Source: Ensifer sesbaniae
GTDB lineage: Bacteria; Pseudomonadota; Alphaproteobacteria; Rhizobiales; Rhizobiaceae
DNA length: 64,000 bases
Assembly (NCBI RefSeq): GCF_013283665.1
Contig: NZ_JABEKU010000002.1
Coordinates: forward strand, 1,052,863-1,116,862
Direction: 5' to 3'
A model generated the notes under the pieces. That model ran no database searches. It worked only from the letters and a program-made list of their open reading frames with translations, and was not told the DNA's origin. Each line of letters starts with the position of its first letter. Position 1 is the stretch's first letter. Below are positions 1 through 64,000 of this stretch, piece by piece. A program made the translations under genes and the position numbers.

Positions 1-541
1 TAAGCTGCCAGGCCGTGGAGGTGAGCAGCGATTCCGGCGACTTCCATCTTCGGGCCAGGACATTGCCGAAGGCCATGGAAACTGCCCCGGCAAGACCGGC
101 TGCGATCCCGACCTCGTCGAGTGCGGCCTGCGGTGTCAGCACCAAAAGGGCCACACCGACAATGCCGACCATGGCCGCGACAACCGACAAGGGGCGGATC
201 GGCGCCTTCAGGAGAAGCGCCGCGATGAAGACGACGACCAAAGGCTGGACCGCCGCAACGGTTGCAGCGACGCCGCCTGGAAGCCGATAGGCTGCGACGA
301 ACAGCATGCTCAGAAAGATCGAGATGTTGAGCGCGCCGAGCGCAAAGGCGCGAAACCACCAGATGCCGGTCGGCAGTCGCCGGACGATCAGCAGCAGGAG
401 CAATCCGGCTGGCAATGCGCGCAACAGGGAGACCGTCAGCGGCGAGAAGCCCTGCAGGAACTCGGTGGCGACGATATAGGTGCTGCCCCAAATGACGGGA
501 GCGATTGCCGTGAAGGTGATATCGGAAAGGTCGGCTTTCAT
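1..541 (-). CDS. EamA/DMT-family transporter, C-terminus beyond window
   Basis: Inner-membrane permease of the drug/metabolite transporter (EamA) superfamily; the substrate cannot be told. About 180 residues are visible, read from ATG at 541 to the window edge, so the C-terminal half is missing. The frame starts MKADLSDITFTAIAPVIWGS and continues with at least five strongly hydrophobic segments, including a Leu-rich stretch near residues 45-55 and the GGVAATVAAVQPLVVVF-type segment typical of the first EamA repeat. Its ATG overlaps the stop of the upstream nitroreductase gene (ATGA), so the two are probably translationally coupled. This suggests export or uptake of something related to the nitroreductase substrate, which is inference. 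Confidence 0.8.
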   Translation of the reverse strand, partial: MKADLSDITFTAIAPVIWGSTYIVATEFLQGFSPLTVSLLRALPAGLLLLLIVRRLPTGIWWFRAFALGALNISIFLSMLFVAAYRLPGGVAATVAAVQPLVVVFIAALLLKAPIRPLSVVAAMVGIVGVALLVLTPQAALDEVGIAAGLAGAVSMAFGNVLARRWKSPESLLTSTAWQL

Positions 542-1152
542 GAGAAGTGAAGAACCTCGGCGAGCGGTCGGCGTGGTTTTTGCGGCCAGTTTCCGGGTGC
601 AGCGCGGCCAACCGCGACAAGCATTGCCGGCAGTTCGTCCGGCCCCAGATTGAATTCCTGCGCCACGCCCTCGGCATCGAAGCCTCCCATCGCGCCGGAC
701 GACAGTCCCAACGCTTCGGCGGCGTAGATCAGGGTCGCGGCACCGAGGGTCGCCGAACGCACCGCTTCGTCGCGGGCAACCTTTGCATCGGCATATTGCG
801 CGCGCACGGCTTCCTGCCAACCGGAGACCATCTCGGTTTGCATGTATCCAGTCTCGACGAAGGGACGCAGCCTGGCAGCGAGCGCCGCGTGATCGGGCAG
901 CAGGCCGCAGATGATGAAGGTGACGGCGGCTTCCGAGACCTTGGCTTGCCCGTGCGCCACCTCACGCAGCCTGGCTTTGCCTTCCGGTGTGCGCACAGCG
1001 ATGAATCGCCAGTTCTGAAGATTGTAGGCCGTTGGCGCGTGGGTCGCGAGGCGCACCAGTTCCTCGATTTCCGCGTCCGCCAACGCATGGGTCGCATCGA
1101 ACCGATTGGCGGACGCGCGCCGTTCGATCAGGGCGATCATGGGATGTGTCAT
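538..1152 (-). CDS. nitroreductase family protein
   Basis: FMN-dependent NAD(P)H nitroreductase-fold enzyme of about 204 residues, usual for the family; cytoplasmic, substrate unknown. The N-terminal motif with RRASANRFD followed by THAPTAYNLQNWRF is the classical FMN-binding start of nitroreductases. A Gly-rich LGLSSGAMGGFD segment lies near residue 150, and AVGRAAP plus the final RRPLAEVLHF matches the C-terminal FMN/dimer region. I chose ATG at 1152 (MTHPMIAL) because the family starts there; an in-frame ATG at 1176 and a longer extension exist. The gene overlaps the downstream EamA gene by ATGA and diverges from a LysR gene at 1257, the usual arrangement for a LysR-controlled oxidoreductase. 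Confidence 0.85.
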   Translation of the reverse strand: MTHPMIALIERRASANRFDATHALADAEIEELVRLATHAPTAYNLQNWRFIAVRTPEGKARLREVAHGQAKVSEAAVTFIICGLLPDHAALAARLRPFVETGYMQTEMVSGWQEAVRAQYADAKVARDEAVRSATLGAATLIYAAEALGLSSGAMGGFDAEGVAQEFNLGPDELPAMLVAVGRAAPGNWPQKPRRPLAEVLHFS

Positions 1153-1202
1153 TCTTTGAGTCCGATTGAAGGTCATTCGGACCGACCGTATTGAAATCAC
1201 CC

Positions 1203-1219
1203 GCGATTGATAATATCGC
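1203..1219. promoter_or_regulatory. candidate LysR box between nitroreductase and lysR
   Basis: GCGAT-N7-ATCGC, an interrupted dyad containing a T-N11-A core, lies in the 104-bp divergent intergenic region. LysR-type regulators commonly bind such sites and control themselves and the divergent gene. No binding evidence is available; position and symmetry are the only support. Confidence 0.35.
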
Positions 1220-1256
1220 CATTTCACAAGACATCATTCACCGGTGGAAAACTATC

Positions 1257-2147
1257 GTGGATCGCTATACCGCCCTCCAGGTCTTCCGCCACGTGGCCGA
1301 ACTCGGCAGTTTTGCCGAGGCCGGGCGTAAGCTCGGCCTGTCTCCTGCCGCAATCAGCAAGAATGTTGCCGAGCTCGAAGCAAGCGTCGGCGCGCGGCTC
1401 ATCAACCGAACCACGCGACGCATGGCGCTGACGGACGAGGGGAAACTCTATCTCGAGCATGTCGTGCGCGGACTGGATGCATTGAAGGATGCCGACGCGG
1501 CGCTATCGCCCATCCGGCAAACGCCGGGCGGAACGTTACGCGTCGCCGCTCCGATGACCGTGACACTGATGCGACTTTCCTCCGTCATCCCCGAGTTCCT
1601 GTCCCGCTACCCGGACCTCAAGCTCGATCTGCATCTCGACGACAGGCGCGTCGATATCGTGCGGGAGGGATTCGATCTCGCCATTCGCGGCAGCGACAAG
1701 CTGGAGGATTCAAGCCTGATCGCCAGGAAACTCGCGGTCATGCCGCATGTCGTTTGTTCGGCACCCGCCTATTTCGAGGCGCATGGCGAACCGACGGACC
1801 CCGTGGACCTGAAATCGCACAACTGTATCCGCTTCAGTCTTTCGGGCCATGCGGACTTATGGGAGTTTCGCAAGGGCAGTCGAACTGAAAAGGTGACCGT
1901 GAAAGCCCGCTATTCCGTGACGTCAAGCCTTGCCGTTCGCGACGCACTGCGCGCCGGCTTCGGGATCAGCCTGATACCCCTTCCTTATGTGGAAGACGAC
2001 CTGAGGACCGGTCGACTGCAGCGTGTACTCTCCGATTGGGATGCGGTCGAAACCACGCTCTACGCCATCTACCCCTCGCGACAGCACGTCGCGCCGAAGA
2101 TCCGGGCGTTTCTCGATTTTCTCGCCGAAACATTCAGCAGCCCGTAG
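1257..2147 (+). CDS. LysR-family transcriptional regulator
   Basis: DNA-binding regulator of about 296 residues. The N-terminal winged HTH is clear (FRHVAELGSFAEAGRKLGLS, then PAAISKNVAELEASVGARL and NRTTRRMALTDEG), followed by a LysR substrate-binding domain from about residue 90. It belongs to the group with short linker and conserved DLAIRGS (residues ~140-147). The chosen start is GTG at 1257 (reading DRYTALQVF), preceded by GGTGGA about 8 bases upstream; a TTG at 1191 would add 22 residues that do not resemble the family. It diverges from the nitroreductase/EamA pair, its likely target. Confidence 0.85.
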   Translation: MDRYTALQVFRHVAELGSFAEAGRKLGLSPAAISKNVAELEASVGARLINRTTRRMALTDEGKLYLEHVVRGLDALKDADAALSPIRQTPGGTLRVAAPMTVTLMRLSSVIPEFLSRYPDLKLDLHLDDRRVDIVREGFDLAIRGSDKLEDSSLIARKLAVMPHVVCSAPAYFEAHGEPTDPVDLKSHNCIRFSLSGHADLWEFRKGSRTEKVTVKARYSVTSSLAVRDALRAGFGISLIPLPYVEDDLRTGRLQRVLSDWDAVETTLYAIYPSRQHVAPKIRAFLDFLAETFSSP

Positions 2148-2301
2148 TCACGCGTCCGGGCGCCGCGATCAGGCCGTCGCGCGACCGGCAGGTGATCTGG
2201 CCGCTGCAAGCAGAAAACGTCTGGCCCTGTTCCCTGGGAAACATCGGCCAGGCGATGCGCCAGGTTACCGGCACTCGGACCAGATCCCGAAGGATGACCT
2301 T

Positions 2302-3486
2302 ATGCGCCTGCTTGCCGCCACCCTCTTCGCTCTCAGCCTTGCCGGCCCGGCCAATGCGGCTGATCTGATGACGTTCTGGGACAAGCCCCAGCATGGCGGC
2401 AACAGTTTCAACCGGCTGCCGCCGGACGAGGCCTATTTCAAGGCATTGGCGGGCTATGGCGCCACGTGGGTGCGCCTTTCCTACGACAAGTGGAAGCCGG
2501 CAAAACGCGACTACCTGATCGGCGACGCCGACAGATATGCGGGTATTCCGGCCGCCGATCTCGAAACGTTGAAGGCGACGCTCGACCGCGCCGACGAGGC
2601 CGGGCTCAAAGTCGTGATCGCACCGCTGTCGCTGCCAGGCATGCGCTGGGCCCAGAACAACGACAATACATTCGACGGCCGGCTTTGGCGCGACAAGGCC
2701 TGGTGGGACCAGGCGGCAAATTTCTGGCGGGATCTGGCGCGTGAATTGAAGGACCATCCGGCGGTCGCCGCCTACAACATCGTCAACGAACCGGCACCGG
2801 AGAAGAACAACGGCCTTGCCGAGCACGCCGATCCGCAGGCGATGCAGGCCTGGTACGCCAGCACGCAAGGCAGCGCCGCGGATCTGGGAGCCTTCTACGA
2901 GACCATCATCACCGCCATCCGCGCGGTCGATCCGGCAACACCCATCATGGCAGATGCCGGCTGGTATGGGGCAGCTGACGCGTTTTCCTACTGGCCGTCA
3001 GGGCTCACGGACCAGAAGGTGCTCTACAGCTTTCACATGTACGAACCCTATGCGGCGACGAGCGCGCCCAACATCAAGCGCGACAAACCCTATGCCTATC
3101 CGGGCAAGGTGCCCTTTGGCGAAGGCGAAGAGACCTGGGACAAGGCGCGAATGGCCGGCTATCTGGCAAAGCCGGTTCAATGGGCCAAGGACAGGGGCAT
3201 CCCGCTCAATCGTCTCGTTGCCGGCGAATTTGGCTGTATGCGGCGCTGGTCGGGCTGCAAGACCTATCTCGAGGACGTGTTGACAGCGCTCGACAAGGAC
3301 GATCTGCACTGGGCCTTCTACAGCTTCCGCGAAGATGCCTGGGATGGCATGGACTATGAGCTCGGCTCGAGGGCCGTGGCCTGGGAATATTGGCAGCAGA
3401 TGGAAGCCAACGAGCGCGACACGACGCCGCGCAAGTCGACGCTGGAGTTTGCGCCCATCAGCAGGCGCCTTGCCAATGATCGGTGA
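2302..3486 (+). CDS. secreted glycoside hydrolase family 5 (cellulase-like)
   Basis: Predicted exported (alpha/beta)8-barrel glycosidase of 394 residues. A Sec signal peptide occupies residues 1-20 (MRLLAATLFALSLAGPANA, cleavage after ANA). GH5 hallmarks are visible: YNIVNEP with acid/base Glu163, a conserved HMYEPY block near 245, and AGEFG with nucleophile Glu309. The start ATG at 2302 follows AAGGA at 2290-2294; the frame is open further upstream but without family similarity. The gene stands alone after lysR, with no carbohydrate-binding module. The substrate is likely a beta-glucan (cellulose or mixed-linkage), but GH5 is polyspecific and the sequence does not decide it. It could act on plant or self-made exopolysaccharide. 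Confidence 0.88.
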   Translation: MRLLAATLFALSLAGPANAADLMTFWDKPQHGGNSFNRLPPDEAYFKALAGYGATWVRLSYDKWKPAKRDYLIGDADRYAGIPAADLETLKATLDRADEAGLKVVIAPLSLPGMRWAQNNDNTFDGRLWRDKAWWDQAANFWRDLARELKDHPAVAAYNIVNEPAPEKNNGLAEHADPQAMQAWYASTQGSAADLGAFYETIITAIRAVDPATPIMADAGWYGAADAFSYWPSGLTDQKVLYSFHMYEPYAATSAPNIKRDKPYAYPGKVPFGEGEETWDKARMAGYLAKPVQWAKDRGIPLNRLVAGEFGCMRRWSGCKTYLEDVLTALDKDDLHWAFYSFREDAWDGMDYELGSRAVAWEYWQQMEANERDTTPRKSTLEFAPISRRLANDR

Positions 3487-3684
3487 TCAGTTTTGCCGGA
3501 GCGCTTGGAATCTGGCTGTACGGTGGCCGAACCGTCACAAAGCGCTCCATTGCTACGCACATCACGTCGCGGCCTTCGCCCAACCAATCGGACCCGATCC
3601 GCTTGGAAAAAGGGCAAGAATCGTTAGAACAACTTTTAACCTTGCGAGCGCCGCGACGTCCGTGGTGCATTGAAAACTTGGGGC

Positions 3685-5517
3685 ATGTCTGTGGAGACGA
3701 CCGGGGCGGCCGACGCCGACACACGAAAGCGAACGATTTCCCTGTCGCGCACGCTGGCGATCGTGATGGCGGCGTTGGTGGCGCTGACCGCCGCCGTCAT
3801 CCTCTCCGTCGTCTGGTATATGTCGGCCGGTGCAACCCGCGAATTACTCGCCCAATCGGCCCATCTCGGCCTCGACGCCGTCCAGACGAAAATCGGCAGC
3901 CGGTTCGCCCCGGTTGAGGACCAGCTGGCGTTCCTCGCCAAGGAAGTCGGGGCCGGACGCCTCGATCCGAGCGACACCCTGGCCCTGGAGCGCGTAATGA
4001 CTGGTGCGCTGGCGGCGACCCCGCAGGTTCGCGTGCTCTCCTTCGTCAGGCCAAACGGCGAAATCTTTGGTGTGACCCAGGGCCCCAAGGGGGTCTTTTC
4101 CTTCGCCGACACCATCAAGACCGACAACGAGCGCATGGAGATCGACCAGACGCGCCGCAGCGGCAAAGCCCAATGGGGGCCGGTCTATTTCGTTCCGGAC
4201 CCGGCGATACGCACATCGGTCACAAACCGACAGCAACCGGCAAGCGCGGGAGACCAGTTTGCCGGCGTCTTCAGGGCAACGATCACGGTTGATGCCATTT
4301 CGGACTTCCTGCGCCAGATCGCCGTCTCGAATCCCGGGACGACACCCTTTGTCCTTTATGGCCGCGACCAGGTACTCGCCCATCCCCTGATGGCGTCGGG
4401 CCATCCATTGTTATCCGCGTCGCACCGGCTGCCGAAGCTTGACGAACTTGGCGATCCGTTCCTTGCTGCACTGTGGGAGGGGGAACCTCAGACCTTCCAT
4501 GACTCCGCACTGGAAGCGCGCTTTGTGGAGGCGGGCCAAGACGACCGTGTCATTCTCACCCGCGAGATCAGCGGCTATGCACCGGCCCCTCTCATCGTCG
4601 GCGTCGAGATACCGATCGAATCCCTGGAAAAGCCTATATGGGACCTGCTGCGCGCCGGCATAGCCGGTCTCGTGGTCCTGCTCGCAGCTATTGTCATTGC
4701 ATGGGTCGTCAGCCGCCTGATCGTTCGCCCGGTTGCCAGCATGGCGCATGAGGTCCGTGCCGTCGGCATGCTCGACTTTGCGGCTCTTCACCCCCTGCCC
4801 GGCAGCCTGTTCACCGAATTGAACGAGCAGGCGCGGGCCTACAATACGATGCTGACCGGGCTGCGTTGGCTCGAGACCTACGTGCCGAAGAAACTGGTAC
4901 GCCATCTCCTTGGAAGCGGCGATCTCGTCTCGACGCAGCGAACGGTGACGATCATGTTTACCGACGTGGTCGATTTCACCGCCACGGCTGAAAAGACCAC
5001 CGCTGCCGAAGTCGCCACGCTCCTGAACAGGCATTTCGACTTGCTCGGCCGTTGCATCGAGGATGAAGGCGGCACGATCGACAAGTTCATCGGCGATTGC
5101 GTGATGGCATTTTGGGGCGCCCCCGATGACCAGCCGGATCACGCCGATCGCGCCATGCGCGCGGCCCGCGCCATTACCCTCGCGGTCGCGGAGGACAACG
5201 CGGACCGGCGTCGGCAGGGACTGTCTCCCCTCCGCGTGCGCGTCGGCGTCCATTCCGGGCCGGTCATTTCGGGTAATATCGGCATGAGCGGGCGGTCCGC
5301 CTACACGATCGTCGGCGATGCGGTGAACGTGTGCAATCGCCTGGAGCAGCTCGGCAAGTCGGTTGCGCCAAATGAAGAGATCGTCGTGCTCCTGAGCGGT
5401 GAAACAGTCGGTTTCCTGACCGAAGACCGCTCCGACCTCACACCACTTGGCAAACACTGCCTTCCCGGTCGGACGGAACAGACGGAAATCTACCGGTTGC
5501 CGACCAAAGCGGGATAG
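3685..5517 (+). CDS. class III adenylate cyclase with periplasmic sensor and HAMP
   Basis: Membrane-bound nucleotide cyclase of about 610 residues. Order: cytoplasmic N-terminus; TM helix ~19-43; extracytoplasmic sensor region of ~260 residues (Cache-like length and position, fold not verified); second TM ~310-332; HAMP-like segment beginning RPVASMAHEV; then the class III catalytic domain from ~395. The catalytic domain shows IMFTDVVDFTATAE (metal-binding Asp) and GGTIDKFIGDCVMAFWGAP (second metal Asp region), then RVRVGVHSGPVISGNIG and VGDAVNVCNRLEQL. ATG at 3685 was chosen; TTG at 3670 is an alternative and neither has a strong ribosome site. Rhizobial genomes carry many such cyclases. The ligand is unknown and the neighbours give no clue. 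Confidence 0.88.
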   Translation: MSVETTGAADADTRKRTISLSRTLAIVMAALVALTAAVILSVVWYMSAGATRELLAQSAHLGLDAVQTKIGSRFAPVEDQLAFLAKEVGAGRLDPSDTLALERVMTGALAATPQVRVLSFVRPNGEIFGVTQGPKGVFSFADTIKTDNERMEIDQTRRSGKAQWGPVYFVPDPAIRTSVTNRQQPASAGDQFAGVFRATITVDAISDFLRQIAVSNPGTTPFVLYGRDQVLAHPLMASGHPLLSASHRLPKLDELGDPFLAALWEGEPQTFHDSALEARFVEAGQDDRVILTREISGYAPAPLIVGVEIPIESLEKPIWDLLRAGIAGLVVLLAAIVIAWVVSRLIVRPVASMAHEVRAVGMLDFAALHPLPGSLFTELNEQARAYNTMLTGLRWLETYVPKKLVRHLLGSGDLVSTQRTVTIMFTDVVDFTATAEKTTAAEVATLLNRHFDLLGRCIEDEGGTIDKFIGDCVMAFWGAPDDQPDHADRAMRAARAITLAVAEDNADRRRQGLSPLRVRVGVHSGPVISGNIGMSGRSAYTIVGDAVNVCNRLEQLGKSVAPNEEIVVLLSGETVGFLTEDRSDLTPLGKHCLPGRTEQTEIYRLPTKAG

Positions 5518-5898
5518 GCGGCCCGCCGGTGCCGCCGGTCTGCTCAGTTCGTTGCCATTCGCCTCCAGGAGAAATCGGCCGCGCTCCGGCTGTCGGTATG
5601 CGTCCGCAGTGACGGACAATGGGCGCTGCCCGCGCTCCGCCTTTTCGGTCTTCTCGCAGGTGACAGACAATCCTGAAGCGCATTCGTCGGCGGGCAGCGC
5701 GCGCTGCGAGCAGACCCTTTCAGAATTTCGGATGGCTGCTGATAAAAGCTGCTTTTCGCCGGCTGGAAAGCAAAATTTAACCATACTTCTCCATCCTTTG
5801 TCCATCAGTCGTCAAGAAGGGGACAATCCGGAAAGTCGCGTAGCGATGGTCGCTCGCCGGCCTGGGGCCTTTTGCGTGAATTTCTGGCTTGATTTGCG
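5518..5898. other. intergenic region, no gene recognised
   Basis: About 380 bases between the cyclase and the DUF2778 gene. Short open frames on both strands show no family resemblance. I see no convincing terminator with a U-tract. The promoter of the DUF2778 gene must lie here, but no -35/-10 pair stands out. Confidence 0.5.
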
Positions 5899-7242
5899 TT
5901 GTTGAGTAAGATCATTCGCCCACAGTCTTTGAATCGTCTGTTGCGTCCATTGTTGATCACTTGTTGCGGCACCGCTCTTGTCGGCGCGGCTGCGTGGTCA
6001 CTCGTCGGTATGGTCGCGATGGGGGGTTCCTTCGCGCATGGTTCGGGGCGCCTCCTGCCCAAACCGCAGCTCCATTTGGCTGAAAAAACGAAAGAGCGCG
6101 CCTGGGACAAGCACGCCAGGGTCAACCAGGCGACGCGGCTCGTCGCGGCCGCCGCGGCGCAACCATTCGTCTCCGCAACGAGATTCGCGAGCGATCCCGA
6201 ATTTCCGAGAGATGCCGAATTGCTCGGCAAGAGCGCGCGTCTCGCGGCGGCTGTGAAGAAAGCCGTATTGGCGTCCGAACAGCTCGCCAGCACTTCCGCT
6301 CCCTCGATTTCCGCCCAATCTCGCCAAGTGACCGCGATGGCCGGCGTAGCCGCGCCGGCGCGCTTCGCTCCGATGACCACCGGTTTCGCCGACAAGCCGG
6401 CGATCCAGCTCGCCTATGCCAGCCCGTCTCAGAGCCACGTGGAAGGCAGCGCTTTCTCCGCCGTGCTGACCGCGCCTCCCGAGGACGATCTCGCCGAACA
6501 GCCTGATCCGGACACGGCGGATGACACGGCCGCGCTGCCGAGCCATGAAGACACGCCGTCCGTCGGTCCCATGCCGCAGTTCCGCCCGCGCAGCGAACAA
6601 GCTGAGAAGCCCGCTGCCGAACCCCAGAAACCTGCGACGAAACAGGCCGAAGTCGAGGCTGCGGCGAAGCCCGAAGAGACCGGAAAGGCCGGCGAACGCG
6701 AAACGCAGGCAAAGCCGAAGGTCGCTTATGCGCGGCCGCAAGATCCGGCGGAAAACAGTTCCGGCACCGGATTCGGCCAGGCGCTGCGCAACATGTTCGG
6801 CGGTGGAGCCAAGGCCGGCAATGGCGTCGCCGTCTACGACATTACCGCTGCCAAGGTTTACATGCCCGACGGCAGCGTGCTCGAGGCCCATTCCGGCATC
6901 GGCAAGATGGCCGACAATCCGCGCTACGTGGACGTCAAGATGACCGGCCCGACCCCACCGCACACCTACAATCTCAAGATGCGCGAGACGCGCTTCCATG
7001 GGGTCGAGGCGATCCGCATGCTGCCGATCGACGGAAAGAACAAACACGGCCGCGACGGCTTCCTGACGCACAGCTACCTGCTGCGCGGCGGCCGGGCGGA
7101 ATCGCATGGCTGTGTCGCCTTCGCCGACTATCCGCGTTTCCTGACCGCCTTCAAACAGGGCAAGGTCAAGCAGATCGTCGTGGTGCCGAGCGGCGGACGC
7201 GCGGCCGGCCTGCGCCTGGCACAGAACGGCAGGAGTTCCTGA
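5899..7242 (+). CDS. DUF2778 (Tlde1-like L,D-transpeptidase fold) membrane-anchored protein
   Basis: A 447-residue protein with an N-terminal TM anchor (~16-40), a long low-complexity Ala/Pro/Glu/Lys-rich middle (~190-270) and a C-terminal DUF2778 domain (~305-435). The domain carries DGFLTHSYLLRGG followed by RAESHGCVAFADY: a His followed by an SHGC motif, the arrangement of the L,D-transpeptidase/Tlde1 peptidoglycan enzymes. This supports, without proving, an envelope peptidoglycan role with the catalytic domain in the periplasm. The start is uncertain. No ATG precedes the TM helix, and TTG at 5899 or 5902 are the only candidates giving a complete anchor. No immunity gene or type VI secretion gene is adjacent, so a housekeeping role is more likely than a toxin role. 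Confidence 0.75.
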   Translation: MLSKIIRPQSLNRLLRPLLITCCGTALVGAAAWSLVGMVAMGGSFAHGSGRLLPKPQLHLAEKTKERAWDKHARVNQATRLVAAAAAQPFVSATRFASDPEFPRDAELLGKSARLAAAVKKAVLASEQLASTSAPSISAQSRQVTAMAGVAAPARFAPMTTGFADKPAIQLAYASPSQSHVEGSAFSAVLTAPPEDDLAEQPDPDTADDTAALPSHEDTPSVGPMPQFRPRSEQAEKPAAEPQKPATKQAEVEAAAKPEETGKAGERETQAKPKVAYARPQDPAENSSGTGFGQALRNMFGGGAKAGNGVAVYDITAAKVYMPDGSVLEAHSGIGKMADNPRYVDVKMTGPTPPHTYNLKMRETRFHGVEAIRMLPIDGKNKHGRDGFLTHSYLLRGGRAESHGCVAFADYPRFLTAFKQGKVKQIVVVPSGGRAAGLRLAQNGRSS

Positions 7243-7360
7243 CGGGAAGCGTCTGACAGTCGGAATGCAGGAGAAGGACGGTGAAGGTCTTCCGCCGATG
7301 GGGAACGGGCATTAAGATCCGGGCCTCAGGAGCGAGAACGAAGAGGACCGGGAGCTTGTC

Positions 7361-7627
7361 ATGTGCCGAAACATAAAACCCCTGTTCAATTTCGAGCCGC
7401 CGGCGACGGACGCGGAAATCCATGACGCCGCGCTGCAATTCGTGCGCAAACTGAGCGGAACGACCAAACCGTCCAAGCGCAACGAGTCGGCCTTCGAGCA
7501 CGCGGTCAATTCGATCGCCGCATGCGCCCGGGAATTGCTCGATTCACTCGAAACGTCGCAGCCGCCGCGCAACCGCGAGGAAGAGGCCGCCAAGGCCCGC
7601 GCCAGGAACGCGATCCGCTTCGCCTGA
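7361..7627 (+). CDS. DUF2277 family protein
   Basis: An 88-residue protein beginning MCRNIKPLFNFEPPATDAEI, the signature start of DUF2277. It continues with AALQFVRKLSGTTKPSKRNE and a helical C-terminal half ending in a basic RARNAIRF. Function is unknown; the fold is predicted all-helical and cytoplasmic. The length is typical for the family. It follows the DUF2778 gene by 118 bases and could be a separate unit; a GGAG-like site precedes the ATG. Confidence 0.85.
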   Translation: MCRNIKPLFNFEPPATDAEIHDAALQFVRKLSGTTKPSKRNESAFEHAVNSIAACARELLDSLETSQPPRNREEEAAKARARNAIRFA

Positions 7628-7697
7628 GTCGACGCAGCCTCATGCCTTGGCTGCAAGGCCGATTGCGGAGCGGAGGGAGGAAAGAGGGGCCAGAAAG

Positions 7698-7835
7698 AAA
7701 AAAGGGCCGACGGAAGACCGCGGCCCATAAGGTGTGAAGGTCAATAAACCTCCAGAGGGGAACAGCTGCTGCGGCGGCATTGGGAGGAGAACCGCCATGT
7801 GCATCAGCTGTGGGCTTTATGCCTGATTTTTAACC
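7698..7835 (-). ncRNA. candidate trans-acting small RNA with anti-Shine-Dalgarno loop
   Basis: Reading the minus strand from about 7835 down, a first hairpin pairs ACAGCTG (7811-7805) with CAGCTGT (7768-7762), then TGC/GCA and GGCGG (7796-7792) with CCGCC (7777-7773). It leaves a loop containing CUCCUCCC, the exact complement of a strong ribosome binding site. About 35 bases later a GC-rich hairpin (GGGCCG 7726-7721 with CGGCCC 7709-7704) is followed by six U residues (7703-7698), a canonical Rho-independent end. This architecture resembles the rhizobial alpha-r14-type sRNAs with CCUCC loops; family membership is inference. The 5' end is not determined and no clear promoter was identified. 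Confidence 0.6.
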
Positions 7836-8488
7836 ATCTGGAAAACAATTATTGTGCAATGCAGCTATGCGCGTGCCGCACAGGAGCAAATCCACGCCAT
7901 GCTTCGGCGAAGCGGCGCCTACGACCAAAGAAAGATCTGGATAGAGGATCGGGACCGGCGCGAAACACCGGTCCCGATGATATAGCTGCTACACTAGCGA
8001 CCGTGGGATCGGCCGCATCTGCATGCTAGGGCGGTTTTCTCGATCCGAAAGCCCGGCCTCGGAGCTGCCCGGGTTGTCCGCAATTCTATCCACCGGTTAT
8101 GCACAGGCCGAACTTGCCGCAACGCCTTGGCGGAGCTCCCATTTCTTCGGCTCTGTGATTTGCGCTTTCTTCAGCAGGGGCGCTGGGCGGATTCGCCTGG
8201 TGACCCATGCCAGAGGGCGGCGATTGGTGACGAGCATCCGGTTGACGATGGCTTTTGCCTCGGCGGCCTTGCCGCCGATACCAGGGGCAATGCGCTCTCC
8301 ATCGACCTCGTCCGCGATCTGCACAGGATCAACTCCGATATCGCCGCGACCCACTGGTTTAGGCAGCCGGACCGTTGAACCGCAGCCGGATCGGAGGCAC
8401 CGTGCCGGCAGGTGCTGCCGGCTGATCGAAAGGCGGTGGTCACTCTGTTCGTCGAGCGGTGACCTTCTCAAGAAAGCCTGTGGACCCG
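7836..8488. other. intergenic region with one perfect hairpin, no gene supported
   Basis: About 650 bases between the candidate sRNA and the 3' end of the BA14K gene. Overlapping open frames occur on both strands, including a 160-codon one on the minus strand at 8097-8579, but none resembles a known family or has a good ribosome site. A perfect 8-bp stem (GCCGGCAG/CTGCCGGC, 8404-8422) lies 67 bases past the BA14K stop; it lacks a U-tract, so a terminator role is doubtful. The region may contain decayed coding sequence. Confidence 0.4.
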
Positions 8489-8986
8489 TCAGTAGGGCGA
8501 GACGCAGATCCGCCGCGGACCGTAATAGGGCTGGAACGTGTTGTCGTAAGCCCTGTAAGACCGGTAACGGGCATAGCACCAGCTTGTATGCGCGTCGCCG
8601 CCGTAATAGGTCTGACGATAATAGCGCGGCGCATAGTAGCGTGGCGCATAGTAGCGCGGACGATAGTAGGTTGGGCCATAGTAGCCTTGGTCGTAATAGC
8701 CGTCACCGTAGTAGCTTGGGCCATAGTAGCGCGGCTGCGCCAGCGCTCCACCGATGATCGTCCCGACGGCCAGCCCGCCGAGCGCCCAGGCCCAATCGTC
8801 ACTGCCACCGTGATGGTGTCCGCGGTAGCCACCGTGGTAGCCGCCACCGTATCGCCGGTACTGAACCAGTTGCGCTTGCGTCGCCTCGATCTTCGGGACG
8901 TCCGCGGCTGTAGGAAATGCCATGGCCGACGGAACGCTCGTCAGCGTCGACGCCACGGACAAGGCAATGATCGTTAGCCTGTTCAT
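8489..8986 (-). CDS. BA14K-family lectin-like surface/periplasmic protein
   Basis: A 165-residue exported protein with a signal peptide at residues 1-24 (MNRLTIIALSVASTLTSVPS, cleaved after AMA). A Gly/His-rich patch with a glycine-rich hydrophobic segment (WALGGLAVGTIIGGA) follows, then Tyr/Pro-rich short repeats (RYYAPRYYAPRYY). The C-terminal signature WCYARYRSYRAYDNTF plus GPRRIC is the BA14K motif known from the Brucella 14-kDa immunoreactive protein. ATG at 8986 is preceded by GGAGG and starts the signal peptide, so it is preferred over an upstream start at 9019. Role: envelope protein, possibly glycan-binding. The neighbouring hydrolase is divergent. Confidence 0.85.
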   Translation of the reverse strand: MNRLTIIALSVASTLTSVPSAMAFPTAADVPKIEATQAQLVQYRRYGGGYHGGYRGHHHGGSDDWAWALGGLAVGTIIGGALAQPRYYGPSYYGDGYYDQGYYGPTYYRPRYYAPRYYAPRYYRQTYYGGDAHTSWCYARYRSYRAYDNTFQPYYGPRRICVSPY

Positions 8987-9112
8987 CGGCTTACCTCCAT
9001 TTTCCCTGCTTGACCCCAATTATACATCGGAAATGGCGCCGAAGCACTGCGTTGGGATGCTGCGCCCGGTCGTGGTCGGTGGAAGCCAAAGCCATTCCAA
9101 TTATTTCATTTA

Positions 9113-9129
9113 CTGCAATTAAATTGCAG
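9113..9129. promoter_or_regulatory. 17-bp perfect palindrome, candidate operator
   Basis: CTGCAATTAAATTGCAG, an 8-bp inverted repeat around a single central A. It lies in an AT-rich patch of the 270-bp divergent region between the BA14K gene (start 8986) and the isochorismatase-like gene (start 9257). The perfect symmetry and position suggest a dimeric regulator site; the regulator is unknown. Confidence 0.4.
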
Positions 9130-9256
9130 ATATTATTTCTATTCTTCGGCGCGATCAGCCGCGCTAATCTCACTTCATCGGCAGCAACCGACGGGCCAGG
9201 ATGGCCCAACGAATTCCATACCCGCCCGCCGGCGGCCACCACTGAGGAGAGAAGAC

Positions 9257-9946
9257 ATGTCCAGCAAGCTCGAAGTCCTGACCCCCGCCAACAGCCAGCT
9301 GATCTTCATCGACCAGCAACCACAGATGGCTTTCGGCGTTCAGTCGATCGATCGGCAGGTCCTGAAGAACAATGTCGTCGGCCTGGCCAAGGCGGCCAAG
9401 GTCTTCAACATCCCGACGACGATCACGACTGTCGAAACCGGTTCCTTCTCCGGCCACACCTACCCCGAGCTGCTGAGCGTCTTCCCAGAAAACGACATCC
9501 TCGAGCGCACCTCGATGAATTCATGGGACGATCAGAACGTCCGCGACGCACTGGCAAAAAATGCCGCGAACGGCCGAAAGAAAGTGATTGTTTCCGGGCT
9601 CTGGACGGAGGTCTGCAACACCACCTTCGCACTGTCCTGCATGCATGACACCGACTATGAGATCTACATGGTTGCCGATGCATCCGGCGGCACGTCCGCC
9701 GATGCGCACAAATACGCCATGGACCGGATGGTTCAGGCCGGCGTCGTCCCGGTCACCTGGCAGCAGGTCCTCCTGGAGTGGCAGCGCGACTGGGCGCATC
9801 GGGAAACCTACGACGCGGTCACTGCAATCGTGAAGGAGCATTCCGGCGCCTACGGCATGGGCATCGACTATGCCTACACTATGGTTCACAAGGCAGCCGA
9901 ACGCGTCGCACATGGCAAGACGATCGGCCCGAACCCGGCGAAGTGA
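9257..9946 (+). CDS. isochorismatase-like (YcaC-type) cysteine hydrolase
   Basis: Cytoplasmic alpha/beta hydrolase of the cysteine-hydrolase superfamily, 229 residues. The start contains LIFIDQQPQMAFG with the catalytic Asp (~19), and GLWTEVCNTTFALSC supplies the nucleophilic Cys (~119). The segment ERTSMNSWDD occupies the position where isochorismatases carry the catalytic Lys. Here, as in YcaC, the Lys is not evident, so the reaction is uncertain. A 40-residue C-terminal extension with a YGMGIDYAYTMV segment follows the core. Good ribosome site GAGGAGAGAAG upstream of ATG 9257. It is monocistronic, closed by a strong terminator at 10004-10031. Confidence 0.82.
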   Translation: MSSKLEVLTPANSQLIFIDQQPQMAFGVQSIDRQVLKNNVVGLAKAAKVFNIPTTITTVETGSFSGHTYPELLSVFPENDILERTSMNSWDDQNVRDALAKNAANGRKKVIVSGLWTEVCNTTFALSCMHDTDYEIYMVADASGGTSADAHKYAMDRMVQAGVVPVTWQQVLLEWQRDWAHRETYDAVTAIVKEHSGAYGMGIDYAYTMVHKAAERVAHGKTIGPNPAK

Positions 9947-10003
9947 TCGCCAAGCTTGCTTGGGTGAACACCAGCAAATACGCACAGTCGCCAGGAAGAA
10001 GAC

Positions 10004-10031
10004 AAGGCCGGCCCTGAGGGGGCGGCCTTTT
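10004..10031 (+). terminator. Rho-independent terminator of the isochorismatase-like gene
   Basis: A stem of AAGGCCG (10004-10010) with CGGCCTT (10023-10029), extended after one mismatch by three more G-C pairs around a TGAG loop, is followed by a T-run (10028-10031). It sits 57 bases past the hydrolase stop codon. Confidence 0.8.
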
Positions 10032-10211
10032 CGTTCAGTCCGCATCCACGCGCCCTAGCAACCCGGCGCTGATCCAGCTTTGGGTCAGGTCCTGTCGCAA
10101 GCATTATCGGGGCTCCCAAGTGCAACTTCAGCATTAACGATTAAGGAATACACCTGCTTTCCAAATTATGTTGACGGTCCGATGTTCCGCGCGCATTTTA
10201 GAAAGCAATAG
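10032..10211. other. short AT-rich stretch upstream of the damaged kinase
   Basis: Between the terminator and the kinase fragment I see no gene. The kinase reading frame meets a stop (TAG at 10209), and there is no recognisable PAS-coding sequence upstream, so the 5' end of the kinase appears deleted and not just frameshifted. Confidence 0.4.
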
Positions 10212-11288
10212 TTTTCCTATTTTGCCTTTCGCCCCGCCACACGGGGGAAAGGAACCGGCCATGATCTTGAACCTTTACTGCGGCGCGTGCTGGAGCGCGG
10301 CGAGACAGTGGTTGCGAAAGACCGTCCCTTTTATATCGAGCGTCACGGTTACCCCGAAACAGTTTATTTCGATATCTCCTATTCGCCCGTCCGCGACGAA
10401 AAACAAAAAGTTCGTGGCGTTTTCTGCATCGTCAACGAAACGACGGAGCGGGTGAAGTTCGAGGGCGCCTTAAAATCAAGTGAAGAGCGACTTCGCGCCA
10501 TTTTCTCGCAGTCGGCCGCCGGCATCAGCCAGACGGACCTGACGGGCCGCTTCCTTCTGGTCAACAATCGTTTCTGCGAAATCGTCGGCTACAGCGAAGC
10601 CGAACTGCTGACGTTACGGATGCACGACATCGGCGCTTCGAAATTGGCTCACGACATTACGGTGCGGAAGGAGGCGGAGCGCCTTCAGACCGTCTTGGTC
10701 GGTGAACTGAACCATCGCGTCAAAAACGTGTTTGCGACCGTCCTGGCAATTGCCCGGCAGACCCTCGGGCGCAGCGACACAACGGATGTCGGAGAGGTGG
10801 AGGCTTTTGAGGCGCGTCTTGTTTCGATGGCACGAGCGCACGACCTGCTCACCAATGGAAATTGGGAACGGGCGGAGTTGAAGACGATCATCAACCAGGC
10901 AATCTCCCCCTACGCACAGGAACGGTTTGTCGTTTCCGGCCCGCAGGTCCAGGTACCGACGAGGATGGTCGTATCGCTGTCCTTGGCGCTGCATGAACTC
11001 GCTACGAATGCTGCAAAGTATGGCGCGTTATCGACCGGGCGCGGCCGGATCTCGATCACCTGGTCTCTGCAGACCGGCCCACCGACCCGGTTGACGCTGC
11101 GCTGGCAGGAATCTGGCGGTCCGGTGGTAAAGCAGCCATCACGCAAAGGGTTTGGCTCGCGCCTAATTCAAACCCTATTGGCTGCCGAACTGAATGGCCA
11201 GGTGGAGATCAGCTATCACCCGTCGGGTCTGGTGTGTTCTGTCGATGCGGCCCTACAAGGCGGGTGGGACGAACCCACCTCGCCCTGA
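10212..11288 (+). pseudogene. HWE-family sensor histidine kinase, 5'-truncated with a PAS deletion
   Basis: The frame encodes the tail of one PAS domain (RRVLERGETVV ... YFDISYSPVRDE), then a second PAS that breaks off at TLRMHDI and resumes at HDITVRKEAERL. About 60-70 residues of the PAS core are therefore missing in frame. The kinase part is intact: ELNHRVKNVFATVLAIARQT (phospho-acceptor His), HELATNAAKYGALS (N box), the Trp-x-Glu of HWE kinases in RWQESGGP, and GFGSRLI (G box). No good start exists; GTG at 10287 would give 333 residues, but the PAS homology continues upstream of it to about 10260. It may still make a ligand-insensitive soluble kinase. No response regulator is adjacent. 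Confidence 0.65.
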
Positions 11289-11319
11289 TTGGGCCGTGAC
11301 GCGCAAGCACGACGTTGGC

Positions 11320-11859
11320 CTACGCCTTGCCGGAAAGTGCAAGCACGCGGTCCAATGCCGCCGCAAAGCCTTTGAGCGACACCGAGAACGCGACGTCCTT
11401 TTCCGTATCGCTCGCATGGCCACCGATTTTCAGCGTCGTTCCACTGCGCAGCGAGGCGACCGTGCCCTCGGTAAAGGTCAACGATACGATGCAGCCGATG
11501 GGCAGGCAGGTTCGGAATGGCGTCGGCTTGCCGCCGGTCGCCTCATCGACGCCAAGCGTGACGCCCTTTTCCAGATAGAGGCCGAACGGAAGCGCGAGGC
11601 TCCCCTCCAGACCGGCCGTTTCAGCCGGCCGAAGCTCGAGCGTCAGCACATGCTGGCCGCTCTTGTGAAACTGCCGCTGTGACAGGATGCAGTGCCTTTT
11701 ACCCGCGACCTCGGCGCAGGCCACGCTCCAGTCCTCATAAGTTTCGGAAAGCTGGGAGGGTGCAGAAGCCTTTCCAGCCGCCGCGTCCTCGCCATGGAGC
11801 GGCGTGCTGGCGACGAATGTCGCCACCAGCATTGTCGAGAGCCACACGAACCGACGCAT
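11320..11859 (-). CDS. IalB (invasion-associated locus B) family protein
   Basis: Exported protein of 179 residues with a signal peptide (~1-23, ending near STPLHG) followed by the IalB domain. ETYEDWSVACAE and GKRHCILSQRQF supply one pair of conserved Cys, CLPIGCIVSLTF supplies a second pair, and an SLKGFAAALDRV end follows. In Bartonella and Brucella, members are envelope proteins linked to host-cell invasion; rhizobial paralogues have unknown roles. Its ATG at 11859 overlaps the stop of the autotransporter gene (ATGA), so both are made from one transcript. This points to a joint envelope function, for example assisting passage or anchoring of the autotransporter. That last point is inference. 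Confidence 0.85.
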   Translation of the reverse strand: MRRFVWLSTMLVATFVASTPLHGEDAAAGKASAPSQLSETYEDWSVACAEVAGKRHCILSQRQFHKSGQHVLTLELRPAETAGLEGSLALPFGLYLEKGVTLGVDEATGGKPTPFRTCLPIGCIVSLTFTEGTVASLRSGTTLKIGGHASDTEKDVAFSVSLKGFAAALDRVLALSGKA

Positions 11860-14800
11860 CAGAAGCGTACGTCAAGCTTGGCGTCGACCGCATTCTGCGT
11901 CGTGCCGGAGCCGAACTGGCCGGTGTAGGTGATGCCGAGGCTGGCATTGCCCGTCAGTGCGAAATCGATGCCGGCCTCGATGATTGCGGCATCTTCGGCG
12001 ATCGGCGTCCCGGCCACCGAGAACGCACTGCCCGTGCCAAAGGCCATGGTCGAGAACGGCGTCGTGTCGCCGAAGGCGTGTTGCCAGCCGAGCATGCCGC
12101 GCACCTTTGCGTCGGTCGGGCCAAGGCTGAGCGGCGCAGAAGCACGCAGACCGAGCGTCGTGAAGGTCGTATCGGTTGTGTTGCTCCGGCTCGAAAGCGC
12201 TGCCGCGGCACCGCGCTCGGTGAAGCCGTCAGTGTGCAGGCTGACATAAGCGAGGTTCGCAAAGGGCTCGAGCGCGACACTCGGCAGATCGATGCGGTAG
12301 CCGACTTCGCCGAACGCCTGGAAGGTTCCGGCATCGTAATCGGCCTTCAACTGGTCGGTGAAACCGGGGAAGGCAACGGAGCGCGCGGTGTTGATCGAAT
12401 GCCAGGTGTAGGCCAGGCCCGACCGCAGCGCGACATCACCCCAGCGGCCGCCACTATAGACACCGAGGTGGTAGTTGTCGCTGTCGCCGCTGGAGGCACG
12501 GCTGTCGACATCGAAGTTCGTCCGGCTGTAGGCGGCCATGATGCCGATCAAAGCATTGTCCGAGACCGCGGCATCGAAGCCGGTGACGAAACCGCCCGTC
12601 GACTGGTCAAGCGCGCCAGCGTTGCCGTTGCCGTCGGTGTTGGTCCAGGAGCCGAACACCTGGCCCCAGCCGGCCATCGCCGGCCGGGCCACCGATGCCG
12701 CGTTGATCGCCCCGACGGCACCGGTTGTGATTTTGTCTTCCGGACCATAGGCCAGAACCGGGACATCCGCCGCTGCCACGTCGTCGAAGGCTGCGCGAAT
12801 GCGGTCGTTCGCGGCGTTGCGCAACAGACTGCTGTCGTTGATCAACGCCGTCTGCGCCGAAGCATGGACTTCGCCCGACAAAAGGTCGAAGGCCCGACGT
12901 GCTGCATCGCCGTCCAGCAGGATCAGGGCATTGTAGAGCCCGAGCGAAGGGCCGCTCTGGCCGAGCGTGTTGAGGGCCAGCGCCGCCTGTCGCTGGTTGC
13001 CCGTGGCAGCTTCGCCTTCAAAGACGCCGGGCTCGGGTTCGCCGGGTTTCGGTTCGCCGGGCTTGGGTTCACCCGGTTTCGGCTCGCCCGGCTTTGGTTC
13101 CCCGGGCTTCGGTTCGCCTGGCTTGGGCTCCGTGCCCCCGTTTTTGACCTTGATCTTGAGGTCGACCTGCTTTTCCTTCTGGTCGAGCGACACTTCGAGG
13201 AAGGCGGATTTCGAGATCGCTTCGGCGAACTTCCCCTCGATCGCCCGATCCGCGGTCAGGATCGTATAGGTCTGTCCGGTCTTGTAGCTGGTGTTCGCGT
13301 CGAGTGCGGTGACCTGAACGTTGGTACCGCTGCCGATCTTGGCGATACCGGTGTTTTCGTTGGTGCCAATGCTCTTGACGACGATCCGGTCGGAACGGCC
13401 GTCGCCGGCGATGTCCGCCTCGTAGATCGAACCGGTCGCCATATCGAGCCGCCCCACGACCGTCAGCGTGCCGGTGGAACTGTTGCCGGGCGAGATGATC
13501 GCCTTCGAGTCGATGTAGGTGTCGCCGACTGTGCCGGAGCCGCCCAGCCTGCCGAAAGAGGTCGAGTTCGGATCGCGGATGCGGTTCATCTCGCCGAACA
13601 CGTCCACCTCATTCGTATAGAAACGATCGCCCTCAACCCGTCCCGTCTCGCCGTCGACGATCAGTGTTCCACCGGTCACTTCGAACCGGGTCTCGCTGTA
13701 GTCCGTAATGCCGGTATCCGGATCATTGTCGATCGTGTCGAGGTTGCTCTTCAGCACCAGCTTGCCGCCGGAAACGTTCACCTTGCCGTAGAATTTCGTC
13801 AGGTCGCCGCTGACGATGGTTTCGCCGGAGAAATTGCTGATCGTGCCCTTGCCACCGATCGTGTTGGCAAACTCGTAACCCGCGTTCGTATGGTTGAAAT
13901 TGACGTAACCCCTTCGCGGGCCGAAATCGATCTTCGCCGCCGGATCGACCGTGCCCGCCGCCTGCGCCTGCCGAGCAATGGGCTCGGCGATATTGTTCAG
14001 GTCGACTTTGCCGCCGATCGTCAGGCTGCCCATGCCTTCGTTGTTGACGCCACCGATGCCGGAAAGCACGATGCCGCCGCCCGCCGAAAGCTTGCCGCCG
14101 TTTGCGACGGAAAGGTTGACCCTGCCGCTATCGCCGATCGTCAGCGTGTCGGCAACCTTGAGCTCGCTGCCGGCGCCATCGACATAGGCTTGGATTGTGT
14201 CGACGCTCTCGTCTTCCTGCAGGACGGCGGTGTTGGTCGAGACGACGGCGCCCTTCTCGATCGTGAGGCTGTCGCCGATCGTCAACTCGCCGGTATTGAC
14301 CCAGCGCGAATTCTCGCCAGTCACCAGAACCGTGCCGTTCTCGAAGTAGGCCGTCCTGGAATTGATGAGACCGCCGTTCTCGATCCTGACTGCGGCGGTG
14401 TTGAGCGTCAGCGCACCATCGGCGACACCCAGATAATCGGTGGAAAGCATGGAGCCGGCGCCGCGCACCACGAGCGTTCCGTCGCCTTCCTGTAGCGAAC
14501 CGACATAGGTTTCCTTGGCTGAGACCGTGCCGCCGTTCTCGATGATCAACGTGCCCTTGCCGCCATAGATGCCGTTTTCGAAGCCGCCGACGAAGAGCGC
14601 GCGATAGCCGTTCGGATTGCTATCGACAATGTTCCAGGTCGAGCCTGGACCGGAGACGACGACCGTTCCGACGGAACCGCGGCCATCGGCGATGTAGCCG
14701 TTGGTGCTTTCAACCTTGGCGCCGTCCTTGATCGTCAGGGTGGCGCCGCCGGTGCCGCCGCGGATCACCAGGTTGCCGTTGATCGTATGGTCGCCGGTCC

Positions 14801-14975
14801 AGGTTGTGTCGCCCGGAACGAGCAACCCGGCCGCGTTCGCCGGAGACGGGATGAACGGTGCGGCCGCCAGCATCATCGAGAGAAGACCGGCGCGGCCAAG
14901 CGCGGTCGAACTCAGAAGGTTGATCCTCGAAACGTCCGCCTTCGCAGAGATAATCAATGTCTGCCCCTTTTTCAT
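11859..14975 (-). CDS. autotransporter with pectin-lyase-like passenger and beta-barrel
   Basis: Type V secreted outer-membrane protein of about 1038 residues. It starts with a long basic signal sequence (to ~residue 48, SPANAAG). The passenger is rich in G/T/V/N repeats of the kind GTLVVRGAGS and NGGTVSAKETYVGS, typical of a beta-helix (~50-610). A Pro/Lys/Gly/Glu tandem linker (EPKPG repeated about seven times, ~620-655) follows, then an autotransporter beta-barrel (~765-1038) with WGQVFGSW, AYSRTNFDVDS and a final Phe after KLDVR, the usual barrel-insertion residue. ATG at 14975 was used; GTG at 14993 adds six residues. It is co-translated with the IalB gene and diverges from a LytTR two-component operon, its likely controller. 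Passenger activity is probably adhesive. Confidence 0.85.
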   Translation of the reverse strand: MKKGQTLIISAKADVSRINLLSSTALGRAGLLSMMLAAAPFIPSPANAAGLLVPGDTTWTGDHTINGNLVIRGGTGGATLTIKDGAKVESTNGYIADGRGSVGTVVVSGPGSTWNIVDSNPNGYRALFVGGFENGIYGGKGTLIIENGGTVSAKETYVGSLQEGDGTLVVRGAGSMLSTDYLGVADGALTLNTAAVRIENGGLINSRTAYFENGTVLVTGENSRWVNTGELTIGDSLTIEKGAVVSTNTAVLQEDESVDTIQAYVDGAGSELKVADTLTIGDSGRVNLSVANGGKLSAGGGIVLSGIGGVNNEGMGSLTIGGKVDLNNIAEPIARQAQAAGTVDPAAKIDFGPRRGYVNFNHTNAGYEFANTIGGKGTISNFSGETIVSGDLTKFYGKVNVSGGKLVLKSNLDTIDNDPDTGITDYSETRFEVTGGTLIVDGETGRVEGDRFYTNEVDVFGEMNRIRDPNSTSFGRLGGSGTVGDTYIDSKAIISPGNSSTGTLTVVGRLDMATGSIYEADIAGDGRSDRIVVKSIGTNENTGIAKIGSGTNVQVTALDANTSYKTGQTYTILTADRAIEGKFAEAISKSAFLEVSLDQKEKQVDLKIKVKNGGTEPKPGEPKPGEPKPGEPKPGEPKPGEPKPGEPEPGVFEGEAATGNQRQAALALNTLGQSGPSLGLYNALILLDGDAARRAFDLLSGEVHASAQTALINDSSLLRNAANDRIRAAFDDVAAADVPVLAYGPEDKITTGAVGAINAASVARPAMAGWGQVFGSWTNTDGNGNAGALDQSTGGFVTGFDAAVSDNALIGIMAAYSRTNFDVDSRASSGDSDNYHLGVYSGGRWGDVALRSGLAYTWHSINTARSVAFPGFTDQLKADYDAGTFQAFGEVGYRIDLPSVALEPFANLAYVSLHTDGFTERGAAAALSSRSNTTDTTFTTLGLRASAPLSLGPTDAKVRGMLGWQHAFGDTTPFSTMAFGTGSAFSVAGTPIAEDAAIIEAGIDFALTGNASLGITYTGQFGSGTTQNAVDAKLDVRF

Positions 14976-15072
14976 TTGCACATGTTTGCGCACAACTCCC
15001 AGGCGAACGGTTTCGCCGGGACGCGCGGGTCATGGGCGGCTATAGCAAGCCGGCGAAAGGGGAGAATTCCGG

Positions 15073-15126
15073 TTTCTGCAAACGGCAAATTGCAGCGCTG
15101 AAGGGTTGTGGCTTTCTGCAGACGGC
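15073..15126. promoter_or_regulatory. direct repeat, candidate LytTR regulator sites
   Basis: TTTCTGCAAACGGC (15073-15086) and TTTCTGCAGACGGC (15113-15126) are 13/14 identical direct repeats spaced exactly 40 bp. They lie in the divergent region between the autotransporter and the LytS/LytTR operon. A related AACGGCAA occurs again at 15142-15149. LytTR proteins bind direct repeats, so autoregulation plus control of the autotransporter is plausible. The spacing differs from the classical ~21-bp period. Confidence 0.4.
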
Positions 15127-15184
15127 TTGATTTCGCCGACGAACGGCAATCGACATCGGCGCCCGCTTCAACCATAAAAATGGC

Positions 15185-16279
15185 ATGAAACCAGAAGATG
15201 AAACCAATTCAGTGGACGAAGGCGCCTATATCGCCAGCGTGCGGCGCGCGACGCTCTGGCTCGGATTTCTCTATTGGTTCATTGAATTCATCATCAGCAG
15301 CATCCTGTGGGGCATACTCGGAATCGATCCGATCATGTCGGCACCGGGAAAGCTGCTCCTGATGATCTGCGGCATGACCTTTTCCTATGGCATCGCCGCG
15401 GCGATGTTTGGCGTGCGGCGGCACCATATCGCAATCAAGATCGTCGTCGGTTTTGCAACTTCGCTCGTGGCCGCATTCGCCAATACCGGCGTCGACTTCA
15501 TGCTCTACCTTGTGATCGTGCGTCCCGATCCGATCACGGTCGACTGGACCAGCATCGGCTATACGCTCGTCTACAGCATGGCGACCTTCGTCGGCTGGTC
15601 GTTCTTTTTCGTCGCGCTGCTCTACAGTTTCGAGCTGCGCGAACGCGAGCGACGCCTGGCGATCACGCGCGAGGAGGCGCTCGCGGCGCAAATGCGGGCT
15701 CTCCGCTACCAGGTCAATCCGCACTTCCTGTTCAACACGCTGAACTCCATCGCCGGACTGATCGAGGAAGGGCAGACCGTTGCCGCAACGCGCATGGTGA
15801 TGTCGCTTTCAAACTTTCTGCGCACGACCCTGGAGCTCGATCCCTTGCACGACGTGCGGCTGGCGGATGAACTGGCCCTGCAGGCCGGTTATCTTCACAT
15901 CGAAGGCGAGCGTTACTCCGACCGGATGAAACTCAGGATGGACATTGCCAGCGGCCTGGAAGAGGCGCTGGTGCCGAGCCTGATCCTGCAACCCCTGATC
16001 GAGAACGCGGTCAAACACGGCGTCGGCCGCTCGCCAGAACAGGTCGAGATCGTCATCAGCGCGGCCAAGGTCGGCCAGGCGCTCGAAATCACCGTCGAGA
16101 ACGATATTGCCGCAGAGGCCGACAATGGCCGGCGCCAGACCTCCGGCACCGGGATCGGCCTCAAGAATGTCGCCGACCGCGTCCAGGCGCGCTTTCCGGG
16201 TGTCGGCGCCTGTGTATCCGGGCTGGTGACGCCCAGGCGTTTCAGAGCCGCAATTACGATACCGCTGAGGCTTGCATGA
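15185..16279 (+). CDS. LytS-type sensor histidine kinase (His_kinase family)
   Basis: Inner-membrane kinase of 364 residues with four predicted TM segments between about 24 and 150, no large periplasmic domain, then a helical linker (ELREREARRLAITREEAL-like). The kinase core is of the LytS/YehU type: MRALRYQVNPHFLFNTLNSIAGLI carries the phospho-acceptor His in the NPHFLFN motif, ILQPLIENAVKHG is the N box and GTGIGLKNV the G box. The stop overlaps the start of the response regulator gene (ATGA), so the pair is coupled. The signal is unknown; the lack of a sensor loop suggests a membrane-embedded cue. The divergent autotransporter is the obvious candidate target. Confidence 0.88.
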   Translation: MKPEDETNSVDEGAYIASVRRATLWLGFLYWFIEFIISSILWGILGIDPIMSAPGKLLLMICGMTFSYGIAAAMFGVRRHHIAIKIVVGFATSLVAAFANTGVDFMLYLVIVRPDPITVDWTSIGYTLVYSMATFVGWSFFFVALLYSFELRERERRLAITREEALAAQMRALRYQVNPHFLFNTLNSIAGLIEEGQTVAATRMVMSLSNFLRTTLELDPLHDVRLADELALQAGYLHIEGERYSDRMKLRMDIASGLEEALVPSLILQPLIENAVKHGVGRSPEQVEIVISAAKVGQALEITVENDIAAEADNGRRQTSGTGIGLKNVADRVQARFPGVGACVSGLVTPRRFRAAITIPLRLA

Positions 16280-17079
16280 ACGAAATCCAGACAGTCTCCC
16301 TTTCGATCCTCGTCATCGACGATGAGCCGCTCGCCAGACGTCGCCTGCTGCGCCTGCTCGGCGCAATGCCAGACGTCGAGGTATTGGGAGCCGCCGGCAA
16401 TGTCCAGCAGGCCTGCGACCTCATCGCCGAGCTGCAGCCGGACGTGATCCTGCTCGATATCCAGATGCCTGGCGGCACCGGCTTCGACATCCTGGGGAAG
16501 CTGGGGAGCAATGCGCCCGCAGTCGTCTTCGTGACCGCCTTCGATCACTATGCGCTTCGCGCCTTCGAGGCGGCTGCCGTCGACTATGTCACCAAGCCGA
16601 TCGAGGCGAACCGCCTGCGCACCGCAATCGAGCGGGCGCGCGTGGCGATTGCGGCGCGAACGAGCACCGAACGTGTATTGGAACTCAACGAAACCGTGCA
16701 TGCGCTGCGACAGGCACTGCGCAAACACGAAGCCCAGTCGGCCGATCTCTGGATCAAGTCCCGCGGAGAATTCGTTCGCATCGCGCTTGATCGGGTCGTG
16801 CGTTTCCAGGCGGAGCGCGACTATGTCCGCATCCATATCGAGGGTCGGTCCTATCTGCATCACGAAAGTCTCGCATCGCTCGAACGCCGGCTCGACCCGG
16901 CCGAGTTTCTGAGGCTACATCGCAGTTGGATCGTGCGCCGCGACTGCATCATGGGACTCAAGCAGGCCCCCTTTGCTGCCCTTATCGCCCTGCTCTCCGA
17001 TGGCAGCGAAATCCGCGTCGGGCGGACCTATGCGCGCCATATCCGGCCGACCACCGCCGAGCGCCCACCAAGCGCTTGA
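16276..17079 (+). CDS. LytTR-family response regulator
   Basis: Cytoplasmic regulator of 267 residues. The receiver domain (10-125) has acidic residues in VIDDEP, phospho-acceptor Asp in VILLDIQMPGG (~60), Thr in VFVTAFDHYALRAFE and the conserved Lys in VDYVTKPIE. The LytTR DNA-binding domain (~160-260) shows KSRGEFVRIALDRV, RDYVRIHIEGRSYL, SLASLERRL, FLRLHRSWIV and GSEIRVGRTY. It is translated with the LytS-type kinase upstream by a 4-base overlap. Likely targets are its own promoter and the divergent autotransporter/ialB operon, given the direct repeats at 15073-15126. Confidence 0.9.
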   Translation: MNEIQTVSLSILVIDDEPLARRRLLRLLGAMPDVEVLGAAGNVQQACDLIAELQPDVILLDIQMPGGTGFDILGKLGSNAPAVVFVTAFDHYALRAFEAAAVDYVTKPIEANRLRTAIERARVAIAARTSTERVLELNETVHALRQALRKHEAQSADLWIKSRGEFVRIALDRVVRFQAERDYVRIHIEGRSYLHHESLASLERRLDPAEFLRLHRSWIVRRDCIMGLKQAPFAALIALLSDGSEIRVGRTYARHIRPTTAERPPSA

Positions 17080-17108
17080 AGGGCCGCGCGCGGAAGATCG
17101 CGACATAC

Positions 17109-18002
17109 TTAGCGCAAGACTCCGCGCAGCCGTGGCACCGCAAAATCCACGAACGCCCTGAGCTTCATCGGCACCAGACCCTGCGGCAGATAGACCAGCT
17201 GGACCGGAAGCGGCGGGTGTTCGAACGCCTCCAGCAAGGGAACGAGCAACCCCTCTGCGACGGGACGCGCCACCTGATAGGAAAGCACCCGCGTCAGGCC
17301 GAGGCCGGCGATGGCGGCATCGACGGCCGATTCCGCCGTGTTGACGATCAGCCGCGACCGGATCGGCGCAGCCAGTTCGCGCCCATCGTCGAGAAAGCGC
17401 CAGACATGGGCGGCCGTGACGTTTTCGAAGGTGATGCAGTCATGCTCGGCGAGCTTGTTCGGATGCTGGGGCGCGCCGAGCCGCGCGACATAATCGGGGC
17501 TTGCATAGACCACGCGGCGGACGGTGCCGAGCTTGGTCGCAACCAGATTGCTATCGGGAAGATTACCGATCCGAAGCGCCACGTCGATGTGGTCGTCAAC
17601 GAGATTGGCAAACCGGTCACTCAGCGCCAGCCGCATGTCGATCTGGGGATGAGCCTTCAGGAAGTCCACGACGACCGGAAGGACGTGCAGGCGGCCGAAG
17701 ACGATCGGAGCAGAGATCGTCAGGTCGCCCTTGACCGCGCTGTATTCACCGGCGGCCACTCTTTCCGCCTCTTCGACGCGCGCCAGGATCTCCTTGGCCG
17801 CTTCCACATAGGAGCGGCCGGTTTCCGTCAGAAGGACTTTGCGGTTCGTCCGGGTGATGAGCTGGGCGCCAAGATGCGTCTCGAGTTCCGAAACTTTCCG
17901 GCTGACGGTGGCAAGCGGCACCTTGAGCTGCCGCGAGGCGGCCGACAGGCTGCCATTCTCGATGACGGCAAGCAGAACGCCCATGGCGTCGAGACGGTCC
18001 AT
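17109..18002 (-). CDS. LysR-family transcriptional regulator
   Basis: Regulator of 297 residues of the CrgA-like LysR group. HTH: MGVLLAVIENGSLSAASRQL, then PLATVSRKVSELETHLGAQL and RTNRKVLLTETG. The effector domain includes DLTISAPIVFGR and the characteristic HIDVALRIGNLPDS. ATG at 18002 is preceded by GGAAGGAAAG at ideal spacing, which decides the start; the upstream extension of the frame to 18194 is not family-like. It diverges from the GST / flavin-iron-sulfur gene set across 146 bases and probably controls it. It faces the LytTR gene tail to tail with about 30 bases between. Confidence 0.88.
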   Translation of the reverse strand: MDRLDAMGVLLAVIENGSLSAASRQLKVPLATVSRKVSELETHLGAQLITRTNRKVLLTETGRSYVEAAKEILARVEEAERVAAGEYSAVKGDLTISAPIVFGRLHVLPVVVDFLKAHPQIDMRLALSDRFANLVDDHIDVALRIGNLPDSNLVATKLGTVRRVVYASPDYVARLGAPQHPNKLAEHDCITFENVTAAHVWRFLDDGRELAAPIRSRLIVNTAESAVDAAIAGLGLTRVLSYQVARPVAEGLLVPLLEAFEHPPLPVQLVYLPQGLVPMKLRAFVDFAVPRLRGVLR

Positions 18003-18148
18003 TCTTTCCTTCCAAAAAATGAGAATCTGACTACCGAATATCCATTCTACTGCCAAAAATTGGAAAGTCATAGATTGCTCTCGAAGGCGGTTCATCCCGA
18101 ACCGCCGGAGGGCCGCGACGGTTCTCACGCACTCGAGGGACATCCCCC

Positions 18149-18760
18149 ATGAAACTCTATCGCCATCCGCTGTCCGGCCATTCACACCGGGCACAGCTCT
18201 TTCTGTCGCTGCTCGGCGTACCGCACGAACTGATCGACGTGGATCTCAAGGCCCGGGCACACAAGGAGCCGGAGTTCCTGAAGCTCAATCCGTTCGGTCA
18301 GGTTCCGGTTCTCGATGACGACGGCACCATCATTGCGGACTCCAATGCCATCCTCGTCTATCTCGCCAAGAAGCTCGGCCGCATCGACTGGCTCCCGGAA
18401 GATCCGGCCTTGGCCGCCAAGGTACAGAAATGGCTTTCGGTTGCCGCCGGCGATATCGCCTTTGGCCCGGCGGCTGCCCGGCTCGTCACCGTGTTCGGCG
18501 CCAATCTGCGGGCGGAAGAGGCGATTGCCCGGGCGCATCGCGTGCTGGCGCAGATCGATGCTGAACTGACCGGCCGCGACTTCCTGCTCGGCGCCCGGCC
18601 GACCATCGCCGACGTTTCGCTCTACAGCTACGTTTCCGCCGCGCCCGAGGGCAATGTCGACCTCTCCGACTATGCCCAGGTCCGGGCCTGGCTTGCCCGC
18701 ATCGAGCGCCTGCCCGGCTTCGTCGGCTTCCAGAAGACGGCTGTCGGCCTCGCCGCCTGA
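18149..18760 (+). CDS. glutathione S-transferase family protein
   Basis: Cytosolic GST of 203 residues. The thioredoxin-like N-domain begins [20 protein letters not shown] with Ser/His in the glutathione-activating loop; then [13 protein letters not shown] (cis-Pro) and [13 protein letters not shown] (Ser binding the gamma-glutamyl group). The helical C-domain carries [17 protein letters not shown], the N-capping box Asp. It is followed by the PNPOx/ferredoxin-reductase gene after 59 bases and diverges from a LysR gene; detoxification of electrophiles or quinones together with the flavin reductase is plausible. The substrate is not identifiable. Confidence 0.88.
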
Positions 18761-18819
18761 CGAACCGGGCCCCGGGGCAGCCACCCTGTCCCGCCCTCAC
18801 CCCAACGAGGTTTCAGATC

Positions 18820-20886
18820 ATGCCGGACAATGCACAACAGAAACGGCCGGACTCTCCCTGGCACGAAGGCGAACTTGCCATCCAGCGCAGCCTCGGAGTC
18901 GTCGAACGCATGGATGCAACGGGGCGGAACTTCGTGCGCAGCTTCATGCCCGAGCAGCACCAGCGGTTCTTCCCCATGCTGCCATTCGCTGTCTTCGGCG
19001 CGGTCGACGCAAAAGGTGACGTCTGGGCGACGATGCGCGCCGCAGCCCCCGGCTTCATGCAGGCTCCCGACGCCTTGAACCTCGACGTGCGGCTGCCGCG
19101 CGAACCCGATGATCCGGCGGATGCCGGCATGGATGACGCCCATTCGATCGGCATGCTCGGCATCCAGCTCGAAACCCGGCGCCGCAACCGGCTGAACGGC
19201 GCGATCCTGCGTGAGGGCGACGACGGGTTCACCATTCGTGTGCGCCAGAGTTTCGGCAACTGCCCGCAATATATCCAGCTCCGGCAATTCTCCTTTTCCC
19301 GTGCCCCGCACGATCCGGCATCGCACCGGCCGGTCCGCTACACGGCGCTCGACGAGCGCGCCCGGGCGATCATCGCCAATGCCGATACCTTTTTCGTCGC
19401 CTCCTATTTCGACCGCGATACCGGCGAGCGGCAGGTCGATGTCTCCCATCGCGGCGGAAAGGCTGGTTTCGTCGAGATCGGCGACGATGACGTTCTCACG
19501 ATCCCCGACTTCTCCGGCAACCTGTTCTTCAACACGCTCGGCAACTTCATGGTCAATCCGCGCGCCGGTCTGCTGTTCATCGACTTCGCGACCGGCGACA
19601 TGCTGCAGCTGACCGGTAGCGCCGAGGTCATTCTGTCTTCGCCCGAGGTCGCCGCCTTCCAGGGTGCCGAACGCCTGTGGCGCTTCCGGCCCGAACAGGT
19701 CGTTTATCGCCAGGATGGCCTGCCGCTTCGCTGGGCCTTCGAGGATGGTGGTTGGTCGCCCAACCTGCTGACGACAGGCGACTGGGAGCAAGCGAAGGCA
19801 CGCCTGCAGGCCGCGACCCTGGCCGAAAAGTGGCGGCCGTTCCGGGTTGCGCGCGTCGAAGAGGAAAGTACGACGATCCGCTCGCTCTACCTCGCGCCGG
19901 ACGATGGTGTCGGCCTCATGGCCCACCGGGCCGGCCAGCACCTGCCGATCCGGATGCGGACAGACGCGAACGGCAAGGCTCTTGTCCGAAGCTACACGCT
20001 CTCCTCCGCCCCGACCGATGCGCTCTATCGCATCAGCGTCAAGAAGGACGGCATGGTTTCACGGCAACTGCACGGGCTCAAACCCGGTGACCGGATCGAA
20101 GCGCGTGCGCCAGCCGGCAGTTTCACGATCGATGGCACGGAGCGGCGACCGGCGGCGCTGATCGGCGCCGGCGTCGGCATCACGCCGATGGTGGCCATGC
20201 TCCAGCACATCGTCCACGAGGGTCGCCGCAAGCGCCGCACGCGTCCGACCTGGCTTTTTCAGGCCGCCCGCTCCTTGGAGGAACGTGCCTTCGACCGGGA
20301 AATCGCCGCTCTGGTCGAGGAAGGCCAAGGCAATATCCGCCTCGTGCGCGCGCTCAGCCAACCGGAGGGCGCGACCGAAGGGCAGGACTATGACGTCAGT
20401 GGCCGGATCGATCTCACTCATCTGAAAGCCACCCTGCCTTTCGACGACTACGACTTCTATCTGTGCGGCCCGGCGGCCTTCACGCAGTCCCTCTATGATG
20501 GTCTTCGCGCGCTCAATGTGGCCGACGCCCGCATCCATGCGGAAGCCTTTGGGCTCTCGTCGCTGACACGGCGGCCGGATGGCGGTTCTCAGCCGATCAT
20601 GGCACCGCCGGCGAGCGTTCCCGTCCACGTCGTCTTTGCGAAATCCGCCAAGGAGGCCCGCTGGCAACCGGGCGACGGCAATCTGCTCGATCTCGCCGAA
20701 GCGCGCGGGCTGACACCCGAATTCGGCTGCCGCAACGGCAGTTGCGGATCCTGCAGGACGTCGGTGCTCGAAGGAAAAGTGACCTATCCGTCCGCGCCCT
20801 CTTTCCCGGTGGCAGAGGACGAAGCGCTGATCTGCTGTGCCGTTCCGGCTGAAGACGAGGAACACAAGCTGCATCTTTCGCTCTAA
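18820..20886 (+). CDS. PNPOx-like / ferredoxin-NAD(P) reductase / 2Fe-2S fusion protein
   Basis: Multidomain flavo-iron-sulfur protein of 688 residues. Residues ~35-320 resemble the pyridoxamine-phosphate-oxidase-like FMN split barrel (DTFFVASYF, DFSGNLFFNTLGNFMVNPRAGLLFID). Residues ~335-450 form an FAD-binding reductase barrel (GQHLPIRM, RSYTLSSAP). Residues ~450-585 form the NAD(P) domain (GAGVGITPMVAMLQ; YLCGPAAFTQ). The C-terminal plant-type ferredoxin domain (~605-688) has Cys ligands in CRNGSCGSC and a later CC in ALICCAVP. It can therefore pass electrons from NAD(P)H through FAD to a 2Fe-2S cluster and the N-terminal flavin site. Likely in one transcript with the GST and the cyclase. 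The physiological acceptor is unknown. Confidence 0.85.
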   Translation: MPDNAQQKRPDSPWHEGELAIQRSLGVVERMDATGRNFVRSFMPEQHQRFFPMLPFAVFGAVDAKGDVWATMRAAAPGFMQAPDALNLDVRLPREPDDPADAGMDDAHSIGMLGIQLETRRRNRLNGAILREGDDGFTIRVRQSFGNCPQYIQLRQFSFSRAPHDPASHRPVRYTALDERARAIIANADTFFVASYFDRDTGERQVDVSHRGGKAGFVEIGDDDVLTIPDFSGNLFFNTLGNFMVNPRAGLLFIDFATGDMLQLTGSAEVILSSPEVAAFQGAERLWRFRPEQVVYRQDGLPLRWAFEDGGWSPNLLTTGDWEQAKARLQAATLAEKWRPFRVARVEEESTTIRSLYLAPDDGVGLMAHRAGQHLPIRMRTDANGKALVRSYTLSSAPTDALYRISVKKDGMVSRQLHGLKPGDRIEARAPAGSFTIDGTERRPAALIGAGVGITPMVAMLQHIVHEGRRKRRTRPTWLFQAARSLEERAFDREIAALVEEGQGNIRLVRALSQPEGATEGQDYDVSGRIDLTHLKATLPFDDYDFYLCGPAAFTQSLYDGLRALNVADARIHAEAFGLSSLTRRPDGGSQPIMAPPASVPVHVVFAKSAKEARWQPGDGNLLDLAEARGLTPEFGCRNGSCGSCRTSVLEGKVTYPSAPSFPVAEDEALICCAVPAEDEEHKLHLSL

Positions 20887-20937
20887 GCCATGTATCGGCT
20901 ATTGATGGACATCGTCAGTAGCCGTGCGGGATGCAGA

Positions 20938-22158
20938 ATGAACGATCAACAGATCCGCGATATCGTCCTCTGGCTTTCGGAGCAGGGCCTGAAGGGGCTG
21001 GATGAGCCGGAGCTGTTCGCTGGCTTCTGCGAGCAGTGCCGTGCAGCCGGCCTCGACCTTGCCCGCGCACTCGGGCTGATCGACACGCTGCATCCGGAAT
21101 TCGAAGGCCGCGCCTTCCAGTGGAATGACGAGACGGATGTGACGCCCGATGTCATCCAGTACGGCTCGACAACGACCGGCGAAGCCCTGTTGAATTGGCA
21201 GAATTCCATCTTCTACCACATGCTCAACGATCATGAGCCGGAACGGCGCACCCGCCTCGCGACCGAGGAAACCGTCAGCTTCACGATGCTGAACGAGCTG
21301 AAGGAGCAAGGGCACACCGATTGCGTCAGCATGATCCACCATTTCACCGATCAGGGTCGCGTCGGGGGAATGGATTGTTTCTATTCCTATTGGACGACCC
21401 GCAAGCCGTCCGGTTTCGCCGAGGACGACATCGCTGCGCTCCGGGCCCTGTTGCCGACGCTCGCGCTCGCGGTGAAGACCGGCTCCTGCATGCGCATCAT
21501 CAGCACGCTTGCCGATGTCTATCTTGGCGCCGACGCCGGAAAACGCGTTGTCGAGGGAAGCATCGCCCGCGGTGCGGCGGTGCGCATCGAAACGGTCATG
21601 TGGTTTTCGGACCTCAGGAGCTACACCCGCATCTCGGACACCGCCTCGCCCGACCAGATCATCCCGCTGCTCAACGATTATTCGGGCACGGTGATCACGG
21701 CCATTCACGACCATGGTGGCTGCGTGCTGAAGCTCATCGGTGACGGTGTGCTTGCGATCTTCAATGCCGACGACCCGGCTACCGCCTGCGCCAACGCCAT
21801 TGCGGCCGAACGGCAGCTCCGCCGCATGCTCGCCGAGCTCAATACGAGCCGGCAGGCGGAGGGCAAGCCGACGACCGACGTCTATCTCGGCCTCCATATC
21901 GGCGAAGTGTTCTACGGCAATATCGGCAGCCAGACCCGACTCGATTTCACCGTCGTCGGTCCGGCCGTCAACGAAGTGAGCCGCATTTCATCGATGTGCC
22001 GTTCGGTCGAGCGGCACATGATCATGTCTTCTGATTTCGTCGAGGCCTGCCCGCCGGAACATCAGGTCCATGCGGTGTCGCTGGGGCGTTTCGCGCTGCG
22101 CGGCATCGCGCGGGCAAAGGAGCTGTTCACGTGGGATCCGGAACTGCCGGCGAACTGA
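20938..22158 (+). CDS. adenylate/guanylate cyclase domain protein, soluble
   Basis: Soluble class III cyclase of about 406 residues. The N-terminal ~200 residues are helical and GAF-like in length with no TM segment. The catalytic domain (~205-400) contains VMWFSDLRSYTRISDT (first metal Asp), GGCVLKLIGDGVLAIFN (second metal Asp), VYLGLHIGEVFYGNIG and DFTVVGPAVNEVSRI. I prefer ATG at 20938 (MNDQQIRDIV); ATG at 20890, only four bases past the previous stop, adds 16 residues. The close spacing links it to the GST and reductase genes, suggesting a cyclic-nucleotide output tied to that redox module. Confidence 0.82.
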   Translation: MNDQQIRDIVLWLSEQGLKGLDEPELFAGFCEQCRAAGLDLARALGLIDTLHPEFEGRAFQWNDETDVTPDVIQYGSTTTGEALLNWQNSIFYHMLNDHEPERRTRLATEETVSFTMLNELKEQGHTDCVSMIHHFTDQGRVGGMDCFYSYWTTRKPSGFAEDDIAALRALLPTLALAVKTGSCMRIISTLADVYLGADAGKRVVEGSIARGAAVRIETVMWFSDLRSYTRISDTASPDQIIPLLNDYSGTVITAIHDHGGCVLKLIGDGVLAIFNADDPATACANAIAAERQLRRMLAELNTSRQAEGKPTTDVYLGLHIGEVFYGNIGSQTRLDFTVVGPAVNEVSRISSMCRSVERHMIMSSDFVEACPPEHQVHAVSLGRFALRGIARAKELFTWDPELPAN

Positions 22159-22169
22159 AAAGCGTGCCG

Positions 22170-22469
22170 TTACTGGCTCATCACGCCCTGAGAGACGCGC
22201 GAGAGATGGCGGTGCTGCAGCTCGGCTTGAACCTCACCCTGGAAGTCCATCACCTGCCGGCGCACTTCGTCTTCCGAGCAGCCGCAGGCAAGAAGTTCGT
22301 CGGCGAGGGCGCGGCACCGGCGGCGCCAGAATTGCAGGGCTTCGGCGCCATGCAGATCTTCAAGCTCGACGGCAGCGGTGCGGATGGCGGTCAATCTCCT
22401 TGCCACCGGAAACGGAACGATCGTGCTCGCATCGGATTCCGTGGCTTTCACTGATTGCTTGCCTGCCAT
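22170..22469 (-). CDS. DUF6074 family protein
   Basis: Small cytoplasmic protein of 99 residues of the rhizobial DUF6074 type. A short polar start is followed by STIVPFPVARRL (the conserved xVIPFPLxRR motif), then an amphipathic helical region with FWRRRCRALADELLACG and a C-terminal VMDFQGEVQAEL helix. Function is unknown. ATG at 22469 follows GAGAAG; an in-frame upstream start at 22514 is less likely. The gene is convergent with the cyclase, only 11 bases between stops. Confidence 0.75.
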   Translation of the reverse strand: MAGKQSVKATESDASTIVPFPVARRLTAIRTAAVELEDLHGAEALQFWRRRCRALADELLACGCSEDEVRRQVMDFQGEVQAELQHRHLSRVSQGVMSQ

Positions 22470-22804
22470 CTTCTCATTTGCCCCCTGGAGCTTCGTGCGT
22501 TGACGCGAACGCATGAAGACGCCCTACGCTTGTCGATGTCGAGCACCTCACGCGCCTGCGGTGTCCCCAACCGCAGGCGAAGCACTCTGGTGATTCCTGT
22601 TCTACGAAGCCTATGGTTAACGTTTCCTTCCCGCCGCCACCGCCAGATGCGGATTGACCGCTTGTGGGACAGAAGATGTCGGCCTCGTCAAACCGGCGAC
22701 ACGGTTGTCCGCTTTTCTGGGTTGGTTTCCGACATAAAACATGACATTGGAATTCATATTTATACCCACCACCCTCGGTCGCCGCCCCCAGTGAGTGCAG
22801 CTGC
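22470..22804. other. intergenic region upstream of the ABC exporter
   Basis: About 335 bases between the divergently read DUF6074 gene and the exporter. No gene or family-like fragment was recognised on either strand; it presumably holds both promoters. No strong hairpin with a U-tract was seen. Confidence 0.4.
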
Positions 22805-24522
22805 ATGTTGAAGCGTTTCTTCGCGTTTTACCGCCCCTATCGCGGCCTGTTCATTCTCGACTTTTCCTGCGCCGTGCTTTCCGGCCTGCTCGAGCTCGGC
22901 TTCCCGATCGCAGTGAAGCTGTTCGTCGATCAGCTTTTGCCGAGCCAGGAATGGACCCTGATCCTGTTGTCCTCGGCGGGACTACTGCTCGTCTATCTGC
23001 TCAATACCGGCCTGATGGCGACGGTCACCTATTGGGGCCACATGCTCGGCATCAACATCGAGACGGACATGCGGCGGATGGCCTTCGACCATCTGCAGAA
23101 GCTCTCCTTCTCGTTCTTCGACAACCAGAAGACCGGTCATCTGGTCGGGCGCCTGACGAAGGACCTCGAGGAAATCGGCGAAGTCGCCCACCACGGGCCT
23201 GAAGACCTGTTCATTGCGATCATGACCTTCATCGGCGCACTCTTGCTGATGCTGATGGTGCATTGGCAGCTGGCGCTGATCACGGCCGCCGTCGTGCCGA
23301 TGACGGCCTGGGTTACCAGCCGCTACGGCGGGCGGATGACCCGGAACTTCCGCAACCTTTACGGCCGGGTGGGCGATTTCAACGCCCGCATCGAGGAGAA
23401 TGTTGGGGGGATACGGGTGGTACAGGCCTTAGCCAAGAAGCGCATGAGCGCAGCCTCTTCGAGACCGACAACCAGAACTATCGCCGCACCAAGCTCGAAG
23501 CCTATCGCATCATGGCCGCGAGCACGTCGCTCAGCTACATGAGCATGCGGCTGACGCAGCTGATCGTCATGATCACCGGCTGCTACTTCGTGCTGACCGG
23601 CGAGCTGACGAATGGCGGCTTCGTCAGCTTCCTGCTTCTGGTCGGCGTGTTCTTCCGCCCCGTCGAGAAGATCAACTCGGTCATCGAGACCTATCCGAAG
23701 GGTATTGCCGGCTTCAAACGCTTCCTCGAACTCATGGAAACCGAGCCCGATATCGAGGATCGGCCAGATGCTGCCGACGTCACCGACCTCAAGGGTGACA
23801 TCACCTATAGCGGCGTCTCGTTCGGCTACAGCGCCGAGAAGCCGATCATCCAGAACATCGACCTGACGATCCATGCCGGCGAGACGATCGCCTTCGTCGG
23901 TCCCTCGGGCGCCGGCAAGACGACGATCTGCTCGCTGCTGCCACGCTTCTACGAGGTCAGCGAAGGTTCGATCACCATCGACGGCACTGACATCCGCGAC
24001 ATCACGCTTTCCTCGCTGCGTGGCCAGATCGGTATCGTCCAGCAGGATGTCTTCCTCTTCGCCGGCACCATTCGCGACAACATCGCCTATGGCCGGCTCG
24101 GTGCCAGTGAAGCCGATATCCTGGATGCCGCCCGGCGCGCCAAGCTCGACGGCACGATCCAGGCGTTGCCGGACGGCATGGACACGGTGATCGGCGAGCG
24201 CGGAGTCAAGCTTTCCGGCGGGCAAAAGCAGAGGCTGGCGATCGCCCGCATGTTCCTGAAGAACCCCGCAATCCTCATCCTCGACGAGGCGACCTCCGCG
24301 CTCGACACCGAATCGGAACGGGCGATCCAGCAGTCGCTGGCCGAACTTTCCAGGGGCAGGACGACATTGATCATCGCGCACCGGCTGGCAACGATCCGCG
24401 ATGCCGATCGCATCGTTGTGGGCGACGGCAGCCGCATTCGCGAACAGGGACCGCACGAAACACTGCTCGCCGCCAAGGGCGCCTATAGCCGCCTCTATCA
24501 CGCCCAGGCAGGTACCATCTGA
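22805..24522 (+). pseudogene. MsbA-like ABC exporter (permease-ATPase) with one-base frameshift
   Basis: The two halves of one half-transporter are in adjacent frames. Frame one (22805 to ~23437) gives six-TM-type permease sequence starting MLKRFFAFYRPYRGLF through ARIEENVGGIRVVQALA. The other frame resumes at about 23438 with HERSLFETDNQNYRRTK and carries the complete nucleotide-binding domain: GPSGAGKTT Walker A, QQDVFLFAGTIRDN Q-loop, LSGGQKQRLAIAR signature, ILILDEATSALD Walker B and IAHRL switch His. One inserted base near 23437 would restore a 572-residue protein of normal size. The codons just before the break (23402-23431) are unlike the rest of the gene, so a sequence error is a real alternative to a true mutation. 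Substrate unknown; lipid or glycolipid export is usual for the family. Confidence 0.8.
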
Positions 24523-24615
24523 TGATGGCCATGGCAGCGTAGGCATTGCATGCGGAAGGAGGGGACGATACGAACGGAACACATTGCACCCTCCGTCCGC
24601 CAGATCCTTAGCGCC

Positions 24616-26178
24616 ATGAACACTCCTGATCTTTCCGTCCTTGAACGCGCCATAGCAGCCTTGCCGCAGCACCACCCCGGACCGGGCGGCGTTGCCGGTG
24701 TGGTGAGAGACGGCGAGGTCCTGTTTCGCCACGCCTGGGGCTATGCCGACCTGACGGCCCGCAAACAGATGACGATGGCGACGCGGATTCCGATCTGCTC
24801 GATCACCAAGCAGCTAACCTGCGCGGTGCTGCTGGACGCGGTTGGTCGTCCCGAGAAGCTCGACCCCGCGCTCGACGCCTATCTCCCCTTGCTCGAAGGC
24901 AAGCGCCCGACCGCTGCCCATCTCTGTCACAACCAGTCCGGACTTCGCGACTACTGGGCGTTGACGGTGCTTGAGGGCGCCAGCCACGATGGTGTCTTCC
25001 GCCGTGAGGATGCACGCCCGCTGCTGTCCAAGGCGCGCTCGACGCATTTCGAGCCCGGCACCCGCTATTCCTACTCCAACGGCAATTTCCGCATTCTCGC
25101 CGACCTGATTGAAGAGCATACCGGCCGCTCAATGGCGGAACTCTATCAGAGCTCCGTCTTTGGTCCCGCGGCCATGCAGACCGCCGCCCTGACCCCGGAT
25201 ACCAGCCTGCCGCCGGACGGTATCGTCGGCTACGAGGGCAACGAGGCGATCGGCTATTTCGAGGCGCTCAATCGCATCTATTGGGCGGGCGACGCCGGTG
25301 TTTCCGCCTCGCTCGACGACATGCTGGCCTGGGAGTGCTTCATCGACGGGACGCGTGACGATGCGGACGGGCTCTATCGCCGCCTTTCTGCACCGCAGAC
25401 CTATGCGGATGGTCGCCCGGCACCCTACGGCTTCGGCCTCGCACACGAGATGATCGGCGATGTCGCGATCAGTGGTCACGGTGGCGCGCTTCGCGGTTTC
25501 CGCTGCCGCAGGCTTTACGCACCCACCGAGCGTCTCTCCGTCGTGGTGATGTTCAATCACGAAGGCGATGCCCATGCGGCTGCAACGACGCTGATGAAGA
25601 TCGCTCTCGGCCACGAGGATACCGAGACCACGTCCGGGAGCTGGGACGCGCGGAGCACCGGAAGCTACCTGGATCCGGAAACGGGCCTCGCCCTTGTCGC
25701 CAGACCGACGGCATCGTCCCGCATCGAACTGCGGTTCGCGACTTCGCCCGAAACGCTTGCCGTCAGTGCCGACGGCAGCGCCCGCTCGGCGGCGGTGACC
25801 CTGACCGCGCAAGGCGCCGCGCTTCGCATGGAACGGCCCCGCGAAAATCTGACGGTGAATGCCGAACGCATTTCCGGCACGGCGTTCCCCGACATCGCCG
25901 GCCGCTACCATTCGGCTGAACTCGACGCTCATCTCGACATCGTCTCCACCAATGGCGTCTTCTACGGCGGCTTCGACGGTGCGCTCGGCACCGGAGCGAT
26001 GCATGCCATGCGACCGCTGGCCGAAGACGTCTGGCTCCTTCGCTGCAAGCGCGCGATGGATGCACCGGCACCGGGAGACTGGACCATGCTCGTCCGGCGC
26101 AACGCGCAAGGCGAGGTTGCAGGCCTCACCATCGGCTGCTGGCTCGCCCGGCGGATCGACTACACGAAAATCGGCTGA
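24616..26178 (+). CDS. dap: D-aminopeptidase (family S12)
   Basis: Serine peptidase of 520 residues matching the length of the Ochrobactrum/Brucella D-aminopeptidase, which releases N-terminal D-amino acids from peptides and amides. Catalytic residues of the penicillin-recognising fold are in place: SITK (Ser62, Lys65), YSN (Tyr153-Ser-Asn155) and HGG (His288). The C-terminal ~180 residues form the two beta-barrel domains typical of DAP (ARPTASSRIELRFATSP; DIVSTNGVFYGGFDG). I chose ATG at 24616 because residue numbers then match the family; a longer frame begins at 24550. No signal peptide. It follows the broken ABC exporter by 93 bases. A role in D-amino-acid or peptidoglycan-fragment use is likely. 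Confidence 0.88.
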   Translation: MNTPDLSVLERAIAALPQHHPGPGGVAGVVRDGEVLFRHAWGYADLTARKQMTMATRIPICSITKQLTCAVLLDAVGRPEKLDPALDAYLPLLEGKRPTAAHLCHNQSGLRDYWALTVLEGASHDGVFRREDARPLLSKARSTHFEPGTRYSYSNGNFRILADLIEEHTGRSMAELYQSSVFGPAAMQTAALTPDTSLPPDGIVGYEGNEAIGYFEALNRIYWAGDAGVSASLDDMLAWECFIDGTRDDADGLYRRLSAPQTYADGRPAPYGFGLAHEMIGDVAISGHGGALRGFRCRRLYAPTERLSVVVMFNHEGDAHAAATTLMKIALGHEDTETTSGSWDARSTGSYLDPETGLALVARPTASSRIELRFATSPETLAVSADGSARSAAVTLTAQGAALRMERPRENLTVNAERISGTAFPDIAGRYHSAELDAHLDIVSTNGVFYGGFDGALGTGAMHAMRPLAEDVWLLRCKRAMDAPAPGDWTMLVRRNAQGEVAGLTIGCWLARRIDYTKIG

Positions 26179-26259
26179 GGCCGTGATCGAGGCGCCGGAT
26201 ATGCTAAGCAGAGGCGCGGCAATGGGCCGCGACATGACCAGAAACCGGAAGACCACGGC

Positions 26260-27045
26260 GTGAAACAGAAGCGACCAACGGCTGCGCGAGACAACGGCCG
26301 CCGCCCCGCAGCCGATGCCGGCAAACGCGTGACCGTTGCCCGCGCACTTTCCAAGCTCGGCTACTGTTCGCGCACGCAAGCCGAAAAGCTCGTTCTCGAA
26401 GGACGCGTCAGCGTCAGCGGACGCAAGGCCACGAGCGTTTCACATTGGGTCGACATCGACAAGGATCGCATCGCGGTCGATGGCAAGCCGGTGCATGCCG
26501 AAGAGAAGATCTATCTGATGCTGAACAAGCCGCGCGGATTGGTCACCACTCGGCACGACCCCGAGGGCCGGCCGACGGTGTTCGATTGCCTGACGGAATC
26601 CGACTTGTCTTTCCTGTCCCCAGTCGGTCGCCTCGATAAAGCCAGCGAAGGGCTTCTGCTCTTCACCAACGACACAGTGCTTGCCCAGCGCCTGCTCGAT
26701 CCTGAAACACATCTCGGCAAGGTCTACCACGTGCAGATCGCCGGTCAGGTCGGTGACGGGCATCTCAGGCACATGGTTGCCGGCATCGAGGAAGGCGGCG
26801 AGGTGCTGCGCGCCGCACGTGCCGTCCATCTCAAGGGTGGCGACAAGAACACATGGATCGAAGTGGAGCTGGAAGAGGGGCGCAACCGCCAGATCCGCCG
26901 CATGCTTGATGCGCTCGGCTTCGAGGTTTTGCGCCTGCTTCGCGTTTCGATCGGGACGATCGCGCTTGGCGACCTACCCAAAGGCGCCACCCGTACACTC
27001 ACGGCGGAAGAAATCACCTATCTGAGACAACGCACGGGTCTTTGA
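26260..27045 (+). CDS. RsuA/RluB/RluE/RluF-family pseudouridine synthase
   Basis: RNA-modifying enzyme of 261 residues. After a basic tail, an S4 RNA-binding domain (~22-70: VARALSKLGYCSRTQAEKLV, GRVSVSGRKAT) precedes the synthase domain. Its catalytic Asp lies in PVGRLDKASEGLLLFTND (~128), and EGRNRQIRRMLDALG with LLRVSIGTIALGDLPKG forms the C-terminal signature. The substrate is an rRNA uridine; which one cannot be read from sequence. The start is GTG at 26260, preceded by GGAAG; no ATG fits. It is probably an independent housekeeping gene. Confidence 0.9.
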   Translation: MKQKRPTAARDNGRRPAADAGKRVTVARALSKLGYCSRTQAEKLVLEGRVSVSGRKATSVSHWVDIDKDRIAVDGKPVHAEEKIYLMLNKPRGLVTTRHDPEGRPTVFDCLTESDLSFLSPVGRLDKASEGLLLFTNDTVLAQRLLDPETHLGKVYHVQIAGQVGDGHLRHMVAGIEEGGEVLRAARAVHLKGGDKNTWIEVELEEGRNRQIRRMLDALGFEVLRLLRVSIGTIALGDLPKGATRTLTAEEITYLRQRTGL

Positions 27046-27218
27046 CGGGCCATGCCGGAACATTCGAGTGCCTCGAGACCCAGGCTGGCCGCTGCAATTT
27101 TTAGGAACACCCTGCCGTGAGGTGGGCGGTCATCTAATGCGACGTCCGAAACGACGACCTCACTCCACCGGAACATGCACGCGACAAGCGCGTGGTTGGC
27201 CGGTAGCCGGTTCCGACC

Positions 27219-28571
27219 TCAATTCTCCCGCATGGCCCTGCGAAATGTTCGTGCCAGCGGCTCGCCGATATAGGCGAGCATCGTTCGGCTGCCGGTGCGG
27301 ATCATCACTTCGCTGGTCATCCCGGGGAGCAGCTTGCGGCCGGCAAGCTTGCCGAGCTCTTGCTCATCGACCACGATGATAGCCGTGAAATAGCCGGCGC
27401 CGGTTCTGTCATCGGTCAGGCGATCGGCCGATACGAGCTCAACGCGACCCTCCAGCGGCGGCATATCATAACGTGCAAAGGCCGATATCCGGACGTGTGC
27501 GGACTGCCCGATGGCGATCGTGTCGACGTCTTCCGGACGGACCATCGCCTCGACCACCAGCTTCTGGCCGACGGGCACGATCGACATCAGCGGCTCGCCG
27601 GGGCGCACGACACCACCGGCCGTGTGGACCTGCAATCCCATGACAACGCCGTCGACGGGAGCTCTGATGTCGGCGCGCGCAAGCACGTCCTCGGCCGCGC
27701 GCAACTGCTGCTGGAGATCGAAAAGTTCGGCTTCGACCTTGCTGAGCTCGGCCACCGCCTCGTTCAGGCGGGTCGTGGACAGGTTCATGATCTGCTGCTC
27801 GATCTCCGCCATCGACTCCCGAATGCGGGCGATTGCGGCAATGTTCGTGGCACGTTCACCTTTGAGTTCCCCCTGGCGCCGGCGCAGCTGAAGGTGCCGC
27901 TCGCGTGTGGCGAGGCCCTTTTTTGACAGTTTTTCCAGATCAGCGGCTTCTGCTTCAATCGACACCATCACTTGATCTTGGGCAGCGACCATGTCTTCGA
28001 GCCCTTTGATCTCATTTTCGCTTTGCAGGATGCGCTGATGCAGAATGCCAGTTTCGTTGCTGAGAGCCAGGCGCCGCGCCCGGAAAACTTCGTTCTGCAC
28101 GGCGACTGCTTCGGCGGCCGGGGACGACGACGACGTCAGAAGCTCTTGTTCGAAGGCAATCTCGTCTTTTCCGTCCCGCTCGGCCCGCAGGCGGGCGGCC
28201 GACGCCTTGCGAGATATGACACGGTTCCTGAGGAGCTCCAAATGCGCGGCTGCCTGCGTGTCATCCAGCTTGATCAGAACCTGGCCACTTTTGACGTGTT
28301 CGCCATCGGCGACCTTGAGCTGCGAAACGATGCCGCCTTCGAGATGCTGGATCACCTTGCGTTCGCCCTCGACCTTGACGACACCCTGGGTGACTGCCGC
28401 GCTGTCGAGCGGCGCCAGAGCGGCCCAGCCGCCGAAGATGCCAAAAAAAGCGAGGATCACCACAAGCCCGGTTGCCACAGCGGGTCTTAATCGCGGCAGA
28501 AGCCGGGTGTCGTCGGTGGCTGTGTATGTTGTAGGTTCGCCACCAAGAGGGATTAGCAGCTTGGCAATCAT
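27219..28571 (-). CDS. HlyD-family type I secretion periplasmic adaptor
   Basis: Membrane fusion protein of 450 residues linking an inner-membrane ABC ATPase to a TolC-like outer-membrane channel. Single TM helix ~33-53 (ATGLVVILAFFGIFGGWAAL), then the lipoyl half-motif GVVKVEGERKVIQHLEGGIV, long coiled-coil region ~150-290, and the second lipoyl/beta-barrel part (ADIRAPVDGVVMGLQVHTAGGVV; MEAMVRPEDVDTIAIGQ-like). The C-terminal LLPGMTSEVMIRTGSRTMLAYI is the PrtE/HlyD signature. ATG at 28571 overlaps the ATPase stop (ATGA). Last gene of the operon; no TolC-type gene is in the window. Confidence 0.9.
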   Translation of the reverse strand: MIAKLLIPLGGEPTTYTATDDTRLLPRLRPAVATGLVVILAFFGIFGGWAALAPLDSAAVTQGVVKVEGERKVIQHLEGGIVSQLKVADGEHVKSGQVLIKLDDTQAAAHLELLRNRVISRKASAARLRAERDGKDEIAFEQELLTSSSSPAAEAVAVQNEVFRARRLALSNETGILHQRILQSENEIKGLEDMVAAQDQVMVSIEAEAADLEKLSKKGLATRERHLQLRRRQGELKGERATNIAAIARIRESMAEIEQQIMNLSTTRLNEAVAELSKVEAELFDLQQQLRAAEDVLARADIRAPVDGVVMGLQVHTAGGVVRPGEPLMSIVPVGQKLVVEAMVRPEDVDTIAIGQSAHVRISAFARYDMPPLEGRVELVSADRLTDDRTGAGYFTAIIVVDEQELGKLAGRKLLPGMTSEVMIRTGSRTMLAYIGEPLARTFRRAMREN

Positions 28572-30301
28572 GCGCTCACGACTCCCAATCGAGGGGCTGT
28601 GGTTGCGGCTCGCGCTCGCTCTTCCATCGCACGGAACACATCGTTGCGCGGACCGAAGAGATCGATCTGACCGCGCTGAAGCACAAGAACCTTGTCGACG
28701 CTCTCCATCATGTTTGAGCGATGGGTGATCAGAACTATCGTCCTTCCGGCAGCCTTGAGCTTTTGAAGCGCATCGCTCAGCGCCTGCTCACCGTCTCCGT
28801 CAAGGTTGGAGTTGGGCTCGTCCAGGAGCAAGAACGCAGGATCCCGGTAGAGTGCGCGGGCAAGCGCGATCCGCTGACGCTGGCCGCCCGAGAGCACCGC
28901 GCCCGCCTCGCCAATCTCAGTGTGGTAGCCTTTCGGTAGCCCTTTGATGAGCTCGTGTACCCCGGCCTCGCACGCAGCGCGCACGACATTGCGGAAGGAT
29001 TGCTCGTTGAGTTCCTGAAATCGAGCGATGTTCTCGGCGACGGTCCCGGAGAAGAGTTCGATGTCCTGTGGCAAGTAGCCGACATGCTGGCCGCGATCCG
29101 CGGCTGCCCATTGCGCGACATCCATGCCACCAAGGAGCACCCGGCCGTGGCCGGCCGTGGAAGCGCCCACGATGAGCCTTGCCAGGCTCGTCTTGCCCGC
29201 CGCAGACGGACCAATGACCGCGAGCACTTCGCCGGGTTCGAGCTGGAAGCTCACGCCCTTCAGGATCGGCTCGCCGCCGCCTTCGCGCGCAACGATGACA
29301 TTCTCGACGACAAGCCGCCCCTCGGGACGCGGCAATGGCAGAATGGGGACCTCGTCGCGCCGAGCGCCGGCCACGACGGATAGCCGGTAATAGGCAGATC
29401 GCGCGCTCAAGATCGCCTTCCACGTACCGATCGCCTGCTCGACGGGTGCAAGCGCCCGCCCCATCAGGATGGAGGCAGCCACCATCGCGCCGGGAGAGCC
29501 CTCGGCATGCACGACAAGATAGGCTCCGAGCCCGAGAATGCCGATCTGCAGGCCGAGCCGGAGAAAGCGCGCCGCCGCGGCAAGGGCCGCCGAACGAAGG
29601 CTTGCGGTCGCCTGCCCCTCCGCCGCAGCCTTCTGCACCGGCTTCCAGCTGGACATCATCGCCTGCAGCATGCCCATGGCCTGTATGGCCTCGGCGTTTC
29701 GGATCGCCGCTTCCGCTTGTGCATAGGCTTTGCTTTGAGCGCCGCTCGCCTGGGCAACCGGCTGTCGCGTGACAAGCTCCGTGAGCACCGCCAGAAGGAA
29801 AAGCGCAAGACCGCCTCCCAATGCCAGCCAGCCGAGCCAGGGGTGCAGCAGGAAGATTGCCGCAAAGAAGATCGGCGCCCAGGGCGCGTCAAGGATCGGG
29901 AAAATTGCCGAGCCGGTGACGAAGTTCCCGAACTGCTCGAGGTCGCGCAGCGTGCGAGCGCCGCCATTGCCGCGCTTCCCCGCCGCCTGTTCGATCGACG
30001 CAGCAAGCAGCACAGGCGAAAGGCGACCGTTCAGCCAGATCCCGGTGGCGATAAGCAGTTGCGATCGCACGGTTTCCAATATTGCCAGGGCCAGGAGCGC
30101 CACGACGGCCATCACGGTGAGCGCCGTCAGCGTTTCGAGGCTGTGGCTCGAAAGCACCCGATTATAGACCTGCAGCATGTAGAGCGCCGCCGTCAGCATC
30201 AGGATGTTGATTGCCGCGCTGAAGGCTACGAGTGGCCAGGCGGCACGCCGAAGTTCGGCCATCACCGCCTGGAGGGAGGACTGGTTGGGTGCAAGGCGCA
30301 T
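28568..30301 (-). CDS. type I secretion ABC permease/ATPase (PrtD-like)
   Basis: Inner-membrane exporter of 577 residues that energises secretion of the upstream repeat protein. Permease domain ~18-300 with six TM-type segments (WPLVAFSAAINILMLTAALYML), including the PrtD-typical LDAPWAPIFFAAIFLLHPWLG. The ATPase domain has Walker A GPSAAGKTS, LSGGQRQRIALARALY signature, FLLLDEPNSNLD Walker B and ITHRSN switch His. There is no N-terminal C39-like domain, consistent with a protease/RTX-type exporter. It starts 18 bases after the large gene's stop and overlaps the HlyD-type gene by four bases, so the three are one operon. Confidence 0.92.
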   Translation of the reverse strand: MRLAPNQSSLQAVMAELRRAAWPLVAFSAAINILMLTAALYMLQVYNRVLSSHSLETLTALTVMAVVALLALAILETVRSQLLIATGIWLNGRLSPVLLAASIEQAAGKRGNGGARTLRDLEQFGNFVTGSAIFPILDAPWAPIFFAAIFLLHPWLGWLALGGGLALFLLAVLTELVTRQPVAQASGAQSKAYAQAEAAIRNAEAIQAMGMLQAMMSSWKPVQKAAAEGQATASLRSAALAAAARFLRLGLQIGILGLGAYLVVHAEGSPGAMVAASILMGRALAPVEQAIGTWKAILSARSAYYRLSVVAGARRDEVPILPLPRPEGRLVVENVIVAREGGGEPILKGVSFQLEPGEVLAVIGPSAAGKTSLARLIVGASTAGHGRVLLGGMDVAQWAAADRGQHVGYLPQDIELFSGTVAENIARFQELNEQSFRNVVRAACEAGVHELIKGLPKGYHTEIGEAGAVLSGGQRQRIALARALYRDPAFLLLDEPNSNLDGDGEQALSDALQKLKAAGRTIVLITHRSNMMESVDKVLVLQRGQIDLFGPRNDVFRAMEERARAATTAPRLGVVSA

Positions 30302-30319
30302 TTTTCGCTCGTCCTCACG

Positions 30320-33300
30320 CTAGACGAACTGAAAATCACCGGCATTCAAGGTGCCGAGATTGCCAAGCAGCGTGACATTATCGAGTTCCGCGACAAGCAC
30401 CGCGCCGCCTGCCACCGCCGGATTGGGGTCGTAGTAGACCGCGGCATGACCAAGATCCGTATTGTGGAAGACGAAGAACGCACCCGTGGTGATGTTGCCG
30501 TAGCCATTGATCGTTCCCTGAACGGAAGCATTGGTGACGCTCCCATCCGTTTTCACGGCGACTTCCGTGCCGGCAAAATTGATCGCTGCGTTGTTGCCCG
30601 CCTTGAAGTTCTCCACGGTCGGGTTGTTGTTGCCGGCGGAGAATTCGCCTGCTCCGGTCCCCACGTCGAAGCGCAAGGTATCGACGGTCGTCGAATTTAT
30701 GCCTGACTCGAAATCGGTAACGTGGTTCGCCGTGCTCCCAAAGTTGCGGAAGACGAAGGTGTCATCGCCAATCCCGCCGGTGAGAATGTTGTTGCCGGCC
30801 CCGGCATCAAGGGTGTCATCCCCGTTACCGCCGACGAATACGTCGTTTCCCTGCGTTCCGCTAAGCGTCCGGTTCGCGGTGAGGGTGTCCTCGTGATTCT
30901 TTCCGTCAATGTACGAGTAGTTGTAGCTCAAGGAGCCCAGGTTGATATCATTATCATTGCCGGTCGACGCCATGGAGGGCGTCTGAACGGTGAACTGGGC
31001 GGTCGACGTGTGCCCCTGCCCATCGCTGACCGTGTACGCCAGGGTGGCCGCTTGGTTGATATTGCCCGTGCTCACGTTGAACCCGGTGATCACCCCGCCC
31101 GCCGTCACCGACATGATGGTCCAACCGCTCGGCAGCGAGCCGATGCCCGCCCCAGAAATCGAAAGGGCGTCTCCGTCAGCATCCGTGTCATTGTTGAGCA
31201 GCCATGCCGCCGAGAGGAATACGGACGTTCCGGTGGATATGACGATAACATCATTACTTGCCACCGGCGCCGCATTGGGCGGCGGATTGACCGTCAGCCC
31301 CACCGTGTCGGTATCGCTCAGGAAACCATCGGACGTTGTGACGGTCAAAGTGTCGGTGCCGCCGTAGTTCGTGTCGCTGACGTAGCTCAGGGCAGCCAGC
31401 GCGGCATTGACCTGCGTGAGCGTCCCGCTGATGGTCACCGTAGCCGTGGCATTGTTGCTCACGGTCACACCGCCACCGGTTCCAACCGTCAGCTTGCCAT
31501 GGCCGACCGATACGGTCGTCGACACGTTGGCGCTGTCGACATCCGTCACGGCGACACCGTTGATCGCGCTCGCCGTGTTCGAGTTGACGGTCTGCGCGCC
31601 TGGCACGGTATTGGTAGGCGCGTCGTTGACCGGGGTGATGTCGAGGCTCGCCGTGCCCGCCACGCTACCGCCGTGCCCGTCGGTGATCGTGTAGCTGAAC
31701 GAGACCCCGGTGTCGTCGTTGGCGGCAGGCGTATAGGTCCAGCTGCCATTGGCGTTGGCGACCAGCGAACCATTGCCCGTCGCGATTTCCAGGTTCGTGG
31801 CCGTCAGACTGTCGCCGTCAATGTCAGACGCATTGGCTCTCAGCTCTGCCTGGGTGATGATGCGGCTGACGCTGTCCTCGGCAATCGGTGTTAGCGTCAC
31901 CGCAGAGGTCGTCGGCGCATCGTTCGTGCCGGTGACGGTCCAGGTGACCGAGGCCGGCGTCGTGGCGATGCCGTCCGACACCGCATAGTTCACCGTCACC
32001 GTCGTCGGCTGGCCGGCGGCCAGGTGATCGTAGGCGGCATGCTTCGGATCGAGCGCAAAGGCATGGGTGGCGGCGTCATAGCTGACGCCGGCCGGCAGCT
32101 GGGCCGGCACATCGACGACCTGCAGCGCCGTGCCGTCATCGACGTCGGTGGCGTTGGCGAGCGCGTCGAGCGTCACGGGCGTTCCGCCCTCGGTGGCGCC
32201 ATCGCTGACCGCCCCCGACACGGCAGGCGCATCATTGGTGCCGGTGACGGTCCAGGTGACCGAGGCCGGCGTCGTGGCGATGCCGTCCGACACCGCATAG
32301 TTCACCGTCACCGTCGTCGGCTGGCCGGCGGCCAGGTGATCGTAGGCGGCATGCTTCGGATCGAGCGCAAAGGCATGGGTGGCGGCGTCATAGCTGACGC
32401 CGGCCGGCAGCTGGGCCGGCACATCGACGACCTGCAGCGCCGTGCCGTCATCGACGTCGGTGGCGTTGGCGAGCGCGTCGAGCGTCACGGGCGTTCCGCC
32501 CTCGGTGGCGCCATCGCTGACCGCCCCCGACACGGCAGGCGCATCATTGGTGCCGGTGACGGTCCAGGTGACCGAGGCCGGCGTCGTGGCGATGCCGTCC
32601 GACACCGCATAGTTCACCGTCACCGTCGTCGGCTGGCCGGCGGCCAGGTGATCGTAGGCGGCATGCTTCGGATCGAGCGCAAAGGCATGGGTGGCGGCGT
32701 CATAGCTGACGCCGGCCGGCAGCTGGGCCGGCACATCGACGACCTGCAGCGCCGTGCCGTCATCGACGTCGGTGGCGTTGGCGAGCGCGTCGAGCGTCAC
32801 GGGCGTTCCGCCCTCGGTGGCGCCATCGCTGACCGCCCCCGACACGGCAGGCGCATCATTGGTGCCGGTGACGGTCCAGGTGACCGAGGCCGGCGTCGTG
32901 GCGATGCCGTCCGACACCGCATAGTTCACCGTCACCGTCGTCGGCTGGCCGGCGGCCAGGTGATCGTAGGCGGCATGCTTCGGATCGAGCGCAAAGGCAT
33001 GGGTGGCGGCGTCATAGCTGACGCCGGCCGGCAGCTGGGCCGGCACATCGACGACCTGCAGCGCCGTGCCGTCATCGACGTCGGTGGCGTTGGCGAGCGC
33101 GTCGAGCGTCACGGGCGTTCCGCCCTCGGTGGCGCCATCGCTGACCGCCCCCGACACGGCAGGCGCATCATTGGTGCCGGTGACGGTCCAGGTGACCGAG
33201 GCCGGCGTCGTGGCGATGCCGTCCGACACCGCATAGTTCACCGTCACCGTCGTCGGCTGGCCGGCGGCCAGGTGATCGTAGGCGGCATGCTTCGGATCGA

Positions 33301-34909
33301 GCGCAAAGGCATGGGTGGCGGCGTCATAGCTGACGCCGGCCGGCAGCTGGGCCGGCACATCGACGACCTGCAGCGCCGTGCCGTCATCGACGTCGGTGGC
33401 GTTGGCGAGCGCGTCGAGCGTCACGGGCGTTCCGCCCTCGGTGGCGCCATCGCTGACCGCCCCCGACACGGCAGGCGCATCATTGGTGCCGGTGACGGTC
33501 CAGGTGACCGAGGCCGGCGTCGTGGCGATGCCGTCCGACACCGCATAGTTCACCGTCACCGTCGTCGGCTGGCCGGCGGCCAGGTGATCGTAGGCGGCAT
33601 GCTTCGGATCGAGCGCAAAGGCATGGGTGGCGGCGTCATAGCTGACGCCGGCCGGCAGCTGGGCCGGCACATCGACGACCTGCAGCGCCGTGCCGTCATC
33701 GACGTCGGTGGCGTTGGCGAGCGCGTCGAGCGTCACGGGCGTTCCGCCCTCGGTGGCGCCATCGCTGACCGCCCCCGACACGGCAGGCGCATCATTGGTG
33801 CCGGTGACGGTCCAGGTGACCGAGGCCGGCGTCGTGGCGATGCCGTCCGACACCGCATAGTTCACCGTCACCGTCGTCGGCTGGCCGGCGGCCAGGTGAT
33901 CGTAGGCGGCATGCTTCGGATCGAGCGCAAAGGCATGGGTGGCGGCGTCATAGCTGACGCCGGCCGGCAGCTGGGCCGGCACATCGACGACCTGCAGCGC
34001 CGTGCCGTCATCGACGTCGGTGGCGTTGGCGAGCGCGTCGAGCGTCACGGGCGTTCCGCCCTCGGTGGCGCCATCGCTGACCGCCCCCGACACGGCAGGC
34101 GCATCATTGGTACCGGTGATGGTCACCACGATGTCTTGGCTGGCGGTCCCGTCTGCGGACCATACGGTCAGCGTGTCCGTGACCTGCTGCCCGGCGGGAA
34201 GCGCCTGGGTCGCCAAGCGGGCATTGTCGAGTGCGTAGGTCCAAGCCCCTGTGGACGCGTCGAAGCTGAAGTTGCCGTATGTACCCTCGAGCGCAGCTTC
34301 CAGCGGTGCCTGGAAATGGTTTTGGTTGAAATCGGCATCATAAACGTGCAGCGTACCGGTGGCTGTTGGCGAACCGGGATCGCTGTTGTTCGTGCCTCCC
34401 GCTTCGACGACGCTCCCTTCGTACGTGCCGCCGAACGTCGACACGTCGTTCTGGCCCGTGATGTCCAGTGTCACCTTGGCGTAGCTCAGCGTGCCGTTGC
34501 CGAGCCGGATCGAATAGTAGAACGAGTCCTGTATGTGTTCGCCGCCTGCCAGGGAGTCGACGCTCCGGGCATTGTCGGGCGAGTTGGAGCCGTCAGCAAT
34601 TCTATATTCGATCTTTCCGCTGGAGATTCGCATCCAGTTTCCTTCTGCGGTCCTCTCCCAACTGGTTGTGACATTGCTTTGCAACAGCTCGGTCATGAAA
34701 TTCGAGCCGCCGTCGTCGATCGACCAGAGAGTCTTCGCTTTGCCGCCAAGATCGTTGGCCATCACGTCCAGGGTGATGGTATTGGTACTGGAATTGTAGA
34801 GGCCAGATGACTTCAGTTGATCCTCGGTCCACGCATAGGCATCGCCCTGCGCCTGCGGTGCGTTGCTGAAAGATGTAGTGCTTCCACCACCCGTGGTCTG
34901 CGTAGCCAT
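30320..34909 (-). CDS. giant VCBS-repeat / RTX type I secreted protein
   Basis: Secreted, probably surface-associated adhesin or biofilm protein of 1529 residues. There is no Sec signal. The N-terminal region ~1-265 carries VCBS-like modules (GTLHVYDADFNQ; WSADGTASQDIVVTITGTNDAP). Seven copies of a 104-residue module follow (~270-998), each ending VTWTVTGTNDAP. Then come two diverged VCBS/cadherin-like modules, GGNGDDTLDAGAGNNILTGG calcium-binding RTX nonapeptides near 1370-1390, and an acidic/hydrophobic C-terminal ~60 residues (LVAELDNVTLLGNLG) acting as type I signal. The start ATG at 34909 has a strong GGGAGGGGAA site. The next two genes encode its ABC ATPase and adaptor. Ligand unknown. 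Confidence 0.9.
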   Translation of the reverse strand: MATQTTGGGSTTSFSNAPQAQGDAYAWTEDQLKSSGLYNSSTNTITLDVMANDLGGKAKTLWSIDDGGSNFMTELLQSNVTTSWERTAEGNWMRISSGKIEYRIADGSNSPDNARSVDSLAGGEHIQDSFYYSIRLGNGTLSYAKVTLDITGQNDVSTFGGTYEGSVVEAGGTNNSDPGSPTATGTLHVYDADFNQNHFQAPLEAALEGTYGNFSFDASTGAWTYALDNARLATQALPAGQQVTDTLTVWSADGTASQDIVVTITGTNDAPAVSGAVSDGATEGGTPVTLDALANATDVDDGTALQVVDVPAQLPAGVSYDAATHAFALDPKHAAYDHLAAGQPTTVTVNYAVSDGIATTPASVTWTVTGTNDAPAVSGAVSDGATEGGTPVTLDALANATDVDDGTALQVVDVPAQLPAGVSYDAATHAFALDPKHAAYDHLAAGQPTTVTVNYAVSDGIATTPASVTWTVTGTNDAPAVSGAVSDGATEGGTPVTLDALANATDVDDGTALQVVDVPAQLPAGVSYDAATHAFALDPKHAAYDHLAAGQPTTVTVNYAVSDGIATTPASVTWTVTGTNDAPAVSGAVSDGATEGGTPVTLDALANATDVDDGTALQVVDVPAQLPAGVSYDAATHAFALDPKHAAYDHLAAGQPTTVTVNYAVSDGIATTPASVTWTVTGTNDAPAVSGAVSDGATEGGTPVTLDALANATDVDDGTALQVVDVPAQLPAGVSYDAATHAFALDPKHAAYDHLAAGQPTTVTVNYAVSDGIATTPASVTWTVTGTNDAPAVSGAVSDGATEGGTPVTLDALANATDVDDGTALQVVDVPAQLPAGVSYDAATHAFALDPKHAAYDHLAAGQPTTVTVNYAVSDGIATTPASVTWTVTGTNDAPAVSGAVSDGATEGGTPVTLDALANATDVDDGTALQVVDVPAQLPAGVSYDAATHAFALDPKHAAYDHLAAGQPTTVTVNYAVSDGIATTPASVTWTVTGTNDAPTTSAVTLTPIAEDSVSRIITQAELRANASDIDGDSLTATNLEIATGNGSLVANANGSWTYTPAANDDTGVSFSYTITDGHGGSVAGTASLDITPVNDAPTNTVPGAQTVNSNTASAINGVAVTDVDSANVSTTVSVGHGKLTVGTGGGVTVSNNATATVTISGTLTQVNAALAALSYVSDTNYGGTDTLTVTTSDGFLSDTDTVGLTVNPPPNAAPVASNDVIVISTGTSVFLSAAWLLNNDTDADGDALSISGAGIGSLPSGWTIMSVTAGGVITGFNVSTGNINQAATLAYTVSDGQGHTSTAQFTVQTPSMASTGNDNDINLGSLSYNYSYIDGKNHEDTLTANRTLSGTQGNDVFVGGNGDDTLDAGAGNNILTGGIGDDTFVFRNFGSTANHVTDFESGINSTTVDTLRFDVGTGAGEFSAGNNNPTVENFKAGNNAAINFAGTEVAVKTDGSVTNASVQGTINGYGNITTGAFFVFHNTDLGHAAVYYDPNPAVAGGAVLVAELDNVTLLGNLGTLNAGDFQFV
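31917..34108. repeat. seven 312-bp tandem repeats inside the VCBS gene
   Basis: A marker (GCATCATTGG) recurs at 32229, 32541, 32853, 33165, 33477, 33789 and 34101, with a diverged first copy at 31917: an exact period of 312 bp, 104 codons. By eye the copies are base-for-base identical over nearly the whole unit, with differences only at the outer edges. The period keeps the frame, so unit gain or loss would change protein length without breaking it. Such arrays are also prone to mis-assembly. Confidence 0.93.
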
Positions 34910-35771
34910 GACATTCCCCTCCCGCCATGCGTATCCGATATCGAGGTACTGTGGTTTTATGCGATGCCCGTCCGATGGCGCGCCGTTGCGCCATCGGCGA
35001 TCTCATCCCGCCGTTGATTGAAATCCTTCATACAGGGCGCAGAGAGCGCCAAAACATCCTGTGTGGAGCGACCAAGTGTGAGCCCGCGACTGCCTGCTCG
35101 CGATCGCCCAATCGGTCGAACATTGGAAGAAGAAGCAAGACTGCAATTCTCGGCCAAGCAGAGGCCCTGACCAGTCTGAGCCGGTGTCCTTGCCGTCCAC
35201 ACGCCCTCTCGGGGCGAGAAAAATTCGCGCACGACTACTCCTATCGGGGCAGCCAGGAAAAACAGCCGCTCCCAAACTAACTTCCTGAAAATTATGTTGG
35301 TTTCCTCAGCCGCTCTTTGTCCCACCGGGCTTCGGCAACCTATATCCTTAATGAATTAATAACACATTCGGCGGATTAGCAAACAAGATATTTCAATTTG
35401 CTAATTTAAAGAGTGTAAACATAGTTAACCTTCGTGCCCGAAAGAATGAGCGAAAACGGCACCGCTAATCCTGCGGCCGCAATACTTGCGGGGAAGAGGT
35501 GATGCTGGCGGGCTCAGTCGCGACGCGATGGTCCTTCTGCCCCGGAAGAGAGCCGAAAAGGCTTCGAGATCCAAGAACGCTACCGGCGACAATCGACTAA
35601 ACCGAAGAGCGGCCTCGATGCGAACCTCTACGTCATTCGCATAAATCCGTACGACGAACGGACGAGCCCCGCCCCCTTGGTACCTGCCGTGTTGACGTTG
35701 AACCGCGGGGGCCGTCGCTGTATCATTTTGGTGTTCTTTTTCATCCTGTTAGCCTGCGGAAGGAGGACATT
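34910..35771. other. long intergenic region with AT-rich island
   Basis: About 860 bases between the VCBS gene and the DUF982 gene. The portion 35340-35440 is markedly AT-rich and holds an inverted repeat; promoters for the secretion operon (minus) are expected here. Short frames such as 35446-35502 have no family resemblance. No RNA gene was recognised. Confidence 0.4.
35375..35405. promoter_or_regulatory. inverted repeat in AT-rich island, candidate operator
   Basis: ATTAGCAAA (35375-35383) and TTTGCTAAT (35397-35405) form a perfect 9-bp inverted repeat with a 13-base spacer. It is about 470 bases upstream of the secretion operon start and 370 upstream of DUF982. Which gene it controls, if any, is unknown. 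Confidence 0.3.
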
Positions 35772-36080
35772 ATGCGCCTTCCTGAGATACCTTGGGCGGT
35801 CCCGCTATCTGTTCGTTTGCAGTCAGGATCGAACCGCATTTTTGCATCGGTCTACGACGCACTGGACTTTCTAGAACATGAATGGCCGATACGGCACGGA
35901 CAAGGCTATGAACGCGCCGTCATAACGTGCCGCTGTGCGCTGAATCGCTCTGTTCCAGCAGCGGTTGCTCGTGATGCCTTCATCGGTGCGTGCTTGGAGG
36001 CTGGTATGGCGACGTCAGCGGTTGCCAACCACTATCACCATGCCAGCCCGGGATCTCACGGCAACAAGCCATTGAGCTGA
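35772..36080 (+). CDS. DUF982 family protein
   Basis: Cytoplasmic protein of 102 residues belonging to DUF982, which is abundant in rhizobia. The pattern is W-x-VPLSVRLQSG, ASVYDALDFLEHEWPIRHGQGYERAVITC and VARDAFIGACLEAGM, matching the family's block order of an Ile/Ala-x-DAL-x-FL segment, a WP-x-x-x-G segment and an A-x-x-AF-x-x-A segment. Function is unknown. The ATG follows GAAGGAGGA at good spacing. It lies alone between two gene-poor stretches. Confidence 0.82.
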   Translation: MRLPEIPWAVPLSVRLQSGSNRIFASVYDALDFLEHEWPIRHGQGYERAVITCRCALNRSVPAAVARDAFIGACLEAGMATSAVANHYHHASPGSHGNKPLS

Positions 36081-36400
36081 CAACGCCAAGCGTGGCTGTG
36101 GCCTGATTGAACTCCGATCTTCACCGATAACCACTTCCAGAATGTGGTGATGGGGATCCGACCGATCCAGCCAAGAAACGACGAGCGGACTGCGTACCGA
36201 TTATGTGACTACACCCGACGGCGCCGCTAAGCTTCGACAACATTCGGGTCTTGGTTGACGACATGCGCGCCTGGGATCATTCTTAATTCATCCCGACTGC
36301 AATCCCTTGGGCTGGTCCGATGCGCTGACAGCGACAATCGGAGGTGTGCCTGCCAAACGTCGATTTCGACTTGGGAGCATGGTCGGTGGGGCTGGCTCCT
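36081..36400. other. intergenic region, no gene recognised
   Basis: About 320 bases upstream of the caspase-like gene. Open frames are short and unlike any family I know. No strong hairpin or -35/-10 pair stands out. Confidence 0.4.
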
Positions 36401-38047
36401 ATGTATTTTCTTCGTGCGGCCGTTGTGCTCTCGCTCTTTTTTCTAAGCTCGTACGCTTGGGCCGAAAAGCGCGTCGCGCTGGTCATTGGAAACTCGGCCT
36501 ACCAGCACGCGCCACAGCTTACGAACCCGCAGAATGACGCCAGCGACATGGTGTCGAAATTGACAGGACTGGGATTCGTGGTGGTGACCGGCCACGACCT
36601 CGACCTGGCGGGAATGCGTCGGTCGATCCGAGAGTTTGTGGGAAAAGTCGAAGGCGCTGACGTGGCGCTCTTTTTCTATGCCGGTCATGGGCTGCAGGTA
36701 AACGGGGCCAACTACATGATCCCGGTCGACGCGCAGCTTCGTTCAAACAACGATCTGGATTTCGAGGCGTTGCCGATCGAGCTCGTGCTCTCCGCCATGG
36801 AGCGTAATGCCAAGGTCAACTTGGTGTTCCTCGACGCGTGCCGTGACAATCCACTGGCCGTGACACTGGCACGCTCCCTGGGAACGCGGTCCATGGTCGT
36901 CGGGCGGGGGCTAGCGAAACTCGATACCGGCGTGGGCTCTCTGATTGCGTTCGCAACTCAGCCGGGAAACGTTGCCCTTGATGGGGCTGGCAGGAACTCC
37001 CCGTTCACGACGGCCTTGCTGAAACACCTCGGCACACCCGCGCAGAGCATAACGGATGATCTGATTGCAGTGCGTCGCACCGTGTTACAGGTCACGGACG
37101 GCAAGCAGATTCCTTGGGACAGCTCATCCCTGACAGGCCCCGTTGTTCTAAATCCATCGCCGGTCCTGGCCCCAGCAACGAGGCCGCCGGCGACAGCGGA
37201 TACCGACAGAACCGTGGAGCTTGCCTACTGGAATTCCATTAAGGATTCGACCGAAAGCAATTTCTTCGAAGCATACCTCCGGGAATACCCCAATGGCGCG
37301 TTCGGAACGCTTGCGAAATTGAAGATCGCGGCGATCGGAGCGCGCGAAAAGGAAAGGCAGGCGGCGGAGCAGGAAACGGCCGATTCCAAACGTGCCGTAA
37401 ACCTTGAAGGCAACGCCGGGCCAACTGACGTTGCTGTTCTTGGACAGGCCAACTCAAGGGCACAGGCGTCAGGTGCGCCGGCGGCCAACATGACGGCCGG
37501 TGAACTCGCGTTCGCCGCCCAAAGGGAACTGGCGCGCATCGGATGCCTCAGCCGGGTTGACGGCAAATGGGGTGACAGCAGCCGGAAGGCCCTGCAGGCA
37601 TATGCCGGGCGCAAGGGACTGAAGCTTACCTCACTCGCACCGACCGAGGAGCTTTTGAATGGGCTGAAAGCGATTGGGAATCGTGTTTGTCCGCTCGTCT
37701 GCGGCAACGGATTGGAAGCCCGCGACAACCGCTGCGTGGAGCTCGGCCTGAGTGCCTTCGACGGCACATGGCGGATAATAAGGCATGCAAAGACGGACTG
37801 CGGCGACTGGCGCGAACTCTCGTCAACCGTTTTCGTAAGTCACGGCACAGTGTCGTCCAGCTCTGGGTTCTCGGGAAAAATCTCCAGCAACGGAGCCGTC
37901 ACGATTAGCCACACGTTTGTCCATAAGGGAAGGAAGGGAGGCAACATCCTGACGGGGATGATAAAAGGAGATAAAGGGACGGGCAAGTTCAGGGGGACCG
38001 GAGCAGGCAGCGGTTGCTCCGGACTTATTACTATGGGCAAGATGTAG
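36401..38047 (+). CDS. exported caspase-like (peptidase C14) protein
   Basis: Metacaspase-type cysteine peptidase of 548 residues. Signal peptide ~1-21 (MYFLRAAVVLSLFFLSSYAWA). The p20 caspase fold begins EKRVALVIGNSAYQHAPQLTNP; catalytic His is in LFFYAGHGLQ (~93) and catalytic Cys in VFLDACRDNP (~145). A variable linker with AYWNSIKDST...YLREYPNGAFG (a short repeat often found in bacterial caspase proteins, ~270-305) leads to a peptidoglycan-binding-like segment (~375-425: AAQRELARIGCLSRVDGKWG). The C-terminal ~100 residues are a Gly/Ser/Lys-rich beta domain. ATG 36401 starts the signal peptide; the frame continues upstream to 36344. It probably acts in the periplasm. No toxin-antitoxin partner is adjacent. 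Confidence 0.85.
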   Translation: MYFLRAAVVLSLFFLSSYAWAEKRVALVIGNSAYQHAPQLTNPQNDASDMVSKLTGLGFVVVTGHDLDLAGMRRSIREFVGKVEGADVALFFYAGHGLQVNGANYMIPVDAQLRSNNDLDFEALPIELVLSAMERNAKVNLVFLDACRDNPLAVTLARSLGTRSMVVGRGLAKLDTGVGSLIAFATQPGNVALDGAGRNSPFTTALLKHLGTPAQSITDDLIAVRRTVLQVTDGKQIPWDSSSLTGPVVLNPSPVLAPATRPPATADTDRTVELAYWNSIKDSTESNFFEAYLREYPNGAFGTLAKLKIAAIGAREKERQAAEQETADSKRAVNLEGNAGPTDVAVLGQANSRAQASGAPAANMTAGELAFAAQRELARIGCLSRVDGKWGDSSRKALQAYAGRKGLKLTSLAPTEELLNGLKAIGNRVCPLVCGNGLEARDNRCVELGLSAFDGTWRIIRHAKTDCGDWRELSSTVFVSHGTVSSSSGFSGKISSNGAVTISHTFVHKGRKGGNILTGMIKGDKGTGKFRGTGAGSGCSGLITMGKM

Positions 38048-38372
38048 CGTGAAGGTAGTGTCAGGGAGACTTCGATGTGCGTGCGACCTGCCCCGAACTT
38101 TCATCCAGCGGCGACATTCTTAAAGCCTGCGGCGCGATCCACTTCAGCGTCATAGGCAGATCCCTGGGCCGTGCGCGTCGAGCCGACTGGATCTTCGCTC
38201 GGTTCCTGCGCGATCGTAAGTCCAATGGAGAAAGCGTTTGCCAAGGTAGCAACGGCCCGCAAGCGGTATTCCGCCGCTCCGTCGCTTTAGGTCCCAGCGC
38301 AACATGGCCGCTTGAAATCACCCTGCACGGGCCTAGCTACCATTACATTGCCTACCTTGAAGGAGCGCAGCC
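38048..38372. other. intergenic region with a candidate sigma-70 promoter
   Basis: About 325 bases upstream of the adenosine-specific kinase gene. TTGAAA (38312-38317) and TAGCTA (38334-38339) with a 16-base spacer form a plausible promoter about 35 bases before the start codon. Nothing else was recognised. Confidence 0.35.
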
Positions 38373-38858
38373 ATGGAACTCACCGTGGTGCCCATCGTCA
38401 AGCCGGACGCCGCCAACTTCATTTTCGGCCAGTCGCATTTCATCAAGACTGTGGAAGACCTCCACGAGGCGATGGTGGGCGCGGTTCCTGGCATTCGCTT
38501 TGGGCTCGCCTTCTGCGAGGCCTCCGGTAAGCGGTTGGTGCGCTGGTCGGGTAATGACGAACCCATGCTCGCCCTTGCACGAGACAACGCATTGGCAATT
38601 GGCGCCGGGCACACCTTCCTAATCTTCCTGGGTGACGGATTCTTTCCCGTCAATGTGCTGGCCGCCGTGCGTGCCGTGCCGGAGGTCTGCCGCATTTACT
38701 GCGCGACGGCCAACCCGACACAGGTGATCGTCGCACAAACGGAGTTGGGTCGCGGCGTGCTTGGGGTGGTGGATGGCGCCTCACCGCTGGGTGTCGAAAC
38801 GGATTCAGACATTGCGTGGCGGAAAGACCTGCTGCGGCAGATCGGCTACAAGCTTTAG
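38373..38858 (+). CDS. adenosine-specific kinase family protein (DUF355-like)
   Basis: Compact cytoplasmic protein of 161 residues of the family represented by the Pyrobaculum adenosine-specific kinase. The sequence is highly conserved along its length: NFIFGQSHFIKTVEDLHEAM, VPGIRFGLAFCEASGKRLVR, GNDEPMLALARDNALAIGAGH, FFPVNVLAAVRAVPEVCRIYCATANP and RGVLGVVDGASPLGVE. The structure-based kinase assignment comes from the family; the cellular role in bacteria is poorly known. ATG follows AAGGAG. Single gene, convergent with the CMD gene. Confidence 0.85.
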   Translation: MELTVVPIVKPDAANFIFGQSHFIKTVEDLHEAMVGAVPGIRFGLAFCEASGKRLVRWSGNDEPMLALARDNALAIGAGHTFLIFLGDGFFPVNVLAAVRAVPEVCRIYCATANPTQVIVAQTELGRGVLGVVDGASPLGVETDSDIAWRKDLLRQIGYKL

Positions 38859-39014
38859 TGCCTGGATTAGGCCCATGTCAGCGCGCCGGTGCGGCCCGCG
38901 CGCCACCGAAGGCCATCCCAATCCAGGTATGGCCGGTGGCGCGTTGGAACGGACAGGCCGAAATCTCCTGGCCGGCACGGGCAATACCGATGATGACCAT
39001 TCGAGCCACGCAGG

Positions 39015-40391
39015 TTAGGGACCCTCGTCGGCTTCGGTTGCGTGAAACACCTGGCTTGCCGATGCCATCGCCGCCTGCACACGACTGAAACCGGCATAGG
39101 GCAGCATGTGGAGAATGGCCTCCGTCACTTCCTGTCGTGTGGCTCCGGCGTTCAGCGCCCCTTGGACGTGAACCTTGAGCGGTATTTCGTCTGCTGCGGT
39201 TCCACGCGCCGCAAGCGCGGCGACAGCCGCCAGTTCGCGCGATTTGAGGTCGAGACCGGGCCGCGAGAACACATCGCCGTAGGAAAATTCGAGGATGTAG
39301 CGGCCGAGATCGGGAGCGATGTGACGGAAGGCTTCAACCACGGCGTGGCCAGAGGCCCGGCTGATGTCGCCCATGGCTGCGACGCCTCTGTCGAAGCGGG
39401 CCTCGTCCGTCTCTGCCTGCGTACGCTCCTCGGCCAAGCCCTCACTTGCCTTTGACGGTTCAGCCAGACCGCCCGGCTTCTCCGCTTCTGCGAATGCGGC
39501 GAGTGCCGGTTCGACTGCGGTGAGCGCCTTTGGCCAACCGATGTAAACCGGCAGCTGGATCAGCAGTTCCGTGATTTCAGCCCGCGTCCAACCGGTCCGC
39601 AAACAGGCCTCCACGTGAAAACGCACCGTGCTATCGAGATTGCCGATCGCAACCACCATGGCGAGGGTTGCAAGTTCCCGGTCCTTGACCGCAAGGCCCG
39701 GCCGGTTCCAGATTTCGCCGTGGGCAAACTCGACCGTCAGCCGATCAAGATCGGGAGATGGGCCAGATCCGTCGACCGCGCGGCGGACAAGTGCGCCGGC
39801 GTCGTCTTTGCCTGTCTTGAGCAGCTGTTGCACCCCGAGCACCCAGTCATCACCTTCCGGTCGACCGGAGGCGGTGTCGACGGCAACGCCGCGCGCAGCA
39901 AATACGTCCCTGGCCAGAAGCATGGCGTCCTGGGCGAAGGGAAAGCCGCCGTAGACCACACTATGAATCAGGGTCTCGACAACCTCACGCGGGTTCCAGC
40001 CGGTCTCCAACATGCCGGCGATGTGAAAGCGAAGTGCAGGCCGCGCTGTCCCCAGGACGGTGATGACGGCCACATTGATAAGCTCGCGGGTTTTCTGCGA
40101 AAGGCCGGGCCTTGCCATCACGTTGCCATAGGCATCTTCGATCAGAATCCGGGATAGATCCGCGGAAAGCGGATCGAGCGTTCGGCTGAAGTCTGCGCCG
40201 CCAACGGCGCTTAGCGCCTCAAGCCCCTTTGCGCGCCGATTCTCGGCTGCGGCATCAACCCCTTGTGCGGAAGCGGGTTCGCCGAGTGCGGCGGTAGCCA
40301 CCAGGCCTGCAGAAGTCTTGAGCATGGTTCGTCTGTCCTGATCTATCGTGCCGTCGCCGTTCAGCTCGGCATCTTTCCACTTGCTGGTCAT
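39015..40391 (-). CDS. Tat-type protein with three carboxymuconolactone-decarboxylase domains
   Basis: A 458-residue protein built from three tandem CMD (AhpD-fold) domains, at about 75-155, 180-285 and 345-445. Each shows the pattern YGxxxxRPGLxxKxRELxxxA, then a FHxxACLxTGWTRxExxExxxxxxxYxGxP-like second half (for example RELATLAMVVAIGN, FHVEACLRTGWTRAEITELL). The N-terminus has DRRTMLKTSAGLVATAALG, a twin-arginine-like export signal with cut near ASA. Single-domain CMDs are ~120 residues and usually assemble as hexamers; three in a chain could make half a ring. Periplasmic location suggests a role other than classical gamma-carboxymuconolactone decarboxylation. The neighbour at 40463 is co-oriented. 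Confidence 0.78.
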   Translation of the reverse strand: MTSKWKDAELNGDGTIDQDRRTMLKTSAGLVATAALGEPASAQGVDAAAENRRAKGLEALSAVGGADFSRTLDPLSADLSRILIEDAYGNVMARPGLSQKTRELINVAVITVLGTARPALRFHIAGMLETGWNPREVVETLIHSVVYGGFPFAQDAMLLARDVFAARGVAVDTASGRPEGDDWVLGVQQLLKTGKDDAGALVRRAVDGSGPSPDLDRLTVEFAHGEIWNRPGLAVKDRELATLAMVVAIGNLDSTVRFHVEACLRTGWTRAEITELLIQLPVYIGWPKALTAVEPALAAFAEAEKPGGLAEPSKASEGLAEERTQAETDEARFDRGVAAMGDISRASGHAVVEAFRHIAPDLGRYILEFSYGDVFSRPGLDLKSRELAAVAALAARGTAADEIPLKVHVQGALNAGATRQEVTEAILHMLPYAGFSRVQAAMASASQVFHATEADEGP

Positions 40392-40462
40392 TGTCTTCGG
40401 ATCCTTTTGGTCTCACGACGCTGTGCTTCGGGGCGCGCCTAGTTTGACCACGTTGCCTGGAG

Positions 40463-41047
40463 TCAGCCGTCAGCCCGGATCGCTTCGGCGATAAGCGGGA
40501 CGAGATACGGCTCGGTCCATTCTGCGGAGAGTGCGATGGATGTCGTCGTGCCCATCCGATAGAGGCGACCGCCCGAAATCGGCCCCAGCGCCTCTTCGAC
40601 CTCGCGCACAGCGTTGTCTGACGTGGAGAAGTTCAGAAAGAAGACGTGATCGGCAGGGGAGCGCCGCAACGCGTGGAGGCAGAGAGACGTCACGCCCGAA
40701 GCGCCGACATCGACGCCTTCCGGTAGAACAGGCCTGAAGCCCAACTGTTCAAGAACGCGCAGGACCGGGCCACCGACATTGTTCTCCGTGTTGAAAACGT
40801 AGAGCGTCGGCCCATGGAGTTCGGCGAGCAGCACGCGTTCACCGGATGCCAGTGCATCGGCGACGCTCGCCTTTGCGGCATTGATTGCGTCGGCGACGGC
40901 AACCGCTTCGATTTTCGTCTGCGCGACCGCTGGCGAGACAAGCGCAAGGCTGATCGCCGGAGCCGCCAGGCTCGTGATTGCCAGATGAAGCGATGTGACG
41001 AGCGAGACAGTCTTCCGGTGACGGGAAATGGTGGAGGGGCTGGGCAA
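40463..41047 (-). CDS. exported protein resembling one lobe of a siderophore-type binding protein
   Basis: A 194-residue exported protein. A long signal peptide (~1-43, ending SPAVAQ) precedes a region like the C-terminal lobe of FecB/BtuF-type periplasmic binding proteins: KASVADALASGERVLLAEL, NNVGGPVLRVLEQLGF, HVFFLNFSTSDNA and a final YLVPLIAEAIRADG. A normal binding protein would be ~300 residues with an N-lobe; here the N-lobe is absent, so the gene is probably an internally deleted remnant fused to its own signal peptide. The start TTG at 41047 is placed by AAGGAG about 7 bases upstream; an ATG at 41051 is out of frame. Could also be an unfamiliar small periplasmic domain. Confidence 0.5.
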   Translation of the reverse strand: MPSPSTISRHRKTVSLVTSLHLAITSLAAPAISLALVSPAVAQTKIEAVAVADAINAAKASVADALASGERVLLAELHGPTLYVFNTENNVGGPVLRVLEQLGFRPVLPEGVDVGASGVTSLCLHALRRSPADHVFFLNFSTSDNAVREVEEALGPISGGRLYRMGTTTSIALSAEWTEPYLVPLIAEAIRADG

Positions 41048-41174
41048 ACATCTTCTCCTTCAGCGGGCTCGAGTTGGTCGAGCGGCGATTGGATCGGTCT
41101 GAGGGACCGAAGGAACGCGGCCATTGAAGGTCTAGCGATTGCGATAAATCCAATGAATTAATAATATCGCCGCC

Positions 41175-42095
41175 ATGAAAACAGTTAATATCGCCAGCAT
41201 CGACCTCAATCTCCTGGTCGTGTTCGACGCCCTGGTGGCGGAAGGACATGCGACCCGTGCCGCCGAACGGATCGGGCTCACGCAGCCGGCCGTCAGTCAC
41301 GCACTCAATCGACTGCGCGCCCTCTTCGGCGACCCTCTGTTCGTTCGCTCGCCGCGCGGCATGATTGCGACGCCGGTTGCGCTTGAAGCCGCTCCGGCCA
41401 TCCGCTCGATCCTCGAACAGGTCGAAGTCGTGCTGCGCGGCGGCCAGGCATTTGAACCAAGAGAGAGCGCACGCCAGTTCGCACTCGGCTTGTCCGACTA
41501 TGCGGCCTACGTGCTCTTGCCTCGACTGACTGCGCGCCTGGAACACGAAGCGCCGAACGTCTCGCTCGTGGTCCGCAACACCAGTCACGGCGTCGGCCTG
41601 CCGATGCTGGAAGAAGGATCGGTCGAACTCATCGCCGGCAACTTCCCCGGACCCCCTACGCACCTGCGCGAGGAGCTGCTCTACGAAGAGGATTTCGTCT
41701 GCGCCGGCCGGGGCGATCACCCCGCCCTTGCTGGCCCTCTCGACCTCGACCGCTATCTATCGCTTCGCCATCTCCAGGTATCGACGAGGGGCAATCCGTA
41801 CGGTTACGTCGATGCCGTGCTGGCCGAGCGCGGGCTGAAACGAAAAGTGGTGGTCACCGTCGGGCACTTTCTGATGGCACCATTCCTGGTCGACTCATCG
41901 GACCTGGTGGCAACGGAACCCCGCCGGCTGTTCGGGCGGCTGCCAGGAGGGCTGCCGCTTCGGTTCTTCCCGCCGCCCATCGGAATTCCGCCCTTTCGGG
42001 TCGTTCAGGCCTGGCATGCGCGCCATGAGGCGGATGCGGGACACCAATGGCTTCGACGCGTGATCCGAGAGATATCGCAAGAGACGGATCAATAG
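41175..42095 (+). CDS. LysR-family regulator (NodD/LeuO-like group)
   Basis: Regulator of 306 residues. N-terminus NIASIDLNLLVVFDALVAEG then HATRAAERIGLTQPAVSHALNRLRALFGDPLFVR is the characteristic start of the NodD/NahR/LeuO subgroup; the effector domain follows (ARQFALGLSDYAAYVLLPRL; PFLVDSSDLVATEPRRL). ATG at 41175 gives the full HTH. It diverges from the one-lobe binding protein and CMD genes across 127 bases and probably regulates them; members of this subgroup often respond to aromatic compounds. That link to CMD is inference. Confidence 0.87.
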   Translation: MKTVNIASIDLNLLVVFDALVAEGHATRAAERIGLTQPAVSHALNRLRALFGDPLFVRSPRGMIATPVALEAAPAIRSILEQVEVVLRGGQAFEPRESARQFALGLSDYAAYVLLPRLTARLEHEAPNVSLVVRNTSHGVGLPMLEEGSVELIAGNFPGPPTHLREELLYEEDFVCAGRGDHPALAGPLDLDRYLSLRHLQVSTRGNPYGYVDAVLAERGLKRKVVVTVGHFLMAPFLVDSSDLVATEPRRLFGRLPGGLPLRFFPPPIGIPPFRVVQAWHARHEADAGHQWLRRVIREISQETDQ

Positions 42096-42324
42096 CGTCG
42101 CCGAAAGTTGCTCCGATCGATTGGGGCGGCCAACGCCATCCGATCCACTTGCGCCCGACCGCGCCGGCGTCCAATGTCGATGATTTCGAATTGGCCCCGA
42201 AGCCAATCGCGCCGCTCGTGCCATCGTGAAAACAGCATGGAACTTCAGAGGGCGCTAATTCCCCAAACGACCACTGCATCAAAGATGCCGAGATGTCTTC
42301 GCAGTGCCAAGCCCCAGATCGGTA

Positions 42325-43653
42325 TCACGTCAAACCGTACTTGCGGATTTTATCGTGCAGGGTCGCCTTTGGCGTCAATAATTCCTCGCTGGTGCGGGCG
42401 AGGCTATTGCCGTTGCGACTGAGGGCTTCGGCGATCAGCGCGCGCTCGAAAGCTTCGACGGTTTGTGCCAGAGGACGAGAGGTCGCATCCGCCGCTCCGC
42501 CGAAAGGCGGAAAGCCGGTCTCGATGCCCAGCACGCAGCGCTCAGCGACATTGCGCAACTCGCGCACATTGCCCGGCCAATGATAGGCAAGCAGCCGCCT
42601 TGTCCGCTCGGCATCGGGATCGAGCACGGCCCGCTCGTGACGTGACACCGCCTGCAGGGCAAAATGCTCGAACATCAGGCCGATGTCCTCGCGGCGTTCG
42701 CGCAGGGGCGGCAAGGGTAGCGTCGCGACATTCAGCCGATAATAGAGATCGGCACGAAACTCTCCTCGTTCCGCAAGCGCCGCCAGATCCACCTTGGTCG
42801 CAGCGACGACGCGGCAGTCGATGGAGATCGGCGTGTTCGATCCAAGGCGCTCGAGCGTTCGCTCCTGCAGCACCCTGAGCAGCTTCACCTGCATGGCCAT
42901 CGGCATGCTCTCGATCTCGTCGAGAAACAGCGTGCCGCCACTGGCGTGCTCGATCTTGCCGATCCGGCGCTTTGCGGCACCGGTGAAGGCGCCCGGCTCG
43001 TGGCCGAAGATTTCGCTGTCGAACAGGTTTTCGGGGACCCCGCCGCAATTGATGGCGACGAAATTGCCGCTCCGTCTCGGGCTGGCATCGTGCAGGCAGC
43101 GCGCCACGAGTTCCTTGCCGGTTCCTGTCTCCCCCTGGATCAGTACATCCGCGGCGCTGTTGCCGAGCTCGCCGATGAGGTGACGCACCCTCTCGATAGC
43201 GGCAGAGTCTCCGATGATGCGAGCGGCGGTCATTTGCCTGTTCTCGAGCCGCGCGCGCAGTTCGCGCACCTCCAGCGTCAGCCTGCGATTTTCAAGCGCT
43301 CGCCGCACGACCTCGACGAAATAGTCGGGCGAGAACGGCTTCTCGATGAAGTCGTGTGCTCCGTCCTTCATCGCTTGAACCGCCAGAGAAATGTCGCCAT
43401 GCCCGGTCATCAAGACGACCGGCAGGTCGCGGTCCTGCCGCAGAAGATCATGCATGAGCGCCATGCCGTCGTCGCCCGGCAGGCGGATGTCGGTAACGAC
43501 GATCCCCGCAAAGTCGACAGGAACGAGCCGTCGCGCCTTCTCGGCGCTCTCCACCGCGTCGACATCCATGCCTTCAAGTTCGAGTGTCTGCTGGCATCCA
43601 AGGCGGACGTTCGGTTCGTCCTCGACGATCAGGACCTTGAGGTTGTCGCTCAT
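42325..43653 (-). CDS. dctD: C4-dicarboxylate response regulator DctD (sigma-54 activator)
   Basis: NtrC-family activator of 442 residues. Receiver domain 1-120 with Asp in GIVVTDIRLPGDDG (~53) and Lys in DFIEKPFSPDY. AAA+ domain ~145-380: GETGTGKELVARCLH Walker A, EPGAFTGAAKRRIG (the GAFTGA loop that contacts sigma-54) and GTLFLDEIESMP Walker B. C-terminal Fis-type HTH ~400-442 ending TPKATLHDKIRKYGL. Its ATG overlaps the dctB stop (ATGA). Together with the -24/-12 promoter and two dyads upstream of aspA, this is the likely activator of aspA-dctA. Last gene of the four-gene minus-strand cluster. Confidence 0.9.
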   Translation of the reverse strand: MSDNLKVLIVEDEPNVRLGCQQTLELEGMDVDAVESAEKARRLVPVDFAGIVVTDIRLPGDDGMALMHDLLRQDRDLPVVLMTGHGDISLAVQAMKDGAHDFIEKPFSPDYFVEVVRRALENRRLTLEVRELRARLENRQMTAARIIGDSAAIERVRHLIGELGNSAADVLIQGETGTGKELVARCLHDASPRRSGNFVAINCGGVPENLFDSEIFGHEPGAFTGAAKRRIGKIEHASGGTLFLDEIESMPMAMQVKLLRVLQERTLERLGSNTPISIDCRVVAATKVDLAALAERGEFRADLYYRLNVATLPLPPLRERREDIGLMFEHFALQAVSRHERAVLDPDAERTRRLLAYHWPGNVRELRNVAERCVLGIETGFPPFGGAADATSRPLAQTVEAFERALIAEALSRNGNSLARTSEELLTPKATLHDKIRKYGLT

Positions 43654-45449
43654 GGCGTTTCTCCGATACCGGGTGCGGGCAGGACGACGGTGAAAACCGC
43701 ACCGCCCTGAGGGTGGTTCGCCCCGGTCAGCGTTCCACCGAAATGGTGCACGATTTCCGACGAAATCGCCAAGCCGAGCCCCAAGCCCCTGTTGCTTTCC
43801 TTCGTCGTGAAGAAGGGTTCGAAGAGGTGCTCGCGCACGTGTTCCGGCAGGCCCGGCCCGTTGTCATGGACCTCGATGACCGCGCGTCCATCTTCGCGCC
43901 AGCCGCGAAGGCGTAGAGCAGGCGACGCTGCGTTTTCGATGGCGTCCAGCGCATTGGCAATCAGGTTGACCATGACCTGCTCCAAACGGTTGGCATCGCA
44001 GAGCGCCGTAATCTCGCCCGTCGCGATCTCGGTGGACACGTCTACATTCGCGCGGCGCAGGCGCTGTTCGAGCAGGAACAGTGCGTTGCCCACCGAACGT
44101 CGGACATCGATCGGACCCGGCGTACCCGAGGATTTGCGGGCGAAGGACTTGAGCTGGTTGGTGAGCGTGCCCAGCCCATCGACGATGCTGCCGATGCGGT
44201 CAAGGTTGCTTTCGGCAGTCGCCACATCACCCCGTCGGAGGAACTTGACCGCATTGCCGGAAAGCGTGCGCAGCGCCGCGAGAGGCTGATTTATCTCATG
44301 GGCAAGGCCGGCGGAAATCTGGCCGATCGTAGCCAGCTTGGCGGTATGGACGAGTTCGTCCTGCGCGGCCCGCAACGTCCGTGTCCGCTCCTCAACCTTG
44401 CGCTCCAGCTCGTCATGGGCGCGCTGCAGCGCTTCGCGAGCCCGCAGTTGGTCGTGCAGATGCCGCCGCCGCTGGTCGAGCAGCACAAGTACAATTCCGA
44501 CGAAGGCACTGGCGATCGCCGCCAAAGCAGCACGGGTCCAGGCGATCGCCCTGACCTCACCGGCGGGGGAAAGCACCGTCAGCGACCAGCCGGTGTCGCC
44601 CATCGGGGCGGTCTGCGCCAGAAAGTTGCCCGACAGCTTGGAACCGCCGCCGACGTCCGCCGATGGCGCAAGCCGCACGAGGGTGGCATTTTCGCTGAAA
44701 GCCTCCTCGCGCCGCAGTCCGAGCGAGGGAAGCGGGCGGGCGTTGTATTGCAGGCTGCGCTCCAGACGCCGCCGCTCTTGGTCCGGCAGCGGGCGCAGCG
44801 TAGTGAACTTCCAGGAGGGTACGGACGCAAGGATGACGACGCCGTTCTGGTCCGTGACGATGACCGGCACTTCGACGGTCGCCCAGGACTGCTCCAGCTG
44901 TTCAAGGCTGACTTTGACCGCAGCCACGCCGACGACCGCGCCTTTCGCGAGCAAAGGCGAAGAGAGATAGTAGCCAGGCTCGCCGCGGGTGGTACCGATG
45001 CCGAAAAGCCGGCCGGGCCGCCCCTGCATGGAATCGTTGAAATAGGACCGGTAGGACAGGTCCTCGCCGATGAAGCTGTCCGGGCGGTTCCAATTGCTGG
45101 CGGCGACCACGTGCCCCCCGCGGTCGAGCAGGTAGATCGACAGCGTGCCTGCCCGCTGGTTGAGCTGCTCAAGGTAGCGGTTGACGGTGTCGGTGAGCGG
45201 CTTACCGTGCGCGATCAGGTCGATCACGTCCCGCTCCAGGCCGAGCGTCGCCGGGAAATAGGCGTATTTGTCGATCTGCCTGTTCAGGCTGGTGGCATAG
45301 AGCTCGAGGCGTTGCGTGCCCGTTCTCTGTAACTCCGCCAGGCCGAGGGTCTCGCTGATGCGAAAGCCCGCAAGGCCGACAACCAGCGCCACGGCGGCGA
45401 GGCCGGGGAGCAACAAACCGTATTTGCGGACAAAAGAAGCGATCGACAT
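43650..45449 (-). CDS. dctB: C4-dicarboxylate sensor histidine kinase DctB
   Basis: Membrane sensor kinase of about 599 residues. TM1 ~9-32 (YGLLLPGLAAVALVVGLAGF), periplasmic double-PDC sensor ~35-290 (LDRGGHVVAASNWNRPDSFIGEDLSYRSYF matches the DctB ligand pocket region), TM2 ~300-322, a coiled-coil (RAHDELERKVEERTRTL), then HisKA with LATIGQISAGLAHEINQPLAALRTL (phospho-His) and an ATPase domain with NALDAIENA, DNGPGLPEHV and NRGLGLGLAIS. ATG 45449 begins MSIASFVRKYG; a GTG at 45476 is possible. It is translationally coupled to dctD. Whether the ligand is succinate-type C4-dicarboxylates or aspartate needs testing. Confidence 0.9.
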   Translation of the reverse strand: MSIASFVRKYGLLLPGLAAVALVVGLAGFRISETLGLAELQRTGTQRLELYATSLNRQIDKYAYFPATLGLERDVIDLIAHGKPLTDTVNRYLEQLNQRAGTLSIYLLDRGGHVVAASNWNRPDSFIGEDLSYRSYFNDSMQGRPGRLFGIGTTRGEPGYYLSSPLLAKGAVVGVAAVKVSLEQLEQSWATVEVPVIVTDQNGVVILASVPSWKFTTLRPLPDQERRRLERSLQYNARPLPSLGLRREEAFSENATLVRLAPSADVGGGSKLSGNFLAQTAPMGDTGWSLTVLSPAGEVRAIAWTRAALAAIASAFVGIVLVLLDQRRRHLHDQLRAREALQRAHDELERKVEERTRTLRAAQDELVHTAKLATIGQISAGLAHEINQPLAALRTLSGNAVKFLRRGDVATAESNLDRIGSIVDGLGTLTNQLKSFARKSSGTPGPIDVRRSVGNALFLLEQRLRRANVDVSTEIATGEITALCDANRLEQVMVNLIANALDAIENAASPALRLRGWREDGRAVIEVHDNGPGLPEHVREHLFEPFFTTKESNRGLGLGLAISSEIVHHFGGTLTGANHPQGGAVFTVVLPAPGIGETP

Positions 45450-45541
45450 TGGGAACGAATGGGAGCGGATGCACACGCCGCAGCACTATTGTTGATCCGG
45501 CTCCCTACCACATCCGATGAGGCCGAGCGAGCTTGCGGTGA

Positions 45542-45572
45542 TCTGCCCGCCTATCAAGAGAAAGCGGGCAGA
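45542..45572. other. perfect hairpin between dctA and dctB
   Basis: TCTGCCCGC (45542-45550) pairs with GCGGGCAGA (45564-45572), a 9-bp GC-rich stem in the 141-base dctA-dctB gap. It has no U-tract, so it is more likely a processing or mRNA-stability element that could set different levels of transporter and regulator than a strong terminator. Confidence 0.5.
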
Positions 45573-45590
45573 CAGTCATTGGGCGTCGGC

Positions 45591-46871
45591 CTATTCGGCT
45601 GCGACCAGTCTTTCGCGCGTGCGCTGTTCCGCTTCGTCAGGAATGTCGAGCGCGTTTTCCCACTTGGCGACGACGGTCGTGGCAATCGCATTGCCCAGCA
45701 CGTTGGTGGCGGTGCGCCCCATGTCAAGGAAGTGGTCGATGCCCATGATCAGAAGCACGCCGGCCTCAGGCAGGTTGAACATCGGCAGCACGGCGGCAAC
45801 GACGACCAGCGCGGAGCGCGGCACGCCGGCTATGCCCTTGCTCGAAACCATGAGGACCAGCAGCATGACGATCTGCTGTTCCATGGTGAGCGGCAGGCCA
45901 TAAGCCTGGGAGATGAACAACGCAGCGAAGGCCGTATAGATCATCGAGCCGTCGAGGTTGAAGGAGTAGCCGAGCGGCAGGACGAAGCCGATGACGCGCT
46001 CCCTCACACCGAAGTCTTCCAGCTTCTCCATGACGCGCGGATAGGCCGCTTCGCTGGAGGCGGTGGAGAAACCGACGAGCATCGGCTGGCGCACTTCCTT
46101 CACCAGGCGGAACACGTTCGAGCCCAGCACCAGGAAACCGGCACCGATCAACACGGCCCAGAGCACGACGAGCGTCGTGTAGAAGCTGCCGACGAACTTG
46201 CCGTAGACCATCAGGATGCCGAGGCCCTGGACGGTGACGACGTTGGCGACCGCGGCAAAGACACCGAGTGGGGCGAAGCGCATTACATAATCCGTCACCT
46301 TCAGCATCACCGGGACGGCACCTTCGATGACCTCGATCAAGGGGCGGGCCTTCGTGTCCTTCAGGCTGCCGAGCGCAAGACCGAAGAACACCGAGAAGAC
46401 GAGGATCTGGAGGATCTCGTTGTTCGCCATCGCTTCGAAGATGTTGCGCGGGAAGACGTGGGTGATGAAGTCCTTGAGATTGAGCGACGACGTCTTCAGG
46501 TCGGCGGTGGCCGAAATGTCGGGCAGCGGCACGCCGACATTAGCGCCGGGTTGGAAAAGGTTGGCGAACACGAGGCCGATCGCCAGCGATGCGAGCGACG
46601 CCATCAGGAACCAGCCGAGCGCCTTGCCGCCGATGCGCCCGACGGTGCGGGCGTCGCCCATACCGGCCATGCCGGCGACGAGTGTGGTGAAGATCAGCGG
46701 CGCGATGATCATCTTGATCAGCCGCAGGAAAATGTCCGTCACCATCGCGAAATATCCGGCGATGTCCTTTGCTGCAGCCGGGCTGCCCGACAGAACATTG
46801 CAGCCATAGCCGACGATGACGCCCAGGATCATCGCGATGACGATCCAGGTCGTCTGCTTGTTTATCTTCAT
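45591..46871 (-). CDS. dctA: dicarboxylate/aspartate:cation symporter DctA
   Basis: Inner-membrane symporter of the DAACS family, 426 residues. The family blocks are visible: IFLRLIKMIIAPLIFTTLVAGMAGM, FSTASSEAAYPRVMEKLEDFGV (the Ser-rich re-entrant loop HP1), GYSFNLDGSMIYTAFAALFI (NLDGS), SKGIAGVPRSALVVV (HP2) and DHFLDMGRTATNVLGNAIA (substrate-binding Asp/Arg/Asn helix). Slightly shorter than the ~440 of classical rhizobial DctA. It follows aspA by 65 bases, so the imported C4 compound is probably L-aspartate, or aspartate plus fumarate/succinate. Expression is probably from the sigma-54 promoter upstream of aspA. Confidence 0.9.
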   Translation of the reverse strand: MKINKQTTWIVIAMILGVIVGYGCNVLSGSPAAAKDIAGYFAMVTDIFLRLIKMIIAPLIFTTLVAGMAGMGDARTVGRIGGKALGWFLMASLASLAIGLVFANLFQPGANVGVPLPDISATADLKTSSLNLKDFITHVFPRNIFEAMANNEILQILVFSVFFGLALGSLKDTKARPLIEVIEGAVPVMLKVTDYVMRFAPLGVFAAVANVVTVQGLGILMVYGKFVGSFYTTLVVLWAVLIGAGFLVLGSNVFRLVKEVRQPMLVGFSTASSEAAYPRVMEKLEDFGVRERVIGFVLPLGYSFNLDGSMIYTAFAALFISQAYGLPLTMEQQIVMLLVLMVSSKGIAGVPRSALVVVAAVLPMFNLPEAGVLLIMGIDHFLDMGRTATNVLGNAIATTVVAKWENALDIPDEAEQRTRERLVAAE

Positions 46872-46936
46872 GATAATCTCCTTCCTCCCTCCGCTCGGCT
46901 CATCCGGGCGGATTTTCAGTCAACAGTTGGGGTGGT

Positions 46937-48355
46937 TCAGTTGCGCGCGATGATCGGGCGCGGTTTGGTCAGCGCCTCCGGGCGCAAGGCTTCGGCAAGC
47001 GTTTCGGCCGTCATCAGGCCGCGCGCCTCCACGAGTTCGGCGACGCCTTTGCCGGTCCGGTGGGCCTCGGCTGCGATCTCGGTCGCATTGGCATAGCCGA
47101 TGATCGGGTTGAGTGCAGTGACGATGCCGATCGAGCCCAGCACGCTTGCTTCCAGGCGTTCGCGGTTCGCGGTGACGCCGTCGACGCATTTGTCGGCGAG
47201 GATCAGGCATCCCTGGCTGAGGTGGCCGATGCTCTTGAACAGGCTGTGGGCGATGATCGGTTCGAAAGCGTTGAGCTGCAGCTGGCCCGCCTCGGCGGCG
47301 AAGGTCACCGTCAGGTCGTTGCCGATCACCTCGAAGGCGATCTGGTTGACGACTTCCGGGATCACCGGATTGACCTTGCCGGGCATGATCGAGGAGCCGG
47401 CCTGGCGCGGCGGCAGGTTGATCTCGCCGAAGCCCGCCCGCGGGCCGCTGGAAAGCAGCCGCAGATCGTTGCACACCTTGGAAAGCTTCACCGCGACGCG
47501 CTTCAAGACACCCGAAAGCTGGACGAAGCTACCGCAATCCTGTGTGGCTTCGATGAGATTGGGCGCGGTGATCACTGGCACGCCGCTGATCTCGGCAAGC
47601 AACCGGCAAACCAGGGATGCGTAGTCGGGATGGGCGGTGATGCCCGTGCCGATGGCGGTGGCGCCGAGGTTGATCTCGCGGATCAGCAGCGCAGCCTCGC
47701 GCAACCGCTGCTCGTCTTCGGCCAGCATCACCGCATAGGTGGAGAACTCCTGCCCCAGCGTCATCGGCACTGCGTCCTGCAACTGGGTACGGCCCATCTT
47801 GAGAATGTCGTGGAATTCGTCCGCCTTGCGCTCGAAAGCCGCCCGGAGATGCGCCATGGCATCAATCAAACGGAAGATGCCGCTATAGGTCGCAAGCTTC
47901 AGCGCCGTCGGATAGACGTCGTTGGTGGACTGGCCAAGGTTGACGTGTTCGTTTGGATGTAGATGCCGGTAATCACCGCGTACGCGCCCCAGGACCTCGA
48001 GCGCCCGATTGGCGATCACCTCATTGGCGTTCATGTTGGTGGAGGTGCCGGCGCCGCCTTGGATCACATCCACGACGAATTGGTCGTTGAGCGCGCCGCC
48101 TTCGATTTCCCGGCAGGCCGCAACGATCGCCTCCGCCCGTTGAGCATCGAGCTGCCCCAGTTCCAGATTGGCCCGTGCGGCCGCCATCTTGATCTGCGCG
48201 AGCGCGCGGATCAGGTCCGGATAGTGGGAGATCGGAATTCCGGTCACCGCGAAGTTTTCGACGGCACGCAGGGTGTGAACGCCGTAGTAGGCGTCCATGG
48301 GGACCTCGCGGTCCCCGAGCAGGTCATGCTCTACGCGGCTCAAGGCAACAGTCAT
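46937..48355 (-). CDS. aspA: aspartate ammonia-lyase
   Basis: Cytosolic tetrameric enzyme converting L-aspartate to fumarate and ammonia; 472 residues, normal length. Fumarase/aspartase signatures: GAGTSTNMNANEVIANRALE, HPNEHVNLGQSTNDVYPTA, GRTQLQDAVPMTLGQEF and the flexible active-site loop GSSIMPGKVNPVIPE with the catalytic Ser. ATG at 48355 (MTVALSRVEHDLLGD) fits the family; GGAGAGGAG lies upstream at slightly long spacing. It is the first gene of aspA-dctA and has a sigma-54 promoter 55-70 bases upstream. The cluster would feed aspartate carbon to the TCA cycle as fumarate and release ammonium. Confidence 0.93.
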   Translation of the reverse strand: MTVALSRVEHDLLGDREVPMDAYYGVHTLRAVENFAVTGIPISHYPDLIRALAQIKMAAARANLELGQLDAQRAEAIVAACREIEGGALNDQFVVDVIQGGAGTSTNMNANEVIANRALEVLGRVRGDYRHLHPNEHVNLGQSTNDVYPTALKLATYSGIFRLIDAMAHLRAAFERKADEFHDILKMGRTQLQDAVPMTLGQEFSTYAVMLAEDEQRLREAALLIREINLGATAIGTGITAHPDYASLVCRLLAEISGVPVITAPNLIEATQDCGSFVQLSGVLKRVAVKLSKVCNDLRLLSSGPRAGFGEINLPPRQAGSSIMPGKVNPVIPEVVNQIAFEVIGNDLTVTFAAEAGQLQLNAFEPIIAHSLFKSIGHLSQGCLILADKCVDGVTANRERLEASVLGSIGIVTALNPIIGYANATEIAAEAHRTGKGVAELVEARGLMTAETLAEALRPEALTKPRPIIARN

Positions 48356-48409
48356 TGAATGTTTTCTCCTCTCCATCCACCCGCTGCCGAGCGGGGGTTG
48401 CCTTGGGAG

Positions 48410-48425
48410 AGCAACACGCGTGCCA
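48410..48425 (-). promoter_or_regulatory. sigma-54 (-24/-12) promoter of aspA-dctA
   Basis: On the minus strand the sequence reads TGGCACG-N4-TTGCT, matching the sigma-54 consensus TGGCACG-N4-TTGC(A/T) at every conserved base, with GG and GC in exact spacing. It lies about 55 bases before the aspA start codon, giving a ~40-base leader. Confidence 0.85.
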
Positions 48426-48499
48426 ATTCGAGCGGACGCGAGCAGCGCCGCTAAACCATTGAAATCAAACCATCCTATTTGCCGTCCCGTTCGACCATG

Positions 48500-48545
48500 T
48501 TCGGATTTCCGGATGAAGCATGGCCAGCGCGTTCGGAAACCCGAA
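48500..48545. promoter_or_regulatory. two DctD-like upstream activating dyads
   Basis: TTCGGATTTCCGGA (48500-48513) and TTCGGAAACCCGAA (48532-48545) are paired dyads, the second perfect. Their centres are 32 bp apart (three helical turns) and the nearer lies ~80 bp upstream of the -24 element. Tandem dyads at this distance are what a dimeric NtrC-type activator such as DctD uses. Confidence 0.65.
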
Positions 48546-48664
48546 TGATGTGACCCCGTTCCGGCAGCAAGCCTACTTCCTGCCGTCGAGACTCGTCCTG
48601 ATGCCGGGCTTTTGCTTAGCCAATTCGCTTGGACATGATCCGGCATTGGCAGGGATTTTTGGAT

Positions 48665-49070
48665 TTAGCTGCCTCCACGCCACTGTCGCAATTGCGCCCG
48701 CGAACGAACGAATGCGCGCGTGATGAGCAACGCGAGCCGGTAAGTCTGAGCTATCGCGTCCGCGAGCGCCATGCCCGCGGGCATCGGCAGCAGCGCCGAG
48801 CCGCCGCCGGAATTGAGCGCGATTACGAGATCCTTCGCAGACAGACTCGAGACCACCTTCAAAGCCGCCTCGAAGGCGAGGAACCCGCCTCGTCAGGTAC
48901 GGATGCAATCCTTCGATAATTTGGATCCTGTCGCAGGCGTCGCCGAACCCTTGCCCGCACCGACCACAACGGTGCGGCCCTTCGGGCGCGGCGATAGATT
49001 GACGACGATCCTTTTGCCGGATCGGCAGCAGCGACCACCATTAAAGAGCGAGGTCGAGAACGGACGACGC
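48665..49070 (-). pseudogene. glycerate 2-kinase (MOFRL family) remnant
   Basis: Fragments of one glycerate 2-kinase are readable in successive frames on the minus strand. They are VVAAADPAK (near 49050), then after a shift RIVVNLSPRPKGRTVVVGAGKGSA (to ~48930), then after a gap KVVSSLSAKDLVIALNSGGGSALLPMP and ADAIAQTYRLALLITRAF (to ~48690). The VGAGK and SGGGSALLP motifs are the nucleotide-binding signatures of the family. Only ~130 of ~420 residues survive, with at least two frame changes and an internal deletion, so the gene is dead. It lies just downstream of the large fusion gene, whose chemistry (2-hydroxyacid oxidation) would suit glycerate metabolism. Confidence 0.7.
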
Positions 49071-49090
49071 TCGTCGGCCGACAACCAGTA

Positions 49091-52063
49091 TCACTCCTCC
49101 GCTGGCCCGTAGAGGCCGAGCTTTTCGAGCAGTGTCCGCTGCCGATCGACACTTTCAACGAGCAAGCCGGTGTAGCGATCGACGATCCGGTCGCGATGGT
49201 CCGGATCGGAAACGGCAGAGAGTGCGCCGAGGATCGCAGCGACCCTTTCGGACGTCCGCCGCAGGTCCCCAAGGAGGTCCGCCTTGCCGCCGAGTTCGGT
49301 GACCGCTCTCTTCGAGACCCGGCCGATGCCGGCGGGAGTGCAACTGCCTGCCGACACATAGCCAATCGGCAGGTCACCCTTGAGATTGGTGACCGACTTG
49401 AATTGAATGGCATCGAAGATCTGGTCGACTGCCTGCTTCGCACCGGTCACGCGCGTGGGATGATCGGTGTCCGCAGCAGCATGCGGCAGCAGTTCGAGCT
49501 TGCCCTTATGGCGCTCCTCGAGCGGCAGGTAAGGCAGCATCGGTCCGCTGAGCTTGCCGGTCGCGGCATCCTTGAAGAGGTCGGCGTCGATCGCGGCATG
49601 CGCGATCTTGCCGGATGACAGCGCCTCGTCGAGCGCGACCGCATCGACGACCTCGCCGCGGTCGTAATTGACCAGCACGGACCCGTCATTCATCGCGCCG
49701 AGCACCTTCGCATCAACCGTCCCGGCGTTGGAATAGACGCCGCTTGCCGCGTCGAGGCGACCGAGACCAATATGAACGGAGAGGACGTCGGCACCAGCCG
49801 CCGCCGCGACCGGACTTGCGGCATAGTCGAAGCCTTCCGCCTCGATCCAGCGCTTGTGATGCTCGCGGGCGTAGATCGCCACCTTCATGCCGAAGGCCTT
49901 GGCGAGCTTGGCGACTTCACGACCGATATTGCCATAGCCGAGAATGGCGATCTTCCGGCCTTCGAGCTTGGCGGTGGGAAAATCCTTGAGCTGACGGCCG
50001 GTGTCGAAGTCGCCCTCGGCGACCATCCGGTGCAGCCTGTGGACCGGCAAATCGGGAACGACCTTCACGACCGCCTTCATCGCCATCTGGGCGGTCGCCC
50101 GGCTGTTGATCCCCGGCGTGTTCATGAGCGGCGCCTCGCCGCCCTCGCCATTGCCGCCGCCCCAGGAGGCCGAGCCCATGTTGCCGGTGCCCGCGCCAAT
50201 GCGCACGCCGCCGAGCGGGAAGACGGAGGCCTTCGGAATGAAGGTCGCCGCGGCAATCAGCGCGTCGTACTGGCCCTTATCGGTCTGCGGCAGGATCTCA
50301 GCCTCGGTGCTGAGATTCGGCTGGTAGAAGAAATGGATGCGGCCCTTCTCGAGCGCCGACCGGTCGCCGATCGGCCCGAGATGGAAGACACCGCCCTTTT
50401 CCTCGATATAGGCCTTCACCTCGCTGTGATCCGGCTGGCCGTCGGCGCCGAAGCGCAGGCCGATCATATCGGCGATCAGCACGGTATAGGCACGCGTCGG
50501 ATCGTCCTTGCGGACGGGCCCATCGGCCTTGGCCGGAGCCTCGAAGGTGACGCCATTCTTCGCCAGTTCCTCTTCAAGAACGACGATCTTGGCAAGCAGA
50601 TAGGCGTATTGCAGGTTCTCCAGAAGCGCGACGACATCTTCCGGCTCGCGGATGCCGCCGACCCAGGCGCGGTAGTCGCCGGGCGTGCCCGGGAAGGCAT
50701 TGACGTAGCGGGCCGCGTCGAGGCCGGGCTCGTAATCGCCGTTCGGGTGGGTAATGCCCTCATAGCCGAGCAATTGTTTCGAACGGGCGATGATGCGGGC
50801 GTGGATGGCAGGATCGCTGATGCCACCGTCCTCCACCTTCAGCAGTGTCACGGCCGCGCCGCGCCGCTCGGCATCGGTGACCGTCAGCGACAAAAGCGGA
50901 TGCGCCTTGACCCACTCCTCGACCACCTTGCGATTGGCGGCGGATCGACGGTTGAGATCGACGACAGAGCCAACCCGAGCCTCCGACTGCAACAGGCCGA
51001 AGGTGGTCTCGGCAAAGGCGAGCGCGCTGTAGGTGTTGATGACGCCGCCGAGCATGCGATCTTCGGCCGGGTCGTAGAACGGCCCTGCGTCGACGGAGCG
51101 CTTGGCCGAAAAGGGCTGCCTGGGATCGACGGGCGGCGCAATCTTCAGTTGCCGGGGGATCGCCCAGGCGGGAGATTGCTGGTTCTTCTCGATCAGTGCC
51201 AGGGCGTGCGGCGTGAAGGAGGCGACAAAATAGCCCGAAATGCCGCCGATCGCCTTCTGGAAAGGCATGAACAGGCAGCACTTCACCATAACGGCAGCGA
51301 CCAGTTCGGGCTCCCACGGCATGGCACCCAGCATCGAGGTTGCGTCGAACACCGCATGGCGGTTTGTCGGATCGCCATCGATCCAGTTCAACAACTCGCG
51401 GATCTCGCCGCTGGTATAGGCATTGGCACCGGTCGTCTCGTGGCCAACACCGACGAAGATCGAAACGCCAAGGGAGGAGAGCTCTGCCGCAGTCGGAATG
51501 ACGCCTTCGGAGGCGGCGAAATGGATACGGCTCTCGCAACCCTTTTCGGCGAAGCGCTGCATTTCGATCAGCTGTGTTGCCCAGGACTGGCGGAAGAAGC
51601 CCGCGGCCTTGGACGGATCGCTCTCCGGCCGCGGCGTATCGACATAGATGCGTTGGGAGGTGTCGTTGGCATTCATCAGATGCTGGACGCAAACGGTGAA
51701 ACCACTGTGGCCACCGCCGAGCCCGACTGCCATGCGGTTCGTCTTCGGAAAGCCGAAATAGCGATGGATCGCCCGCATCATGTCGGTCAAAATCTTATCG
51801 GCCGGATAGCCTCGGTGCATGCTGCGGGAAATCTCGGCGGTTGTGAAGCCGCCAATGTCGTTGCCCCTGTCGTCGAACTTGCGATAGGTCTTCTCGATCC
51901 AGGCATCGAACGCGATCCGCCGCAGGCGGCTGTCCACTTCGTCGGTGGTTGCATCGGTGATCGGGCCGACACCGAAGAATGGGTTGGACGGCGGCCTCGG
52001 CGCGCCCGATTTGGTCAGTTCGATTGCCTTCAGTCGCTGTTCCTGCATCTGCGCGATATTCAT
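49091..52063 (-). CDS. phosphoserine aminotransferase-like / 3-phosphoglycerate dehydrogenase-like fusion
   Basis: Cytosolic protein of 990 residues joining two enzymes. Residues ~20-510 resemble alphaproteobacterial SerC (class V PLP enzyme): SNPFFGVGPITDAT start, VGLGGGHSGFTVCVQ phosphate loop, VFDATSMLGAMPWE and the PLP-lysine in FMPFQKAIGGISGY. Residues ~535-990 are a D-2-hydroxyacid dehydrogenase: ILGYGNIGREVAKLAKAFGM (NAD-binding), VLVNYDRGEVVDAVALDEAL (catalytic Arg), a Glu-containing EERHKGKLELLPHAAADT with catalytic His, and a C-terminal helical tail. SerA and SerC catalyse consecutive steps and are normally separate. Substrate could be 3-phosphoglycerate, a phosphoerythronate-like acid, or something new. 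ATG 52063; isolated from the operon upstream by a relic-bearing gap. Confidence 0.8.
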   Translation of the reverse strand: MNIAQMQEQRLKAIELTKSGAPRPPSNPFFGVGPITDATTDEVDSRLRRIAFDAWIEKTYRKFDDRGNDIGGFTTAEISRSMHRGYPADKILTDMMRAIHRYFGFPKTNRMAVGLGGGHSGFTVCVQHLMNANDTSQRIYVDTPRPESDPSKAAGFFRQSWATQLIEMQRFAEKGCESRIHFAASEGVIPTAAELSSLGVSIFVGVGHETTGANAYTSGEIRELLNWIDGDPTNRHAVFDATSMLGAMPWEPELVAAVMVKCCLFMPFQKAIGGISGYFVASFTPHALALIEKNQQSPAWAIPRQLKIAPPVDPRQPFSAKRSVDAGPFYDPAEDRMLGGVINTYSALAFAETTFGLLQSEARVGSVVDLNRRSAANRKVVEEWVKAHPLLSLTVTDAERRGAAVTLLKVEDGGISDPAIHARIIARSKQLLGYEGITHPNGDYEPGLDAARYVNAFPGTPGDYRAWVGGIREPEDVVALLENLQYAYLLAKIVVLEEELAKNGVTFEAPAKADGPVRKDDPTRAYTVLIADMIGLRFGADGQPDHSEVKAYIEEKGGVFHLGPIGDRSALEKGRIHFFYQPNLSTEAEILPQTDKGQYDALIAAATFIPKASVFPLGGVRIGAGTGNMGSASWGGGNGEGGEAPLMNTPGINSRATAQMAMKAVVKVVPDLPVHRLHRMVAEGDFDTGRQLKDFPTAKLEGRKIAILGYGNIGREVAKLAKAFGMKVAIYAREHHKRWIEAEGFDYAASPVAAAAGADVLSVHIGLGRLDAASGVYSNAGTVDAKVLGAMNDGSVLVNYDRGEVVDAVALDEALSSGKIAHAAIDADLFKDAATGKLSGPMLPYLPLEERHKGKLELLPHAAADTDHPTRVTGAKQAVDQIFDAIQFKSVTNLKGDLPIGYVSAGSCTPAGIGRVSKRAVTELGGKADLLGDLRRTSERVAAILGALSAVSDPDHRDRIVDRYTGLLVESVDRQRTLLEKLGLYGPAEE

Positions 52064-52195
52064 CGTGATCTGCCTATCTGTTCTCGAGGCGAAGGATGAT
52101 CGGCATAGTGGATCGAACCCATCGGAAAGAAGACTTCATCTGCGGCGAACAGCAGGCGAAATGCGCCATGGGCGCGCTGTAAAGCATGCCCATCA

Positions 52196-52333
52196 CGATC
52201 GCGCCGGCATCCACGCCCAGGTCACGCCGCGCGGAATGAGGAGCATACCGATCACAAGATCGCGGATCGTGCGGACACGCGAGATGCAGGCAATGAGCAC
52301 GCCGACGAAGGGCGCCAGAAGCCCCACCTCGCC
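52196..52333 (-). pseudogene. BCCT-family transporter relic
   Basis: A frame of 46 codons reads LAPFVGVLIACISRVRTIRDLVIGMLLIP and then ends. This matches closely the conserved APFVGxFIARISRGRTIREFVxGVLLxP block of betaine/carnitine/choline (BCCT) transporters. No other part of the ~500-residue protein is recognisable around it, so this is a decayed fragment within the 388-base gap between the cupin gene and the fusion gene. Confidence 0.6.
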
Positions 52334-52451
52334 CCTGCCTAGCGCGCCGTGTCCATTTATGGGAGATGCGAGCGATCTCAGTCCCGCACGACGATTCCTC
52401 GCCTTATTCATCTCTGTTAGCTGCTGGGCTTCATGCCCATCGACATGAAGC

Positions 52452-52784
52452 TCAAGTCGGCATTGCGAGCAGGATCGATGCCGGCGCGTTCGTCCGGTTG
52501 ACCAGCGCCCGCGCCTCACCCGGTGCCAGCCTGCAACTGTCGAGCAAGCCGAGCGTCACGCTCCCGGTTGGCGTTTCGATTGTCACCTCGCCCGCAACGA
52601 CGATGTAAATCTTCTCCACCTCGGCCGCCTTGAGAGACGTCCGGCCAGCGGGAAGGAGATGTGACAGACCGATCCAGATCGTGTCGGTTTCCGTCGCCTC
52701 CTTGCCTTGAAGCCGGAGGCAGCGCATGTCGTAATGCTCTGCTGCCTCGTAAGCCTTGGCCGCGGCGTAGCGCGTGACCTGCAT
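52452..52784 (-). CDS. small cupin-domain protein
   Basis: Single-domain cupin of 110 residues; conserved double-stranded beta-helix pattern with LLPAGRTSLKAAEVEKIYIVVAGEVTIETPTG and a second motif around LAPGEARALVN. The metal-binding His of classical cupins are largely replaced (only polar/acidic residues in motif 1), so it may bind or sense a pathway compound and not catalyse metal chemistry. Last gene of the eleven-gene operon, 10 bases after the oxidoreductase. Function in the pathway is open. Confidence 0.78.
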   Translation of the reverse strand: MQVTRYAAAKAYEAAEHYDMRCLRLQGKEATETDTIWIGLSHLLPAGRTSLKAAEVEKIYIVVAGEVTIETPTGSVTLGLLDSCRLAPGEARALVNRTNAPASILLAMPT

Positions 52785-52794
52785 CCGGCTCTCC

Positions 52795-53799
52795 TTACGG
52801 CTTCAGCAGCACGCGGTCGGCCGTGCCGCGCAGCACCGAGGCATAGGCCTTGGCCGCATCCGCAAGGCCATAGACAGTCTCCGGGTTGATTGGGAACGGC
52901 TTCAGTTTGCCTGCTTCGAACATCGGCTTGAGCTTGTCGAAGATGCGTGCGCCCTCGACGGAGGAGAGAGCCAGCGTATCGATGCCGATATATTTGTGGC
53001 GGCCGCGGAAGAAATTGAAGATATCGAAGGGCACGGCGCGATCGAAGGTGGAGATGAAGATCTGCCGCGCCTGCTTCGCCATGGCATTGTTGCCGATTTC
53101 GAAATAAGGGCTGCCGACCGTATTGAAGACGATGTCGGCGCCATGACCGCCGGTCTTTTCCTTGACGATCGCGGCAACGTCGTCTTTGGCGCTGTTCAGC
53201 ATGTCCACCGGAGCGTTCGTGTGGGCAAGCAGCGGCTGCTCGTTATATTCGACCGCGAAGACCCGTGCGCCGGCAAGCGTGGCAAGCTGGATCGCCGCCT
53301 GGCCAACCTTGCCGTTGCCGCCACAGACGAGCACGACGTCTGTCGGCTGCACGCCGCCGGCCTCACGCAAACCCTCATAGGCGGTGATGAAAGGAACGCC
53401 AATCGACCCCGCCTCTTCCATCGTGAAGTTCGAAGGTTTGGCGCGCACGGCCTTCTGATCGAGAACCATCCATTTGGCGTGGCTGCCATCCTGGGTGATG
53501 CCGAGCTCACCGCCGCCCCCCCAGATTTCCATACCGATCATCGAAGCCGGTCCCTCGCGCACGACGCCGCCGAAGTCGCGTCCCGGCGTGCGTGGCCAGA
53601 TGGCATGCGGCATGTGTCCGAGAGACGCCTTGACGTCGCTGGGGTTGACACCGGCCGCAACGATCTCGACCAGCACCTGGCCAGGGCCCGGCCGCGGAAT
53701 GGTCACATCGGCCAGATCAATCTTGAGATTGTCGAGATCGGGCGATTTCTCGTTGACCCTCAACGCTTTGGCGATTTTTGCGTCGACCTGGATATTCAT
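52795..53799 (-). CDS. zinc-less MDR-family (quinone oxidoreductase-like) reductase
   Basis: NADPH-dependent medium-chain reductase of 334 residues. N-terminal GroES-like part: PRPGPGQVLVEIVAAGVNPSDVKASLG and TPGRDFGGVV; Rossmann part: VLVCGGNGKVGQAAIQLATLAGARVFAVE; C-terminal DAAKAYASVLRGTADRVLL. The zinc ligands of alcohol dehydrogenases are absent, placing it with quinone/enoyl reductases. In an operon encoding ring cleavage, reduction of a 2-ene-keto acid (as maleylacetate reductase does) is an attractive but unproven role. It lies 29 bases after the BKACE gene and 10 before the cupin gene. Confidence 0.85.
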   Translation of the reverse strand: MNIQVDAKIAKALRVNEKSPDLDNLKIDLADVTIPRPGPGQVLVEIVAAGVNPSDVKASLGHMPHAIWPRTPGRDFGGVVREGPASMIGMEIWGGGGELGITQDGSHAKWMVLDQKAVRAKPSNFTMEEAGSIGVPFITAYEGLREAGGVQPTDVVLVCGGNGKVGQAAIQLATLAGARVFAVEYNEQPLLAHTNAPVDMLNSAKDDVAAIVKEKTGGHGADIVFNTVGSPYFEIGNNAMAKQARQIFISTFDRAVPFDIFNFFRGRHKYIGIDTLALSSVEGARIFDKLKPMFEAGKLKPFPINPETVYGLADAAKAYASVLRGTADRVLLKP

Positions 53800-53828
53800 G
53801 TCTCATCTCCCTGAACTGGTTGTCAAAA

Positions 53829-54707
53829 TCATGCCGGAAGGCCGAGCATTTCGCGCGCCTGTGAGGGCTCGGCGATCTTGCCGCCGAGCTTCTCGATCAG
53901 GTCACGAGCACGCTCGACGAGTTCGCCGTTGCCTTTGGCGAGCACGCCCTTGGCGATGTAGGAATTATCTTCGAGGCCCACCCGCACATGGCCGCCGAGC
54001 AGATAGGACTGCACCGCCATCGGGAAAGACATTCGGCCGACGCCGAACCCGGTCCAGACGGCATCGCCAGGCAGCATGCGAGCGGCGGTCGCCATGACAT
54101 CGGTCGTCGACGGAAAGCCGTATTTGACGCCGGTGACGATCGTAAACATCGCGGGCGACTTCAGGGCGCCCGCTTTCAAGAGGTCGTGCGCGAGCTGGAT
54201 GTGGCCCGTGTCGAACACTTCGAGCTCGGGCTTGGATCCCGCGTCGTTGATGATATCCGCCATAACCTTCACGTTCTCTGGCGTGTTGATCACCACCTCC
54301 GAGCCGAAGGTCATCGTGTTCAGGTCGAGCGTCGCAATGTCGGGCTTGAGCGCCGCGATGTGCTCGACGCGCCGTTCCGGCCGCATCAACGTGGTGCGCG
54401 GCCCGGCGACGGCTGGATTGTCCTCGCTCGGATGGTACCGGCCGCCCGGACCGGTGGTGATATTGAGGATCAGGGCGTTGTTCCTGGCCCGAATCCGCTC
54501 GACCACCTCCCGATAATATTTGAGCTCCATCGACGGCTTGCCGGTCTCCGGATCGCGGACGTGGATGTGGGCGATGGCGGCGCCCGCTTCTGCCGCTTCC
54601 AGGCAGGAATTGGCGATCTCCTCGGGCGTGACGGGTAGACCGGGGTGGTTTTCCCGCGTGGTGAGATTGCCTGTAACCGCACAGGTGATGATGACATTTT
54701 GCTGCAT
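53829..54707 (-). CDS. beta-keto acid cleavage enzyme (BKACE/Kce family)
   Basis: TIM-barrel Zn enzyme of 292 residues. The family converts a beta-keto acid plus acetyl-CoA to acetoacetate plus a new acyl-CoA; the founding member acts on 3-keto-5-aminohexanoate. Zn ligands are in AAIAHIHVRDP (His47, His49); other family blocks are ITCAVTGN, NITTGPGG, LDLNTMTFGSEVVIN, EVFDTGHI and GHVRVGLEDN. ATG at 54707 shares one base with the upstream SDR stop (TGATG); a GTG at 54710 is possible. In this operon it may process the beta-keto acid formed after ring cleavage. Substrate is predicted, not seen. Confidence 0.9.
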   Translation of the reverse strand: MQQNVIITCAVTGNLTTRENHPGLPVTPEEIANSCLEAAEAGAAIAHIHVRDPETGKPSMELKYYREVVERIRARNNALILNITTGPGGRYHPSEDNPAVAGPRTTLMRPERRVEHIAALKPDIATLDLNTMTFGSEVVINTPENVKVMADIINDAGSKPELEVFDTGHIQLAHDLLKAGALKSPAMFTIVTGVKYGFPSTTDVMATAARMLPGDAVWTGFGVGRMSFPMAVQSYLLGGHVRVGLEDNSYIAKGVLAKGNGELVERARDLIEKLGGKIAEPSQAREMLGLPA

Positions 54708-55471
54708 CACAGATGCCTCCCACCATCGACGACGATCCGGTCGCCGGTCGAGAATTTGAGATGTGTCGCGCAGGCGACGATCGCCTCGGCCACATCGAGC
54801 GGCGAGGTGATGCGCTTCAGCGGCGTCGTCGCAGCAACTTTGTCGTTGAACTCCTTGCCGCGGCCGGGGACGAACTGAGTGTCAACCGCGCCCGGCGACA
54901 CCGAGAGTACACGGATGGCTGGTGCCAGTGCGCGAGCGAGCGATTTCGTCATGATGTCGAGCCCCGCCTTGGCGCCGCAATAGGCGACATTGGAGCCGAC
55001 GCCCGTGAAGGCGGCGATCGAGGAGACATTGACGATGAGCCCGTCGCCACGCTCCGTCAGTGCGGGCGCGAAGGCGCGGATGGTCGCGAAGACACCGCGC
55101 CAGTTGTTGACGAAGATCTCATCGATGAGGTCGTCCGTTAGCGCATCAAGGTCGCCGTGCGGGATGGGCTTGGTGATTCCGGCGCTGTTGACGAGAATGT
55201 CGGCGCCGCCCATTTCGCCGAGGACGCGGTCCCGGAAGGCCCCGATGCTGCTGCTGTCTTCGATCGAGACAGCCTCCGCCATGTGGCCATCCCCCGCCAG
55301 GCTCTCCTTCAGCGTCCGGGCTTGTTCGGTGGACGACCGGTATCCGATCGCCACTCGGGCGCCCGCTTCGGCGAGAAGCCGGCAGGCCTCGCGCCCGATG
55401 CCGCCGGAGCCGCCGGTGACGACGGCCACCTTGCCGGCGAGCGGCAGTCGATGTTCATACGTTGCCATCAT
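54707..55471 (-). CDS. short-chain dehydrogenase/reductase
   Basis: NAD(P)-dependent classical SDR of 254 residues: TGGSGGIG cofactor motif (~19-26), NSAGI (~94), SSIAAF with the catalytic Ser (~150), and YCGAKAG with Tyr and Lys of the YxxxK motif (~163-167). C-terminal SVSPGAVDTQF and VVDGGRHL are typical. It starts ATG 55471, overlapping the dioxygenase stop (ATGA), and its own stop overlaps the BKACE start, so three genes are translationally linked. Probably reduces or oxidises a keto/hydroxy intermediate of the same pathway. Confidence 0.88.
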   Translation of the reverse strand: MMATYEHRLPLAGKVAVVTGGSGGIGREACRLLAEAGARVAIGYRSSTEQARTLKESLAGDGHMAEAVSIEDSSSIGAFRDRVLGEMGGADILVNSAGITKPIPHGDLDALTDDLIDEIFVNNWRGVFATIRAFAPALTERGDGLIVNVSSIAAFTGVGSNVAYCGAKAGLDIMTKSLARALAPAIRVLSVSPGAVDTQFVPGRGKEFNDKVAATTPLKRITSPLDVAEAIVACATHLKFSTGDRIVVDGGRHL

Positions 55472-56394
55472 GACTTGGTCCCCGAGATCGGCGGCACGGG
55501 AAAGGTCGACTCGCCCTCCGTCAGGCGGAACTGATATTCGCAGGTGTAGAAGGGCGACGGCGTATCCGGGTGATCGGGATGCGGCTCGCGATGCTCGACG
55601 AAATCGCCGACGATCTGCTGCTTGGCGCCGAACACAACATCATCTGCAAGCGCCTCCGACGTATCGGAAAAGATCTGCGTGATCAGGGTCTTGTATCCGG
55701 GCGCCGAGACGATGAAGTGGATGTGGGCCGGACGCATCGGACGCCGCCGCTGGGCATGCAGCAATTCCCCCACCGGTCCGTCAGTCGGGACCGGGTAGCC
55801 GGCGGGTTTTACCGAGACGAAGTGGAACGAGCCTTCCGCGTCCGTATGAAAGACGCCGCGCAGGTTGAAGTCCTCCTGGTCCGGATCCTGGTTCTCGTAA
55901 AGGCCAACAGGAGAGGCCTGCCAGACATCGAGCTTGGCGCCGGCAATCGGCGTGCCGTCGACCCCGGTCACCTTGCCCTGGAAGAAGAGCTTCGGCCCAG
56001 GTGTTTCCGAGCGAGCAATGCAATCGCCACAGGCGCAGGCGGGAGCCTTGCCGCGGTAGAACGGGCCGAGCAGCGCGGACATAGTTTCGCCCTGCATGCC
56101 GTCATTGTTGATGAGGTCGATCAAGGTCGACGCGCCGAGAACGTCGGCGGCGAGCACGACCTCATTGTTGGTCTCATTGGTGTGATGGCCGAGGGCGGCG
56201 ATCCATTGCAGCGCCTTTTCGAATTCCGCCTCGGTCGGAAGCGTCTCGATGATGAAGGCATGGAGGTGACGCGTCGCGGACTCCATCAGCGTGCGCAGGC
56301 GCGCGTCCGGTGTGGCCGCCATCGCCGTGACGACCGTCGGCGTCACATCCTCGAGGGTCGATATCAGTTTCGGTTCGACTTTTACGTGTTGCAT
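55468..56394 (-). CDS. intradiol ring-cleavage dioxygenase (hydroxyquinol/catechol 1,2-dioxygenase type)
   Basis: Non-haem Fe(III) dioxygenase of 308 residues. N-terminal helical dimerisation domain ~20-120 (RHLHAFIIETLPTEAEFEKALQ), then the catalytic beta-sandwich with YENQDPDQEDFNLRGVF (Tyr ligand), GYPVPTDGPVGELL (Tyr ligand) and RPAHIHFIVSAPG (two His ligands). The order and the length match hydroxyquinol or chlorocatechol 1,2-dioxygenases. An unusual Cys cluster, ACACGDCIA, lies at the interdomain link. ATG 56394 is preceded by AGGAGA. The product would be maleylacetate if the substrate is hydroxyquinol or a muconate if catechol; no muconate cycloisomerase is in the window. Confidence 0.85.
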   Translation of the reverse strand: MQHVKVEPKLISTLEDVTPTVVTAMAATPDARLRTLMESATRHLHAFIIETLPTEAEFEKALQWIAALGHHTNETNNEVVLAADVLGASTLIDLINNDGMQGETMSALLGPFYRGKAPACACGDCIARSETPGPKLFFQGKVTGVDGTPIAGAKLDVWQASPVGLYENQDPDQEDFNLRGVFHTDAEGSFHFVSVKPAGYPVPTDGPVGELLHAQRRRPMRPAHIHFIVSAPGYKTLITQIFSDTSEALADDVVFGAKQQIVGDFVEHREPHPDHPDTPSPFYTCEYQFRLTEGESTFPVPPISGTKS

Positions 56395-56423
56395 GACATG
56401 TCTCCTGGCTGTCGCAGCCGGCC

Positions 56424-57197
56424 TCAGGCGGCCGTCGTCTTCAGGGATTGCAGGTGCGGGTATTTCTCGGTCAGCAGCGACCCGTGGTAGTAGGTCGCGG
56501 CGAAGGCGTTGGTTTCGCGGATGAGGTCCAGCCAGCGGCCGACTGCCGGTGACGATGCCCACAAGTGACCAAGATTGATGTCGTCCATGCGCACGATGAC
56601 CGGCATGATGGCGATGTCGGCGAGCGACAGAATGCGGCCGAGGACAAAGGGGCCGCCGCTCTCGTCGAGCCAGCGCGCGAAGCGGTCGACACCGCGCTGC
56701 AGGCGGCCGAGCGCTTCGTCCATCTCGGCCCTGGGGAAGCCGGTGCGGCCCATCTTCAGGAGGAACTCGCGGCGCAGAGGCTTGCTTTCGCAGACGGCCA
56801 GAAACTCCTCCGCGGTCATCGCCTGATAGTGTGGCAGGAAGGCGAGATTGTAGGAAGGTACGCGCACGGCCGGTGTCGGCACCTCGTCGATGTAGCGCAT
56901 CTTGGCCCGCATTTCGGCGACCTTGAGCGGGTCGGACGGGCGAAGCGGCGCCACCTCGGGATGGATGTCCTCGAGATATTCCATGATGACGGAGGAATCG
57001 AGCACCGAGGTCCCGTTATGAACGAGCGCCGGCACCAACCCGTTGGGGTTGACCGCCAGGTACTCGGGCTTCAACTGGTCGCCCCGGAAGAGGTCGAGCT
57101 TGTGCTCGACGAAAGGAAGCCCCTTCGTGTGCAGCGTGTAGCGAACGCGCTGGCTGCAGGTCGATTGCGGTGCGTTATAAAGTTCGTACTCGGACAT
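56424..57197 (-). CDS. glutathione S-transferase family protein of the catabolic operon
   Basis: GST of 257 residues, larger than the classical ~210 because of an extended helical C-domain. N-domain: MSEYELYNAPQSTCSQRVRY with Ser/Cys at the glutathione site, NPNGLVPALVHNG (cis-Pro) and DSSVIMEYLEDIHP. C-domain: FVLGRILSLADIAIMPVIVRM. The PQSTCSQRVR start and size resemble ring-modifying GSTs, such as LigE/LigF-like beta-etherases or maleyl-isomerase relatives, but the assignment is not firm. It lies between the transporter genes and the dioxygenase gene, implying glutathione-dependent cleavage or isomerisation of the imported substrate. Confidence 0.82.
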   Translation of the reverse strand: MSEYELYNAPQSTCSQRVRYTLHTKGLPFVEHKLDLFRGDQLKPEYLAVNPNGLVPALVHNGTSVLDSSVIMEYLEDIHPEVAPLRPSDPLKVAEMRAKMRYIDEVPTPAVRVPSYNLAFLPHYQAMTAEEFLAVCESKPLRREFLLKMGRTGFPRAEMDEALGRLQRGVDRFARWLDESGGPFVLGRILSLADIAIMPVIVRMDDINLGHLWASSPAVGRWLDLIRETNAFAATYYHGSLLTEKYPHLQSLKTTAA

Positions 57198-57261
57198 GCC
57201 TTCCTCCTCCTGCGGTTCTGCAGGTCAGTCATGTTGCGGTTCGATGTGTCGGGGCTGGAGC

Positions 57262-58308
57262 TCAGTCCCAGTTGAGCACACGCGGCAGCTTGCCGCGTCG
57301 CGCGAGCGTTCCCACCAGGCCGAGCGGAAAGAAGATCAGCCCGAGCGCCATCACCAGGCCGGTGCCAAGGATGTTGAGTTCCGAAGCGCCCATCATGGCA
57401 ACGAAGAGCTCGTTGAGCGCAACGATCAGCACGGCGCCGATGACAGGGCCGGCAACGGTTCCCTTGCCGCCGAGGATCGCCATCAGCACGAGGTTCACCG
57501 CGATCGGCATGATCAGGAAGATATTGGGGCGGAGATAGGTGATGTACTCGCCCCAGACGGCGCCAGCCATGCCGACGAAGAAGGCCGAGAGCGCGAAGGC
57601 CATGACCTTGTAGAAGCGCGTGTCGATGCCGGCGCTTTCCGCCTTGATCTCGTCCTTGGAAATCGCCCTGAGGCCAAGGCCGAACTTGGAGTGCTTGATG
57701 CGATAGCTCGCCCAGACGCTGAAGGCGGCGATCGCCAGCATGGCGTAGTAGTAGGGGATCTTCGCCCAGAGCACCGGTAGACTGGTGACCGGCAGCGTGA
57801 CGCCATTGGCACCGCCGACGAATTCCCAGTTATCAAACAGGATGCGGGCGATCATCAGGAGCGCGATTGACGAGATGATGAAGCTCGGACCGCGAACCTT
57901 GAGCGTGACCATGCCTATCAGATAGCCGATTACGGCGGCGACGAGGCCGGCAAGCGGCGCGGTGACGATCGTCGAGACGCCGAAACGGGCCAGGATCATG
58001 CCGGAGAAATATCCGCCGATCGCGAAGAACACGGCGTGGCCGAGCGAGATATAACCGGCGAAGCCGCCGAGGATGTTCCAGCCCGAGGCCATCGCCACAT
58101 AGCTCGCGGTGAAGAGCACCATGTGCAGCACGTAGTTGTAGTTGCCGGTAAGCTGCAGCAGCGGCAAGGCGACAAGAACCGCCATCAAGGCGAGCGGGAA
58201 CCAGGCTGCCCGCGTCTGGTCGGCCTTGCGGGCGAGCTTCTCGTTGTGCAGGCGGCGCGCTTCGAGGACGCCGCTGGTAGTGGATTGCTGAAGCGTGACG
58301 GTCATCAT
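57262..58308 (-). CDS. branched-chain-type ABC transporter permease (LivM-like)
   Basis: Inner-membrane permease of the HAAT family, 348 residues, eight to ten TM segments. Family blocks: ASGWNILGGFAGYISLGHAVFFAIGGY, LIGMVTLKVRGPSFIISSIAL, RAISKDEIKAESAGIDTRFYKVMAFALSAFFVGMAGA and GGKGTVAGPVIGAVLI. ATG at 58308 overlaps the LivH-like stop (ATGA). It pairs with the permease at 58305-59186. HAAT systems import branched-chain amino acids, urea, amides and several aromatic acids; with this operon an aromatic or ring-derived substrate is likely. Confidence 0.88.
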   Translation of the reverse strand: MMTVTLQQSTTSGVLEARRLHNEKLARKADQTRAAWFPLALMAVLVALPLLQLTGNYNYVLHMVLFTASYVAMASGWNILGGFAGYISLGHAVFFAIGGYFSGMILARFGVSTIVTAPLAGLVAAVIGYLIGMVTLKVRGPSFIISSIALLMIARILFDNWEFVGGANGVTLPVTSLPVLWAKIPYYYAMLAIAAFSVWASYRIKHSKFGLGLRAISKDEIKAESAGIDTRFYKVMAFALSAFFVGMAGAVWGEYITYLRPNIFLIMPIAVNLVLMAILGGKGTVAGPVIGAVLIVALNELFVAMMGASELNILGTGLVMALGLIFFPLGLVGTLARRGKLPRVLNWD

Positions 58309-59186
58309 GCCATCTCCGGTTTTTCGCCGAACAGCCCCTGGGGCCGGACGAGCAGGATGAGGAAAAGAGCGACGAAGAAGGTCAACGTCGACCACGTCGC
58401 GCCAATCCAGGCGCCGACGAAGGCGGCAATGACCGACAGGAACAACGCGGCCACGACCGTGCCGAGAATGCTGCCCATGCCGCCGAGCACGACGACGGAC
58501 ATCAGCATCGCAATCCACTCGCCGTGTTTCGCCGGGAAGAAGCTGAAGACGAAGCTGACCAGCGAACCGGCCGCGCCCGCAAGCCCGATGCCGATCGCAA
58601 AGGCGAGCACGCTGATGAAGTTGACATTGACACCGAGAAGCTCTGCCGCCTCCCGGTTTTGCGTCGTTGCGCGGATAGCATAGCCAAGACGGGAGTATTT
58701 GAGGAACAGCGTCAGTCCGACGATGATCGTCAGGGAGACGATACCGGCGTAAAGCTGGCCCTTCGGGATGAAAAGGTCACCGATGAAGAAGGCATCGGTC
58801 GCATAGTCAGGCGAGACGATGCGCTGCGTGTTGGTGAAGAGCCCGCCGAGCGCGCCTTCGACGACCATGGCGAGCGCAAAAGTCAGGAGCACGGTCATCT
58901 CGGAATATTTGGCGCTTTTCGTCTGCCTCTCGAGCATCAGGCGGTAGAGCAACACGCCGATAGCCGCCATGATGACGGAGGCGACGGGCAGCATGACAAT
59001 CGGATCGACGCCAAGAAGCTTGAACGCCCAATAGGTGATGTAGGCACCGGCGATGATGAGCGACGGGTGCGCGAGGTTGACGATGCGCATCACCCCGAAC
59101 ACCAGCGACAGACCGGAGCCCATCAGCGCGATGACGCCACCGAGAGCTAGGCCCAAGATCAGAATTTGAAGTATTTCAGCCATCAT
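58305..59186 (-). CDS. branched-chain-type ABC transporter permease (LivH-like)
   Basis: Permease of 293 residues. Typical LivH blocks: LILGLALGGVIALMGSGLSLVFGVMRIVNLAHPSLIIAGAY at the start, RATTQNREAAELLGVNVNFISVLAFAIGIGLAGAAG, and LSVVVLGGMGSILGTVVAALFL-like C-terminal segments ending in RPQGLFG. It has a double ATG at 59186/59183 with GAAGGAG just upstream. Seven bases separate it from the LivF-like gene and it overlaps the LivM-like gene by four bases. Confidence 0.88.
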   Translation of the reverse strand: MMAEILQILILGLALGGVIALMGSGLSLVFGVMRIVNLAHPSLIIAGAYITYWAFKLLGVDPIVMLPVASVIMAAIGVLLYRLMLERQTKSAKYSEMTVLLTFALAMVVEGALGGLFTNTQRIVSPDYATDAFFIGDLFIPKGQLYAGIVSLTIIVGLTLFLKYSRLGYAIRATTQNREAAELLGVNVNFISVLAFAIGIGLAGAAGSLVSFVFSFFPAKHGEWIAMLMSVVVLGGMGSILGTVVAALFLSVIAAFVGAWIGATWSTLTFFVALFLILLVRPQGLFGEKPEMA

Positions 59187-59193
59187 AGCTCCT

Positions 59194-59922
59194 TCAGGCG
59201 GCTTTCTTGCCGCCGAGATAGAGTTCCTGGATGCGCGGGTCGGACAGGATCATCTCGGCTGGGCCCTCGAAAAGCGTGCGGCCGAGGTCGAGCACCACGC
59301 CCCAATCGGAATTCTTGAGCCCCATCAAGGCGTTCTGCTCGACGAGTAGCACCGTGACGCCCTCCGCCGACATCATCTTCATGATGTCGAACATCTCCTG
59401 AATGACCTTCGGAGCGAGTCCGAGCGATGGCTCGTCGAGCATGACGATGGCGGGCTTGATGATCAGCGTGCGGGCCATCGCCAGCGTCTGCTGCTGGCCG
59501 CCGGACATGGTACCGGCGTGCTGGTCGGCGCGCTCGCGCAGGATCGGGAACCGCTCCAGAATGCCGTCGATCCGCCGCTCCAGTTCCTTCTGGTCGTTGA
59601 GGATGAAGCCGCCCATACGCAGGTTTTCGCGCACGGTCATTTTCGGGAACAGCGCCCGCTCCTGCGGCACGAAGCAGATGCCCTCGCGCAGGATCTGGTC
59701 CGGGCGCATGCCGTTCAGGCGCTTGCCCTTGAAGATCACGTCGCCCTTGCGGATCGTCAGCATGCCGCAGATTGCTTTCATCAGGGTCGATTTGCCGGCG
59801 CCGTTCGGGCCGATGATGCAATGGACCTTGCCGGGTTCGACGGTGAGATGGGCGCCGTCGAGGATCGCCGGACCATCGCCGTAGCCGGCGGTGATGTTGG
59901 TGACCTGAAGAAGCTCGCTCAT
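59194..59922 (-). CDS. branched-chain-type ABC transporter ATPase (LivF-like)
   Basis: ATP-binding subunit of 242 residues. Walker A GPNGAGKSTLMKAICG, signature MSGGQQQTLAMARTL, Walker B AIVMLDEPSLGLAP, and VLLVEQNALMGLKN, the LivF-specific switch region. ATG at 59922 shares its first base with the TGA of the LivG-like gene (TGATG). With the LivG-like subunit it forms the ATPase heterodimer of the importer. Confidence 0.92.
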   Translation of the reverse strand: MSELLQVTNITAGYGDGPAILDGAHLTVEPGKVHCIIGPNGAGKSTLMKAICGMLTIRKGDVIFKGKRLNGMRPDQILREGICFVPQERALFPKMTVRENLRMGGFILNDQKELERRIDGILERFPILRERADQHAGTMSGGQQQTLAMARTLIIKPAIVMLDEPSLGLAPKVIQEMFDIMKMMSAEGVTVLLVEQNALMGLKNSDWGVVLDLGRTLFEGPAEMILSDPRIQELYLGGKKAA

Positions 59923-60668
59923 CACGCCGCCTCCGCTTCCAGGATGCCACCAAGATAGGCTTCGAGCACCTGCGGATCCTGGCGAACGACATCCGGCGTC
60001 CCCGAACAGATGACGCGCCCCTGCGCCATCACCACGACCTTGTGCGAAAGACGCATGATCAGGTCCATGTTGTGCTCGACGATAAGCACTGTCAGGCCCT
60101 TCTCGTTCAAGGCGCGGATGTGACCGATGATCTCTTCGAGAAGTGACGGGTTGACGCCGCCTGCCGGTTCGTCGAGCAGGATGATCTTGGGATCGGACAT
60201 CAGCAGAGCCGCAAGATCCATCAGCTTCTTCTGCCCGTAGGAGAGATTGTGGCCGTCCTCGTAGGCGATGCGGGTGATGCCCAGGAACTCCAGGATCGAC
60301 ATCGCCTTGTCCTTTTCCTCCGCGCTCATGGCGGGACGGAACAGGCCGGACCAGCCATCGACCCGCGATTGCACGATGACGTTCTCGATAACCGTCATTT
60401 CGGCGAGATTGCGCGAGATCTGGAAGGTTCGGCTCAAGCCGCGCGCCGTCACCTTATGTGGTCTCAGATGATCGATGCGATCGCCGTCGAGCCGGATCTC
60501 GCCCGATGTCGGCGTGACGGTGCGACTGATGCAGTTGAACGCCGTGGTTTTGCCGGCGCCATTCGGGCCGATCAATGCGGTGATCGATCCCTTCTCGACG
60601 GTGAAGCTCGCACCGTCGACGGCTCTGATGCCGCCATAGTGCTTGCAGAGATTCCTGACTTCGAGCAT
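59922..60668 (-). CDS. branched-chain-type ABC transporter ATPase (LivG-like)
   Basis: ATP-binding subunit of 248 residues. Walker A GPNGAGKTTAFNCISR, RTFQISRNLAEMTVIEN (the LivG Q-loop segment), LSYGQKKLMDLAALLM signature, IILLDEPAGGVNP Walker B, and IVEHNMDLIM switch. ATG 60668 follows GGGAGG; the frame is open to 60719. It is 77 bases downstream of the binding-protein gene, with a hairpin spanning the gap's edge. Confidence 0.92.
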   Translation of the reverse strand: MLEVRNLCKHYGGIRAVDGASFTVEKGSITALIGPNGAGKTTAFNCISRTVTPTSGEIRLDGDRIDHLRPHKVTARGLSRTFQISRNLAEMTVIENVIVQSRVDGWSGLFRPAMSAEEKDKAMSILEFLGITRIAYEDGHNLSYGQKKLMDLAALLMSDPKIILLDEPAGGVNPSLLEEIIGHIRALNEKGLTVLIVEHNMDLIMRLSHKVVVMAQGRVICSGTPDVVRQDPQVLEAYLGGILEAEAA

Positions 60669-60733
60669 GCGCTCGACCTCCCGTTCCTTCAGTCCACAGG
60701 AATGTCGCGAGCCGGACATTTACCGCCTCGCGT

Positions 60734-60755
60734 CGGCTTCACCGGTCAGAAGCCG
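60734..60755. other. hairpin at the 3' end of the binding-protein gene
   Basis: CGGCTTC (60734-60740) pairs with GAAGCCG (60749-60755) around an eight-base loop, covering the stop codon (60746-60748). Such stems between a binding-protein gene and its permease/ATPase genes often stabilise the upstream mRNA, giving excess binding protein. No U-tract is present. Confidence 0.5.
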
Positions 60756-62023
60756 GCCTTGGGGTAGCTGAAGGGCACGACGCCTTCGAACTCGCCCTTC
60801 GGATAGACGAACTTGAGGTTGCCACCCTGCCACTGGGTCATGATGTGGGATTTGTTCTGGGCGAGGCCGCGCTCATCCCAATTGAAGCGGCCGAGCACCG
60901 TTTGCACGGGTGCATCCTTCGTGCGCGCGTGCAGCCATTCCGCCATCTTGGCATTGTCGGTGGAACCGGCGCCAGTGATTGCCTGCTCGATACCCTGGCA
61001 GACAGCGAACGGGATGGCGCTGTCCTCGTCCGGCTCGACGCCGTAGGCAGCGGTGAAAGCCTTGACGAAATCGCCATTGCTGAACGGCTTGCCGGCGAGC
61101 GTGCTCTCGAAGGGCACGTCCTTGTGCCAGGTGGTGTGGATCATGACGCCGTCGGCCGCGTCCTTGCCGACGCCTTCGATGAATTCGTTTTGCGCGCCCT
61201 GGCTCAGGTAAACGAGTTTCGGCGTGGCCCCAACGGTCTTCAGCGCGCGGGTCAACTGCACGGCTTCTTCCGCCGAGGCAGTGAGGCCGACGACCATTTC
61301 GGCGCCGGAGCGCTTGATCGAGTTGGCGAGGTTCAGCCAGTCGTTGAAGCCTTCCTCCGGCCACTTCTCCTGCATCACGACCTTGATGCCGGCATTGGCG
61401 AGGTAGCCCGGAGCGAGATCGGCGATCTCTTTGTCGGTCGCCGGATCCTTGACCTTTTCGCCGAGCAGGCCGGCGGCAATCGCATTGGCAAAGAAGTCGT
61501 CCGCAGACACGATCGCAGCGCTCTTGGGCCCCTCGCCTGCCGGGATCAGGTCGTGGATGACAGCGGTCACGTCCTTTCCGGTATATTCGGCCGCACTCAC
61601 CTGGAAATAGAAGAGGTTGCGGTAGCCCTGCTCGTAGATGCGCAATGCGCCGCCGGAGGGAACCGCGTGCACCATGTTGTACTTCGACAGGATCGCGGCG
61701 ACGGGGAACGTCAGGCGGCTCGAGAACGTCCCGTAGACGGCGTCGACCTTGTCGACATTGATGAAGCGTTCGTATTGGTTGATGGCGGTCGCCGGATCGG
61801 AACGATTGTCGCTGACGATCAGGTCGACCTGCCGGCCAAGAATGCCGCCCGCTTCATTGATCAGCTTGGTGCAGAGCTCGTAGCCCCGCTTGTGCTTTTC
61901 GCCGCTGACGGACAGGCCGCCTGTGATCGGCAGCGACGCGCCGATACGGATGCTCTCCGCGTGCGCGGCGGTTGCTGCAAACACCATTGCGGTCGTTGCT
62001 GCCAGAATTCTTGCCAGAGTCAT
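60746..62023 (-). CDS. periplasmic substrate-binding protein of HAAT ABC importer
   Basis: Exported ligand-binding protein of 425 residues, Peripla_BP_6 (LivK-like). Signal peptide 1-22 (TTAMVFAATAAHA, cut before ESIRIGA). Mature start IRIGASLPITGGLSVSGEKHKRGYELC, then AGGILGRQVDLIVSDNRSDPATAINQYERFI and VDAVYGTFSSRLTFPVA, as in amino-acid/amide and aromatic-acid binding proteins. The ligand pocket cannot be read reliably. ATG 62023 is preceded by GGGAGGAGC. First gene of the eleven-gene operon, 54 bases from the nearest GCAATCGATTGC palindrome, so the operon is probably repressed by the divergent LacI-type regulator. Confidence 0.9.
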   Translation of the reverse strand: MTLARILAATTAMVFAATAAHAESIRIGASLPITGGLSVSGEKHKRGYELCTKLINEAGGILGRQVDLIVSDNRSDPATAINQYERFINVDKVDAVYGTFSSRLTFPVAAILSKYNMVHAVPSGGALRIYEQGYRNLFYFQVSAAEYTGKDVTAVIHDLIPAGEGPKSAAIVSADDFFANAIAAGLLGEKVKDPATDKEIADLAPGYLANAGIKVVMQEKWPEEGFNDWLNLANSIKRSGAEMVVGLTASAEEAVQLTRALKTVGATPKLVYLSQGAQNEFIEGVGKDAADGVMIHTTWHKDVPFESTLAGKPFSNGDFVKAFTAAYGVEPDEDSAIPFAVCQGIEQAITGAGSTDNAKMAEWLHARTKDAPVQTVLGRFNWDERGLAQNKSHIMTQWQGGNLKFVYPKGEFEGVVPFSYPKAGF

Positions 62024-62076
62024 CGATGCTCCTCCCATCAAATCGGCTACCGGTTGTCTTCATTGCCCCTTATGTC

Positions 62077-62092
62077 ATGCAATCGATTGCAT
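62077..62092. promoter_or_regulatory. operator 1 of the LacI-type regulator
   Basis: ATGCAATCGATTGCAT, a perfect 16-bp palindrome with central CG as LacI-family operators have, 54 bases upstream of the binding-protein start. The core GCAATCGATTGC (62079-62090) recurs twice more in the same intergenic region. Confidence 0.8.
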
Positions 62093-62199
62093 ACACGGAC
62101 GCAAAACAAACTAATAAACGCCTGGCGCGTGCCCTGCGATCTCCTCCATCGTCATTAGGGCACAGCTTGGCACAGCCGCCTCGTATCGGCCACGCCTTT

Positions 62200-62211
62200 G
62201 CAATCGATTGC
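62200..62211. promoter_or_regulatory. operator 2 of the LacI-type regulator
   Basis: Second perfect copy of GCAATCGATTGC, centred 121 bp from operator 1. Its last bases overlap the -35 element of the predicted lacI-type promoter, suggesting autoregulation and possibly loop formation with operator 1. Confidence 0.8.
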
Positions 62212-62236
62212 GTAATGTATCTAACACGGCTAATAT
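62208..62236 (+). promoter_or_regulatory. sigma-70-type promoter of the LacI-family gene
   Basis: TTGCGT (62208-62213), exact 17-base spacer, TAATAT (62231-62236). It is flanked by operator 2 (overlapping the -35) and operator 3 (about 20 bases after the -10), and lies 78 bases before the ATG. Confidence 0.65.
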
Positions 62237-62255
62237 GTCGCGTCAAGATGATTGT

Positions 62256-62267
62256 GCAATCGATTGC
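62256..62267. promoter_or_regulatory. operator 3 of the LacI-type regulator
   Basis: Third perfect copy of GCAATCGATTGC, centred 56 bp from operator 2, just downstream of the predicted transcription start of the regulator gene, where binding would block its transcription. Confidence 0.8.
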
Positions 62268-62313
62268 CTCGACGCTCGAACGCGGTAGAATGGGATACGG
62301 ACGGAGTAACCAA

Positions 62314-63363
62314 ATGAAGAAAAAGAGAATTACGCTCAAAGACATAGCCCGCGAAACCGGCGTTCACGTCTCAACCGTCTCGCGGGCGCTCGACCCCATC
62401 GAACGCAAGTCGATTACCGACGACGTCGCCAATCGCATTCAGGCCGCGGCCGAACGGCTCGGCTATCGTCCGAACCGCATCGCCGCCGGATTGCGCACCA
62501 ACCGCACGATGACCGTGGGCGTCATGATTCCCGACATCACCAACCTGGTCTTCCCGCCGATCCTGCGCGGCATCGAAAGTGTGCTCGAACCGCTCGGCTA
62601 TGCCGCGATCATCGTCAACACCGACAGCGAGCGCGACCGCGAGGTTCGCCTGCTTGATGTGCTTCGCGACCGAGGCGTCGACGGCATCATCCACGCTGCC
62701 GTGCTGCGAAGCGATCCTTCGATCGCGCGGGCTGCCCAAGACGGCCTGCCCGTCGTCACGCTCAACAGAAAGGTGGAGCAATCCACGATCCCCAGCGTGG
62801 TCAATGACGAAGATGCCGGTATATGCGAGATGCTGCGGCATTTGAAAGAGCTCGGCCACACCCGCATCGCCCATATCGCCGGGCCGCAGGAACTTTCCAC
62901 CGGTCAGCTCCGCCTCTCCGCCTTCCGCAAAGCAGCCGATGACCAGGCGATAGAGGTCGACGAGGCGCTTATCCGGGTGGCGACCCGGTTCAACGAGGAG
63001 GATGGAGCCCGCTGCCTTCTTGAACTGCTCGATGGCGGTAATGTCTTCACTGCCGTCCTCTGTGCCAACGACCGGCTGGCGCTCGGCGCCATCGAAGCCC
63101 TGCGCGACCGCGGCATCGACTGCCCCGGGCAGATCTCCGTGAGCGGCTTCAACGACATGCCGCTGCTCGACCTTATCCGACCGAAACTCACGACCGTTCG
63201 CATTCAGCAGTACGAGGCAGGTCGTACGGCAGCGAAACTGCTGATGCGGCTGGTTAATTCCGCCGAAGACGACGCGATACCACTCGAAACCGTTCTGCCC
63301 GTGGAACTCGTCGCCAGGGAGAGCACGGCCCCCGTGGCCGCCGGCGGCCCGAGTTCTCGATAA
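62314..63363 (+). CDS. LacI-family transcriptional regulator of the catabolic operon
   Basis: Repressor-type regulator of 349 residues. LacI HTH and hinge: RITLKDIARETGVHVSTVSRAL, then IQAAAERLGYRPNRIAAGLRT; periplasmic-binding-like effector domain from ~62 (TVGVMIPDITNLVFPPILRGIE, DGIIHAAVLR, LCANDRLALGAIEALRDRG, SVSGFNDMPLLDLIRPKLTTVR). ATG 62314 follows GGAG at good spacing; the open frame extends upstream to 61972 without similarity. It diverges from the ABC-transporter/dioxygenase operon, with three palindromic operators between, and probably responds to the pathway substrate or an intermediate. Confidence 0.92.
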   Translation: MKKKRITLKDIARETGVHVSTVSRALDPIERKSITDDVANRIQAAAERLGYRPNRIAAGLRTNRTMTVGVMIPDITNLVFPPILRGIESVLEPLGYAAIIVNTDSERDREVRLLDVLRDRGVDGIIHAAVLRSDPSIARAAQDGLPVVTLNRKVEQSTIPSVVNDEDAGICEMLRHLKELGHTRIAHIAGPQELSTGQLRLSAFRKAADDQAIEVDEALIRVATRFNEEDGARCLLELLDGGNVFTAVLCANDRLALGAIEALRDRGIDCPGQISVSGFNDMPLLDLIRPKLTTVRIQQYEAGRTAAKLLMRLVNSAEDDAIPLETVLPVELVARESTAPVAAGGPSSR

Positions 63364-63543
63364 CAGGGACCGGGCAAACAAGATCGTCGAACAGTTCGAG
63401 CGGTTCATCAAGGGTTCATTGACTGCAGATTCTTGAACTCGCCTACATCAGACTGCGGCGATATCCGCTCGCCGAGCACATTCGTAAGCTCGGCCAAACA
63501 CAGCTGCCTTGCGGTCACCGGGTTAGCGTGGGCGCCTATTCAG

Positions 63544-64000
63544 CTAAACACCCCACACCACGGCCTGTTCATGTCGATGGATCAGGTGCTGAAGCCGGTC
63601 GAAGCTGTGGCGGATATGTTGCGAGAATTTCTCGATGGCCGGGGTATGCGCCGAGGTCGCGCGGCTCAAGAGCCCGAGAGCGCGTTCCGGGTGCGGGACC
63701 GAAACCGGAAGTGCCGTGATCGATTTTTCGTTGCGTAGCGCAAAAACGACGCTGTGCGGAAGCACGGTCAAGGCGTCGATACCCTTGAGGTAATTGACGA
63801 GGCTCATCAGCGAGCCGCCTGTGTAGCGTATCTTGATCTCGGTCGCCCCGAAGGAGAGCAGCAGGCTATGAAGATCCGCAAGCAGCGGGCTTCCCGGCGG
63901 CGGCGCCACCCAGGGATATTCGAGAAGCTGCGACGGCTGCGGCCGTCTCTTCAGCAGAAGCGGATGCGTCACCCGGCAAGCGACGACGTTTCGACCGGGA
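63544..64000 (-). CDS. LysR-family regulator, N-terminus beyond window
   Basis: About 152 C-terminal residues of a LysR effector-binding domain, open to the window edge. The visible part begins PGRNVVACRVTHPLLLKRR and contains LLEYPWVAPPPGSPL, YTGGSLMSLVNYLKGIDALTVLPHSVVFAL and a tail typical of the group (HTPAIEKFSQHIRH). The HTH is outside. It is tail to tail with the LacI-family gene, 180 bases apart, and not obviously part of the operon's control. Confidence 0.8.
   Translation of the reverse strand, partial: PGRNVVACRVTHPLLLKRRPQPSQLLEYPWVAPPPGSPLLADLHSLLLSFGATEIKIRYTGGSLMSLVNYLKGIDALTVLPHSVVFALRNEKSITALPVSVPHPERALGLLSRATSAHTPAIEKFSQHIRHSFDRLQHLIHRHEQAVVWGV

Follow-up and report, generated by a model that had tools for sequence, protein, structure and literature searches.

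In the hydroxyquinol branch of the beta-ketoadipate pathway, ring cleavage by a dioxygenase is followed by the action of a maleylacetate reductase of the Fe-ADH type, PcaIJ and PcaF. For the pca clusters of Methylobacterium and the cat cluster of Ralstonia eutropha H16 it has been proposed that a BKACE takes the place of PcaIJF, converting 3-oxoadipate and acetyl-CoA to succinyl-CoA and acetoacetate (PMC8963497, PMC12379598, PMC6449761). In a deoxyribonate operon, an SDR makes a beta-keto acid, which is then cleaved by a BKACE (PMC6365646). An earlier note on the locus described here had not recognised its gene combination as a described one and had inferred a bypass of the CoA-transferase and thiolase. 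The idea of such a bypass is not new, because the replacement of PcaIJF by a BKACE had already been put forward for the Methylobacterium and Ralstonia clusters.

The locus lies in a window of 64 kb, which is the whole stretch of DNA that was analyzed, and stems from a soil bacterium that is a relative of nitrogen-fixing root symbionts. Gene families were assigned by Pfam and NCBIfam profile matches, and the features are listed in Table 1. It was verified that eleven minus-strand genes with gaps of at most 77 bases follow a LacI-type control region, as the earlier note had read it, and that all eleven frames are open at the positions given there. From the gene of the solute-binding protein (SBP) to the cupin gene, the intergenic distances are 77, -1, 7, -4, 64, 29, -4, -1, 29 and 10 bases.

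Table 1. Features of the operon and its control region (positions in the window)
Feature	Position	Strand	Basis
Small cupin	52452-52784	-	sub-cut-off NCBIfam match, AlphaFold model
Quinone oxidoreductase-like reductase of the MDR family, a candidate for maleylacetate reduction	52795-53799	-	profile match
BKACE (DUF849, PF05853)	53829-54707	-	Pfam, residues
SDR oxidoreductase	54707-55471	-	profile match
Intradiol ring-cleavage dioxygenase, predicted hydroxyquinol-type active site	55468-56394	-	Pfam, residues
Glutathione S-transferase (GST)	56424-57197	-	profile matches
ABC transporter permease	57262-58308	-	BPD_transp_2
ABC transporter permease	58305-59186	-	BPD_transp_2
ABC transporter ATPase, LivF type	59194-59922	-	ABC_tran
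ABC transporter ATPase, LivG type	59922-60668	-	ABC_tran, BCA_ABC_TP_C
HAAT solute-binding protein (SBP)	60746-62023	-	Peripla_BP_6
LacI-type operator palindrome TGCAATCGATTGCA, predicted	62078-62091		exact match
LacI-type operator palindrome, predicted, 1 mismatch to TGCAATCGATTGCA	62199-62212		sequence match
LacI-type operator palindrome, predicted, 1 mismatch to TGCAATCGATTGCA	62255-62268		sequence match
LacI-family regulator, divergent from operon (start: ATG at 62314)	62314-63363	+	Pfam LacI, Peripla_BP_3

The three copies of TGCAATCGATTGCA are the only ones in the window when up to two mismatches are allowed, and three copies were never reached in any shuffled sequence. GCAATCGATTGC was found upstream of most of the related loci that are described below, the LacI operator is usually shared across these loci, and the LacI gene is retained in most of those with a HAAT-type transporter. 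Repression of the operon by the LacI regulator would be the best explanation. A wider LacI regulon was considered and rejected, as other operator-like sites in the genome fall in a phage-like region or adjoin a further LacI gene, which is accompanied by an ABC transporter of the sugar type. An FAD monooxygenase near the corresponding genes of Rhizobium bangladeshense was likewise discarded as a ring-forming step, since the operator there fronts the LacI gene itself and membership in the regulon is unsupported.

Gene content, conservation, operators, active-site residues and the absence of maleylacetate reductase from about half of the sampled genomes were read directly from the genomes, and every reaction was inferred. 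The reading that we favor, at slightly better than an even chance, is that the operon is repressed by LacI and that its dedicated HAAT importer supplies a lower-pathway module that is portable. In this module, the intradiol dioxygenase would open a hydroxyquinol-type trihydroxybenzene to maleylacetate (3-hydroxymuconate), and the MDR or, less likely, the SDR would reduce the double bond of maleylacetate to yield 3-oxoadipate, replacing a Fe-ADH maleylacetate reductase. The BKACE would convert 3-oxoadipate and acetyl-CoA to succinyl-CoA and acetoacetate, replacing PcaIJ and PcaF, and general CoA transfer and thiolysis would turn acetoacetate into acetyl-CoA. The chemistry of the bypass of CoA-transferase and thiolase that the earlier note inferred is plausible, but acetoacetate still requires these general steps, and the genome has pcaIJF as well as a further hydroxyquinol operon, which weakens the claim. 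The statement that pca genes are absent holds for the operon, which contains neither PcaIJ nor PcaF, but not for the genome, in which pcaF and a CoA-transferase pair (pcaIJ) were found at C2:1.988-1.991 Mb. Almost every genome in the sample, this one among them, has a pcaF gene, which counts against the favored reading. The module-bearing Poseidonocella pacifica, by comparison, lacks both PcaF and a maleylacetate reductase.

The neighborhood comparison, for which genes were called with a codon-usage gene finder that reproduced the annotated genes, revealed that the dioxygenase-SDR-BKACE block is conserved across families, in agreement with the expectation. The five genes for dioxygenase, SDR, BKACE, MDR and cupin form a conserved module at more than 50 loci in Alpha- and Betaproteobacteria; among the loci L004-L038, practically all that are untruncated have conserved it, as have about 14 more divergent ones. 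Transporters are exchangeable between the loci, and the peripheral genes vary greatly. When 249 genomes were sampled evenly across the order, a BKACE lay within 2 kb of 10 of 17 dioxygenase matches, and 10 of the 13 BKACEs with at least 57% identity adjoined the dioxygenase. Some clusters include a gene for malic enzyme or PEP carboxykinase, which fits a C4 product, and in an independent Agrobacterium locus a related BKACE is found together with a dioxygenase of the hydroxyquinol type and an enzyme annotated as maleylacetate reductase. It is tempting to speculate that the module represents a widespread lower pathway for hydroxyquinol-type rings, with MDR or SDR instead of maleylacetate reductase and a distinct Arg91/Phe166 BKACE subfamily instead of PcaIJF, and that it is the sole complete route in some genomes; we rate this broader proposal at slightly below an even chance.

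The dioxygenase comprises the Dioxygenase_N and Dioxygenase_C domains and has kept the iron ligands Tyr/Tyr/His/His (Y164, Y197, H221, H223). Its pocket residues Asp83, Arg218 and Val251 (1TMX numbering) match the solved hydroxyquinol enzymes, with Asp83 rather than Pro or Gly; we take the pocket sites to be those of the 1TMX hydroxyquinol dioxygenase structure. Asp83 is present in all 57 BKACE-linked dioxygenases and in all five aligned hydroxyquinol-type enzymes of the PDB. The module dioxygenase groups outside the characterized hydroxyquinol enzymes, in a separate clade with a branch support of 92/92. The earlier assignment as a hydroxyquinol-type dioxygenase is borne out at the level of the active site, and cleavage of hydroxyquinol is a plausible prediction.

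The module contains no Fe-ADH maleylacetate reductase. Such an enzyme, together with a hydroxyquinol-type dioxygenase, is encoded in a LysR operon 1.2 kb past the LacI gene. Among 19 distinct module-bearing genomes, nine lack any Fe-ADH with more than 36% identity to this neighboring reductase, and thus the MDR or the SDR of the module probably stands in for it. The MDR appears to be the better candidate, although the MDR enzymes are not a known family of maleylacetate reductases; a reading of the MDR as an IolM-like enzyme was considered and found unsupported. The SDR gene lies immediately upstream of the BKACE gene in nearly all loci and is as conserved as the other module genes. Tentatively, the SDR might catalyze the step that immediately precedes ring cleavage, or its substrate might be a neighboring hydroxy acid.

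Three enzymes would suffice for the proposed chemistry, and the equal conservation of the SDR thus indicates that ring or product may bear an extra group. In addition, the hydroxyquinol operon next door has its own reductase, and hence another ring could be the substrate of the LacI operon. The substrate could be a substituted hydroxyquinol (with an extra hydroxyl, methoxy or side chain) that yields a substituted 3-oxoadipate-like diacid; the SDR would then act on the extra oxygen, the MDR on the double bond, and the BKACE would release acetoacetate and another acyl-CoA such as malyl-CoA. The wide differences in peripheral genes between loci would also fit. However, the pocket residues equal those of enzymes that act on hydroxyquinol itself and give the extra group no residue support, and we consider this version unlikely, albeit worth keeping in mind. 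More improbable is that, as in deoxyribonate catabolism, the SDR turns a hydroxy acid into a beta-keto acid for cleavage by the BKACE, with no relation of this acid to the product of ring cleavage, while the dioxygenase acts in another branch of the breakdown of the same imported compound. SDR-BKACE pairs do occur without this dioxygenase, and the deoxyribonate pathway employs such a pair (PMC6365646), but dioxygenase and BKACE are adjacent in many families and Asp83 of the dioxygenase tracks the linkage to BKACE.

The BKACE scored 326 bits against PF05853 (cut-off 24.8) and has kept the zinc ligands His48, His50 and Glu247 as well as Asp248 and Arg243. It remained below the cut-off of the 3-oxoadipate:acetyl-CoA acetyltransferase family NF053568 (190.9 versus 350 bits), which counts against the favored reading. 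Every module BKACE has Arg91, which is located in an insertion of the beta3 loop, and the equivalent Arg of BsfD lies near the second anionic group of the substrate (PMC12871164). These residues are suited to a beta-keto acid with two negative charges, for instance 3-oxoadipate, and are thus compatible with the beta-ketoadipate-type substrate suggested before. All module BKACEs have Phe166 where characterized BKACEs reportedly carry Tyr (Tyr145 of CcaKce); PDB 3C6C also has Phe at this position. BsfD, an enzyme of flavophos biosynthesis and the closest solved relative, acetylates and decarboxylates its substrate without cleavage (PMC12871164), and it has Phe166 and Arg91 in common with the module enzymes. 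The same chemistry here is very improbable, because both residues are shared by the BKACEs of dozens of loci with a catabolic role, in which a diketone product is implausible, and because BsfD differs from the module BKACEs at Gln16 and at Asp131, which is Asn131 in the module.

A sister group of dioxygenases in quinate clusters, encoded next to AroQ, AroE and proteins resembling CHMI and HpaH, carries Gly83/Gln251; the 34 dioxygenases with this pair, none with a BKACE, form a single clade nested within the module dioxygenase clade (support 100/100). That the module likewise starts from pyrogallol or another catechol and leads to a 2-oxo acid, as suggested for these neighbors of an HpaH-like hydratase, deserves hardly any weight in view of Asp83/Val251 in the module and of a product that is not a beta-keto acid usable by the BKACE.

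GST and cupin might, tentatively, be isomerases or catalyze peripheral steps. The GST is confined to the HAAT-type loci among those compared. Its best overall match among solved structures is LigF, and its N-terminal motif STCSQRVR is zeta-like (S-T-C motif); it could act before ring opening, as the LigF-like overall match suggests, or after it, as the motif suggests. The cupin had no Pfam match and matched a small cupin-type NCBIfam model below the cut-off of that model. The protein is devoid of the usual HxH metal motif. Its AlphaFold model has a cupin fold (pLDDT 89.8) with TM1459 as best PDB match; the fold search yielded generic small cupins only, and a sequence search of the PDB gave no match. 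A role as a KdgF-like sugar enzyme was considered and is unsupported.

Literature searches pairing hydroxyquinol with BKACE found nothing, and as a pathway the five-enzyme core appears to be undescribed so far. If the favored reading is true, dozens of genomes from rhizobia, marine bacteria and Paraburkholderia carry an unrecognized end of aromatic breakdown, the enzymes of which are currently annotated as "catechol dioxygenase" and "3-keto-5-aminohexanoate cleavage", and BKACE would gain a new pathway context together with a non-Fe-ADH maleylacetate reductase. The results also bear on the origin of the phosphonate enzyme BsfD from a BKACE subfamily, because residues called distinctive in BsfD occur in catabolic BKACEs as well. 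With BsfD (PDB 9ZSC) the module BKACE shares 58% identity, the loop insertion, Arg91, Phe166 and the zinc ligands, whereas BsfD is biosynthetic, acts on a phosphonate and has Gln16 and Asp131. The deoxyribonate operon has an SDR gene adjoining that of the BKACE, as found here, but its substrate is a sugar acid and it is devoid of a dioxygenase. The Methylobacterium and Ralstonia clusters are fed by protocatechuate or catechol, while the ring enzyme of the operon is of the predicted hydroxyquinol type, and the BKACE of the operon differs from theirs in falling under the curated 3-oxoadipate family cut-off and in carrying Arg91/Phe166. With the hydroxyquinol branch, the operon has in common a similar active site and the expected intermediates maleylacetate and 3-oxoadipate; it differs in that MDR, SDR, BKACE and cupin are present instead of the Fe-ADH reductase and PcaIJF, and in that its dioxygenase belongs to a clade apart from the solved hydroxyquinol enzymes.

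The earlier note had proposed a minus-strand operon of eleven genes at 52452-62023, and all of them were found, with the spacing it had described. The intergenic region between the operon and the LacI gene contains three TGCAATCGATTGCA palindromes, which are the window's total when up to two mismatches are allowed, and none of the shuffled sequences contained three such sites. The operator core GCAATCGATTGC is also located upstream of most related block operons. The HxH metal motif is absent from the cupin.

Features of the window and of related clusters in the same genome
Feature	Position	Strand
HAAT importer: binding protein, two ATPases, two permeases	within 52452-62023	minus
Glutathione S-transferase (GST), intradiol dioxygenase, SDR, BKACE, MDR-family reductase, small cupin	within 52452-62023	minus
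LacI gene	from 62314	divergent from operon
990-residue, SerC-SerA-like fusion: N half phosphoserine-transaminase-like, C half D-2-hydroxyacid dehydrogenase	49091-52063	minus
1529-residue protein, then two putative genes for type I secretion components, assigned on sequence alone	27219-34909	minus
LysR operon	L109:2545-12907	
Sister dioxygenase cluster (about 1.896 Mb)	L116:7863-16140	

Conservation was analyzed around the best 80 dioxygenase relatives among genome contigs, using tblastn with all window proteins and a codon-usage gene finder. The block of dioxygenase, SDR, BKACE, MDR and cupin was co-located in essentially all untruncated loci L004-L038 (hosts including Sinorhizobium, Ensifer, Rhizobium, Shinella, Aminobacter, Paracoccus, Stappia, Roseibium, Poseidonocella and Dongia) and was intact in more divergent loci of Herbaspirillum, Paraburkholderia, Herminiimonas, Phenylobacterium and Telmatospirillum, so that conservation of its dioxygenase-SDR-BKACE core, a check named in the earlier note, was borne out. 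Exceptions were some Ensifer loci with an SDR across LacI from the block, three Paraburkholderia or Burkholderia loci with only distant, opposite-strand MDRs, and a lake MAG (L056) lacking the BKACE. Across 249 evenly sampled genomes of the order, the dioxygenase had 17 matches, and for 10 of these a BKACE lay within 2 kb. The HAAT importer and the GST are confined to one block variant, and other variants have TRAP, tripartite tricarboxylate, SDF symporter, MFS or NMT1-type transporters. As the block is kept while transporters are exchanged, it is a portable lower pathway rather than a chance grouping; the peripheral genes vary from locus to locus and are therefore no guide to the importer's ligand.

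The solved structures nearest to the dioxygenase are hydroxyquinol-type (including PnpC, 1TMX and 8R2W). All four iron ligands are retained, as are the 1TMX pocket positions Leu80, Asp83, Gly109-Pro110-Phe111, Pro200, Arg218 and Val251; at positions 83 and 251, the genome's catechol-type dioxygenase (L115) carries Pro and Ala. Residue 83 presumably contributes to recognition of the extra hydroxyl, as we take from the 1TMX literature. Asp83 occurred in 57/57 BKACE-linked rows, which are not 57 independent events, because the tree has two changes at this position and Asp83 is also inherited. None of the 34 Gly83/Gln251 sister rows had a BKACE, and many of these enzymes lie in quinate/shikimate-type clusters. 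The Gly83 group forms a single clade nested in the module clade, outside which the solved hydroxyquinol enzymes fall.

Genome G000 carries seven intradiol dioxygenase domains, all on contig C2, the window's own. The LysR operon lies outside the window, to its right, and begins some 180 bases beyond LacI; it encodes two hydroxyquinol-type intradiol dioxygenases, an Fe-ADH maleylacetate reductase, a second HAAT importer and an FAD hydroxylase. In further Sinorhizobium/Rhizobium loci (L004, L005, L007, L008, L036), pieces of it likewise adjoin the block. The sister cluster, also found in L050-L083, is of the quinate/shikimate type, and its dioxygenase has Gly83/Gln251. It further contains AroE, AroQ, a TIM-barrel protein, an HpaH-like hydratase and a CHMI-like isomerase, and may constitute an intradiol pathway for pyrogallol. 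An Agrobacterium plasmid (L117) groups a hydroxyquinol-type dioxygenase, maleylacetate reductase, SDRs and BKACE with a sugar-isomerase-like TIM barrel and a Gfo/Idh/MocA protein, and perhaps converts a cyclitol to a trihydroxybenzene.

A close Fe-ADH maleylacetate reductase was not found in 9 of 19 distinct module-bearing genomes; therefore, if maleylacetate is the dioxygenase product, some other enzyme must reduce it there. Reduction of activated double bonds is common among MDR-family enzymes, which makes the MDR the best candidate. The SDR is present in nearly all loci, and the simplest scheme gives it no necessary step. The GST matches LigF best overall despite a conserved zeta-like STCSQRVR motif, and thus may either be a maleylacetate isomerase or catalyse an earlier step.

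The BKACE possesses the zinc ligands His48, His50 and Glu247 as well as Asp248 and Arg243 (numbering identical to that of BsfD). Its score fell short of the threshold set for the curated 3-oxoadipate family; beta-ketoadipate is listed among known BKACE substrates (PMC4922564). Taken together, the operon is real, conserved and chemically coherent. The earlier note had suggested that cleavage to succinyl-CoA and acetoacetate would bypass PcaIJF in the absence of pca genes. The proposed chemistry is plausible, but the genome carries pcaF and adjacent CoA-transferase genes. In the Poseidonocella pacifica genome, one of the nine without a close maleylacetate reductase, neither PcaF above the cut-off nor a CatI-type CoA-transferase was found, and pcaGH-like genes are present. 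The idea of a bypass is itself not new, as BKACE has been proposed to substitute for PcaIJF in the protocatechuate and catechol pathways (PMC8963497, PMC12379598, PMC6449761). The net balance of the bypass equals that of the classical beta-ketoadipate pathway, because acetoacetate still needs activation and splitting. For BsfD of flavophos biosynthesis (PDB 9ZSC), a preprint termed Arg91 unique and tied Phe166 to the enzyme's unusual chemistry (PMC12871164). Both residues, Arg91 in the same loop insertion, are conserved throughout the module BKACEs, and hence they are traits of a catabolic subfamily and not specific to BsfD; Arg91 would fit a beta-keto acid substrate that bears a further anionic group, e.g., 3-oxoadipate.
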